Of a DNA stretch of 33,433 nucleotides, positions 1-33,433 are shown piece after piece. The number at the start of each line of letters is the position of its first letter. The first letter of the stretch is position 1. The DNA comes from Halostagnicola kamekurae (lineage in GTDB: Archaea > Halobacteriota > Halobacteria > Halobacteriales > Natrialbaceae), in contig NZ_FOZS01000011.1 of assembly GCF_900116205.1 (NCBI RefSeq), forward strand, positions 1-33,433. Reading direction: 5' to 3'. A program made the position numbers and the translations under genes. The notes beneath the pieces were generated by a model, which made no database searches, was not told where the DNA came from, and saw only the letters and a program-made list of their open reading frames with translations.

Positions 1-2
1 AA

Positions 3-199
3 GCAGAGATTGAAGAGGAGATGAGTAAGTCGTTGATCTGGAGGTCACCTGAGGAAGCTCAACGAAATAGCAACCGAGCGAAAATCACGTTACGTCGTCC
101 TGTGTCCTCTCTGAGAAAACATCCTGGGATGAGTACCACCAGTGGATGATTGAACATGGCGAGCTGTTTTATGAGATATTGGCTCTGGTGAATCGCTAG
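3..199 (+). pseudogene. Degraded C-terminal gene fragment (unknown)
   Basis: An open frame runs in from the window's left edge (begins AEIEEEMSKSLIW) to about position 150. An overlapping frame then carries a protein-like tail (DEYHQWMIEHGELFYEI) that stops at 197-199. The two join sensibly if one base was lost or gained around 105-125, so this is probably the 3' end of a frameshifted gene whose start lies outside the window. I do not recognise the family. Nothing further is visible between 200 and 365. Confidence 0.3.
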
Positions 200-365
200 A
201 CTCCGGCGACTTTCAACTCTATATCAGGTGCTCGATGCACTACTCTTGGACAATTCTGGCTTCAGTTTCCCCCGAATCTCTGCTGGCGAAACGATTGGAC
301 TCATTCACAGTGCCACTATGTAGGTCCAACCCAACGCCCTATGGCGATTCACCAGAGCCAAATCT

Positions 366-674
366 TTAGATATCAAAACCGAGATTACCGTCGTCAGCTT
401 CGAATAGAAGATCGAATGCAGGGTGTTTGTAAAGAATCTCCCGGCAATCCCGGCAACGCGTGAAGAGGGGTTGGTCGACGTTCCAGAAATCAGAGCGCAT
501 CACGATGGCAGTATCTCGCTTACCATAGTGACCTCCTGAAGTAGAAAGATGATTGAATTCACACCCTCCACAATTTGGGCAGGGATCGTTCAGATTCTTC
601 CAATCATCACGCTTGATGCCGTTGATTTCCTGTTCAATACCATCTTCATCGATAACTCGAAGTGAACGGGACAT
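366..674 (-). CDS. Zinc-ribbon protein, 102 aa
   Basis: A small acidic protein with a split zinc-ribbon. CPNCGG carries Cys32 and Cys35, with an additional Cys38, and CRDC carries Cys74 and Cys77. Together these can hold one zinc in a rubredoxin-like knuckle. The linker between the knuckles is about 35 residues, and the C-terminal tail is acidic. No catalytic motif is visible. Proteins of this kind are common single genes in haloarchaeal plasmids and proviruses and usually have no assigned role; nucleic-acid or protein binding is the likely function, by inference only. It is transcribed away from the next gene at 788. Confidence 0.7.
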   Translation of the reverse strand: MSRSLRVIDEDGIEQEINGIKRDDWKNLNDPCPNCGGCEFNHLSTSGGHYGKRDTAIVMRSDFWNVDQPLFTRCRDCREILYKHPAFDLLFEADDGNLGFDI

Positions 675-787
675 TGAAATTCGCCTCCGTCGCCTTATTG
701 GCGAAAAAGAACGGAAATTAGATGAAGCAGGACTATCGGGGGTATTCTTATGCGGGTTGATCGTGAAGTTGCTAGTACAGCGTTGAG

Positions 788-1051
788 ATGACCGACCTCA
801 CTGATCCACGCCCACCACTTCCAGAGTGGATTACGGATGTATACGAGATTCTGTCTACCCACAGTTCCAACGCAACAGCGGGTCAAGGTGGGAAGTCAAT
901 TCCACGTGAACACGCACTCGAGGCCCTTCGTGATTCCGAACAGGTGGATCTCGAAGTCGGGGATGCGACCCATGCACTGTCCCGGCTGATAGATCGCGGG
1001 TATCTCTACGAGGTTAACGACGAACTCCGCATAACGGAGCCTGAAAACTAA
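788..1051 (+). CDS. Small winged-helix-like protein, 87 aa
   Basis: An acidic 87-residue protein. Residues 15-60 can form helices and residues 65-85 (SRLIDRGYLYEVNDELRI) have the look of the last helix and wing of a winged helix, where an ALSRLIDRGYLY recognition segment precedes a beta hairpin. This resembles the many tiny winged-helix proteins of haloarchaeal mobile elements, but I do not recognise a named family. The ATG at 788 sits just after a GTTGAG stretch that could be a weak ribosome site. It is divergent from the zinc-ribbon gene at 366-674. Confidence 0.65.
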   Translation: MTDLTDPRPPLPEWITDVYEILSTHSSNATAGQGGKSIPREHALEALRDSEQVDLEVGDATHALSRLIDRGYLYEVNDELRITEPEN

Positions 1052-1128
1052 GCAGGCGACCACCGCTGATTCTGTCGAATGGATCTATCTCAGAAACATT
1101 CGTATCCTCGAGCAATCCTCTTGTCTTC

Positions 1129-1344
1129 CTACGACGGACTCCAGACTACCTGCACCACAGACTGCGTAACAAGGATCTGGAACTCAGCAACCGAGAATCG
1201 AACTTCAAGATCAGCGTCTGCTGACTCAATGAGTCGTTCCAGCGCTTCAACATTCACCCACTGATGGAGTTGATACTCGCCTTGGCTGAGTCCCTCCTCC
1301 TCGAGTGCATCTACGATCTCGAGGAGCAGTTGTCGTTCACTCAT
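1129..1344 (-). CDS. HalOD1-like small protein, 71 aa
   Basis: A 71-residue protein starting MSERQLLLEIVDALEEEG and ending in two beta strands (EVRFSVAEFQILVT). The pattern of an N-terminal amphipathic helix with 'LLEIVDALEE', a middle segment with 'VNVEALERLIES' and a C-terminal beta hairpin fits the HalOD1 output domain found singly and in haloarchaeal signalling proteins. Longer in-frame starts exist upstream, but the ATG at 1344 overlaps the stop of the ArdC-like gene (ATGAGTGA), so I chose it as the translationally coupled start. It is therefore the second gene of the ArdC-like unit. A signalling or DNA-linked role is inference. Confidence 0.65.
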   Translation of the reverse strand: MSERQLLLEIVDALEEEGLSQGEYQLHQWVNVEALERLIESADADLEVRFSVAEFQILVTQSVVQVVWSPS

Positions 1345-2274
1345 CCGTACCCACCTCATCGACGGCGTCGATAATTTCTGCTGCCGTCGAACTAATCCGC
1401 TCAAGACGGTCGAGAATCGCTTCGGGCTCGTCGCCTTCCCACGCCGCAAGGTAAAACGCCGATCCACTCGTATCGAGGTCAAAGTACCGTCCGACGATGT
1501 AGCCTACAGCTTCCGCCTCGAGTTCACGTTTTGAGCGCTCGGTCTCGTCGTTGACGTCACCGTGTAAGAGTGCGTGAGCGTACTCGTGAACGAGCGTTAC
1601 AGCCAGAGCTGCGCTATTCTCCCGGTTTTGTACTTCGACGAGTGGCTGTTCTGCAGGAGATCGATACTGGCAAACTCCCTTTGCGTCACCGTGAGTCCAC
1701 GCTGGCTGGGAGATGACCTCGACATCGACATCAAGTGCTACAGACCCCTCGAGCAGCACTGGTACCAGCTCGTCAGCATTCCCAGTTGCGTCGGTCTCGA
1801 GTTCGGGGAGTGGCTCCCCTCGGTCTGAGAAATATCAAATACTGGTGCAGGCCGGAAACCCACCAAGCCCTTCGACCACTCTTCGGGTGACGTCTCCTCG
1901 TACTCACAGTCACTTCGCTCGTGGTATGATGGAGAGTTTTCGCACTTGGGACACTGGTTGGCGATGATTGGCGCCCAAATCCAGATCGCCGTTTCGCCCT
2001 CTTTCACATACCGGTCGAACTCCGTCTGCCACGTCCGATAACCGGCGACTCGAGTCGCCTCAGGACACTGGCGAGTAATGAGGAGGGTATTGCGATAGGA
2101 GTAGTCGTGGAAGTGGCTCTGGACGTCGAGCCACTCCTGGAACTGATCGCTCGAGACCGCTTCATCGATTTCTGCGACAAGATCTTCGGCCCACGTTTCC
2201 ATTGTGCTATGCATCTCGTCCCGTCTGGTATCCGACTCATCGAAGGATACCACTGAGCTGTCGCTCGAAGTCAT
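1337..2274 (-). pseudogene. ArdC-like antirestriction/metalloprotease gene with a frameshift
   Basis: The first part (start at 2274) is an ArdC N-terminal-type ssDNA-binding domain: WAEDLVAEIDEAV, then WLDVQSHFHDYSYRN and GYRTWQTEFDRYV. It stays aligned to VFDISQTEG near 1820. The second part, in another frame (1337 to about 1815), carries the zinc-metallopeptidase signature HEYAHALLHGD followed by a conserved ELEAEAVGYIVGRYF. Translation across 1816-1819 shows that a run of four C (plus strand) would need five C to join TEG to EPLPELETDATG. The gene is thus broken by one missing base, or it is a sequencing error or a frameshifting site. ArdC-family proteins protect incoming plasmid DNA and bind ssDNA. 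A palindromic promoter element lies 30 bp upstream (2304-2336). Confidence 0.85.
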
Positions 2275-2303
2275 TGTTCTCGACGACGGACGCTCTATTC
2301 AGC

Positions 2304-2336
2304 GAACGCCCCTCAGCCCTCACGGGGTGACAAACA
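2304..2336 (-). promoter_or_regulatory. Palindromic promoter/operator element, copy A (ArdC-like gene)
   Basis: Read on the minus strand it is TGTTTGTC, then CCCCGTGAGGG, then CTGAGGGGC. This is the same layout as five other copies in the window: a TATA-like T-rich box, a CCCC/GGGG palindrome and a second GGGG. The predicted transcription start, about 26 bp after the T-rich box, falls at the downstream edge of the palindrome, so a protein bound there would compete with transcription initiation. The ArdC-like start codon is 30 bp downstream. Confidence 0.5.
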
Positions 2337-2510
2337 TCTCAGTTCGAATTGGACGAGACTACTCACTGTTGATCTCGGGCCGTTGCCTTCCTCACTCGTG
2401 TTGATCGAATAGCTATCTCTAATGGCTCTGTTGGGCCACAGAGAATGAGGAAGCTAGTACTCTCTGCAATAAGTAAATAAATTCATTTAACAGAAGTTCA
2501 TCGACATGGT

Positions 2511-2777
2511 ATGGCCCGGCCAAGCAAAAATGGAGACGCAATAAAATCGGAATTGAAATCTCAATTTGATCCAGATAAATCGGTTCTTGAGGCAACGATG
2601 GAAAGAATCGGAGAAGCCCAACAAATGGATGAGTTTAGAGAGTACTCTCATTGGGAGAATCCAGAAAAATTAGTAAGCCATCTATATGGGTTCTCACAAG
2701 AACAGGGGCTAAAGGCAGGTTGGAACAGGTGGATTAGTGTTCAGGAAGGCGACACTGCACGTCTGAAGATAGACTAA
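2511..2777 (+). CDS. Small unknown protein, 88 aa, leaderless promoter
   Basis: An 88-residue, lysine- and glutamate-rich protein beginning MARPSKNGDAIKSELK, with a helical middle (MERIGEAQQMDEFREY) and a tryptophan-containing C-terminal half. No known domain is recognised. Its A+T content is visibly higher than that of the flanking ArdC unit. A TATA-like TCATTTAAC is centred near 2487, about 24 bp before the ATG, which is what a leaderless haloarchaeal transcript looks like and supports this start over the out-of-frame ATG at 2505. Confidence 0.6.
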   Translation: MARPSKNGDAIKSELKSQFDPDKSVLEATMERIGEAQQMDEFREYSHWENPEKLVSHLYGFSQEQGLKAGWNRWISVQEGDTARLKID

Positions 2778-2944
2778 CAATAGGCAGTGATAGTGATTAT
2801 GTGGTTCACGCTAGTAGTAGTCGAAGAATAGTATATCAGTAGAAAACTATCTAATTGCTGACTGGTATCGTTCGGTCGTTGTCTTTCGAAGGGCATTTCA
2901 AACGAAGACAGTCGAGGACTGTAATTGATCCCTCGAAGACCTTT

Positions 2945-3100
2945 TCAGAGGTCAGGTGAGCCGATCTGACAGCCACATGGGGAGCAGATGTGCTCTGTCG
3001 GCCCGCGGCTTGTGATCCTGGTAACGGGCGTGCCACACCGCGGACAGCGTGGGAGCGACGATACCTCAGACTCGTCTTCAGTCGATGGCTGGTCGCTCAT
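2945..3100 (-). CDS. Zinc-finger microprotein, 51 aa
   Basis: A 51-residue protein with an acidic N-terminus (MSDQPSTEDESE) followed by CPRCGTPVTRI, a SRGPTEHICSP turn and PCGCQIG. Cys19 and Cys22 pair with Cys39, Cys42 or Cys44 to make a compact zinc knuckle. Short proteins with this 'CPRCG...SRGP.EH...CGC' pattern are familiar in haloarchaeal plasmids and viruses. Its ATG overlaps the TGA of the upstream 67-codon ORF (ATGA), so the two are probably translated together. A TATA-like GATATAAAC near 3170 could also drive it alone. The function is unknown. Confidence 0.6.
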   Translation of the reverse strand: MSDQPSTEDESEVSSLPRCPRCGTPVTRITSRGPTEHICSPCGCQIGSPDL

Positions 3101-3300
3101 TGGTCCCTCCAGCGTAGCTTTCTGGGAGCGCCAGCTAGTTGATAGTGGTACGGCTGTCGTGCGAGACGTTTATATCTCGGTAGAATTAACGCAAACATGG
3201 TTTCAACCCTTTCCGGGTTAGAAACCGCGCCTCGGGTGCTGCGACACCCGGGGCATTTCGGCGCATGCCCCTTGGCGACTGGTTGAAGCGCAGTTTCCAT
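3097..3300 (-). CDS. Possible 67-aa coupled ORF upstream of the zinc microprotein
   Basis: This ORF starts METALQPVAKGHAPKCPGC. It is preceded by a TATA-like ATTATAAG centred near 3329, about 29 bp before the ATG, and ends with a TGA that overlaps the next gene's ATG. Both points favour a real leaderless, coupled gene. Against it, residues 9-35 are encoded by three consecutive strong hairpins (3199-3271), so the segment may be a structured leader rather than protein. It has a single CPGC motif and no recognised family. Confidence 0.35.
   Translation of the reverse strand: METALQPVAKGHAPKCPGCRSTRGAVSNPERVETMFALILPRYKRLARQPYHYQLAGAPRKLRWRDQ
3199..3271. repeat. Three consecutive inverted repeats
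   Basis: Arms seen directly: 3199-3226, GGTTTC-AACCC with GGGTT-A-GAAACC; 3233-3250, CGGGTG with CACCCG; and 3250-3271, GGGGCAT with ATGCCCC. They are packed head to tail and overlap the 67-codon ORF. They may form an attenuator or RNA structure upstream of the zinc microprotein. The first hairpin superficially resembles half of a haloarchaeal CRISPR repeat, but there is no second copy. Confidence 0.6.
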
Positions 3301-3548
3301 CTTGATTATTGTCGGGTAGTCACTTATAATATTGGGATCTTGATTAGGTAGAAGAAAGCATATGCTGACTCTCTCTGCTTCAGTTCACTCACCAACGTTG
3401 AATGCCGATAGAGACTTGAGGACCATCTTATCGTTATCGACGAGTTCTTGCGACTCTACTCGATGAGGTGAGCAAAGTTACTGTGATCGTATCATTGCTT
3501 TTCCTTTGTCGATTGAAACGTACGAGATGAGTCGGAAGCCCTCAGGTG

Positions 3549-3977
3549 TTATATAAAATTGTTGATCGACGCACGAGATAAGCCCAAGTTCGTCAAGATA
3601 TGTGCTGAGCCATCGAATAACGCCTGTCCGGGTCCGCTCACCCAGTTATCTCTTTTTCCGACTTTGCTCGTATACCAGTCTTCAATCTGGTCTCGTGGGA
3701 CCGGATGGGAGTTCTTGGATAGTTCGAAAACACTGTCTAATAGTGCAACGAGATTGTAGGTGAGATCAAAGTAGAAGGGCTTCTCGTATAGTAGATCAAT
3801 GAGAGTATCTGCTTGGCTGGCGGTGACGTTCCACGGTTGCATTTCGTAATCTCCACCTGCAACATATTCCTCTCCACGATCAGTGAGTATCATTCCTTGT
3901 TGCGTAGTTTGTACGAACTCGAGGCCTTTCGCTGCTTTACGGAAATTACGGACTCGAGATTCTGGATTGCTTTTCAT
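3549..3977 (-). CDS. Unknown winged-helix-type protein, 142 aa
   Basis: The protein opens with a helix and beta hairpin (VRNFRKAAKGLEFVQTTQQGMILTDRG) that matches the second half of a winged helix ('T..G..LT..G..YV'). A mostly helical C-terminal part follows, with 'SQADTLIDLLYEKPFYFDLTYNLVALLDSVFELSK'. The first helices of a winged helix seem to be missing. The ATG follows directly after the TAG of the 71-codon gene and is in the same reading frame, so this could be the 3' part of a longer gene split by a nonsense mutation, or a second cistron. No family is recognised; DNA binding is inference. Confidence 0.55.
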   Translation of the reverse strand: MKSNPESRVRNFRKAAKGLEFVQTTQQGMILTDRGEEYVAGGDYEMQPWNVTASQADTLIDLLYEKPFYFDLTYNLVALLDSVFELSKNSHPVPRDQIEDWYTSKVGKRDNWVSGPGQALFDGSAHILTNLGLSRASINNFI

Positions 3978-4193
3978 CTATTTTATAGTTTTCTTCTGAG
4001 CCTTTCTACGGTTGCTATAGTCCCCAAGATGATTAGTTTCACCAAAGTATCCTACGGCGACTTGATAGCCTCTATCCCGTTTTTGGTGGACTGCTACCTT
4101 CGGATAACCAGATTCATGATCCCACTGTTTGTAATATCGGCCATCATTCTTCGTAAACTCCTTCTCAATAGAGTGATTCTTCTGATCCAACAT
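3978..4193 (-). CDS. Small basic protein, 71 aa (DUF2188-like feel)
   Basis: A basic 71-residue protein with the central pattern 'YPKVAVHQKRDRGYQVAVGYF', alternating beta strands in the manner of small stress-type domains such as DUF2188, though I cannot confirm membership. The TATA-like TTTTAAAAAC is centred near 4219, 26 bp before the ATG, which fits a leaderless start. It ends with a TAG immediately followed, in frame, by the ATG of the 142-aa gene. Base composition is A+T-rich, like the next few genes. Confidence 0.5.
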   Translation of the reverse strand: MLDQKNHSIEKEFTKNDGRYYKQWDHESGYPKVAVHQKRDRGYQVAVGYFGETNHLGDYSNRRKAQKKTIK

Positions 4194-4347
4194 AAAATGG
4201 CATTTACAAAGATGTTTTTAAAATCCAATCCAAAGAAAACTAAGACACACACAGAGAATAAAATGGATGAAAATACTGATTGAATCTCTACAGTCTACAA
4301 GCCGGTACGGCAGAGATTTTATTGGATGTTACTACATTCGGTAGTTC

Positions 4348-4599
4348 ATGGCACTTGTTCGCTGTAAGGATCATTTTCCAGAAGAAGGCGGAAGAGGTGC
4401 GGATTACAAAGTCGCTGTAGAGTCAATCGGCTATCCAGAGACAGCCGCGATCTGTGGTCGGAAGGGGCACGACAAGCCTGGATACGTATTGCTGACTGAA
4501 TCAGAGTATGAACTATACAAACAGGGTCAACGGGTTTTTGAACCACACACGAACGCCGCTCATGTTCGAGTGAAGGATCCTGTAGTGAAAGAGATTTAG
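4348..4599 (+). CDS. Small unknown protein, 83 aa, leaderless
   Basis: An 83-residue soluble protein starting MALVRCKDHFPEEGG, with a 'YPETAAICGRKGHDKPGYVLLTESEYELY' core that carries Cys36 and His40. It ends in a beta-rich tail (HVRVKDPVVKEI). The pattern of one Cys near the start and one in a CGRxGH turn suggests a possible metal or zinc-like site, but no family is assigned. A TATA-like GATTTTATTGG is centred near 4320, 28 bp before the ATG, supporting a leaderless transcript and this start. The neighbouring genes on both sides are on the minus strand. Confidence 0.65.
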   Translation: MALVRCKDHFPEEGGRGADYKVAVESIGYPETAAICGRKGHDKPGYVLLTESEYELYKQGQRVFEPHTNAAHVRVKDPVVKEI

Positions 4600-4630
4600 C
4601 GCACACAGATTTGATTCTCAGACCTGCTAA

Positions 4631-5053
4631 TTAATCATTGGAAGGTGAGAAATTCTTGTAGCAAAATTTTAGTGTGTACACAGCAGATATAGCTGCCGCA
4701 CCATATGAAGCCGTCAGCAGAATAAAAGCTATATTTTTAACGTTCCCTCCTTTAACCACTAAAGATATTATCATAGTGATCGCTGAAAACAGAATCAGAA
4801 TAATAGATGCTAACGCGAATACAAAGTCCCAATGCTGGTAGGCGTAGGACAACGTGACCGTCCCAGCCCACTCCTTATCGTCTTGATCAGTTAGTGCGTG
4901 AACTGAAACTGGTCGAAATCGATGATCGCTAGATGAAACCTGAATAGGTTTGGGGAGTTTGTGTATTTCAACCAAGACGGTCAGATATAGTGCCAAGAAA
5001 GGCAGTGATAATCCTATGACCTGCAGTAACTGATATGGATCGGTTTGAACCAT
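4631..5053 (-). CDS. Membrane protein with three or four TM helices, 140 aa
   Basis: Hydrophobic segments at about residues 9-29 (LLQVIGLSLPFLALYLTVLV), 73-96 (FVFALASIILILFSAITMIISLVV) and 103-123 (IAFILLTASYGAAAISAVYTL) indicate an integral membrane protein. A polar segment of about 45 residues (30-72) lies between helices 1 and 2. There are no catalytic motifs. A TATA-like TTAAATACTT near 5084 sits about 31 bp before the ATG. The gene is A+T-rich. Its promoter region contains an 11-bp inverted repeat (5132-5172). The role is unknown; small membrane proteins beside defence-type genes can be effectors, but that is speculation here. Confidence 0.6.
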   Translation of the reverse strand: MVQTDPYQLLQVIGLSLPFLALYLTVLVEIHKLPKPIQVSSSDHRFRPVSVHALTDQDDKEWAGTVTLSYAYQHWDFVFALASIILILFSAITMIISLVVKGGNVKNIAFILLTASYGAAAISAVYTLKFCYKNFSPSND

Positions 5054-5131
5054 TCACATGTAGTTCATATTGAGGGAATAAGTATTTAATTAGTACTTTC
5101 TTCCATGCGTAATTCCTAAATATCTGTAATA

Positions 5132-5172
5132 TTAACCAACATGGAATAGATGGCAGTAGGGATGTTGGTTAA
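5132..5172. repeat. Perfect 11-bp inverted repeat with a 19-bp spacer
   Basis: TTAACCAACAT at 5132-5142 and ATGTTGGTTAA at 5162-5172 are perfect reverse complements. The repeat lies between the membrane-protein promoter and the PadR remnant. The long spacer suits two operator half-sites or ends of a small mobile element better than a terminator. No element body is visible between the arms. Confidence 0.7.
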
Positions 5173-5251
5173 CGGCTCTGGCGTCGATCTCACGAGATAT
5201 GCAGATCATGTCAATTAGAAACTACGAGGAATCGGTCCGGCTCGGGGAGAC

Positions 5252-5515
5252 AGGTACGATCTTACCGGATTCCAGCGCGACCTCCTGTACGTAATCGCTG
5301 GACAGGATGAGCCACACGGTCTTGCAATCAAAGACGAACTCGAGAACTACTACGAGAAAGAAATCCACCACGGACGACTGTATCCGAATCTGGACACACT
5401 CGTAGATAAAGGACTCGTCGAGAAAAGTGAGAAGGATCGACGAACCAACGTCTACTCAGTCACCCGTCGAGGCACTCGTGAAATCGAAACCCACCGAGAA
5501 TGGGAGAACAAATAG
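5252..5515 (+). pseudogene. PadR-family regulator remnant with lost start codon
   Basis: The frame from 5255 to the TAG at 5513-5515 encodes a PadR winged helix: YDLTGFQRDLLYVIAGQ, then HGLAIKDELENYYEKEIHHG and RLYPNLDTLVDKGLVEK. By eye about 66 of 86 residues match the intact paralogue at 25211-25504. Where the paralogue has ATG before Tyr-Asp-Leu, this copy has AGG (5252-5254), and no ATG, GTG or TTG is found upstream in frame before a stop. It therefore probably cannot be translated from the usual start. PadR proteins are small-molecule-responsive repressors. Confidence 0.75.
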
Positions 5516-5536
5516 ATAGATCTCTAAATAGCTTAT

Positions 5537-6946
5537 TTAGAAAGGCCCATCATATTCTCCAGGTGAATTCTGAAAAATACTGTTGGTGAAGTTCTCACCT
5601 AGATCTGTGGAATTCTGTAAAGGAAGACCAAACGCCTGAAATATGGATACAACTGAATACAGGACTGAGGAAAATCGGTCTTCCTTAGATAATTCGATTT
5701 CGTACTGGAAAGGATTCATTCTCGGGGCTTCAACCACGTCGTCATAGCAAACCGGAGCACCGTAATCCTGAACCAATTCTTGATACCAGTCTGACTCAAA
5801 AAACAGCATTGTTCTATAGCCATTAATCAATCTGGCTTTGACATAGATGTTATTTGATTCTTCTGGCCAACCATAAGTTGAAAGTAAATTCATATAGATA
5901 TTCAAATGGTTATAGAGAGCAAGTAGAGTATTTTCCCCGTCAATGAACTGGATATTTTCATGGGATGAATCTAGGTACCTATCAATTACTTCCCATGTGA
6001 CTGTCTGATCGGATGGTTCCGGAAACGGAATTGTAGGAAGAGGCATGAAGAATTTCGCAGAACCATCAGCGAAAAACTTGATCGTAAGCGGAGTATGCGC
6101 CCTATCCTTATACCCATCTTCGTCATAAGTAGTCCACTGTTGAGCTACAACACCTTCGCTAGTTGCTCGATACGTATCCGCATCTACACCCATCTTAATA
6201 CTTTCATCTTCTTCCACGCCATCACGATCCTCCGAAAGTAGATACATGTTTGAAGACTGAACTGCATCCCTAAAACCGTCTAAATCTAACCGGACATCAC
6301 TGCAGACAGGTTCGTCAAGCGTTGTTGGGATACCGTATACCTCCAGCATAGGTATCCCCAGAATATCATTTTCTGGATCACCTGCATGCGCGTTTGTAAG
6401 CCCTACCTCGGTCTGACAGAATTCTTCAACTCTTTCCTGCCATTGCTCTCTCCGGTTATGAAGATCATCTAAAACACCTGGATCGGTTAACGGCCGATAG
6501 GGATCGCTTCCTTCACCAGTTCTCCGATACACACACCCGTTGTTATTGATATGCGGTGTGATCTGGCTTTCCGGAACATCTACTAGTATGACATATCCCT
6601 CACCTCCATCTTCAGAAAAACCATCAAATGTATGAGTTGTGAATCGTGGAGGCGGGCTAACGTATTCTTTGACTGCATTCCGGACTGTTTCCTTATATTT
6701 TGACGAATCACCATTACTCAATGTGAACCGGTCTTCCGGTTTGTTCGTGTCATCGTTTTCTTCAACTCCAAGGAAGAGAAGGCCGCCATACGTATTTGCA
6801 AATGAGCTAACTGATTTAGCGATATCTTCTTTTCCAATCAGACTTCGCTTGTATTCGTAGTAGTATCCCTCTGGAACATCTAACTCGTATATATCGTCGG
6901 AGTCTATCTCTGATAATGGTTTCTCGAAGGGATTGTAATTTATCAT
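5537..6946 (-). CDS. Schlafen AlbA_2-domain protein, 469 aa
   Basis: Residues 1-165 form a Schlafen AlbA_2 (divergent AAA/ATP-binding-like) domain. EYKRSLIGKEDIAKSVSSFANT followed by GGLLFLGVEEND is its hallmark, and a later VYRRTGEGSDPYRPL segment closes the domain. Residues 190-469 form a long C-terminal domain rich in aromatic and acidic residues that I do not recognise. AlbA_2 proteins bind nucleic acid or act as regulators, and many sit in prokaryotic defence islands. A TATA-like TTTTTATCAAG near 6976 is about 30 bp before the ATG, suggesting a leaderless single-gene transcript. It ends 21 bp from the PadR remnant, converging with it. It is A+T-rich compared with the replication genes. 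Confidence 0.75.
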   Translation of the reverse strand: MINYNPFEKPLSEIDSDDIYELDVPEGYYYEYKRSLIGKEDIAKSVSSFANTYGGLLFLGVEENDDTNKPEDRFTLSNGDSSKYKETVRNAVKEYVSPPPRFTTHTFDGFSEDGGEGYVILVDVPESQITPHINNNGCVYRRTGEGSDPYRPLTDPGVLDDLHNRREQWQERVEEFCQTEVGLTNAHAGDPENDILGIPMLEVYGIPTTLDEPVCSDVRLDLDGFRDAVQSSNMYLLSEDRDGVEEDESIKMGVDADTYRATSEGVVAQQWTTYDEDGYKDRAHTPLTIKFFADGSAKFFMPLPTIPFPEPSDQTVTWEVIDRYLDSSHENIQFIDGENTLLALYNHLNIYMNLLSTYGWPEESNNIYVKARLINGYRTMLFFESDWYQELVQDYGAPVCYDDVVEAPRMNPFQYEIELSKEDRFSSVLYSVVSIFQAFGLPLQNSTDLGENFTNSIFQNSPGEYDGPF

Positions 6947-7057
6947 CTATATTCTCTATCAAGGTGTTGTCTTGATAAAAATCCTACCTTCAAGAACTAG
7001 AGGTTCATCTTTACCGGTTTCCCCAGAGATACTGCCCTACAAGCAGTGATAAAATTC

Positions 7058-7980
7058 CTCTGTTGTATAGCGGTCTAGTCTGCCGATGTCACTAGCTTAG
7101 AAGGGTGAAGCTGAGGAATTCGATCTTGATATAGAAATCGATATCCTCGACTTCATTGAGCAATGTCGTGACCTAGCTAAACAAGGTTGGGGAAGCACGC
7201 GGGCGAACCTGCCGCTGGCGGACTCGCCCGCTGGGTTCACGTCGTTCTGCACTGTTTCCGACTCGAAGAAGGCCACAGCTACCGTGAAACACCGAATAGG
7301 CTGAAGTATCTGACTGAGGTCATGACGCACTTGACATAGATCGGGACGAACTCCCTGATTACAGCACAATCTACAAGTCATTTGACTGGCTGAAAATGTG
7401 GGTGTGGTGGGCGTTGCTGCGCGTTTCAGCGCACCAACGCCCGCAATCTGGGTACGCCGCTCTCGACAGCACGTTCTTTGATCGCCGTCGTGCTTCGTCG
7501 TACTTCCGCCAGCGATCAGGAAGCACTGTACAGACACTGAAAGTGACGACAATAACTGATGTCGAGTCGCTCGCTGTTCTTGACCTCTATATCACAGCAC
7601 GGTGGAAGCATGATACAAAGACGGGACTGCAGGTCGTCCGCATTTGGGCGGACGACCTGCAGTCCGAGGTTGCCGACAACGGGTTCCAAGACTGGCACAC
7701 TGAGTGCGAAATTGCCGAACTTGACGTTGAGTACCTTGTTCACTACCGCTGCTCATCGCCAAAAGTAGTTCTGAACAACGCGCTCAACCGGACAAACGGC
7801 TACTCTCAGCGCTGGATGGCCGAAACTTCCTATTTGACAACGAAGCGCTCGCACGGCATCGCCGAGCGAGCGCTTGGCTGGTATCGACAGTTCCGTGAAA
7901 TCGTCCTGATGTTCGCTCTCATCAGCATAGAGTCGTTGTGTGAGCCGTTGTAACCATGACTCAGCATCTATTCAACAGAG
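7058..7980 (+). mobile_element. Decayed IS5-type haloarchaeal insertion sequence
   Basis: The ends are inverted: CTCTGTTG-TATAG at 7058-7070 and, on the other strand, CTCTGTTG-AATAG from 7980. The resulting 923 bp is a normal length for a haloarchaeal IS5-family element. Inside lies a broken transposase. No convincing target duplication flanks it, which fits an old insertion. It sits in the small nuclease gene, whose frame reads into both ends. Confidence 0.75.
7110..7953 (+). pseudogene. IS5-family transposase, multiply frameshifted
   Basis: Three frames carry successive parts of one transposase. From about 7110: EEFDLDIEIDILDFIEQCRD. From about 7240: CFRLEEGHSYRETPNRLKYL. From about 7325 to the TAA at 7953: DELPDYSTIYKSFDWLKMW, then AALDSTFFDR, TLKVTTITDVES, and NGYSQRWMAETSYLTTKRS before the C-terminus. 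ALDSTFFD carries the first catalytic Asp and MAETS the catalytic Glu typical of the DDE fold. At least two frameshifts and a lost start codon make it inactive. The long uninterrupted 3' frame (7396-7953) should not be read as a functional gene. Confidence 0.8.
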
Positions 7981-8336
7981 CAGTCTCTTCATCTTGGTAA
8001 TCTTCGACGTATGCAGAGAGTTGATCGACATGATCCTCTGTCGCTTTGACTACCTTGAGTTTGATTAGAATAACATCATTGTTGGCGAGATAGATAAGAT
8101 CAGTGCATCCAGATGGGAGAGACTGTTGCCGTGCTACAGAAACTAACTCTCCAGGCTCCTCATCAATAATTGAAGCTAATAGACGGTGATTGCGCAAGAA
8201 TATCTACAATTGAGCTTTCCGAAGCAGTCGATTTTTCTGACATAGAACAGCCTCTCTAGCACACTCACATAATCGTTCACAAGACCTATAGATAGAATAC
8301 TCCGAGAATACAGTTGCGACTAACGTATTGATCTCC

Positions 8337-9494
8337 TCAGATAGATTCTTGGACAAATTCGCCGGAGATACGGTTTTCCTGCTCAACTGCGGCAGTATCA
8401 AGAAGACGGCTGCAAACGGATAGCACCTGTCGAATGTTCCCTTGAGAACGTTGGAGAATCAGGTCGAGAGCATCTTCTGTGAAAGGATAAATATCGGAGT
8501 GCTGGTCACCTCCTGTGCGTTCTCGATCTAGGTATCGTTCTACAAGGGCGTACAGATGTTCGTCAGTCAATGGGCGCAACGCAACCTCTTGTCCGATTCG
8601 CTCACTAAACGCGTGATATTCGCTCATTACGTCTTGCCAGACCTCTGGTGCGCAACCGAACAACATACAGAGCCCCTCACTATTCTGGTCCATCAGATGC
8701 CGGATACTGTTCAGGGTTGCCTGCTCGTCCTTCGATGAAAGACGAGCAATACTCTCAAACTCGTCAACGAAGACAAACACTGCAGTATAGCCCAACTCCA
8801 GCAGTAAATTCTTCATCGCTGTAAACGCCCGAACACCCATTGTATCGTCGTCGAGAGCGGTGTGGATCTCCATTTCTTTTCGCTGTTCATATCGAATCCC
8901 CTCCCCAGTCAACCATTGCCACGCATACAGGTTCGTGTCTTCATACACCATATGAACGATAGCCCTCGCGAAATCAGCAAACTTCGTCACATCGCTTAGT
9001 CGCTTGACTGCAGTTGGGACGAGTTCTGAAAGCAGTACATCACCATCATCAATCAGTGACCGCATTCCGTTCGCTCCAATGGGATTGGCATCCGTGACAT
9101 CACGCGCTACCGTTGCGAGGAACTCGTATGCGACTTCCTGGACTCGAGAAAACCCGAGATCATACATGAACTCGTGATAGATGTCGAGGAACCCTTCGCC
9201 TGGTTGCGCGACGTAGCCGACGACAATGTCTCCCTGATCCCGCAATAGCGAACGTGTATATTTGAGTGTATGCGACTTCCCGTTACCGTACTTTCCGGTG
9301 ACGACCAGGTGTTTCGATTTACCTGTCGATAACGTCGCAGATACCGTCGAACTGATTGCAGCGGTCGCGTGATCCTGACCACAGTAAATCTCCGGGTTCT
9401 CCGAAGGAACCGGACTGTACGGGAAAGGATTGCTGTCGAGCTTGAATTGGCTGTAATTCTGTTCCTGATCGCTGATGTCAAATGCTTCGCTCAT
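8337..9494 (-). CDS. P-loop ATPase of the DpdA-like operon, 385 aa
   Basis: An AAA/ORC-like ATPase. The Walker A GKYGNGKS is at residues 67-74 in TGKYGNGKSHTLKY, and the Walker B VFVFVDEFES is at about 239-248. A sensor-like 'LCMLFGCAPEVWQ' and an arginine-rich 'SQGNIRQVLSVCSRL' helix (C-terminal lid) follow. An N-terminal 'FKLDSNPFPYSPVP' precedes the P-loop, as in DUF2791/BREX-type and Cdc6-like ATPases. It is not an origin-binding Orc1/Cdc6: no clear C-terminal winged helix is seen. Its ATG overlaps the stop of the previous gene by 4 bp (ATGA). Bacterial Dpd clusters also encode ATPases, so a role as motor or switch of a DNA-modification/restriction complex is a reasonable inference. Confidence 0.75.
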   Translation of the reverse strand: MSEAFDISDQEQNYSQFKLDSNPFPYSPVPSENPEIYCGQDHATAAISSTVSATLSTGKSKHLVVTGKYGNGKSHTLKYTRSLLRDQGDIVVGYVAQPGEGFLDIYHEFMYDLGFSRVQEVAYEFLATVARDVTDANPIGANGMRSLIDDGDVLLSELVPTAVKRLSDVTKFADFARAIVHMVYEDTNLYAWQWLTGEGIRYEQRKEMEIHTALDDDTMGVRAFTAMKNLLLELGYTAVFVFVDEFESIARLSSKDEQATLNSIRHLMDQNSEGLCMLFGCAPEVWQDVMSEYHAFSERIGQEVALRPLTDEHLYALVERYLDRERTGGDQHSDIYPFTEDALDLILQRSQGNIRQVLSVCSRLLDTAAVEQENRISGEFVQESI

Positions 9495-10390
9495 TGGTTT
9501 GAATTGGGGGTAAACTCAAGGTCGCGGTCGTATACCGCGAGGTAGTAGTACTGTTTATCGAACTGTTCAAGTCCAGCCATAACCTGCTGTGTTGACTGGG
9601 ATGTCGAGACTAGCGAGTCACCGTCAGCAAGTGCAATCTCTTTGATTCCCAAGACTGACTCTTTCGCGGCCGTATCTAATGGTGCACCCGACAATTCGAG
9701 TTTTCCAATGTTCTCTTGGCACAGTGTTGTAAGTGCACTATCGAAGGAGCCACGGGAACACTGGAGTCGCTCACATATCCTCTCTCGTAACCTCGGGATC
9801 GAAAGGTATCGCTGCCGGAGATCGACACCCGCGGTTTCCTCGAGGTCATCATACTCCTCGAGGAAGACAAACTGGAAGTTTGCCGGTACGTCCCCGCTAT
9901 CGACCACATAGTACTCGCCAGTGAACGCATTTCGCTGGATCCCACCGAGGCGCTCTCCCCAATCGCCGACAATCTCTATCCCGGTCTGGTTGAACGAATG
10001 CGGGGAGTATTCGAGTTCTTTCTCCAAGTAGTCGAGTATTTCGTCCTGACTTGCAGGGCTGAACTCGTCGAGTACATCGAGGAACGTGCCGTAATGGGGA
10101 CTTCGAACGGCTAAGATCTCGTTTGCTTGTGTCCACTCTTCGGCCTTGACTGCGTCCAGAAATCGTTCGCCGACCGGTGTTGTTTGATATTCCAGTTCGT
10201 CGTCTGTATCTCGTTCGGAGAGCAGACCGATACGGGTCGCTTCTAGAACCGTCTCTCGGGCCCGACGATGACTAACATTCAATGTCTCTTCGATGGTTTC
10301 GGTCGTCTTGCTGGTACTCTCACAAACGTGTGTGAGCTCCGTGAGTCGGCCTAACGTAATTGGCCGGATGGTCGCTCGTTCTGACGTCAC
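9491..10390 (-). CDS. Unknown winged-helix protein of the DpdA-like operon, 299 aa
   Basis: The N-terminal 75 residues look like a winged helix: TIEETLNVSHRRARETVLEATRIGLL, then a wing ending YQTTPVGERFL. The middle contains a second helical unit ('TFLDVLDEFSPASQDEILDYLEKELEYS') and a probable third winged helix near 200-250 ('RERICERLQCSRGSFDSALTTL'). The start is GTG at 10390, overlapping the transferase stop (GTGA), and the end overlaps the ATPase start (ATGA). I do not recognise the family. Tandem winged helices suggest DNA recognition or a bridge between the transferase and the ATPase, in a position comparable to accessory Dpd proteins. That is inference from context only. Confidence 0.7.
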   Translation of the reverse strand: MTSERATIRPITLGRLTELTHVCESTSKTTETIEETLNVSHRRARETVLEATRIGLLSERDTDDELEYQTTPVGERFLDAVKAEEWTQANEILAVRSPHYGTFLDVLDEFSPASQDEILDYLEKELEYSPHSFNQTGIEIVGDWGERLGGIQRNAFTGEYYVVDSGDVPANFQFVFLEEYDDLEETAGVDLRQRYLSIPRLRERICERLQCSRGSFDSALTTLCQENIGKLELSGAPLDTAAKESVLGIKEIALADGDSLVSTSQSTQQVMAGLEQFDKQYYYLAVYDRDLEFTPNSNQ

Positions 10391-11421
10391 GACAGCCTCC
10401 TGACTTGCTGTTTGGCGGTCTGATACGCTCGTTGCGTTACTTCGTTCCCCTGAAACCGGAGATCGAGATAGTCTTCGATGTCTCTCCCGGATTCGTCGAC
10501 ATACCGAAAACGACGTAATTCAGTGGCCATCGCCCATAGATTGTGGCGTGTAAGGGCGTCGCGGTCTTCCCGAATATCGTCGAGGGCTCTGGACCCGCAG
10601 ACTGGGCACGAACATGGGAGGTACGACAGGTCGTCTATTCGAGTGAGTTCCTCACCTCCAAATCCTGGTATCAGGTAGTTTCGGTTGCCTGCACTCCGAA
10701 TGAACGCAGATGAGTCGAAACTATCGACTCCGAGGTAGAGTAAGAGTGGCTGATAGACGAGTCCACCGAGCCCATACACGTGGAGATGCTTATTGGTCGC
10801 TGTTCTCGCAGCGAGGATTAATTTCGTCGTCTTTGTGTAATCTGTTCGAATGGGGACAAGGCTACCAAGTGCGTAACCATCGAAGTCACCGTGTTGCTCT
10901 AAGTATCGAACTGTATTGCGAACCGTCTCTGGATCGTATCCGTGGACGCTCGCAAACAGAGGTTCGGAACTGTCGTGGTGGTCACTCGCCTTGAGGGCCA
11001 GTTCGACACTTCGGTCGATCCGCCGCTGGTTCTCTGCTGCCCGATTGTCCCGAGAAATCGGGAGATCGACCGTCCCGAAGATATCAGCCTCGAGCAGTCG
11101 CTGTGTCTCGAGCGTCTCTTCAGGCGTCGTATCCAGATCTTCTGCGGCGAAATCGTATCCACCGCTATCGGCGAAAACGATCGTCTTATTTGGGGTGTCC
11201 ATCTCTTCGCGAAGTGATACACCATTCGTTAGTCGATCCCACATTGGATCTCGATTCCTGATCGCTCGAGCGTTGATCATCGCCGTCGGAAGATCGGGAA
11301 TTGCATCCACGTATTCCGGCGTATTGTCGCTCGAGCGCTTTCCCAAGTTCCGCACGGGAAAGAGAACAGGGGTGTGGAGGTCTCCTCGAGGGAGTTCGAG
11401 TGTCCGCTGTCGATACAACAT
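10387..11421 (-). CDS. dpdA: DpdA-like TGT-family 7-deazaguanine transferase, 344 aa
   Basis: A TGT-fold transglycosylase without the C-terminal PUA region of archaeal tRNA-guanine transglycosylase (344 versus about 500-600 residues). Visible motifs: DSGGYD at 85-90 (general acid/base Asp85), YALGSLVP at 183-190, GLGG at 217-220, GVDSFDSSAF with the candidate nucleophile Asp236, and the zinc site Cys270-x-Cys272-xx-Cys275...His293. Stand-alone TGT paralogues of this kind (DpdA, formerly TgtA5) insert preQ0-type bases into DNA. A haloarchaeal host would make preQ0 for archaeosine, so substrate would be available. It is first in a three-gene overlapping operon, with a TATA-like TATCTATTTAAC near 11450, about 29 bp before the ATG. 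The symbol is by fold and context; a tRNA role cannot be excluded. Confidence 0.7.
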   Translation of the reverse strand: MLYRQRTLELPRGDLHTPVLFPVRNLGKRSSDNTPEYVDAIPDLPTAMINARAIRNRDPMWDRLTNGVSLREEMDTPNKTIVFADSGGYDFAAEDLDTTPEETLETQRLLEADIFGTVDLPISRDNRAAENQRRIDRSVELALKASDHHDSSEPLFASVHGYDPETVRNTVRYLEQHGDFDGYALGSLVPIRTDYTKTTKLILAARTATNKHLHVYGLGGLVYQPLLLYLGVDSFDSSAFIRSAGNRNYLIPGFGGEELTRIDDLSYLPCSCPVCGSRALDDIREDRDALTRHNLWAMATELRRFRYVDESGRDIEDYLDLRFQGNEVTQRAYQTAKQQVRRLS

Positions 11422-11444
11422 TCACACGAGTCTGTTGTTGTTCC

Positions 11445-11456
11445 TGTTAAATAGAT
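11445..11456 (-). promoter_or_regulatory. TATA-like box for the DpdA-like operon
   Basis: On the minus strand the sequence reads TATCTATTTAAC, about 29 bp before the ATG at 11421. This spacing predicts a leaderless or nearly leaderless transcript. No member of the palindromic operator family is present here, so this operon is probably controlled separately. Confidence 0.5.
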
Positions 11457-11676
11457 AATAACTCAATACAGAATCGAAGTAGTCGAATACACGTTCAGGA
11501 ATAGTCTCTGTATACCGTCGTTACTGCAATCCAATTGGATAACGTCCTATACCGTTGTTCCGTAGATTCTGGAGTGTTTTATCTCATAGCGCAGCAAAGA
11601 CTTCCTATCTATCCTCCTATTACTTGTTACTGAATACAGTGGATGAATCCTTCAACGCAATAAGGGTGATTTCCTG

Positions 11677-12027
11677 CTAAGACTGTGTGCGCTTAAGGAG
11701 ATTGATTGCGAATTCAGCTGCCGCTATTTGGCTATTTGCTTCTCGGATTTCAGCCTCACTAGCGTCCCCTGAGTGACGTACCATCCGTCCATTATGAATA
11801 TGACCATTGAGAACGCAGATAACATCCTCTATATCCGATAATCCAAACACTTTTTGAAATTTTCTAGCTTCCTCGCCCGAAGGCTTGTAGATGAATTCTG
11901 CTAACTGTCCTCGTACTACTTGTGGCGGAACTGGGAGTGTTTCAGCGGCTTCCGTCACAAATTCTTCTAACGTGTCTGCTTTTGATTCCTTCCCCAACTC
12001 CCAAATTTCACGTTTAGTATTAGCCAT
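11677..12027 (-). CDS. Unknown protein, 116 aa
   Basis: A charged, mostly helical protein: MANTKREIWELGKESKAD, then EFVTEAAETLPVPPQVVRGQL, FGLSDIEDVICVLNGHIHNG and a C-terminal helix rich in Ala (EIREANSQIAAAEFAINLL). No known domain is recognised. I chose the ATG at 12027; the frame extends ten codons upstream to a TTG but those residues are a Lys/Arg-rich artefact-like stretch (LRKKKRVD). The gene is A+T-rich. It is separated from the DpdA-like operon by about 255 bp in which I see only its promoter region. Confidence 0.6.
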   Translation of the reverse strand: MANTKREIWELGKESKADTLEEFVTEAAETLPVPPQVVRGQLAEFIYKPSGEEARKFQKVFGLSDIEDVICVLNGHIHNGRMVRHSGDASEAEIREANSQIAAAEFAINLLKRTQS

Positions 12028-12232
12028 GGTATCAACTCTTTTCTTTTTCCTTAACAATATTCTGCAAATTCACTTGAACAGACCAAATCTATGGATCTTC
12101 CTTCTCCTCTCTTGCAGGATCCTATACTCTTCTTTGGATATTATTTAGTCTGTTAGGTCACTCGTTACTTGTTAGCATCCTACGTAGTTTTATTGTTTTC
12201 CTATGAGAAATTCAGGGTCAGACCGTTCAGAC

Positions 12233-12574
12233 CTATTTTATCATAATATCTCCCATCGAAATAAGAAGCGAGTATCTGTCGAGGCTCTCATTTATCATCA
12301 CTGTCTTCCGATCGTCATCGTATTCAATTAGTCCTGCTTCATCGAGTTTTGGCAGGTGCTGTTGAATAAGACTGTTATAGGCTGATTTGTAGTCATCAGT
12401 TGGGATCGCTCGAGGAGGAGTGTCCGTTTCGATACTCCTGATTGCACTTGCAATTTGGCGGACATCGATCATGTTTTCTTGATCAAAAAGTGAGAGGTAT
12501 TTCACCGTAAGTAAGCGCCGCCGATTGCCGAGCAATTTGTACACGTTAGATGTCGTAGCGGGCCGATTACTCAT
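12233..12574 (-). CDS. DUF7344-like winged-helix regulator, 113 aa
   Basis: It begins MSNRPATTSNVYKLLGNRRRRL-like (actual RRRLLTVKYL) and continues with QIASAIRSIE, then YNSLIQQHLPKLDEAGLIEYD and a wing 'RKTVMINESL'. 'LLGNRRRLLTVKYL ... HLPKLDEAGLIEYD' is the signature of the haloarchaeal DUF7344 winged-helix regulators. I chose ATG 12574 because it overlaps the stop of a 42-codon ORF (ATGAGTAA); the frame also has a GTG two codons upstream. A palindromic promoter element lies in front of the two-gene unit (12705-12739). It is probably a transcriptional regulator of local plasmid genes. Confidence 0.7.
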   Translation of the reverse strand: MSNRPATTSNVYKLLGNRRRLLTVKYLSLFDQENMIDVRQIASAIRSIETDTPPRAIPTDDYKSAYNSLIQQHLPKLDEAGLIEYDDDRKTVMINESLDRYSLLISMGDIMIK

Positions 12575-12695
12575 ACCCACTCACCACCTGAGCGATAACA
12601 GTATCTATTATATTGCTTCGATTAGGCGTGGAAGCAAAACTCATCTCGCCACTTTGTGCCACAATAGCGCGGATTTTCGGACTACTCTCGTTCAT
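12567..12695 (-). CDS. 42-codon coupled leader ORF of the DUF7344 unit
   Basis: ATG at 12695 begins a 42-residue frame (starts MNESSPKIRAIVAQSGEMS) that ends in TAA at 12569-12567, overlapping the regulator's ATG. It starts about 10 bp after the palindromic promoter element. Its sequence has no recognised family. The same architecture recurs at 26941 and 27606, which makes a real function, coding or regulatory, more likely than chance. Confidence 0.4.
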   Translation of the reverse strand: MNESSPKIRAIVAQSGEMSFASTPNRSNIIDTVIAQVVSGYE

Positions 12696-12704
12696 GGTAA
12701 CTGA

Positions 12705-12739
12705 GGGTTAGCCCTCGCCCTTCACGGGCTCAAAAAACA
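12705..12739 (-). promoter_or_regulatory. Palindromic promoter/operator element, copy B (DUF7344 unit)
   Basis: Minus strand: TGTTTTTTGAG, then GCCCGTGAAGGGC, then GAGGGC. The T-rich box is about 27 bp upstream of the palindrome's downstream edge, and the 42-codon ORF's ATG is about 10 bp further on. It matches copies at 2304, 22564, 23069, 27071 and 27751. Confidence 0.5.
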
Positions 12740-12890
12740 CAACAGAGAACAAATTGTGTTATCGATTCAGTTCCCGACGGGAGTCAGTTGTTCAACTAGA
12801 CAGTGCCGAATGAGAAGTTTTGTCAGTTAAGGAAATTCCACAGTCAGGAGGACATCAAAGAGACCTCTATCTTACTGTTTCAATGCCGAT

Positions 12891-13502
12891 TCACCGATAC
12901 TGAAGCGGGCCAGGCTGATCAAAGTCGAGTGGTGAATACGTCTCGGGACAGTTTGGATCGGTCAAGGGAATATTCGACGGTTCGTCGAGTGGGACTGGAA
13001 GATCGATCTCTGCAGTTCCAGCGTTGACTGCAGTCACGAAATCCCAAGGAAAATAGTGTTTCCACCCACCTGACTCGAGGTCAGAGAGATCGACGTCGTC
13101 GACGACGATGCGTCGATACGTGTCAGTTGTCGTTGCCAACCGATCGTACACTGCCTGAATAAGGTGCAAGCCTTCTCGGCGGCCAGGGAGTCGAGCCTCA
13201 ATTGGGACGTGAGCGTGGTATTCAACTGGATCATCTGGAAGCGTAAGATATCGCCAACAGGTAATTGCTTCGCTGATGCCGGGAATCGATGCTTCTTCGC
13301 GTAACGTTTGATTCCCCGTTGCCCAGACGTCGATGTTCGCTACTTCGTGTGCTAGGTATTTGACCCACGAAAGTGGGACGGCGTTTCTCTCTGGATGTGG
13401 ATTGACGCTTACCGTATGATCTCTGTCGAAGCAGACGACCGCGGTTGGGATTGGATTTGTTCGGTTCATGCCGCTTGACTGGATGTGTGAATTGGAAGTC
13501 AT
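12891..13502 (-). CDS. HAD-like hydrolase, 203 aa
   Basis: The motif I-like 'VVCFDRDHTVSVNPHP' (DxD with Asp25 and Asp27) and a motif II-like 'DVWATGNQTL' place it in the haloacid-dehalogenase superfamily. The conserved Lys and the terminal DD motif are less clear; 'IVVDDVDLSDL' near 144-154 may be motif IV. HAD proteins are phosphatases or phosphotransferases; the substrate cannot be told. The start is ATG 13502, with an alternative at 13469 (MNRTNPIPTAVV). It lies 42 bp after the pentapeptide-repeat gene on the same strand, so the two are probably co-transcribed with the HhH-GPD-like gene upstream. Confidence 0.65.
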   Translation of the reverse strand: MTSNSHIQSSGMNRTNPIPTAVVCFDRDHTVSVNPHPERNAVPLSWVKYLAHEVANIDVWATGNQTLREEASIPGISEAITCWRYLTLPDDPVEYHAHVPIEARLPGRREGLHLIQAVYDRLATTTDTYRRIVVDDVDLSDLESGGWKHYFPWDFVTAVNAGTAEIDLPVPLDEPSNIPLTDPNCPETYSPLDFDQPGPLQYR

Positions 13503-13544
13503 GAGTGTCGGGAAGTGACCGCAGCTAGTGAGGAGGACTGTACT

Positions 13545-15602
13545 TCACTTCGCGTCGAGGTGGGAGATTCCGATGACGGCTGGAAGTGAGTCCGGCTGTA
13601 ACGTGTTTTTTTCCTCGTGGTGTTCGTACCGTGCGATCTGCCCCATCAAACGGCGCAAGATGGCGTTCCGAAATTCAGTATGCGTCGCTACCGTTACGTT
13701 CGACTTGAGTGCATCATCGCTTCCGGGGACACCCACGAGATGATCGAATCGGTCGAGACCAGGGTCCAAATGGCTGAATTCGATCTGTGAGTCTATCTCA
13801 GTAATAGTGTACGCTGCGATCAGTTCCGTCTCCTCGAGCAATGCTTCCGGTGTCTCCGCGTCGTCGTTTATCGCAAGCCCGAAGACGAATCTGCAGTTTG
13901 TCTCAACAGGTTCGGCCTCAACTGCTGCTGTTCGAGCCAGTTTGATGCTGTGATTGAACAGTCCGTACCAAGTTTCGCGATCGATACTCTTGAGAGCAGT
14001 TACGAGTGCTTTCGTACGAGTGATATTTGGCTCGAGAAGGCGTGCTGCCTGAGCAGGAATGACGATATCTCCCGAGAGAGCATCGATCGGGACCGTTGTC
14101 CCGGTGTTGTCGAGTTCCTCGAGTCGGGCCACGATCAGGGGCCCCTCATCTCCCTCAACTGTACGTGAGAAGTCTGCCGTATCGAGATCTGGCTCGACGA
14201 CGAATCTGGTATCTTCGAATGTGGGACTGACGAGGAACTCAGTCCCATCGAACGAGACATTCGACAGGAATTGACAATCAGTGAAATCTGCCTCACCGGC
14301 GAAAGATGCAGCGTCGAATCTAGTAGCACCACCAAATTCGGTCCCCCTGAATACTGCTTGTGCGTCGAATTGGACCGATCGAAAATCGGCATCACCAGCG
14401 AGCTCGGCACCAAACTGGAAATGGTCGATCGTGGCTTCTCGGGCATCGACATCACCTTGGATCGTCGATCCGTGAAAAAATAGCTGGGATGTGGAGCAAG
14501 CGTTTCGAACAACGACATCGCCACCAAACGTGGCATCCCGCAGGTGGGTCAGATCTTCGAATTGAGCGCTATCGAAGTCAATGATACCGTCGAAGTGACC
14601 GTACGTGAACCAGACCTCGTCTTTGAACGTACAGTCTGTGAACGAAAGCGAATTAGCGAAGGTAGCGAACGAGAACGAGGTGTAGCCTTCGAACGTACTT
14701 TGGTCGAACGACGCGATGACACCGTGATGGCGGAAGTCGTCGAAATCCACTTTCCCAGCGAAGGTTACCTGCGGAGCATTCAGTTCCCCGCTGACGACCG
14801 CGTGGCAGCAGCGAACGTCACTGTCGATTTCGATACCAGATAGTGTGAGATCCTGCTCAAGGGACGCACCAGTGAGTCGAAACTCCCCACCGACGGTACT
14901 GTCGGCAAACGACGTCTCGTCGGTTACAGATATCATCGCAAAGTCAGCAAGAAGACGCCATTCGGTGCGGTCACACGAGAGTTCGCCGTGGAATGCAGAT
15001 CTAGCGAATCTGGCATTGGCACTAAACGAAGCCTCATCAAACACGGCTGGTCCGTCTACCGTGAGATTTCTCGCATCGACAAATCCAGCGTCAAGCCCGT
15101 TAGCGACTATACCATCATCGAACTGTGCGTGAGAGACCAGCGTCTGTCGGCCGATCTTCGCACCCGCCAAGTCAACGATACCCTCAAAACGTGTACCACG
15201 AGCGTCGAGTGTCCCCGTAATAGCAGCATTTCCGAGAAGGAGTGGTACTTTGATCGTCGCATTCGAGAGATCGAGGTCGCCGTCGATCGTTGCCCCTCGA
15301 AGATCGATCGGTTCGCCGTCTGGGGTCTCGAGGACTGTCCCCGAGAGATCGATCGACCCGATACGTCCACCCGCAAAGGTCGCGACTTGGTCTGGTTTGG
15401 AAACTGCTTCGAGGAACGTCTCAGCTATCGTATTCGGCGGATACTCGCCTTCAGCAGTGTGAAACAGACAGCGATCGTAGTCACTGGACAGTGGCGGGTG
15501 CGGACAGTAATCGGGTTCTGCAACTGGAAGCGGTCCAACGGCTGCCGGCGCCGTTTCACTTAGTGAGCGGTACTGATACGAGCAGTGTGTCTCTTGAGTC
15601 AT
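13545..15602 (-). CDS. Pentapeptide-repeat protein, 685 aa
   Basis: Residues 75-480 form one long stack of pentapeptide-type repeats in which every fifth residue is Phe or Leu and the pattern A(D/N)F/LxxA/T recurs, for example LDARGTRFEGIVDLAGAKI, SFSFATFANSLSFTD, DFRSVQFDAQAVFRGTEF and ADFTDCQFLSNVSFDG. Such stacks make right-handed quadrilateral beta-helices that mimic DNA or act as scaffolds. The N-terminus has Cys7, Cys33/His35 and Cys45/His48, a probable zinc site also seen in other haloarchaeal pentapeptide proteins. The last 200 residues are not repeats and contain an unrecognised alpha/beta domain. It is the middle gene between the HhH-GPD-like and HAD-like genes. Its function is unknown. 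Confidence 0.8.
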   Translation of the reverse strand: MTQETHCSYQYRSLSETAPAAVGPLPVAEPDYCPHPPLSSDYDRCLFHTAEGEYPPNTIAETFLEAVSKPDQVATFAGGRIGSIDLSGTVLETPDGEPIDLRGATIDGDLDLSNATIKVPLLLGNAAITGTLDARGTRFEGIVDLAGAKIGRQTLVSHAQFDDGIVANGLDAGFVDARNLTVDGPAVFDEASFSANARFARSAFHGELSCDRTEWRLLADFAMISVTDETSFADSTVGGEFRLTGASLEQDLTLSGIEIDSDVRCCHAVVSGELNAPQVTFAGKVDFDDFRHHGVIASFDQSTFEGYTSFSFATFANSLSFTDCTFKDEVWFTYGHFDGIIDFDSAQFEDLTHLRDATFGGDVVVRNACSTSQLFFHGSTIQGDVDAREATIDHFQFGAELAGDADFRSVQFDAQAVFRGTEFGGATRFDAASFAGEADFTDCQFLSNVSFDGTEFLVSPTFEDTRFVVEPDLDTADFSRTVEGDEGPLIVARLEELDNTGTTVPIDALSGDIVIPAQAARLLEPNITRTKALVTALKSIDRETWYGLFNHSIKLARTAAVEAEPVETNCRFVFGLAINDDAETPEALLEETELIAAYTITEIDSQIEFSHLDPGLDRFDHLVGVPGSDDALKSNVTVATHTEFRNAILRRLMGQIARYEHHEEKNTLQPDSLPAVIGISHLDAK

Positions 15603-15665
15603 AGTTGGATCGTCGTGAAAGTGGTCTTCGCGAAGCGAGCGATACAGCTGAATCGGCAGACTGGT

Positions 15666-16370
15666 TTAGTGGGTGCCCGAAAGCGATTCGGTTTCGGAGA
15701 ACGTCCACCACGCGATTTGATCGATTTCGATCATCGAGTACGTCGAGTGGGCTGCCAGCCAGCTACACGAGTCGATCAATCCAGCATCTGAAGATGAATC
15801 CAAGCTGAACTTGGGGTGTTCTTTCTCGAGTTCGGTGATAAACTTCTCCACCTGGATATCGGGCTTGACGGTGTCAGCACCGGATATCATCCGCAAGTAC
15901 TGGAACGTGGCAGGTCCGATCCCGTGAACGGCTCCAACCGGATCGGAGCGGTACTGTTCTGGATCAGCGCTCTCTGCCCATGTTTGAAGCAGACCTAAGC
16001 CGTTTGCATTAGGTTCTGCGTCTTCGAGCAACGCGGATGGGATGTCGTAGACGATATTTGGATGGCCAATTGTGAAACTCTCAGTGAATTCGGGGTCGTG
16101 TTCCAACGCCGCGAGATCTGCCAGTGACTGTACTTTCCCCGATTCGATGAACTGCTCGCGAAAGGCTTTGACGTTCGGTTTAACGATGTTTTTGTAATTT
16201 AGTCCAGTAGCAGAGCCGGCTGCGTCCGCGATAAGCACTTTTGGATCCGAACCGGTCCAGCGGTCGAGATTTTGGAATTTAGCTGCGTACTCCCGATACT
16301 GGGGGATATCATCGGCGTATTTATCGAGAACTCGTTGTACGATTTCGTTGATGGAAGTTGGGTCTGACAT
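15666..16370 (-). CDS. HhH-GPD-superfamily-like protein, 234 aa
   Basis: The segment VHGIGPATFQYLRMISGADTVKPDIQV (shown in parts: VHGIGPATFQYL and MISGADTVKPDIQ) has the helix-hairpin-helix and following Asp of the endonuclease III/DNA glycosylase fold. The Asp in 'VKPDIQV' occupies the place of the catalytic Asp. There is no iron-sulphur cluster motif and no Lys before the hairpin that would mark a bifunctional glycosylase. It probably binds DNA; base-excision activity is inference. The start is ATG 16370. It heads a minus-strand operon with the pentapeptide and HAD genes and is divergent from the CARF gene across 222 bp of promoter DNA. Confidence 0.65.
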   Translation of the reverse strand: MSDPTSINEIVQRVLDKYADDIPQYREYAAKFQNLDRWTGSDPKVLIADAAGSATGLNYKNIVKPNVKAFREQFIESGKVQSLADLAALEHDPEFTESFTIGHPNIVYDIPSALLEDAEPNANGLGLLQTWAESADPEQYRSDPVGAVHGIGPATFQYLRMISGADTVKPDIQVEKFITELEKEHPKFSLDSSSDAGLIDSCSWLAAHSTYSMIEIDQIAWWTFSETESLSGTH

Positions 16371-16592
16371 TCAAAGCACCTCAGAACCTGACTTTCAGGT
16401 CTCGACTACATCTTTAGACTACAGTACCATAAATGTATTTACTAACTTAGAATGGTTAGCTTCTTTCTCGAATTTAGTATCACCCGTAGATACGATGTAG
16501 GAGAATAGTATAGGCTGAATTAATCCCGATTCCGCTATCGAAGTAATTTCACTGATTCTACTGCGTTAGATTGAATAGTATCCGACCGAGAG

Positions 16593-17342
16593 ATGGAACC
16601 GATGAATATCGTCGACCGGGTGCAAATTGCACCGCTCGGTTACGAGAAAGCTCGTGTAAAAGAACCGATCTACCAATTCAACGCTGACAAGGTAGTGCTG
16701 ATCCGTCAGGACAGTAGTACTGACTACGAGACGGATTACCAACGTGATCTCATTTCCGAGTTAGAGGATAACGACCGGATCGAACTTGACACCTTGGAGT
16801 GTGACTTTTTCGATCTCGAGAGTTCGCTACGTGTACTCACGAGTGCGATCCGTGAACATGAAGATCACGACGTCTATGTGAACGCCTCGACCGGAAGCAA
16901 AATCACTGCTATCGCAGCAGTGATTGCTTGCCAAAATCTGGGCGCCACGCCGTTCTACGTCCGTCCCGAGTACCGTAATGACGACGGACATCTTGAGCCG
17001 CCAGAAGAGCCGCTCGTGAGTGAGGTAGGTGAAATCACAGACATACCGGTTTTCAGTCTCCAGAGCCCTTCTATGAACCAGTTGCTGGTACTCTCATACC
17101 TCGCTGAAGAAGATGGAGCCACCAAGAAAGAACTGATAGAGTTTGGCAAGTCACAAGAGTTCGATTTTATCGTCAATTCGAAAACGACGTCCGAAGAGGG
17201 CCTGTATAAACTCCTCGAGACGCATATCATTGATCCATTGCAGTCTAAGTCATTTATCTCTGTGAAGAAAGACGGGCGGACGAAACGAGTGTATCTCGCT
17301 GATCATGGGAAAGAAGCACTTCAGATATTCCAACCCGAGTGA
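16593..17342 (+). CDS. HFX_2341/DUF6293-type CARF transcriptional regulator, 249 aa
   Basis: Residues 1-150 form a CARF (CRISPR-associated Rossmann fold) domain: VQIAPLGYEKARVKEPIY at the N-terminus, strand VVLIRQD, and the ligand loop DVYVNASTGSKITAIAA with Asn97, Thr100, Gly101 and Lys103. Residues 160-249 form a winged helix (LVLSYLAEEDGATKKELIEFG, wing DGRTKRVYLADHG). This is the layout of haloarchaeal HFX_2341-type regulators, related to Csa3. The ligand would be a cyclic oligonucleotide or similar nucleotide. No CRISPR or cas gene is in the window. The start may be ATG 16593 or the ATG three codons later. It is divergent from the HhH-GPD operon, a natural control target. Confidence 0.75.
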   Translation: MEPMNIVDRVQIAPLGYEKARVKEPIYQFNADKVVLIRQDSSTDYETDYQRDLISELEDNDRIELDTLECDFFDLESSLRVLTSAIREHEDHDVYVNASTGSKITAIAAVIACQNLGATPFYVRPEYRNDDGHLEPPEEPLVSEVGEITDIPVFSLQSPSMNQLLVLSYLAEEDGATKKELIEFGKSQEFDFIVNSKTTSEEGLYKLLETHIIDPLQSKSFISVKKDGRTKRVYLADHGKEALQIFQPE

Positions 17343-17395
17343 CTCACAGGCTAGACTAACCAGCAAATCACACAACGACTAACCTAAGACAGAAG

Positions 17396-17830
17396 ATGAC
17401 AGAATACGAGGATCCCTACAACCTGCACCGGTTTGTCGAGGCCCAGGACTCCGTAATAGAGGATGTCAAGGAAGAACTCCGCTCGGGACACAAACGTACT
17501 CACTGGATGTGGTACGTTTTTCCCCAGATAGAGGGACTTGGCCGCAGTCAGATGGCACAGCGCTATGCGATATCGTCACGAGACGAAGCTGAAGCATATC
17601 TGGCCCATCCGAAACTTGGTCCACGACTGCGTGAATGCACAGAGATCGTAAACAACGTCGAGGGACGCTCTGCGAACGACATATTCGGATCCCCGGACGA
17701 CCTAAAATTCCGTTCCTCCATGACACTCTTCGATATGGTCGCCGATAATCCGGCCCCATTCAGAACGGCACTAAAGCGGTATTACGACGAACCTGACCCG
17801 AAAACATTAGAGTTGCTGGAAAACGCCTGA
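17396..17830 (+). CDS. DUF1810 family protein, 144 aa
   Basis: A DUF1810 (PF08837-type) protein: 'LHRFVEAQDSVIEDVKEELRSGHKRTHWMWYVFPQIEGLGRS' at the N-terminus is diagnostic, as are 'AQRYAISSRDEAEAYLAHPKLGPRLRECTEIV' and 'DIFGSPDDLKFRSSMTLFDM'. Length is normal for the family (about 140). Function is not established; the family is often found alone. It begins 53 bp after the CARF regulator on the same strand and may be cotranscribed with it. It is followed by about 200 bp without a recognisable gene. Confidence 0.85.
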   Translation: MTEYEDPYNLHRFVEAQDSVIEDVKEELRSGHKRTHWMWYVFPQIEGLGRSQMAQRYAISSRDEAEAYLAHPKLGPRLRECTEIVNNVEGRSANDIFGSPDDLKFRSSMTLFDMVADNPAPFRTALKRYYDEPDPKTLELLENA

Positions 17831-18029
17831 AACGTAGGCTCATATTCAGACGCTTATGGAGTGACACCCCAGTCGTTGGCTTAGTCGCTATCAGTTGGAA
17901 TCGTGTGCCGGTAATGTCGAGGGCGTAACTTGAACAGAGAAATGAACAGTATGTCGAATTGCTTCGGAGGAAACTGTTTGATACCCACTGTAGAAAGTGC
18001 AGGGATTTATTCAATAGCTGAACTACCGG

Positions 18030-18446
18030 TTACTCATTGGGTCCGACTATTTCGATTTTAATTCCTTCTGGAACTTCACAGTAGAGAGCATAGTAGTCGC
18101 CAGCGTATGGGTGCTGGTCTTCATACAGAACTCTCGAGTCTGCTCGTTCACGGATGTCCGTAGTCAATTTATTGACTTGTTCGCGAGATTCGGCGTGGAA
18201 CTCGAGGTGATTCAGGCCAGACGCCAGTCGATCAAACGGATGGTCGGAGTTGCCTGCCTCTTTGACCACGATGTAGGTTGGACCGTTACTCCAAGACCGG
18301 CCACTGTTCCACTCGTTTTTCCGTTCGTAGCCGAACTCGTCCAGAAACCATCCCCAAAAGTCGACCGACGCCGCTAAATCAGCGGTACAGAGTTCGACGT
18401 GGTGTAGATGGCCAGCGTAGTCAGGGTCTGCGTGATCGGGGTCCAT
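18030..18446 (-). CDS. VOC-family (glyoxalase-like) protein, 138 aa
   Basis: One vicinal-oxygen-chelate unit with two beta-alpha-beta-beta-beta modules. HLHHVELCTADLAASVDFW starts the first, and GLNHLEFHAESREQVNKL starts the second. Likely metal ligands are His15 or His16, His87 and Glu near the end (GIKIEIVG). VOC enzymes include lyases, dioxygenases and antibiotic-resistance proteins; the substrate cannot be inferred. The start is ATG 18446. The gene stands alone, converging with DUF1810. Confidence 0.8.
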   Translation of the reverse strand: MDPDHADPDYAGHLHHVELCTADLAASVDFWGWFLDEFGYERKNEWNSGRSWSNGPTYIVVKEAGNSDHPFDRLASGLNHLEFHAESREQVNKLTTDIRERADSRVLYEDQHPYAGDYYALYCEVPEGIKIEIVGPNE

Positions 18447-18607
18447 AGATCCAAACTATGCGAAACCATCAAAAATCACCGACTAGAGGCGACTAGTTCG
18501 TATGCGAATTAAACAGTAGGCTTCTGGTGGATGATAAGTGATGTAACCCAATCAAGTGGTGTAACAGACGAAAATATATCTATAGTGAATTGAACACTAG
18601 ATCTGGA

Positions 18608-18961
18608 ATGAAAGCAAATCATCCTAAAACAGCGCAAGAAATGTTTGATGACTTAGCAGGAGTCGAAGAAGGAGGGAGCATTTACACCCTTCGTCGATCT
18701 GAGCCGTTCTCTGTTGAGTATATTGAACGTATTTCTCGAAGTAGTAAAACAGATTCGAATGAATCTAAGAATAGCACACGGGTATATTTGTCTTCAAAAC
18801 GTGGAAAGAAATATCGTATGGTTGTTGATTGCACAGATGGCCGATGTGCTATGGAACACAGTCCTAACGATGATTGGGAGACATATTCGGATGATCTGTC
18901 TGGATTTCGATATCGCTCCCCAAACCATCCAGAACAAGGAAAGAATTGGAAATACGAGTGA
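18608..18961 (+). CDS. Small unknown protein, 117 aa, leaderless
   Basis: A serine- and lysine-rich 117-residue protein (MKANHPKTAQEMFDDLAGV at the start), with a beta-rich centre: SIYTLRRSEPFSVEYI, TRVYLSSKRGKKYRMVVDC, and an acidic tryptophan-rich tail. No known family is recognised. A TATA-like AAAATATATC is centred near 18579, 29 bp before ATG 18608, supporting this start; a TTG six codons upstream is also open. The gene is distinctly A+T-rich and probably recently acquired. Confidence 0.6.
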   Translation: MKANHPKTAQEMFDDLAGVEEGGSIYTLRRSEPFSVEYIERISRSSKTDSNESKNSTRVYLSSKRGKKYRMVVDCTDGRCAMEHSPNDDWETYSDDLSGFRYRSPNHPEQGKNWKYE

Positions 18962-19151
18962 TATAATCTTTAGTGGAGGGAGGTTTCGACCGCACACTAT
19001 GTGTCTTACCCGTACTAACTGTGAAGGATCTAAATACCTCTCCTTGAGAATTTAGAAGGAGGGAATATTATACAAGATACATCTAAACTGCACAAGTTAA
19101 CCAACAGTTCCTAAGATACTACGCTATCGTTAGTTAAGATTGCCTTCCTGC

Positions 19152-20036
19152 TTACCGAGATCCGCCCGGTTCCGGTCCATATCGGGGTGCTTTACAGCGC
19201 TGGCATTCCCAGAATGACTGTCCATCCCACTCATCATCAAGGACTTCTTCGAACTTGAGGAACCGATGCTGCGTCTCGCAACTGCATGCACGACACTCGA
19301 GATGTGTCCTATTTGGACGTTCACAGCGATTATCCGAGGTTGAGGACTCCGAGTCAGATCGACGGAGAGCCATCGCTGGCACGAGCCAGACATCGTCATT
19401 TGCGTCCTCGAGGATTGTCACAAGATCATCATCAGTCCAGATTGGACTCCCACTCTCATCATAGAAGTACGTCGCGTGTTCGTCGCCGTGATGGGACGCT
19501 CCCCACACTGTCCGCTCACGAGCCGTCGAGAGCAGTTGTGTACCACTCTCAGACGTGACTTGAATCGCCGATGGAAGTGAGGACCACTGGTCGGCAAGCT
19601 GTGTTGCAGGCGCTGTCTCGAGATCGTAGATCATCTGGCACTCATCGATTGCAGGATCAGAATTCGCGTTCGCGAGGAGAGTAGCCGCTGCAGAACCTTT
19701 TGCCACAGCGCCGTAGAATGTCGACGCCTCGACGAGAGCGAAGATCATATGGAGAAGATCGGATTCCACATCCACAGTATTCTGATCATCTGAAGTTGCC
19801 TCGAGATGGTTCGTGAGACAGAATCGGCACTTCGACTGGCCGGGAGGAATCGATGTGCCACAGGAGCACTCGGACGTAGTCGCTGCTGTGGTATCAGGAT
19901 ACCCGTCTGTATCGACGCCGTCCACGCGTTGACAGCGTGTCCCTTCGTCGCGACGACTGGAGAGTCTCTCGTCGGGGACGTATGTTGCCTCACCGAGCGG
20001 CCGAAGCGCTTCATAATCTGTGTAATGGTCAGTCAT
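19152..20036 (-). CDS. Haloarchaeal plasmid zinc-finger protein, 294 aa
   Basis: Begins MTDHYTDYEALRPLGEATYV, a pattern I associate with zinc-finger proteins of haloarchaeal plasmids. A first zinc knuckle CSCG...CRFC (Cys57, Cys59, Cys70 and Cys73) follows a low-complexity linker; a helical middle contains FALVEASTFYGAVAKGSAAA; a C-terminal ribbon has CRACSC and CQRC. The ATG 20036 is preferred over 20057 because a TATA-like AGTTTAAATTC is centred near 20074, which would place the transcript start near 20048, downstream of 20057. The function is unknown; nucleic-acid binding is likely. Confidence 0.65.
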   Translation of the reverse strand: MTDHYTDYEALRPLGEATYVPDERLSSRRDEGTRCQRVDGVDTDGYPDTTAATTSECSCGTSIPPGQSKCRFCLTNHLEATSDDQNTVDVESDLLHMIFALVEASTFYGAVAKGSAAATLLANANSDPAIDECQMIYDLETAPATQLADQWSSLPSAIQVTSESGTQLLSTARERTVWGASHHGDEHATYFYDESGSPIWTDDDLVTILEDANDDVWLVPAMALRRSDSESSTSDNRCERPNRTHLECRACSCETQHRFLKFEEVLDDEWDGQSFWECQRCKAPRYGPEPGGSR

Positions 20037-20250
20037 AGTATTGTCTGGAAAACCCATGCTTCGCCTTCGAATTTAAACTACAGCCTCGATAGCAATTCTT
20101 CAGAGGTATGGAAATCCGGTGTTGTCGAGATCCTATTTGTCATATCCATCTTAGCGTGAAATGCACGCTCACTACAGATGCAAATCGAACGCTAGTACTT
20201 CTATCATCTATTGGTGATATTGCTAGACCGGTGCTGAATATACAGTGATC

Positions 20251-20412
20251 TTACTCAGTAGGGTATTCCCAGATGAACAGTGGAATTGAAAAGTCGAAAT
20301 ATTGCTCTAATACCGCTTGTACATCGTTCTCAGTTCTACCGAGTGTAGGGAGACCCATGTAAGATGGTATCAGCAGTACGCCTGCATCGGCGGTGCGTAC
20401 AGAGGTTATACC
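20251..20412 (-). pseudogene. Possible C-terminal gene remnant (nucleotide-hydrolase-like fold)
   Basis: In the 420-bp gap between 20057 and 20480 there is an open frame without a start codon. It reads ADAGVLLIPSYMGLPTLG, then NDVQAVLEQYFDFSIPLFIWE, and stops at TAA 20253-20251. The spacing of a beta strand, a loop and a helix resembles the end of a nucleoside deoxyribosyltransferase-like or DUF4406 fold, but it is too short to be sure. The frame begins after a TGA at 20413-20415. Apart from this and the promoter of the neighbouring gene I see nothing else in the gap. Confidence 0.3.
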
Positions 20413-20479
20413 TCATCGGTTTGAACAGTTACCGTGGTTCCGATCAGTCTGTGGAAAACTGATAAATACGGGTCGCTTA

Positions 20480-21277
20480 TTACGCAGGTCTGCTTTCGGA
20501 AAGTTCGACTAGTGGCACCAACATCTCAGACGGATCGCCGAGATCAAACTGGACAGCGCGGAGTTCATCGAGCAATCGTGGGAAGATCACGCTGCGTTGC
20601 TCGATTGCAATCCGCTTAATATCCCATGATGGCTGCTCCAGAACCCGAATATGCCACCGCTCCAGCCCATGCTTTTCACACAGGTGGATACAGTGATCAG
20701 TGAAATATGCTTCATCACCATCCTCAGTAAGAATCAGAAGATGGAGTTCCCACGTATCGAAGTCCTCTGATCCAGTCTCGTTCACCCAGGTCGAAATATC
20801 CACCTCTGCAGCGTCCGTTACCGTCCGGCCAGATCGAACAGCAAGTCCCTCACTGTCCACATAGTCTTCCAAATACGCCTTGATATGGTCTCCGACCAGC
20901 TCAAAGTCCTGCTCCGGTGGCAGCCCAAGGATCGACCGAATCTCTGCACGCTCCTCCGGTGAGATATCAGACTGTGTCGTAATAATCGAGAACAGTTCTT
21001 CCGCCTCTGACTCAGGTAACTCCGTCTTCTCCAGTTGATCGGGATCCGGTCTGAAATCGTCCGGTCCAAGCGTCCCCGACTGGTCCGTGTAAATGATCCC
21101 GAGTGCTTTGAACGACTGGATCGTTGACCACGAAATCTCATCACCATCTCTCAGCCCATGTTTCCAGACAATCGGATTCCCTTCGTGTTTAATCTTGTAC
21201 GTGATATTCCCAGCACCGGAAGGACGTGCCAGAATATAGTACCCATCCCCATCCACGTATTTATTGATCGTCGGCAT
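20480..21277 (-). CDS. Unknown protein, 265 aa
   Basis: It begins MPTINKYVDGDGYYILARPS, with a short beta-rich N-terminal domain (to about residue 60) in which 'ISWSTIQSFKALGIIYTD' looks like the recognition helix of a winged helix. A central helical linker (95-150) and a C-terminal alpha/beta part (ELHLLILTEDGDEAYFTDHC, then HLCEKHGLERWHIRVLEQPSWD) follow. No family is recognised. There are no metal or nucleotide motifs beyond a single HxxxC pattern (HCIHLC). It is the last gene before a 420-bp gap and is transcribed in the same direction as the TFB gene upstream. Confidence 0.65.
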   Translation of the reverse strand: MPTINKYVDGDGYYILARPSGAGNITYKIKHEGNPIVWKHGLRDGDEISWSTIQSFKALGIIYTDQSGTLGPDDFRPDPDQLEKTELPESEAEELFSIITTQSDISPEERAEIRSILGLPPEQDFELVGDHIKAYLEDYVDSEGLAVRSGRTVTDAAEVDISTWVNETGSEDFDTWELHLLILTEDGDEAYFTDHCIHLCEKHGLERWHIRVLEQPSWDIKRIAIEQRSVIFPRLLDELRAVQFDLGDPSEMLVPLVELSESRPA

Positions 21278-21599
21278 GTCTCTACAGTATCACCAGATTT
21301 GAAATGTATCGTCTTGAGAGTATCGTCCATGCAAACCACGAAGCACGATAGCAGAGGAATCGGAACTGCACCGCATAAAACCGTCGTAGATGTAGTGATC
21401 GGATGGTTCACTGTTTTCGGCCTGGACAAACGGAGTCGTCGTGCTGCACCAAGCCTCTGTATCTTGCAGGCGGTTCTTGATAGGAGCGGATAGATTTTGA
21501 CCCGAACTGGTATGTGAGTCTGCTGTACTTACCGCAGACGAGACAAGCCTACCACCTTCGATAGATCTCAACAGAGACGAAAATCCCACAATGGTGCCG
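21278..21599. other. Intergenic stretch without a recognisable gene
   Basis: About 320 bp between the unknown 265-aa gene and the TFB stop. Frames here are open on both strands but have no domain-like sequence. The only notable point is CTCTGTTGAGATCTA on the minus strand near 21566-21580, whose first eight bases equal the IS end at 7058. No transposase body follows, so I read it as coincidence or a very old IS scar. Confidence 0.4.
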
Positions 21600-22526
21600 T
21601 TACACACCTAATTCGTCTAGCGCATCCCGATGGGTCCGCACTGTTGCTGCTGAGACGTTTGCAGCCTCCGCGAGGGCCGACTGTGTGAGATACCACCTGT
21701 CTTTACAGGCCGCTTTGTACAGACAGGCAGCAGCGAATCCAGACGGACGAACACCCGTCGTAATACCTGCTGAGTCCGCCCGTTCAGCTAACTCTCTGGC
21801 TCGGTGGCGAATCCGATCCGGAACCTCGAGGTCCGAGGCAAGTCGGGGAACGAACTCGTGTGGAGAAACAGGCGCGGCTGGCAACCCAAGATCTGTGTTC
21901 ATCGTCTTGTACGCATTCCGAACTCGAGAGTGCTCAACACGTGCAAGTTCCGTAACGTCCTCGAGCGTTCTCGAGAGTCCGTTGCATCGACAGGCACCGT
22001 AGACGCTGGCTGCGGCCATCGCTTCGATCGATCGACCCGGAAGAAGGTCCTCGTTCTGGGCACTTCGGAAGAGCTGACATGCCTGGTCCCGAATTGATTC
22101 AGATAACTCGAGCACGCCCGCAATTCGACGGACTTCACCGAGCCCCTGTGCGAGGTTGCGCTCGGCTTTCGACCGAAACCGTCCTCGAGAGTGCTCCCGT
22201 CGTAGCCGCCCCAACTGTCGTCGCTTCCGTCCAGCAAGCGTGTTCCCGTTTGCATCGGTTCCACGCCCAATCTCGGTGGAGAGTCCGCGATCGTGCCGGG
22301 CGGCCGTCAGCGTGGCACCTGTTCGCTTTCGCTCGTCTCGATCGCATGCTCGCCACTCGGGTCCGTGATCTGTTCGTTGTTCGTCGACGATGAGGCCACA
22401 CTTCTCGCAGATAGTTTCGACCGTGTTGGTGGTGACTCGACCACCACATTCGGGACACTGGTTCGACTTCGTTTCATCTTGGACGTCTTCGTCAACCGTC
22501 GTCGTGTAGATGTCTCTCGTTGCCAT
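21600..22526 (-). CDS. tfb: Transcription initiation factor TFB, 308 aa
   Basis: An archaeal TFIIB homologue that recruits RNA polymerase and contacts the BRE beside TATA-bound TBP. The zinc ribbon has CPECGG (Cys24, Cys27) and CEKCG (Cys40, Cys43). The B-finger/linker contains PEWRACD. Two cyclin-like repeats follow: AQGLGEVRRIAGVLELSESI with SIEAMAAASVYGACR, then HEFVPRLASDLEVPDRI with RPSGFAAACLYKAA, and a terminal helix-turn-helix (NVSAATVRTHRDALDELG). Length fits the family. It has its own palindromic promoter element (22564-22596), so it may be regulated with other plasmid genes. Haloarchaea carry several TFBs with different targets. Confidence 0.95.
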   Translation of the reverse strand: MATRDIYTTTVDEDVQDETKSNQCPECGGRVTTNTVETICEKCGLIVDEQRTDHGPEWRACDRDERKRTGATLTAARHDRGLSTEIGRGTDANGNTLAGRKRRQLGRLRREHSRGRFRSKAERNLAQGLGEVRRIAGVLELSESIRDQACQLFRSAQNEDLLPGRSIEAMAAASVYGACRCNGLSRTLEDVTELARVEHSRVRNAYKTMNTDLGLPAAPVSPHEFVPRLASDLEVPDRIRHRARELAERADSAGITTGVRPSGFAAACLYKAACKDRWYLTQSALAEAANVSAATVRTHRDALDELGV

Positions 22527-22563
22527 GAGGTCCTCGAGGGACGTCGTGGATCGCGCTTCTCAG

Positions 22564-22596
22564 AATGCCCCTCACCCGAGAGGGGCTAATAAACAC
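22564..22596 (-). promoter_or_regulatory. Palindromic promoter/operator element, copy C (tfb)
   Basis: Minus strand: GTGTTTATTAG, then CCCCTCTCGGG, then TGAGGGGC. The T-rich box is about 27 bp before the palindrome's downstream edge, and the tfb ATG lies about 37 bp further downstream. This copy keeps the layout but not the exact GAAG loop of the other copies. Confidence 0.55.
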
Positions 22597-22675
22597 GCAG
22601 CGGAGCAGTTGACAGGCGTTTTCGTGCGGTGGCGAAAGCCCGGTTGTGAACGGAGTGAACAACCCGGAACGTGGA

Positions 22676-22693
22676 GGAGGGTGGGGCGGTGGG
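22676..22693 (+). repeat. 18-bp G-rich repeat, copy 1
   Basis: GGAGGGTGGGGCGGTGGG occurs exactly here and at 23196-23213. Both copies lie 45-70 bp after the stop of a minus-strand gene, so on the transcript they read as a C-rich tail. The surrounding 22600-22760 stretch holds no gene. Confidence 0.7.
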
Positions 22694-22761
22694 AAGTGGG
22701 TGAACGGGCATTAGTAGCAGCGAACCCACGGCCACCAAGTCGCGAGACCTTGCGAGCGACG

Positions 22762-23061
22762 TTACGACTCTCCGTGTATGGACACGTCCCGCAGTGAACC
22801 TGTCCACTCGCACGCCGCACACGTCCGTTCGTCTCGAGCGTCACTGTCGGTGCTGACGAGTGTCGTCACACCACAGTCAGGACACCGTTCGGAACACCGC
22901 TTCGACCAGGTGCACGCGTCGCATGTGAGCCCTGCAGTGATGTCGTACCTACCTCCATGGTCGAGCAGTGGTTCGTACCGGAGTTCGTCCGCCCCACACT
23001 CGGGACAACTGTCTGTTTCTGATACGACCTCGGTTACTGAGAGTGCAACTTGTACTAGCAT
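22762..23061 (-). CDS. Tandem zinc-ribbon protein, 99 aa
   Basis: Two zinc ribbons: Cys19/Cys22 (SCPECGA) with Cys47/Cys50 (LTCDACTW), and Cys60/Cys63 (RCPDCGV) with Cys81/Cys84 (TCAACEW). An additional Cys56 is present. It resembles the zinc-ribbon part of TFIIS/RPB9-like or TFB-like proteins and is next to the TFB gene, but no family is assigned. I chose ATG 23061, which lies 8 bp after the palindromic element; longer in-frame starts upstream run through that element. A role in DNA or RNA polymerase contact is inference. Confidence 0.65.
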   Translation of the reverse strand: MLVQVALSVTEVVSETDSCPECGADELRYEPLLDHGGRYDITAGLTCDACTWSKRCSERCPDCGVTTLVSTDSDARDERTCAACEWTGSLRDVSIHGES

Positions 23062-23068
23062 ATCAACT

Positions 23069-23103
23069 ACCCCGCTACGCCCCTTCGGGCGTCCAACAAA
23101 CCC
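23069..23103 (-). promoter_or_regulatory. Palindromic promoter/operator element, copy F (zinc-ribbon gene)
   Basis: Minus strand: GGGTTTGTTGGAC, then GCCCGAAGGGGC, then GTAGCGGGG. The palindrome is the CGCCCGAAGGGGCG form, and the ATG at 23061 begins within 10 bp of it. The very short distance fits a near-leaderless transcript. Confidence 0.5.
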
Positions 23104-23195
23104 ACCGAGCGACTCGAGCGTCGCTCGAGAAGCCTGTCGCCCGAGGTATCGTAGTCCAGGTCGTGGCTGCGCGCGCAGCGCAGCGAGCACGGAGC

Positions 23196-23213
23196 GGAGG
23201 GTGGGGCGGTGGG
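23196..23213 (+). repeat. 18-bp G-rich repeat, copy 2
   Basis: An exact copy of the sequence at 22676-22693, found 47 bp downstream of the stop of the ssDNA-binding protein gene. On the transcript it is CCCACCGCC followed by CCACCCTCC. Confidence 0.7.
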
Positions 23214-23259
23214 GTCTGGGCCGGTCTGGCCCACAGCAAAAAAGGGGGAACTGTCCTGG

Positions 23260-24117
23260 CTATTCGTCCCACCACCGACCGCGTTCCGGGAACTCGATAC
23301 GTGACCAGCCGGTCAAGGCGAGCGAGCATCGCCCCTGATACCAACTCTTGGCTGCCGCCCGGAACCTGACCGTCTGTCCCTCGCGAACCATCGTCTGATT
23401 CGACCGCTGCCAGATCGTGAACTTCGTCCGTCCGCTTTCGTCCTCGAGGAGCCCGACCTGCTGGATGTTCGAAGAGGAGGGCGTCCAGAGCTCGACTACC
23501 TCTCCTTCGACCGTTACCTCGCCGACCGGGACCTCCGCGATATCCGCGATCGGGACGATCGTTCCTGACTCGGCCTTGACCTCCTCGAGCGTCTCGAGGA
23601 CTGCTGTCGTCACCTCCATCCCATCTTCTACTTTCTCGGCCAACCGCTTCGCGATGACTGCCCGCGACCAGCCGCCATCGATGCGCTCGCTGATCCGCAT
23701 CGCCTGTCTGTTGACTGCTGCGAGATCGTCCTGCGACAGCCGTGCTCGAGGATCCACAGTGTCGGGTTCGTCGCGACCACACTGCTTGACGACGACTTCT
23801 CGCGTCCGTTCGGCTCTATCGTCCTGCCCACCGAGTTCGGCTTGGGCACTGATCAACTCGAGTTCCGCCTCTTGGGCTCGGATCTGCTCTTCGTGCTGGA
23901 GACTGACACCGTGCATCCGCCCATCACACGTATTTGCGATACCGTCCGGATGATTCGCGTCCACCTTCGCCTGGATCTCCATCTCGACCGTCGCTTGGAA
24001 CGCCGGCGTGTCGTCGACGACTTCGACGCCGTCCTCGTCGACCACCGGGTCGGCTGTTTTCTCGAACGCCTGTTCATCGACCGAAACTACATTACTGGTA
24101 ACGTTGTTACTAGACAT
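23260..24117 (-). CDS. RPA-like OB-fold ssDNA-binding protein, 285 aa
   Basis: The N-terminal 130 residues are helical and charged (AEKTADPVVDEDGVEVVDD, then HEEQIRAQEAELELISAQAELGG). The C-terminal part is an OB fold: IADIAEVPVGEVTVEGEVVELW, QQVGLLEDESGRTKFTIW and EGQTVRFRAAAKSWYQGRCSLAL are the five-strand barrel of RPA/aaRS-type nucleic-acid binders. It lacks the CxxC zinc finger of some haloarchaeal RPAs. I chose ATG 24117 (MSSNNVTS); 24126 is also possible. It may protect ssDNA during plasmid replication or conjugation. Three hairpins lie upstream (24121-24196). Confidence 0.75.
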   Translation of the reverse strand: MSSNNVTSNVVSVDEQAFEKTADPVVDEDGVEVVDDTPAFQATVEMEIQAKVDANHPDGIANTCDGRMHGVSLQHEEQIRAQEAELELISAQAELGGQDDRAERTREVVVKQCGRDEPDTVDPRARLSQDDLAAVNRQAMRISERIDGGWSRAVIAKRLAEKVEDGMEVTTAVLETLEEVKAESGTIVPIADIAEVPVGEVTVEGEVVELWTPSSSNIQQVGLLEDESGRTKFTIWQRSNQTMVREGQTVRFRAAAKSWYQGRCSLALTGWSRIEFPERGRWWDE

Positions 24118-24120
24118 TGG

Positions 24121-24196
24121 AATCACTTACAGGGTGATTTCCGCTGAAGACGCTCACTGGGCGTCTTCTACACCACGACTTCTGAGCCGTGGCTCA
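24121..24196 (-). promoter_or_regulatory. Structured leader of the ssDNA-binding protein gene
   Basis: Three inverted repeats in a row: AATCAC/GTGATT (24121-24139), GAAGACGC/GCGTCTTC (24146-24168) and TGAGCC/GGCTCA (24183-24196). They lie directly before the ATG at 24117, so the first may affect ribosome access and the second is in the position that the palindromic operator takes elsewhere. The sequence differs from that operator family. An autoregulatory leader is a possibility, not shown. Confidence 0.5.
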
Positions 24197-24880
24197 ACCG
24201 GACCGCTCGAGCTGTCGCTGGGACAACTCGGTACCTGCCTCAGACCAACCAACTTCGACACATCGCCCAACCGGCCAGCTGACACCCAACTGACCCTCCC
24301 ACCGCCGGCGGTGGGACCTGCCCGCTGCGACCCTCCGAGGCAACTACACCCCCCTCTTGGAGCGCAGGCGAGTGAGCGAGGACAGCCGGCGGCGCCCCAT
24401 CGTGCTCGCTCGCGAGTACGATGGCGGCACCGTCCGGCTACCGCAGCCCGCTCGACGGTCCGCCTTGTTGGCTTCGTCGCGGCGCGGGCGGTGTGGAGAG
24501 CGCCGCGATGCTGGGAGGGGGCCCGCTCGCGCGGTGTGGAGCGAGCGGGAGCGGACCCAGCAGGACGCGGGCAAACCGACCGAGCCTGGCTCCGCAGCGC
24601 CACGCCGCGGTGTGGCGTGGCGACCGGCGCCGGCGACCGAGGGCAAACCGCGTCCCGACGCCTTCAAGGCGGACGCGCTCCCTCTCGATCAAACCCACCG
24701 GGTTTGCGGGAAATCTCCGCGCGCCTGAACCAAGGTCACCGGAGCGCCTGCCCGGACTGGCGTGGCGCCGCCAGGTGACACGCCACAGCCCGGCGGCTCG
24801 AGGTGGCCGACTGAAGGCGCGTCGGAGAAGACTGGAGGGAGGTGGGCGGAGTATGTACGCCGTAGCACTCGGAAGGGCCC
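24197..24880. other. G+C-rich non-coding region
   Basis: About 680 bp with no convincing gene. Open frames exist on both strands but they are Arg/Pro/Ala-rich and reflect base composition. A perfect 18-bp palindrome, CCCACCGCC-GGCGGTGGG, lies at 24298-24315, and GCGGTGTGG recurs near 24488, 24533 and 24607. Its place beside the ssDNA-binding gene suggests a plasmid maintenance or replication role, unproven. Confidence 0.5.
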
Positions 24881-25144
24881 GCCGAGACTCGCCCGTGAGA
24901 CGCCCGCAGCGGTGCCCGCAGCGCAGCGAGCGGAGCGAGCAACACTGCGGGCGACGCGAGGAGCGTCACAACAAGATTCGAGACAGGAGAATCTGTGATT
25001 CGACTAAGCACCGCCGAGACTTGCCAATGAGGCGCCCACAGCGGTGCCCGCAGCGCCGCGAGCGTAGCGAGCAACGCTGCGGGCGACGCGAGGAGCGTCG
25101 CAATAAGACTCGAGACGGGAGAATTTGTCCAATTCGACCAAGCG
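24881..25144. repeat. Two tandem copies of a 132-bp unit
   Basis: Copy 1 starts GCCGAGACTCGCCC at 24881; copy 2 starts GCCGAGACTTGCC at 25013; each ends near CGAC-AAGC (25009 and 25143). The copies share long identical blocks such as GCGGGCGACGCGAGGAGCGT. The unit length is a multiple of three, so each open frame through it also shows a repeated 44-residue block, which may mislead gene finders. It may be a partition or origin-associated repeat. Confidence 0.75.
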
Positions 25145-25210
25145 GGCCACCCGAGGAAACGGCGTACGCGCACGACCGAGGGTCCGTCCGTCGATAGCAG
25201 ACCGGATTAG

Positions 25211-25504
25211 CTACTCGGCGCTCGAGGTGAGCGACTCGACGTACTGCTCTTCCCACTCCCGCCGGGCTTCGAGTTCGCGCTGGCCACGGGCTGTGATCGT
25301 GTAGTAGTTCGTCCGTTTATCGAGTTCGCCTTTCTCGACCAGACCCTTGTCGACGACCTCGTCAAGGTTGGGATACAGCCGGCCGTGATGGATTTCGGTC
25401 TCGTAGTACTCTTCGAGTTCATCCTTGATCGCCAGCCCGTGGGGCTCGTCCTGGCCGGCGATCGTATACAAGACATCGCGCTGGAACGCTGTCAGATCGT
25501 ACAT
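25211..25504 (-). CDS. PadR-family transcriptional regulator, 97 aa
   Basis: A classical PadR winged helix: MYDLTAFQRDVLYTIAGQ, DEPHGLAIKDELEEYYETEI, HHGRLYPNLDEVVDKGLVEKG and the wing YYTITARGQREL. The C-terminal helix (EARREWEEQYVESL) would form the dimer. I chose ATG 25504 because the conserved MYDLTAFQ starts there; the frame extends 42 codons upstream without homologous sequence. A TATA-like CCTTATCAAC near 25532 is 28 bp before it. The paralogue at 5252 has a mutated start. PadR proteins repress detoxification or antiviral genes in response to ligands; the target here is unknown. Confidence 0.9.
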   Translation of the reverse strand: MYDLTAFQRDVLYTIAGQDEPHGLAIKDELEEYYETEIHHGRLYPNLDEVVDKGLVEKGELDKRTNYYTITARGQRELEARREWEEQYVESLTSSAE

Positions 25505-25755
25505 ATCGGAATTATTTCCTATCTGTTGATAAGGTTTCCGAGACGTAGTAGGAGAATACAAAATGAGAGTTACTCGAGCAGCCCGATCAAACGCTGTGGA
25601 ACTCTCGCCTGTTGCAGGTTGGATTACCACCCGCCTTTGTCAGTTGTTACAGCGATGAACATGCTGATCTCCAAATCACTCTGTTTACTATTGACTCGAA
25701 TCTCTCTTGAGTCACCTAGTGGTATCGATTCGTTTGGGAGGAGAACTCACATCAC

Positions 25756-26253
25756 TCACTGAGAGCAGACGCATTCGTACCGCAGTGTGGCGGCATTCAG
25801 AATGTACCGGTGAACTGCTTCAGCAAGTGCCAACATTGCATCGGCTTGTTCGGCACTGGCGACCGTCTCGCGATAGTATACTTCGGCTCGGTTCTGCTTC
25901 CAGAGTTGGGTAAGTCGATCGGCGAACTCTTGGCTGAATAGATTCACTGTTGCACCCTGCTGGTACACCTCCGTGTGTTCGTAGCGTAGGTCCTCCCCAG
26001 ATGCATGTCCACGATGCAGCAGATAGAACTGAATACTGCGCTCGGCGGCCACAAACGACGCCTCGATCACTACCGTATAGTATCCATTCTGCTCGCGGAG
26101 CGTTCGTGCTGCTTCGAGGAGTCGACAGGCCTTTCGTAGCTGAACGAGAGCGGTGTTTGAGACATCCAGATCGGATTCGCCAGTTTGCCCACGAGTCTGC
26201 TGAAAGGCCACCTCTGCGTCGGTGAGTGCTTTGTCGACGTAGCTATCGTCCAT
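25756..26253 (-). CDS. HEPN-domain-like partner of the nucleotidyltransferase, 165 aa
   Basis: An all-helical protein: ALVQLRKACRLLEAARTLRE, then YYTVVIEASFVAAERSIQFYLLHR, then LFSQEFADRLTQLWKQNRAEVYYRE and a final long helix. This fits the HEPN fold, usually coupled with a minimal nucleotidyltransferase. The usual R-x(4-6)-H RNase motif is not clear by eye, so catalytic competence is uncertain. Its ATG overlaps the stop of the nucleotidyltransferase gene by 11 bp. In related MNT/HEPN modules one protein AMPylates or inhibits the other; here the roles are inferred from position. Confidence 0.65.
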   Translation of the reverse strand: MDDSYVDKALTDAEVAFQQTRGQTGESDLDVSNTALVQLRKACRLLEAARTLREQNGYYTVVIEASFVAAERSIQFYLLHRGHASGEDLRYEHTEVYQQGATVNLFSQEFADRLTQLWKQNRAEVYYRETVASAEQADAMLALAEAVHRYILNAATLRYECVCSQ

Positions 26254-26944
26254 TCGTCAGCACCTCCTCTTTGAGTTGGGTGAGAGCGTCGGATCGTTCG
26301 AGCGTTAGTCCAGTGGCAAAGATCTCGCGCAGTCGATCTCCGTATCGGCGCGCACTCTCGCCGGATTCGACGAGGACGTGGAACTTGTACCGATCACCAT
26401 CAAACGGTTGCTCATTCAACTCCGATGTGAGTTCGTCAGCAGTGTGTTGGGCTGTTGCCCGCCCATCATCGACGAGGACGAAGCAATCGATATCGCTACG
26501 TCGATCAGCATCCCCTCGAGCAACACTACCAAAGAGGACGATGCCGTGGATGTCGTCAACGTTGTCAGTCAGTCTCGAGACGAGTTCTCGAACTGGGACG
26601 TGGAACTCCGTTTGTGGGATCTGGATGATTGGATCGTCAGGCTTGCTGAGTCGAGCACGATTAATCTGCACGAGCTTCTTCCGCCCACTATGCTCAATCT
26701 CGACGAAGCCAACTGCCTCGAGGTCATCAACAGCCGCCGAAATGCTTCGATGCGGATGATCCGTCGCTCGGCTCAAATCCCGAATTCCGAACGCTGTATA
26801 GGGATTATCGACAAGCAATGTGAGAATCTCCCCAGTACAGGTGTGACTGAAGAGATCCGTAGAAGGAACAGGGACTGACAGCTCGAGTGATGCGCCCCTT
26901 TGGATACTTTTACTACCCATAGATAGATTTTGTTTCCAGTTCAT
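26243..26944 (-). CDS. Minimal nucleotidyltransferase with N-terminal winged helix, 233 aa
   Basis: Residues 35-100 are a winged helix (GEILTLLVDNPYTAFGIRDLS, HRSISAAVDDLEAVGFVEIE). Residues 115-233 are an MNT-type nucleotidyltransferase: GSVARGDADRRSDID with Gly139-Ser140 and Asp151-x-Asp153, the exact GSx10DxD signature. The partner HEPN-like gene follows with an 11-bp overlap, so this is a toxin-antitoxin-like pair. I chose ATG 26944 because it overlaps the stop of the 36-codon leader ORF (ATGA); ATG 26920 is an alternative. The unit is preceded by palindromic promoter copy D (27071). Confidence 0.8.
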   Translation of the reverse strand: MNWKQNLSMGSKSIQRGASLELSVPVPSTDLFSHTCTGEILTLLVDNPYTAFGIRDLSRATDHPHRSISAAVDDLEAVGFVEIEHSGRKKLVQINRARLSKPDDPIIQIPQTEFHVPVRELVSRLTDNVDDIHGIVLFGSVARGDADRRSDIDCFVLVDDGRATAQHTADELTSELNEQPFDGDRYKFHVLVESGESARRYGDRLREIFATGLTLERSDALTQLKEEVLTNGR

Positions 26945-27051
26945 AAATAGATGCTGGGAAGGAGGGCTTCCCCCGATGATGCTAATACGTCCGGTCCGGT
27001 TGGTGCTCGATCGACACGCCAGTGTTGCTGGTGCAGTTGCACAGATTGCAT
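26941..27051 (-). CDS. 36-codon coupled leader ORF of the nucleotidyltransferase unit
   Basis: ATG 27051 begins MQSVQLHQQHWRVDR; TGA 26943-26941 overlaps the nucleotidyltransferase ATG as ATGA. It starts about 20 bp downstream of the palindromic element D. It has no recognised family. Its place and stop overlap repeat those of the ORFs at 12567 and 27606. Confidence 0.4.
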   Translation of the reverse strand: MQSVQLHQQHWRVDRAPTGPDVLASSGEALLPSIYL

Positions 27052-27070
27052 ACGTTGATCCGGGGCTGTT

Positions 27071-27105
27071 CGAAAACCCCTCGCCCCTTCGGGGATGAAA
27101 AACAC
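27071..27105 (-). promoter_or_regulatory. Palindromic promoter/operator element, copy D (MNT/HEPN-like unit)
   Basis: Minus strand: GTGTTTTTCAT, then CCCCGAAGGGG, then CGAGGGG and TTTTCG. The 11-bp palindrome is perfect. The T-rich box to palindrome-edge distance is about 26 bp, so the predicted transcript begins at or just after the palindrome. Confidence 0.6.
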
Positions 27106-27337
27106 TACACGGCGGGTTCGACATCACTCTGAATCGCTCCCGAACAACCGTTTCGTCCGGTTCCACACAGACGGTGCCCTAGATTCGTCCTCGTCCGCTG
27201 AATTCACAGTGGGATTTTTCGTGAGCGGGATCTGTCTCTCGATTACGGTCTGCAAGTTGATCCGGTCCTATGTGTCTGCAGGCAACTGCGCAAGTTGGTC
27301 TTCCGCTCGAGACGAAAACACCCAGCCCCACTCGTCT

Positions 27338-27613
27338 TTACTCGTCGTCGGTCCCATATGCTGCTTTAATTTCCTCGCTCGAGCGGCTTTCACCGTCATC
27401 AAACTGCGCCTCGCTGATTGCAAGGTCTTTCCAGAATCCAGCACCCTCCGGATGATTCACTGACTCCCGCAGTGCATAGCGGATAAACTCACTACGGCTG
27501 TTGAATCCCCGCTCGCGCCACGTCTCATCGATGACTTCGCGGAATGACTGGGAAATTCGAAGGTTGATCCGCTCAATCTCAGGATCACCGTTGTTTGCTT
27601 CAGCTTTAGACAT
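27338..27613 (-). CDS. Ribbon-helix-helix (CopG-type) regulator, 91 aa
   Basis: RINLRISQSFREVIDETW is the ribbon strand and first helix, and GFNSRSEFIRYALRESVN is the turn and second helix of an RHH DNA-binding domain. An acidic C-terminal tail (FDDGESRSSEEIKAAY) would hold partners. RHH proteins are dimeric autoregulators, often antitoxins or plasmid copy-number proteins. I chose ATG 27613, which overlaps the stop of the 46-codon leader ORF (ATGTCTAA); the frame extends nine codons upstream. It is preceded by palindromic copy E. It is a candidate regulator of the operator family, by inference. Confidence 0.75.
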   Translation of the reverse strand: MSKAEANNGDPEIERINLRISQSFREVIDETWRERGFNSRSEFIRYALRESVNHPEGAGFWKDLAISEAQFDDGESRSSEEIKAAYGTDDE

Positions 27614-27746
27614 ACGCTTGTACGTTCGTAGTACATACACAAACCAGTTCCGTCGAGGGTGCTGGAATCAAATCATGGCTACAGCACTCAACCGATCTGT
27701 ACAACCACACACTGCGTTGTTCGCCTCTCTGGTCAATTACAGTCAT
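27606..27746 (-). CDS. 46-codon coupled leader ORF of the RHH unit
   Basis: ATG 27746 begins MTVIDQRGEQRSVWLYRSVE, ends TAA 27608-27606 overlapping the RHH start ATG. It follows the palindromic element E within about 5 bp. It contains four cysteines but no recognised domain. A 5'-extended frame to 28127 is shadow of the primase gene. Confidence 0.4.
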   Translation of the reverse strand: MTVIDQRGEQRSVWLYRSVECCSHDLIPAPSTELVCVCTTNVQAYV

Positions 27747-27750
27747 TTCT

Positions 27751-27783
27751 GAACGCCTCACCCCTTCGGGGAGGCAATAAACT
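27751..27783 (-). promoter_or_regulatory. Palindromic promoter/operator element, copy E (RHH unit)
   Basis: Minus strand: AGTTTATTGCCT, then CCCCGAAGGGG, then TGAGGCG. The palindrome core is identical to copy D. The downstream ORF start is 5 bp from its edge. Confidence 0.6.
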
Positions 27784-27807
27784 CGGCAGAAAGTTTTGGA
27801 ACGGGCC

Positions 27808-29064
27808 TCATTCGTCCTCCCCGACGAACCGCCGTGCACGCGTCCAGATCGAGTCGTCTTGATCAGGACCCGTCTCATCCACCTCGGGATCCGAAGCCTG
27901 ATCACGATGCTCGAGTTCCTCCTGATAATCACTGAGTTGTTCTCGAAGCGCTTCGTTGGTTGCCTCGAGGTCAGCGATACGCTCGTCTTTCTCCTCGAGT
28001 GTTGTCTCAAGGTCGCCGACGCGGTCAGACAACAGCCGATTCTTTTCGACCAGATACGCATGATTCTGCGCTGGCTCGTCACGGTTCTCGGTGGTCGACG
28101 ACTCGCTTTCTTTGGAACTCGCTTCACTCGAGCCCTCTCGAGTGTCAGGATCGTAGAATTCGGAGGTATTTGCTATTGCTCGTTCGATGGTCTTTTCGCC
28201 GTACGTTGAGCCATCACCATAGTGGACGTCGTCCCACTTCTCCCGGAGAAGTCCTGATTGCCGGAAGAGTCGATCGACTCGAGCGTGGTCGCCACCGGTC
28301 CAGAACGCCAGCAAACAGCACAGCGCCATATCGGCTTCCGACTGGCTCTCGTACCCAGCTGTGTTCCCCTTCCAAAGACGCTCGAACTTTGATCCGTTCG
28401 ACGCATTTCGCGCCTTCTCGAGCAACTCCTCGTCCTCGAGGTCAACGTCGATATCGACTGTCTTGCCCGTCGATATCTGCTCGCTAGTCGTGCCACGATT
28501 CTCGGATTCAGATTTCGCACCAGTATCGGTGTCCTGGACGTACTCTCCGTGAATCGCCTCGAGTGCATCCTGCCGATGAGCAACATGGTTAGGCGTCTCC
28601 TCGAGGTGATCGCCGGTCACGGTGAAAAACCGAGCCGTGTCGTACAGTTCGATGCTTCCACGTCGATTCCGGCCAGATGGGAGCTCACCCTCGATGAGCA
28701 CATGAAACCCAGTTCCCGAGGGTGAGATCTCCGTATAGGAATCGAGTCGCTCGATAATGTCTTGAGCCACGTCGTCAACGTCCCCAGTTTCCGGATCCCG
28801 GCAGTCATCCAGGTCGACACCGACGATGGGGTCGTCGTCGGTAAACACAAACCCAACACCATCTGCCTCTCTCGAGTCAGCATACTCGAGCGCCGTCTTG
28901 ACCGACGTCCATGTGGTCGGATCCGTCGAGGATGCAAACTCACCACTCCCCGGTGTCACCGGGATCTTCGTTGGCTTCCCATCTCGAGATTCTCCTCGCC
29001 AGCACACCCACTGGTCACGTTTTCGTAACTGCTCGGGAAGCACTGAAACTGTACTTTCAGACAT
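27808..29064 (-). CDS. PrimPol-type plasmid primase, 418 aa
   Basis: Residues 1-170 are a bifunctional primase/polymerase-like domain of the phage NrS-1/plasmid type: WVCWRGESRDGKPTKIP, GVGFVFTDDDPIVGVDLDDC (Asp84, Asp86), SPSGTGFHVLIEG and a later TARFFTVTG strand. Residues 215-300 (LLEKARNASNGSKFERLW to KTIERAIAN) fit the helical HBD-like domain that follows it. The C-terminal 100 residues are a coiled coil (LVEKNRLLSDRVGDLETTL). There is no helicase part, so it needs a partner. I chose ATG 29064, which has GGTGG nearby; ATG 29130 is in frame and also possible. Iteron-like repeats lie just upstream. Confidence 0.75.
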   Translation of the reverse strand: MSESTVSVLPEQLRKRDQWVCWRGESRDGKPTKIPVTPGSGEFASSTDPTTWTSVKTALEYADSREADGVGFVFTDDDPIVGVDLDDCRDPETGDVDDVAQDIIERLDSYTEISPSGTGFHVLIEGELPSGRNRRGSIELYDTARFFTVTGDHLEETPNHVAHRQDALEAIHGEYVQDTDTGAKSESENRGTTSEQISTGKTVDIDVDLEDEELLEKARNASNGSKFERLWKGNTAGYESQSEADMALCCLLAFWTGGDHARVDRLFRQSGLLREKWDDVHYGDGSTYGEKTIERAIANTSEFYDPDTREGSSEASSKESESSTTENRDEPAQNHAYLVEKNRLLSDRVGDLETTLEEKDERIADLEATNEALREQLSDYQEELEHRDQASDPEVDETGPDQDDSIWTRARRFVGEDE

Positions 29065-29418
29065 CGCCGATCCACCTCGTGTTGTGCGTCCATCTGGTCG
29101 CATACCACTCATCAGTATTCTGATAAACATACCGTAAGCCGGTAGGCTGTCCGCACCCCTCTCCAACGGGTGCAACCCATTGTATACTAGTTGGTTTTTG
29201 GGGTGATTTTACCCCGGACAGTACTCCAGTCTGGTGGTTTTTACCCCGGACATCCGTTGAGCGGTTTACCCCGGACAAACAATTACCCTGGACAAGAACT
29301 GCAAAGGTGGAGAATAAACGGCATAGAGCTTGGTGTACGTCCGAATTGCTAATAAACCCACAAGTGGAACGGAACCACGGAGCATCGTACCCAACATACG
29401 TAACAGATGTGATGTTTA
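29065..29418. promoter_or_regulatory. Intergenic region upstream of the primase
   Basis: This 354-bp gap holds the iteron-like repeats and a possible diverged operator (29147-29176) before ATG 29130. A 121-codon frame on the minus strand (29057-29422) overlaps the primase start with its stop, as the leader ORFs do elsewhere, but it runs through the repeats and its only ATG is far upstream. I do not annotate it. Confidence 0.45.
29208..29294 (+). repeat. Iteron-like direct repeats (4 copies), candidate origin or operator
   Basis: TTTACCCCGGACA occurs at 29208-29220, 29240-29252 and 29265-29277, and a degenerate copy, ATTACCCTGGACA, at 29282-29294. Spacing is 32, 25 and 17 bp, so the copies are not phased. 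All have the same orientation. They lie between the ATPase gene end and the primase start, a usual site for a plasmid replication origin or autoregulatory operator. A hairpin, GCACCC/GGGTGC, follows at about 29151-29172. Confidence 0.65.
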
Positions 29419-32400
29419 TCATTGGTCGAGTAGATTAGTTCCTTCAGAAGTTAGGTCAATTCCAATGTAGACATTCACTTTATCGTCGCCATCTCTAACG
29501 CGATCACTATCATAGTCTACCGCGGTTGCGAGTTTCCGACCGAACCAGACCATGTTCGTTCCGTCCAAGTCATGAAGGTCGACCCAGTTGGAGTACGCCT
29601 GATAGAGGTCGTTCTTCGGCACCTGCGCTCCAGCGGTTTCCTCCACATACATTGCTGCGAACGCTTCCACACTATCGCCATTTGGATCGATCTCTATCGA
29701 CTCATCTTCTTCAGAGATCTCTGATTCGACCACATCTGGCCGGGTTTCCCCTCTTCGAGTTGAAGTCGAATCGTCGGTTCGGACTGAACCAGTGGTCGAT
29801 TTGGGTGGCCATAGCTCCGTGTCACTGGGGTTCTTCGGTAGTGAGTGTGTCTCACCACGGTGGAAGACGATTGGACTACCGTCTTCTGAAAGAATCAGCA
29901 CGAGATAGTTATCGCGAGAAATGTCCCCATTGGAGAGTTCCAGGTTAGGAATGAACGGCTGCTTGATCAGCGTCCATTCCTGTTCGAAGTCGTCTCTCGA
30001 GTCGTAGACTTGAGTGTCTCCAGCCTCGTAGACTGTATACTGGCCGGTCTCTCGATCATGGCTATAGTAGGCGGGCACACTGTCTTTCGAGAGTGTCCCC
30101 TCATCTGGAACACGAGCGAATACTGTCTCACCATCGGAAAGGACAATCTCGCCGTTCTCTCGTGTCCAAACAGTTCGATTCGACTCAAATGTCTTGGGTC
30201 GAACTGCAGTGACGCCACCGTGAGCGGTCGCACCACCGCCAAAGGTTACGGCCTCATCGGAGTTGTAGAACTGTTCGGTACCATCAGCCCGCTCTTGCAG
30301 AGGCGGCGAGAGGATGTTTTCAACCCGCGTTGCCCATTCTGTCTTCGAATCGCCGGGTCGAACAACGAAGATTGGGATTCGATCCGCTTCGTGGGCTCGC
30401 TTGAGATTTTGCAGGACTTTCACGGGCCGGTCCGGTGTCGTCGTCTCGGCCTCAATATTGAAGACGACGTCGTGATCTGGGTGGGTTGCAACTGCGTCAG
30501 GTTGCTCGCTCCCATCCTGCTCGAGAATTTCGACACTGAATCCACGTTCGGTGAGTGCTGTTTCCGTCTCGAGGAGGACCGCATCGTGGGTTGAGCCACC
30601 GGCTGATCGAACAGTGCCTGTCTCAGGCTCGACGGATGTTTCTCCGTCATCAGTGAGCCGAATCACGATATCGTCGTTCTGCAGCGTCACCTCAAGGAAC
30701 CGGGATCCCTCACGGATGTCCGGCAGCTCTTCGCGATCAAAGTCGATCTTGGGATCAGCCTTCTCAAGGCGGACTGCAAGTTCCTCGTCGACGGTAGCCA
30801 CATCGACCCAGTCGTTTTTCTCTCGTACACCATCTCGAATCTGGACTGCACGAACAGCTTCTGCCATCGTTTCCTCAAGAATCTTCGTCGGATTGGCTGC
30901 CTCATTCGAATCACTATAGAGGAGATCATTCAGGATTTCAGCGTCCGTCAGCGGATCAGTCCCATACCGCTCGAGACTCTGCTCAATAATTCGATCGACA
31001 GCATCCGTCCCTCGAAGCGGTGGGTATGGAGGAAACGTCTGGATTAACACGGGTTCGGAGTATCGCCCGCCCGAGAGGGGAATCCGCGTCCAGACTTTGA
31101 ACTGGTCGGTCGTAATGAGGTCTTCTGCCGTGTAGTCTCGGAAGCGTTTCATCAATAACTCGGCGTCGTCACTATCGTTGACCGAGAACGTGAGCAGGTT
31201 ATCGCAGTTGTTCTGCATCGCTTTCAGCGTGTCCTCGTCGAATTGGGAGGGATACTGTGAGGCCAGAGTCACCGACAATCGCATCGACCGAGCACGAGCT
31301 AGCATCGACTCGATATCGAGATTGTCGCTGGCGATGTCGTCAAACTCGTCGCAGAGAACAAAGTAGGGATCCGGCTCAGTGTCGAGTTCGTATGAGCGGC
31401 GCTGAATAGCACTCCAGAGATTCCGCATCACACCCAGCGTGACCATCTTCTTGATATCCGTATTCTCGACCGGCGTTCGAACGATGACGATCCGGTCGTT
31501 GTCGATGATATCGCGGAAATTGATCGTACTCTCACGATGGGCGATGATCCGCCGAATCACTGAGTTCTCGACCCAGGATTTGATCCGTTTCAAAAGCGGC
31601 CGAACCGTCTCCTCTTCCATCTCCGCGATCTCGAGGCAAAACTCCCTGATGTAGGGATCCTCAACGTCGAGTGCGAAGTCTTCGCGACGATCGGCGTTGA
31701 GCAGGATGAAGTACATATCGATGATGGAAAACGGCTGCTCGGACTTCATCATCGCTCGAGCCATCGACTCAGTGATCGCCTCCATGTTGATGCCCCAGTA
31801 GTCGGAGGTGTCGAAGACCGCTTTCAGGTTCTCAACCCGATTTTCGATCTCGTTCTCGAGTTCCTCAGTCGTCTCGCACTCGGGGACTTCGAGGAAATTC
31901 ATCCCGACTGTGTTTTCATGGGTGGTCGATCCAGGCTCGATCCAGACCACGTCCTCGAGGCGATGTTTAGGGAGCATCCGGAGGAGTTCACGAGAGTCCT
32001 GGCCTTTTGGATCGAAGTACGTGAAGCCATAGCCCGAATACGCCCACTGGACCATCATATTCAACAGTTGGGTCGTCTTTCCGTAGCCAGTCGTCCCAGC
32101 GATCCAGTTGTGCCGAAACAGGGAGTCAAACCGGAGCGGGGCTTCGCGAAATCCAGTCTGAGGATCCTCCGTATAGCCAACCCAGAGTGGGGCAGGGGCG
32201 TTGTACATCCCGGCTTCGAACATCTCCCGAACGTACGGGCCTGCAACCGTGCCTTCATCGGCTGTGTCCGTGAGGATTGGTTTGCCACCGACGCGAGTCG
32301 TGTTTTGATCGACGATCTGGTATTGTTCCCTGTCGGAGTTTGGTTGCTGATCAGAAGATGACTCAGCACCAGTGTTCTTGGTTTCTGTCTGGTCGTCACC

Positions 32401-32505
32401 ACCTGTGGAGGAGATTTCTTCACCGGACGCATCATCTACTGGTTCGTGCTCACTATCGCTACTCGAGGGCTCCTCACCGGATCCGAAGAATCGATCAAAT
32501 ACCAT
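29419..32505 (-). CDS. VirD4/TraD-like P-loop ATPase with extra C-terminal domains, 1028 aa
   Basis: An acidic N-terminal tail (1-60) precedes an AAA/HerA-type motor: Walker A GTTGYGKTT at 137-145 and Walker B YFVLCDEFDD at 381-390, followed by a sensor region with 'SVTLASQYPSQF'. This fits conjugative coupling proteins (TraD/TrwB) and VirB4-like archaeal homologues. No N-terminal membrane helices are visible. Residues 640-720 look like a PD-(D/E)XK-type domain (PDAVATHPDHDVVFNIEAE), and residues 945-1020 match the winged helix at the end of D5-type primase-helicases (VPKNDLYQAYSNWVDLHDL). The ATG 32505 has GGAGGG 8 bp upstream and overlaps the previous gene by 11 bp. Probable role: moving plasmid DNA during transfer. 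Confidence 0.8.
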   Translation of the reverse strand: MVFDRFFGSGEEPSSSDSEHEPVDDASGEEISSTGGDDQTETKNTGAESSSDQQPNSDREQYQIVDQNTTRVGGKPILTDTADEGTVAGPYVREMFEAGMYNAPAPLWVGYTEDPQTGFREAPLRFDSLFRHNWIAGTTGYGKTTQLLNMMVQWAYSGYGFTYFDPKGQDSRELLRMLPKHRLEDVVWIEPGSTTHENTVGMNFLEVPECETTEELENEIENRVENLKAVFDTSDYWGINMEAITESMARAMMKSEQPFSIIDMYFILLNADRREDFALDVEDPYIREFCLEIAEMEEETVRPLLKRIKSWVENSVIRRIIAHRESTINFRDIIDNDRIVIVRTPVENTDIKKMVTLGVMRNLWSAIQRRSYELDTEPDPYFVLCDEFDDIASDNLDIESMLARARSMRLSVTLASQYPSQFDEDTLKAMQNNCDNLLTFSVNDSDDAELLMKRFRDYTAEDLITTDQFKVWTRIPLSGGRYSEPVLIQTFPPYPPLRGTDAVDRIIEQSLERYGTDPLTDAEILNDLLYSDSNEAANPTKILEETMAEAVRAVQIRDGVREKNDWVDVATVDEELAVRLEKADPKIDFDREELPDIREGSRFLEVTLQNDDIVIRLTDDGETSVEPETGTVRSAGGSTHDAVLLETETALTERGFSVEILEQDGSEQPDAVATHPDHDVVFNIEAETTTPDRPVKVLQNLKRAHEADRIPIFVVRPGDSKTEWATRVENILSPPLQERADGTEQFYNSDEAVTFGGGATAHGGVTAVRPKTFESNRTVWTRENGEIVLSDGETVFARVPDEGTLSKDSVPAYYSHDRETGQYTVYEAGDTQVYDSRDDFEQEWTLIKQPFIPNLELSNGDISRDNYLVLILSEDGSPIVFHRGETHSLPKNPSDTELWPPKSTTGSVRTDDSTSTRRGETRPDVVESEISEEDESIEIDPNGDSVEAFAAMYVEETAGAQVPKNDLYQAYSNWVDLHDLDGTNMVWFGRKLATAVDYDSDRVRDGDDKVNVYIGIDLTSEGTNLLDQ

Positions 32506-33433
32506 CGAATCCCTCCTGCTCTCGAGGAGAGCCATCAGTGGTGACTGCCGTCTTCTCCGGCACAGCTGGTGTCTGCCCATCAACCGGCGATTCGTCAGAT
32601 TGGTGTTGAGACCCATCCGATGGAAGCCGGTCACCCCGCTGAGTGTAGCGCCAGTCGATCTTTGGGGTTTCAATCTCCGCGTTGGGGATGTGTGCGACGC
32701 CGGCGAGCTCGTCGACAGTCATGATCATACGACGGTCGATCCACTCGCGATCGCGCATTCGATAGAGGAATTGCCGAAGTCGTTCAGCTCGTTTCCGTTC
32801 TTTGCGATGCCAGATAGGGTTATCGTCGAGTCCTTGCTCTGTGGTCGCGTTGTAGTACTTTCTGAACATCCCCGCAACCCCGCGGGCTCGAGCTTCGGCT
32901 TCGTCCTTCTCTGAGGATGCGGCGAGAACACGGATGTTCACGTGGAACGCCTGTTGACCCCGTTGCTGTTCGATCGTTTTCGCAGCCTGCTTGTCCTTCT
33001 CGCTCGCCGGTCGGGTTCGAGGGTTGAGCCACCCAACCGAGGTACCTTGGCGAAGTGCGTGCGCGAGTTCGTCAACGCTGTTGTGCTTGAACCGGTCACC
33101 CTCGGTCCACGACTGTTTCGCCGGTCGAAAAACAACCTGCGTGACGACTGTACTGTCGTCGAGTGAGAGCATCTCGCTGGTGATTTCGCCGTAGGGGTCC
33201 GTCTCGAAGCCTTCGCTGTTGTGATGGCGGATCGGGTAGTACGGGATTTTCTCCATCTCGAGCCAGGCGCCGGCGACGTACTCGTCAGAGTCAATCACCG
33301 GGAACGCATACCCGTCTTCGACAGCGAAGATTTCGCTATTCGCGTAGTTGTTCCCGACGCGACGGCGGAATTTGTCGGCGGCTGCCTCCGTGGCAGCGTG
33401 CATATAGAAGGTGATCTTCCCCTGGTCGAACCA
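32495..33433 (-). CDS. Unknown plasmid protein upstream of the ATPase, partial (at least 312 aa)
   Basis: The frame is open to the right edge of the window (WFDQGKITFYM precedes the first visible ATG at 33403), so the gene is cut and its true start is beyond the window. Visible features: beta-rich YAFPVIDSDEYVAGAWLEMEK, an ITSEMLSLDDSTVVTQVVFRP block, and a basic helical KERKRAERLRQFLYRMRDREW. The C-terminal 60 residues are low-complexity (Ser, Gln, Pro). It ends 11 bp inside the ATPase gene and is cotranscribed with it. I do not recognise the family; the pairing with a VirD4/TraD-like ATPase suggests a mating-pair or DNA-processing role. Confidence 0.65.
   Translation of the reverse strand, partial: WFDQGKITFYMHAATEAAADKFRRRVGNNYANSEIFAVEDGYAFPVIDSDEYVAGAWLEMEKIPYYPIRHHNSEGFETDPYGEITSEMLSLDDSTVVTQVVFRPAKQSWTEGDRFKHNSVDELAHALRQGTSVGWLNPRTRPASEKDKQAAKTIEQQRGQQAFHVNIRVLAASSEKDEAEARARGVAGMFRKYYNATTEQGLDDNPIWHRKERKRAERLRQFLYRMRDREWIDRRMIMTVDELAGVAHIPNAEIETPKIDWRYTQRGDRLPSDGSQHQSDESPVDGQTPAVPEKTAVTTDGSPREQEGFDGI

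What the first reader, a model, noticed from the sequence alone, without database searches (positions are those of the whole stretch)
7011..11421. Compact DpdA-like DNA-modification/defence cassette in a haloarchaeal plasmid
Seen: three overlapping genes (GTGA and ATGA junctions) encoding a PUA-less TGT-fold transferase with zinc site and Asp236 nucleophile, a tandem winged-helix protein and a P-loop ATPase, followed by a small PD-(D/E)XK-like nuclease remnant. Known: bacterial Dpd clusters use DpdA to insert 7-deazaguanine bases into DNA, together with ATPases, helicases and nucleases, and haloarchaea make preQ0 for archaeosine. Inference: this is a minimal archaeal relative, with one transferase, one adaptor, one ATPase and one nuclease, that modifies plasmid DNA and once restricted unmodified DNA. 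I know of no description of this four-gene form.
Basis: partly seen in the sequence, partly recalled or inferred. Interest (0 to 1): 0.85.

Follow-up and report, generated by a model that had tools for sequence, protein, structure and literature searches.

The report
Second transglycosylase module of archaeal Dpd
A three-gene block encoding a base-swapping enzyme, a DNA-binding adaptor and an ATP-driven motor is not a minimal stand-alone system but an apparently undescribed, tightly co-conserved part of a larger salt-loving-archaea system predicted to write 7-deazaguanine marks into DNA, and that system sits in the host of a virus whose DNA is known to carry such marks.

Summary
In detail: window 8337-11421 (-) encodes three 4-bp-overlapping genes, a PUA-less TGT-fold enzyme with intact catalytic and zinc residues (TGT2), a tandem winged-helix protein and a BrxC/D-like AAA+ ATPase, followed by a dead nuclease fragment. 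TGT2 is not DpdA: it scores 33 bits against a 200-bit DpdA cut-off and forms its own archaeal clade, apart from DpdA and apart from tRNA-acting ArcTGT plus bacterial TGT. Nor is the system minimal. The true DpdA, fused to a DpdC-like DUF6884 domain, lies on another contig of the same genome with DpdH-, DpdJ- and PLD-type genes. In 391 Halobacteria genomes TGT2 (56) and DpdA (55) co-occur in 54; the one genome with TGT2 and no DpdA has a broken triad. The triad is usually beside DpdA, recurs in Methanoregula, and is under strong purifying selection. DpdB, the usual bacterial partner, was found in only 2 of 391. Haloarcula vallismortis, host of virus HVTV-1 (about 30% of guanines modified, no viral DpdA), carries the island. 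Best reading: a two-transglycosylase variant of Dpd in which the triad stands in for DpdB. No paper in the library searched describes it.

The parts
10387..11421 (-). TGT2: PUA-less transglycosylase of the TGT fold, 344 aa; D85/D119/D236 catalytic, Zn site C270-C272-C275-H293, His160 at the position where ArcTGT, bacterial TGT and host DpdA have Gln
9491..10390 (-). tandem winged-helix protein, 299 aa, no Pfam family; probable DNA-binding adaptor
8337..9494 (-). AAA+ ATPase of the BrxC/BrxD superfamily, 385 aa; Walker A G70-K73, Walker B D244-E245
10387..10390 (-). GTGA overlap, TGT2 stop / wHTH start; the 4-bp overlap is kept in 47 of 55 loci
9491..9494 (-). ATGA overlap, wHTH stop / ATPase start
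7982..8243 (-). pseudogene of a 355-aa NucS-C-like PD-(D/E)XK nuclease, frameshifted and truncated; accessory and sporadic, not a core part
12233..12580 (-). DUF7344 gene upstream of the triad; same family found in 21 of 56 loci, possible regulator, membership uncertain

Best explanation
The triad is one module of a haloarchaeal Dpd-type island whose other parts (DpdA fused to a DpdC-like DUF6884 domain, DpdH-like ATPase, DpdJ-like helicases, PLD protein) lie on contig C12 of the same genome. Shown: the gene content, the co-occurrence, intact catalytic residues, purifying selection. Inferred: TGT2 is an active DNA-guanine transglycosylase that works with DpdA on host DNA. The tandem winged-helix protein binds DNA and the BrxC/D-like ATPase loads or moves the enzymes on it, taking the place that DpdB holds in bacterial Dpd. 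preQ0 comes from the FolE-QueD-QueE-QueC route (island-borne in many relatives; QueC is chromosomal here) and the DUF6884 domain may convert the inserted base. The DpdH/DpdJ/PLD side would restrict unmodified DNA. Likelihood of steps: triad belongs to the Dpd island 0.95; TGT2 acts on DNA 0.7; triad replaces DpdB functionally 0.5; TGT2 and DpdA form one complex 0.35.
For: TGT2 in 56 and DpdA in 55 of 391 Halobacteria genomes, 54 with both at the strict threshold; G130 has a divergent DpdA too and G034, which lacks DpdA, has a truncated wHTH and no ATPase. DpdA is within the fetched stretch around the triad in 49 of 55 loci, que genes in 29. The triad at about 40% identity occurs in Methanoregula and an uncultured archaeon, again with DpdA on the same contig and, in Methanoregula, QueC/QueD beside it. 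The long protein passes the NCBIfam DpdA cut-off (276 and 273 bits, cut-off 200). DpdB in only 2 of 391; no DndB/DpdB on four haloarchaeal plasmids with the island. TGT2 lacks the tRNA-binding PUA region (344 aa). The own genome keeps a separate ArcTGT and ArcS for tRNA. H. vallismortis contig AOLQ01000002, which Hutinet et al. 2019 (PMC6884629) name as source of the host DpdA that may modify HVTV-1 DNA, carries DpdA+TGT2+wHTH+ATPase+folE/queC/D/E.
Against: No modified base has been measured in cellular DNA of any carrier of the triad. DNA as TGT2 substrate is inferred from context. In bacteria DpdA with DpdB is enough, so a second transglycosylase is not strictly needed. Genome counts are not phylogenetically independent. 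In this genome triad and DpdA are on different contigs, so joint expression is not shown.
Confidence: 0.62

Rival explanations
1. One reading: a minimal, self-contained archaeal modification-restriction cassette in which this transferase is the DpdA and the small gene was its nuclease.
For: Conserved three-gene operon with catalytic transferase and ATPase; a nuclease-like remnant follows it.
Against: TGT2 is not DpdA by score or tree; a real DpdA is in the same genome and in every genome with an intact triad examined; the nuclease family is at only 3 of 56 loci.
Confidence: 0.03
2. Reader/effector rival: the triad sits on the restriction side. TGT2 binds (or removes) 7-deazaguanine in DNA to tell self from non-self, and the BrxD-like ATPase with the winged-helix protein signals to the nucleases.
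For: BrxC/D-type ATPases and tandem wHTH proteins are sensing/assembly parts of BREX-like systems (PMC12839542); His160 replaces the base-pocket Gln; restriction-type genes often flank the triad.
Against: The triad is normally encoded together with DpdA and que genes, the synthesis side, while restriction-type genes are often absent from the same stretch; all transglycosylase residues are kept invariant.
Confidence: 0.17
3. TGT2 is a duplicated tRNA transglycosylase with a changed tRNA target that merely travels with the island.
For: Best NCBIfam match is TgtA (123 bits) and the tree puts it on the tRNA-TGT side of the split from DpdA.
Against: No PUA domain; far below the 350-bit TgtA cut-off; outside the ArcTGT+bTGT clade; canonical ArcTGT kept in the same genome; near-perfect co-occurrence with DpdA and operon with a DNA-binding-type protein and AAA+ ATPase.
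Confidence: 0.1
4. The window copy is a decaying leftover with no function.
For: Adjacent nuclease pseudogene and transposase debris; DpdA is not on the same contig.
Against: All three frames intact; dN/dS 0.036-0.059 against the nearest relative at dS about 0.94; complete-looking DpdA island elsewhere in the genome.
Confidence: 0.08

Closest known systems
Bacterial Dpd islands (dpdA-K; DpdA transglycosylase with DpdB and DpdC; Thiaville 2016, as summarised in PMC11888242 and PMC12839542)
   Same: DpdA above the NCBIfam cut-off, DpdC-like DUF6884 domain, DpdH-like ATPase, DpdJ-like helicase, PLD protein, folE/queD/queE/queC and YhhQ neighbours
   Different: DpdB not found in 389 of 391 Halobacteria; instead a three-gene module with a second transglycosylase, a tandem winged-helix protein and a BrxC/D-like ATPase; DUF6884 is C-terminal to DpdA or the next gene, whereas cyanobacterial DpdA has it N-terminal
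Archaeosine tRNA-guanine transglycosylase (ArcTGT/TgtA, 1IQ8)
   Same: Closest solved fold, same catalytic and zinc residues
   Different: No PUA region, His160 for the base-pocket Gln, own clade, 123 of the 350 bits required
Phage DpdA (Enterobacteria phage 9g)
   Same: Short transglycosylase linked to DNA modification; His in the aligned base-pocket position (H141)
   Different: No usable sequence similarity; phage protein lacks most of the zinc ligands that TGT2 keeps
BREX-Related Capture systems with TGT (PMC12839542)
   Same: Combine a TGT with BREX-like ATPases and wHTH-type DNA-binding parts
   Different: Those are defined by HerA/FtsK, PglZ, DUF6079 and DUF4007, none of which was noticed in the neighbourhoods here; no DpdA island is reported there
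Cyanobacterial and Paenibacillus Dpd islands with a second TGT (found here: L171, L172, L174)
   Same: DpdA plus a second, distinct TGT within a few genes; in Paenibacillus TGT2-246 aa protein-P-loop NTPase-DpdJ, and no DndB/DpdB on the record
   Different: Second TGT is of other lineages; its zinc ligands are lost in Nostoc and Picosynechococcus; partners are helicases or another NTPase, not the wHTH-BrxD pair

Membership tests
DpdA (NF041059) | score above curated cut-off of 200 bits | tested here: not met
   TGT2 33.3 bits; the long protein on C12 273 bits, met
DpdA (NF041059) | falls in the DpdA clade of a TGT tree | tested here: not met
   split 99/97 between DpdA and the side with TGT2
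ArcTGT / TgtA (TIGR00432) | score above curated cut-off of 350 bits | tested here: not met
   123 bits
ArcTGT / TgtA (TIGR00432) | C-terminal PUA region for tRNA binding | tested here: not met
   344 aa, model covers only the catalytic half of 1IQ8 (TM 0.85 by query, 0.52 by target)
TGT superfamily (PF01702) | TGT fold, Asp base and Asp nucleophile, CxCx2C-H zinc site | tested here: met
   91 bits; residues invariant
Dpd system | DpdA in the same genome | tested here: met
   C12 8797-11976
Dpd system | DpdB partner (DGQHR/DndB type) | tested here: not met
   0 in own genome, 2 of 391 Halobacteria
Dpd system | DpdC-like DUF6884 protein | tested here: met
   fused to DpdA, DUF6884 30.2 bits (cut-off 30) and PADLOC DpdC 30 bits
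Dpd system | restriction genes DpdH, DpdJ, DpdK | tested here: inconclusive
   DpdH-like 74 bits (cut-off 450), DpdJ-like 101 bits (cut-off 800), PLD protein: homologous but below equivalog cut-offs
Dpd system | 7-deazaguanine in DNA | not testable with these tools
   needs LC-MS; only indirect support from HVTV-1 grown in H. vallismortis (PMC6884629)
BREX BrxD (NF033438) | score above curated cut-off of 350 bits | tested here: not met
   52 bits; superfamily PF10923 is met at 64 bits

The most novel reading that the evidence does not exclude
Archaeal (and some bacterial) Dpd systems are two-transglycosylase machines: DpdA and a separate, previously unrecognised TGT lineage act together on DNA, either as a heteromer comparable to eukaryotic QTRT1/QTRT2 or with different base or site specificities (TGT2 has His160 where DpdA has Gln), with a tandem winged-helix/BrxC-D ATPase pair replacing DpdB.
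Probability: 0.4. Interest if true: 0.8.

Novelty: new variant of a known kind. Interest (0 to 1): 0.62.

Why it matters
A large Dpd survey required DpdA plus DpdB and covered bacteria only (PMC11888242), so a DpdB-less, two-transglycosylase form present in about one in seven sampled haloarchaeal genomes would have been missed. It offers a concrete genetic candidate for the open question of how HVTV-1, which has no DpdA, gets about 30% of its guanines modified in Haloarcula vallismortis (PMC6884629). It also adds a TGT lineage with an altered base pocket and without tRNA-binding domains.

Tried and rejected
Searched for relatives in viruses: only weak hits (22-25% identity) in IMG/VR and in Sulfolobus viruses STSV1/2, so not a viral gene in disguise. 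Considered whether about 600-aa cyanobacterial/Poribacteria TGTs (L141-L147) are TGT2-wHTH fusions: the wHTH profile did not hit them, so no Rosetta-stone fusion. PDB profile searches with the wHTH and ATPase alignments gave nothing significant. Tested the idea that second TGTs and DpdB exclude each other in cyanobacteria: mostly but not fully, since G577 has DndB, DpdA and TGT2 within about 19 kb. A hypothetical protein next to DpdA in DndB-type cyanobacterial islands looks TGT-like by eye, but profile comparison did not establish it. Whether C11 and C12 are one replicon could not be settled (one shared 181-bp repeat near contig ends). Key Dpd papers (Thiaville 2016, Gedara 2023, the 2024 MMBR review) are not in the library, so novelty is judged only against held papers.
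Full report
WHAT IS THERE. The window is the whole of contig C11 (33,433 b) of a 4.1-Mb haloarchaeal genome; the Natronococcus sp. CG52 genome counts as 'same family', so the host is probably in Natrialbaceae. On the minus strand, three genes overlap by 4 bases: 10387-11421 (344 aa), 9491-10390 (299 aa, GTG start) and 8337-9494 (385 aa). The first is a TGT-fold enzyme (PF01702, 91 bits), here called TGT2. Its AlphaFold model (pLDDT 85.8) matches P. horikoshii archaeosine TGT best (1IQ8, E 1.6e-21, TM 0.85 over the query, 0.52 over the target): it is the catalytic half without the C-terminal part that includes the PUA domain. D85, D119, D236 and the CxCx2C-His zinc site are invariant in 28 relatives down to about 40% identity. 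The second protein has no Pfam family; its model (pLDDT 88.3) is a chain of winged-helix units, with fold matches to RPC62, MarR/ArsR regulators and the FokI structure. The third is an AAA+ ATPase of the BrxC/BrxD superfamily (PF10923, 64 bits) with invariant Walker motifs.

THE 'NUCLEASE'. The fragment downstream is a pseudogene. The nearest relative (L041, TGT2 92% identical) has an intact 355-aa NucS_C/PD-(D/E)XK-like protein straight after the ATPase. The window keeps only its first about 88 codons (8243-7982), with a frameshift and with ELK changed to KLK at the ExK motif; transposase debris follows. The family occurs at 3 of 56 loci including the window. It is an accessory, not a core gene.

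THE MODULE IS CONSERVED AND FUNCTIONAL. In 391 Halobacteria genomes, 56 carry a full-length TGT2 at 54-100% identity, sharply separated from the about 30% matches to ArcTGT. In 50 of 55 fetched loci with TGT2 the winged-helix and ATPase genes follow directly, 47 with the same 4-bp overlap at the first junction. Window against L041: dN/dS 0.047, 0.059 and 0.036 for the three genes at dS about 0.94. The triad exists also in Methanoregula (UBA471) and another uncultured archaeon at about 40% identity.

IT IS PART OF A DPD ISLAND. Neighbourhoods of 55 loci and seven annotated plasmids show a second, long TGT beside the triad, with folE/queD/queE/queC, a YhhQ transporter, Csa3-like regulators, a DpdH-like ATPase, DpdJ-like helicases and a PLD protein in varying combinations. 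The long protein passes the NCBIfam DpdA cut-off (276 bits against 200) and carries, fused or as the next gene, a DUF6884/DpdC-like domain. DpdA occurs in 55 of the 391 genomes, together with TGT2 in 54 (Fisher p about 1e-62, ignoring phylogeny). Of the exceptions, G130 has a divergent DpdA next to the triad, G034 has a broken triad and no DpdA, and G165 has DpdA without TGT2. Both non-halophile triads have DpdA on the same contig.

IN THIS GENOME. DpdA-DUF6884 (1059 aa, 273 bits; 8797-11976 minus) lies on contig C12 (32.5 kb) with a Csa3-like gene, two conserved unknowns, a DpdH-like protein (74 bits, E 1e-20), two large helicases (one matching DpdJ in NCBIfam at 101 bits, the other in PADLOC at 120 bits, though the latter scores slightly higher against Druantia helicases) and a PLD protein. 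So the host has a complete-looking island split over two contigs, which share a 181-bp identical repeat near their ends. The host keeps chromosomal ArcTGT, ArcS and QueC. DpdB is absent and was found in only 2 of 391 Halobacteria, both of one genus and both on the contig of this island.

WHAT TGT2 IS. In an ML tree of 37 TGT-fold proteins, TGT2 forms one archaeal clade (95/84) on the non-DpdA side of a 99/97 split, but outside the ArcTGT+bacterial TGT clade (100/99). Scores agree: 123 bits to TgtA (cut-off 350), 33 bits to DpdA (cut-off 200). Where ArcTGT, bacterial TGT and host DpdA have Gln in the VQG motif, which contacts the base in tRNA TGT structures (my knowledge), nearly all TGT2 have His160. 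Phage 9g DpdA also has His in the aligned position, though that alignment is uncertain. Some bacterial islands also pair DpdA with a second TGT: Nostoc NIES-3756, Picosynechococcus PCC 73109 and Paenibacillus sp. 37, none with DndB/DpdB on the record. Their second TGTs are of other lineages, and two have lost the zinc ligands.

MECHANISM. Shown: gene content, co-occurrence, intact active site, purifying selection. Inferred: TGT2 exchanges guanine in DNA together with DpdA; the winged-helix protein and ATPase deliver the enzymes to DNA, the place DpdB holds in bacteria; DUF6884 may convert the base; DpdH/DpdJ/PLD restrict unmodified DNA. The nearest experimental support is indirect. Hutinet et al. 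2019 (PMC6884629) measured dPreQ1 at about 30% of guanines in HVTV-1, which has no DpdA, and suggested the DpdA of its host H. vallismortis on contig AOLQ01000002. That contig (L111) carries DpdA, TGT2, wHTH, ATPase, the full preQ0 gene set, helicase and PLD genes. Which of the two TGTs is the accession they cite could not be checked.

NOVELTY. Searches of the held literature found no description of the triad or of a two-transglycosylase archaeal Dpd island. Haloarchaeal host DpdA itself was noted in 2019, and a large Dpd survey required dpdAB and reported bacteria only (PMC11888242). The 2026 BREX-Related Capture systems combine TGT with BREX parts but differ in their other components (PMC12839542). 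Important Dpd papers are not in the library, so novelty is provisional. Verdict: a new variant of a known kind, of solid interest because it is directly testable.

Noticed in passing
L111 (NZ_AOLQ01000002.1, Haloarcula vallismortis): The contig cited in 2019 as carrying the host DpdA that may modify HVTV-1 DNA carries both DpdA and the TGT2 triad with all preQ0 genes.
   Followed up: partly
L171 9933-18450; L172 1074-9403; L174 9158-17012: Bacterial Dpd islands (Nostoc, Picosynechococcus, Paenibacillus plasmids) also hold a second TGT between or beside helicase/NTPase genes, without DndB/DpdB on the record.
   Followed up: partly
L173 2922-3806; L178 10313-11152: A roughly 290-aa 'hypothetical' between DpdA and DndB in cyanobacterial islands has DSG / LGG / ADS motifs like a degenerate TGT (PHROG 887, E 0.012), unproven.
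   Followed up: partly
L098 8797-11976: The own DpdA has a tandemly repeated segment of roughly 90 residues (query 416-506 matched twice) before the zinc site.
   Followed up: no
window 179-359 and C12 32164-32344: 181 bp identical between the start of this contig and the end of the DpdA contig, perhaps one replicon broken at a repeat.
   Followed up: partly
window 25756-27166: HEPN (25756-26253) and nucleotidyltransferase (26243-27166) overlapping pair, probably a MNT/HEPN toxin-antitoxin.
   Followed up: no
window 16593-17342: CARF-domain protein (HFX_2341_N / Card1-like CARF with DUF6293 wHTH).
   Followed up: no
window 5537-6946: Schlafen AlbA_2 domain protein downstream of the triad.
   Followed up: no
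window 29419-32673 and 27808-29175: TraG/VirD4-like coupling ATPase and a protein with an NrS-1 polymerase HBD domain, suggesting a mobile plasmid or integrative element.
   Followed up: no
window 13545-15602: 685-aa pentapeptide-repeat protein upstream of the triad.
   Followed up: no
L140 1011-4994 and L169: The uncultured archaeon has extra diverged copies of the ATPase and winged-helix genes beside its triad and a third TGT elsewhere with His in the base pocket.
   Followed up: no
G161:C4:122047-123114 and G273:C1:843029-844189: Only one haloarchaeal genus in the sample has a DpdB-like gene, and it lies on the contig of this island; these genomes have both DpdB-like and TGT2.
   Followed up: partly

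Follow-up and report, generated by a model that had tools for sequence, protein, structure and literature searches.

On a plasmid of the haloarchaeon Halostagnicola kamekurae, four short direct repeats separate a PrimPol gene from the 3′ end of a coupling ATPase gene, and they raise the question of which protein reads them and what the site is for. The stretch analysed, hereafter the window, comprises the 33,433 nucleotides of contig NZ_FOZS01000011.1 (Table 1). The original prediction had described three exact repeats and a degenerate one in the same orientation, and regarded them as an origin or autoregulatory site of a PrimPol replication system with no separate initiator gene adjacent. The repeats themselves are confirmed, with starts 32, 25 and 17 bp apart and all copies on the plus strand, and the PrimPol gene lies downstream of them in the direction of transcription, the coupling ATPase gene upstream.

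Table 1. Features of the PrimPol/coupling-protein locus (positions in the window)
Feature	Position	Strand	Basis
NrS-1-like PrimPol, 418 aa, ATG at 29064	27811..29064	-	PF22763; phrog_1829; PDB NrS-1 primase
Imperfect inverted repeat CAACGGGT GCA ACCCATTG, beside core	29164..29182	.	partly conserved in relatives
Conserved core TATACTAGTTGGTTTT, 16 bp, candidate nick or opening site	29183..29198	+	conservation
Iteron 1, TTTACCCCGGACA	29208..29220	+	exact copy
Iteron 2, TTTACCCCGGACA	29240..29252	+	exact copy
Iteron 3, TTTACCCCGGACA	29265..29277	+	exact copy
Iteron 4, degenerate, ATTACCCTGGACA	29282..29294	+	2 mismatches vs TTTACCCCGGACA
TraG/VirD4-type coupling ATPase fusion, 1084 aa	29419..32673	-	PF12696, PF10412, NCBIfam TraD/VirD4-like
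P4-origin-binding/RFX/D5-type winged helix, residues 991-1077	29443..29703	-	fold and family matches
Putative recognition helix TNMVWFGRKL, about residues 1038-1050	29524..29562	-	V1042 tracks TTTA-type iterons
Probable PD-(D/E)xK-like nuclease fold, residues about 689-956	29806..30609	-	fold matches and motif residues
First winged helix, ORC1/MarR-like fold, residues about 591-684	30622..30903	-	VIA-align Z about 9
Coupling-protein ATPase region, residues about 170-520	31114..32166	-	family matches
302-aa protein	32495..33403	-	phrog_5156

The exact 13-mer TTTACCCCGGACA has three sites in the whole 4.1 Mb genome, all of them here, and when up to one mismatch is allowed the sole further cluster consists of three copies of TTTACCCTGGACA, which precede a further copy of PrimPol located on contig C15. 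Repeats were also looked for upstream of homologous primases in other replicons, where they recur, both in loci selected by motif and in loci fetched independently of it. Homologous loci throughout the class have the repeats at the same four positions, so the arrangement is not due to chance, but their sequence is not kept. Copies agree inside one locus and differ between loci, a concerted switching that defines about 15 classes (TTTACCC(C/T)GGACA, TTTACCCTGAACA, TTTGCCCTGAACA, TTGCGTGGACA, TTGCCGTAACA, TTGGGTGGAACA, TTGCCGTAAGA, TTGCCTGGACA and others), with a tail that is mostly common to them.

Just to the left of the iterons sits a second element that had been overlooked, the core TATACTAGTTGGTTTT, relative to which the iterons follow two fixed geometries that match two subfamilies of the coupling protein. 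This 16-mer is found exactly in 41 of the 391 genomes of the class, and the reversed control pattern in none of the genomes listed. To avoid selection on the core motif, 40 further loci were fetched by PrimPol similarity alone; most of them have the core and the iterons at the same place, with the core consensus TAT[AC]CTAGT[TC]GGTTTT and variants of it. Across 29 motif-independent loci, the core carries about 1.5-1.6 bits per base versus about 0.3 around it. It lies about 240 bp past the coupling-protein stop in most loci and its distance to the iterons is fixed, but the distance to the PrimPol start varies from about 92 to 191 nt (about 107-141 bp in most loci). The core also has exact matches in viral contigs (L044-L052), which are attributed to chance, the module being absent there.

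The inverted repeat beside the core is 62% paired, against 30-53% when slid, and is weakly conserved in relatives; a perfect conserved hairpin at the core was unsupported by the motif-independent loci. There are two loci whose family sequence ends inside the core, L113 and L147. The former was considered as a natural cleavage junction and rejected, since the flanking DNA (about 2650-4000, adjoining PrimPol) belongs to an IS element that encodes a transposase, is present in multiple copies and has inserted inside the core; the junction is therefore uninformative on nicking.

The PrimPol matches the NrS-1 primase of the PDB (E=6e-40) and has the PrimPol and HBD domains (PF22763), without the helicase and the C-terminal winged helix found in its phage relatives. 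In phrog_1829, a phage primase family of 772 aa, positions 6-338 match this PrimPol and positions 675-758 match the C-terminal 87 residues of the coupling protein; the winged helix that ends such primases is thus carried here by the coupling protein, again as its final part. The latter scores above the cut-offs of three coupling ATPase families (PF12696, 26.3 bits against 22; PF10412, 22.5 against 20.5; PF02534, 21.0 against 20.1). One longer viral family, phrog_5156, matches both the coupling protein and the neighbouring 302-aa protein, and the lengths of the proteins suggest that the two are fused in the other subfamily.

AlphaFold2 models of the coupling protein reached a pLDDT of 76.6 for residues 520-1084 and of 84.3 for 680-960. 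The modelled C-terminal winged helix superposes on RFX (Z 11.5, rmsd 1.7, 75 residues) and on the P4 origin-binding domain (Z 9.5, rmsd 2.2, 81 residues). Family members match Pox_D5 in this region in 44 of 53 cases (best 2.4e-8) and RFX in 10 (best 9e-7), and the protein of the window, taken alone, stays under the Pfam cut-off. The top structural matches of the middle domain are nearly all PD-(D/E)xK proteins: PaqCI (Z 8.6, rmsd 4.1, 126 residues), FokI (7.7), Hjc (7.5) and the nickase BspD6I (6.9). No known relaxase is listed among the top matches of the structure searches. The model has the order H-E-E-E-H-E, to be compared with the alpha-beta-beta-beta-alpha-beta core of the superfamily. 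H696, D697, D726, E741, E743 and K752 are invariant, and the motif residues PD (725-726), ExE (741-743) and K752 are invariant or nearly so. We consider this domain a probable PD-(D/E)xK-like nuclease fold, for which scores near 8 are moderate and share the weight with the ordered core and the motif residues. Enzymes of this superfamily usually cut both strands, which counts against a role as nickase.

It is the C-terminal winged helix whose sequence follows that of the iterons. The recognition helix reads xVWFxRKL with TTTA-type iterons, ASWFGRKL with TTTGCCCTGAACA, KGWFTRKL with GCGTGGACA, SWFxRRL with GCCGTAACA, NKSWFTRKL with GGGTGGAACA and KNWFARRL with GCCGTAAGA. Across 70 loci and with divergence controlled, 16 of the 20 top columns out of 736 fall within residues 991-1077 (hypergeometric 3e-13), and the loci with V1042 are exactly those with TTTA-type iterons (12/12). 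Nearest neighbours, with pairs over 90% identical left out, predicted the iteron class in 61 of 70 cases from the winged helix, compared with 19/69 from the ATPase, 22/70 from the nuclease-like domain and 20/70 from PrimPol, whose best column reaches r=0.20. The domain was present in 19 of 20 hold-out regions, and for 15 of these 19 the class that it predicted came top among the 15 classes. Of the four misses, one domain was truncated where its contig stopped and two had identities below 40%; in the last (L173), similarity over the whole domain was misleading, and the V1042-TTTA rule held.

Part of this covariation is linkage, because the winged helix and the iterons sit a few hundred base pairs apart, and silent sites near the gene end weakly track the class (mean r up to 0.14). 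Linkage alone is nevertheless insufficient, since replacement changes at residues 1038-1062 track the class (mean r 0.27) and silent changes in the same codons hardly do so (0.05). A point against a reading in terms of specificity is that an iteron class is at times common to several modules of one genome.

The exchange history of these loci points in the same direction. Iteron class needs 26 changes on the tree of the protein body (minimum 14), which indicates that cassettes swap on near-identical bodies. Among 55 pairs with bodies over 88% identical and different iteron classes, identity stays at about 0.9 as far as residue 899, drops through the linker (0.38 and 0.18), is 0.38-0.56 in the winged helix and 0.34 in the iteron DNA, and is back to 0.96 in the core. 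From this profile, the winged helix and the iterons are replaced as one unit, a swappable specificity cassette bounded by the nuclease-like domain and the core. When loci of different class are compared, the right edge of the core is exactly where identity changes from about 0.98 to 0.38. This drop had first suggested an exchange at a nick, an idea that we rejected: both flanks of the exchanged segment, which comprises the winged-helix end of the protein and the iterons, are conserved, so that homologous recombination suffices.

These observations give strong support to the binding of the iterons by the winged helix, as predicted from covariation. The coupling protein rather than PrimPol is most likely the binder, because the winged helix predicts the iteron class, PrimPol does not, and helix and iterons move together. 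The original prediction of a PrimPol-system site therefore holds in one part, the recurrence of iterons before homologous primases, and most likely fails in the other, PrimPol as the reader. The statement that no initiator gene lies adjacent has to be withdrawn as well, since the coupling-protein gene beside the repeats encodes, at its end, a winged helix of P4-origin-binding/RFX type that tracks the iteron sequence.

The arrangement PrimPol, core, four iterons and coupling-protein gene recurs on haloarchaeal plasmids and chromosomes, and it is conserved in both the motif-selected and the motif-independent loci. The region is matched by blastn in 130 haloarchaeal plasmids, all classed as non-mobilizable by MOB-suite, and the full-length coupling fusion is found only in Halobacteria within a phylum-wide sample of 247 genomes. 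Some modules lie on contigs over 3 Mb, and one replicon can hold two of them. The genome of H. kamekurae has a second module, split between two contig ends that probably join: the end of C15 (4422-4609) carries PrimPol, the core and class-A iterons, and that of C5 (about 90476-92418) a coupling-protein fusion whose NDVWFGRKL helix matches them. One locus (L082) has two cores about 650 bp apart, face to face, with iterons of classes C and B and coupling-protein remnants, which would be a rearranged or decaying double site. Five others (L056, L061, L072, L077 and L100) have core and iterons and no intact coupling protein nearby; these could have decayed from full modules, or could be mobilised in trans. 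The window also encodes an extra TFIIB (21600-22526), and TFIIB genes follow PrimPol on two relatives (L010, L013). Elsewhere in it are an HFX_2341/Card1-like CARF-domain protein with a DUF6293 winged helix, a possible cyclic-oligoadenylate sensor (16593-17342), a 469-aa Schlafen/AlbA_2-domain protein (5537-6946) and a 685-aa protein with pentapeptide repeats (13545-15602).

What the site is for can be approached through its operon. On the homologous Halomontanus plasmid NZ_CP135526, the order is T4SS pilin (PF18895), two unknowns, TrbL/VirB6 (PF19590), a second TraG-type ATPase, an unknown, the coupling-protein fusion, the core with iterons, and PrimPol; the window ends before such secretion genes. 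Pfam detected no relaxase of known family among the nine genes of the module on this one plasmid, distant families being outside the reach of the search. Surveys of conjugation have described relaxases as missing or unknown in archaeal T4SS elements and have suggested unknown ones (PMC3158045, PMC9905601). Because the site belongs to a type IV secretion operon without a known relaxase and lies beside a candidate nick core, we favour, with a probability of about 0.62, that the coupling protein binds the iterons through its C-terminal winged helix, and that iterons and core together form an oriT or a transfer-linked replication origin.

The events at such a site can be proposed in order. The winged helix would bind the iterons, the step with strong support from covariation, and the PD-(D/E)xK-like domain of the same protein would thereby be placed over the core, which would be nicked or opened. 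The ATPase part, judging from its family, would drive the DNA into the T4SS channel encoded by the same operon, and the neighbouring helicase-less PrimPol could prime the complementary strand. Elements exchange the winged helix and its cognate iterons as one specificity cassette. More tentatively, haloarchaeal conjugation might be started by a single polypeptide that unites iteron-binding initiator, nickase and coupling motor, with the relaxase replaced and transfer specificity changed by the cassette swap.

A vegetative origin of a PrimPol replicon, where the coupling-like protein would be initiator or helicase and PrimPol the primase with no link to transfer, is unlikely in our view. The P4 alpha and pRN1-type proteins do join primase, helicase and origin-binding winged helix in one initiator (PMC4234260), and the split match of phrog_1829 described above speaks for this reading. 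However, the motor matches coupling proteins and not SF3 helicases, and this origin is made less likely by the operon with T4SS pilin and VirB6 genes, by a Cdc6/Orc gene elsewhere on that same plasmid NZ_CP135526, and by double modules and megabase-size contigs, two modules being able to share one replicon.

An operator is more doubtful still: the winged helix on the iterons would only repress or time primPol transcription by autoregulation, with the core as a promoter element. The site does lie upstream of primPol in intact loci, and P4-type origin-binding domains can also regulate, but the core keeps its distance to the iterons and not to the PrimPol start, and a haloarchaeal TATA/BRE site needs less than a 16-bp invariant block. 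We regard as very improbable that the core is a site of strand exchange like dif or att, with the iterons as accessory elements. The abrupt loss of identity at the right edge of the core would suit such a recombination or resolution site, yet ordinary homologous recombination explains a cassette swap between two conserved flanks, no recombinase gene is constant in the module, and the half-core examined was an IS insertion. As for PrimPol itself binding the iterons, as originally proposed, the adjacency of its gene and the HBD domain of NrS-1-type PrimPols speak for it, but its columns do not track the iteron class, and we find it hardly credible.

An oriT or transfer-linked origin of the kind that we favour has partial parallels in known systems. 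The phage P4 alpha protein (PDB 1ka8) has a winged-helix fold that reads direct-repeat iterons at a primase-tied origin, as is predicted here, although its domain is fused to a primase and an SF3 helicase, and ours to a coupling ATPase and a nuclease-like domain with the primase separate. RSF1010 has iterons that are those of RepC. This mobilisable element also has a separate primase (RepB′) and iteron binder (RepC), but its proteins are unrelated and it has an HUH relaxase (RepB′/MobA, PMC5862659). The crenarchaeal plasmid pRN1 likewise relies on an archaeal PrimPol protein, ORF904, whose C-terminus is a winged helix (PMC4234260). There, a single chain also includes an SF3 helicase, and the stem-loop origin has no iterons. 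The NrS-1 phage PrimPol shares the PrimPol and HBD domains, whereas the chain studied here has neither helicase nor winged helix. VirD4, TraD and TraG coupling proteins have the same ATPase core (PF12696, PF10412, NCBIfam TraD/VirD4 models), but ordinary ones dock a relaxase and this one has its own DNA-recognition domain and nuclease-like fold. Finally, bacterial oriTs resemble the site in their short conserved core, repeated accessory-protein sites and nearby transfer genes, and perhaps in the imperfect inverted repeat, weakly conserved here. They appear to differ in having a relaxase, none of known family being seen by Pfam among the nine module genes of NZ_CP135526.

The locus offers a concrete candidate for an archaeal conjugation site, the core with its iterons, and for its protein, a coupling ATPase to which a nuclease-like and an origin-binding domain are fused. 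In addition, it presents what would be a natural specificity code between recognition helix and iterons in about 15 classes, and it suggests how archaeal plasmids may start conjugation without any known relaxase.
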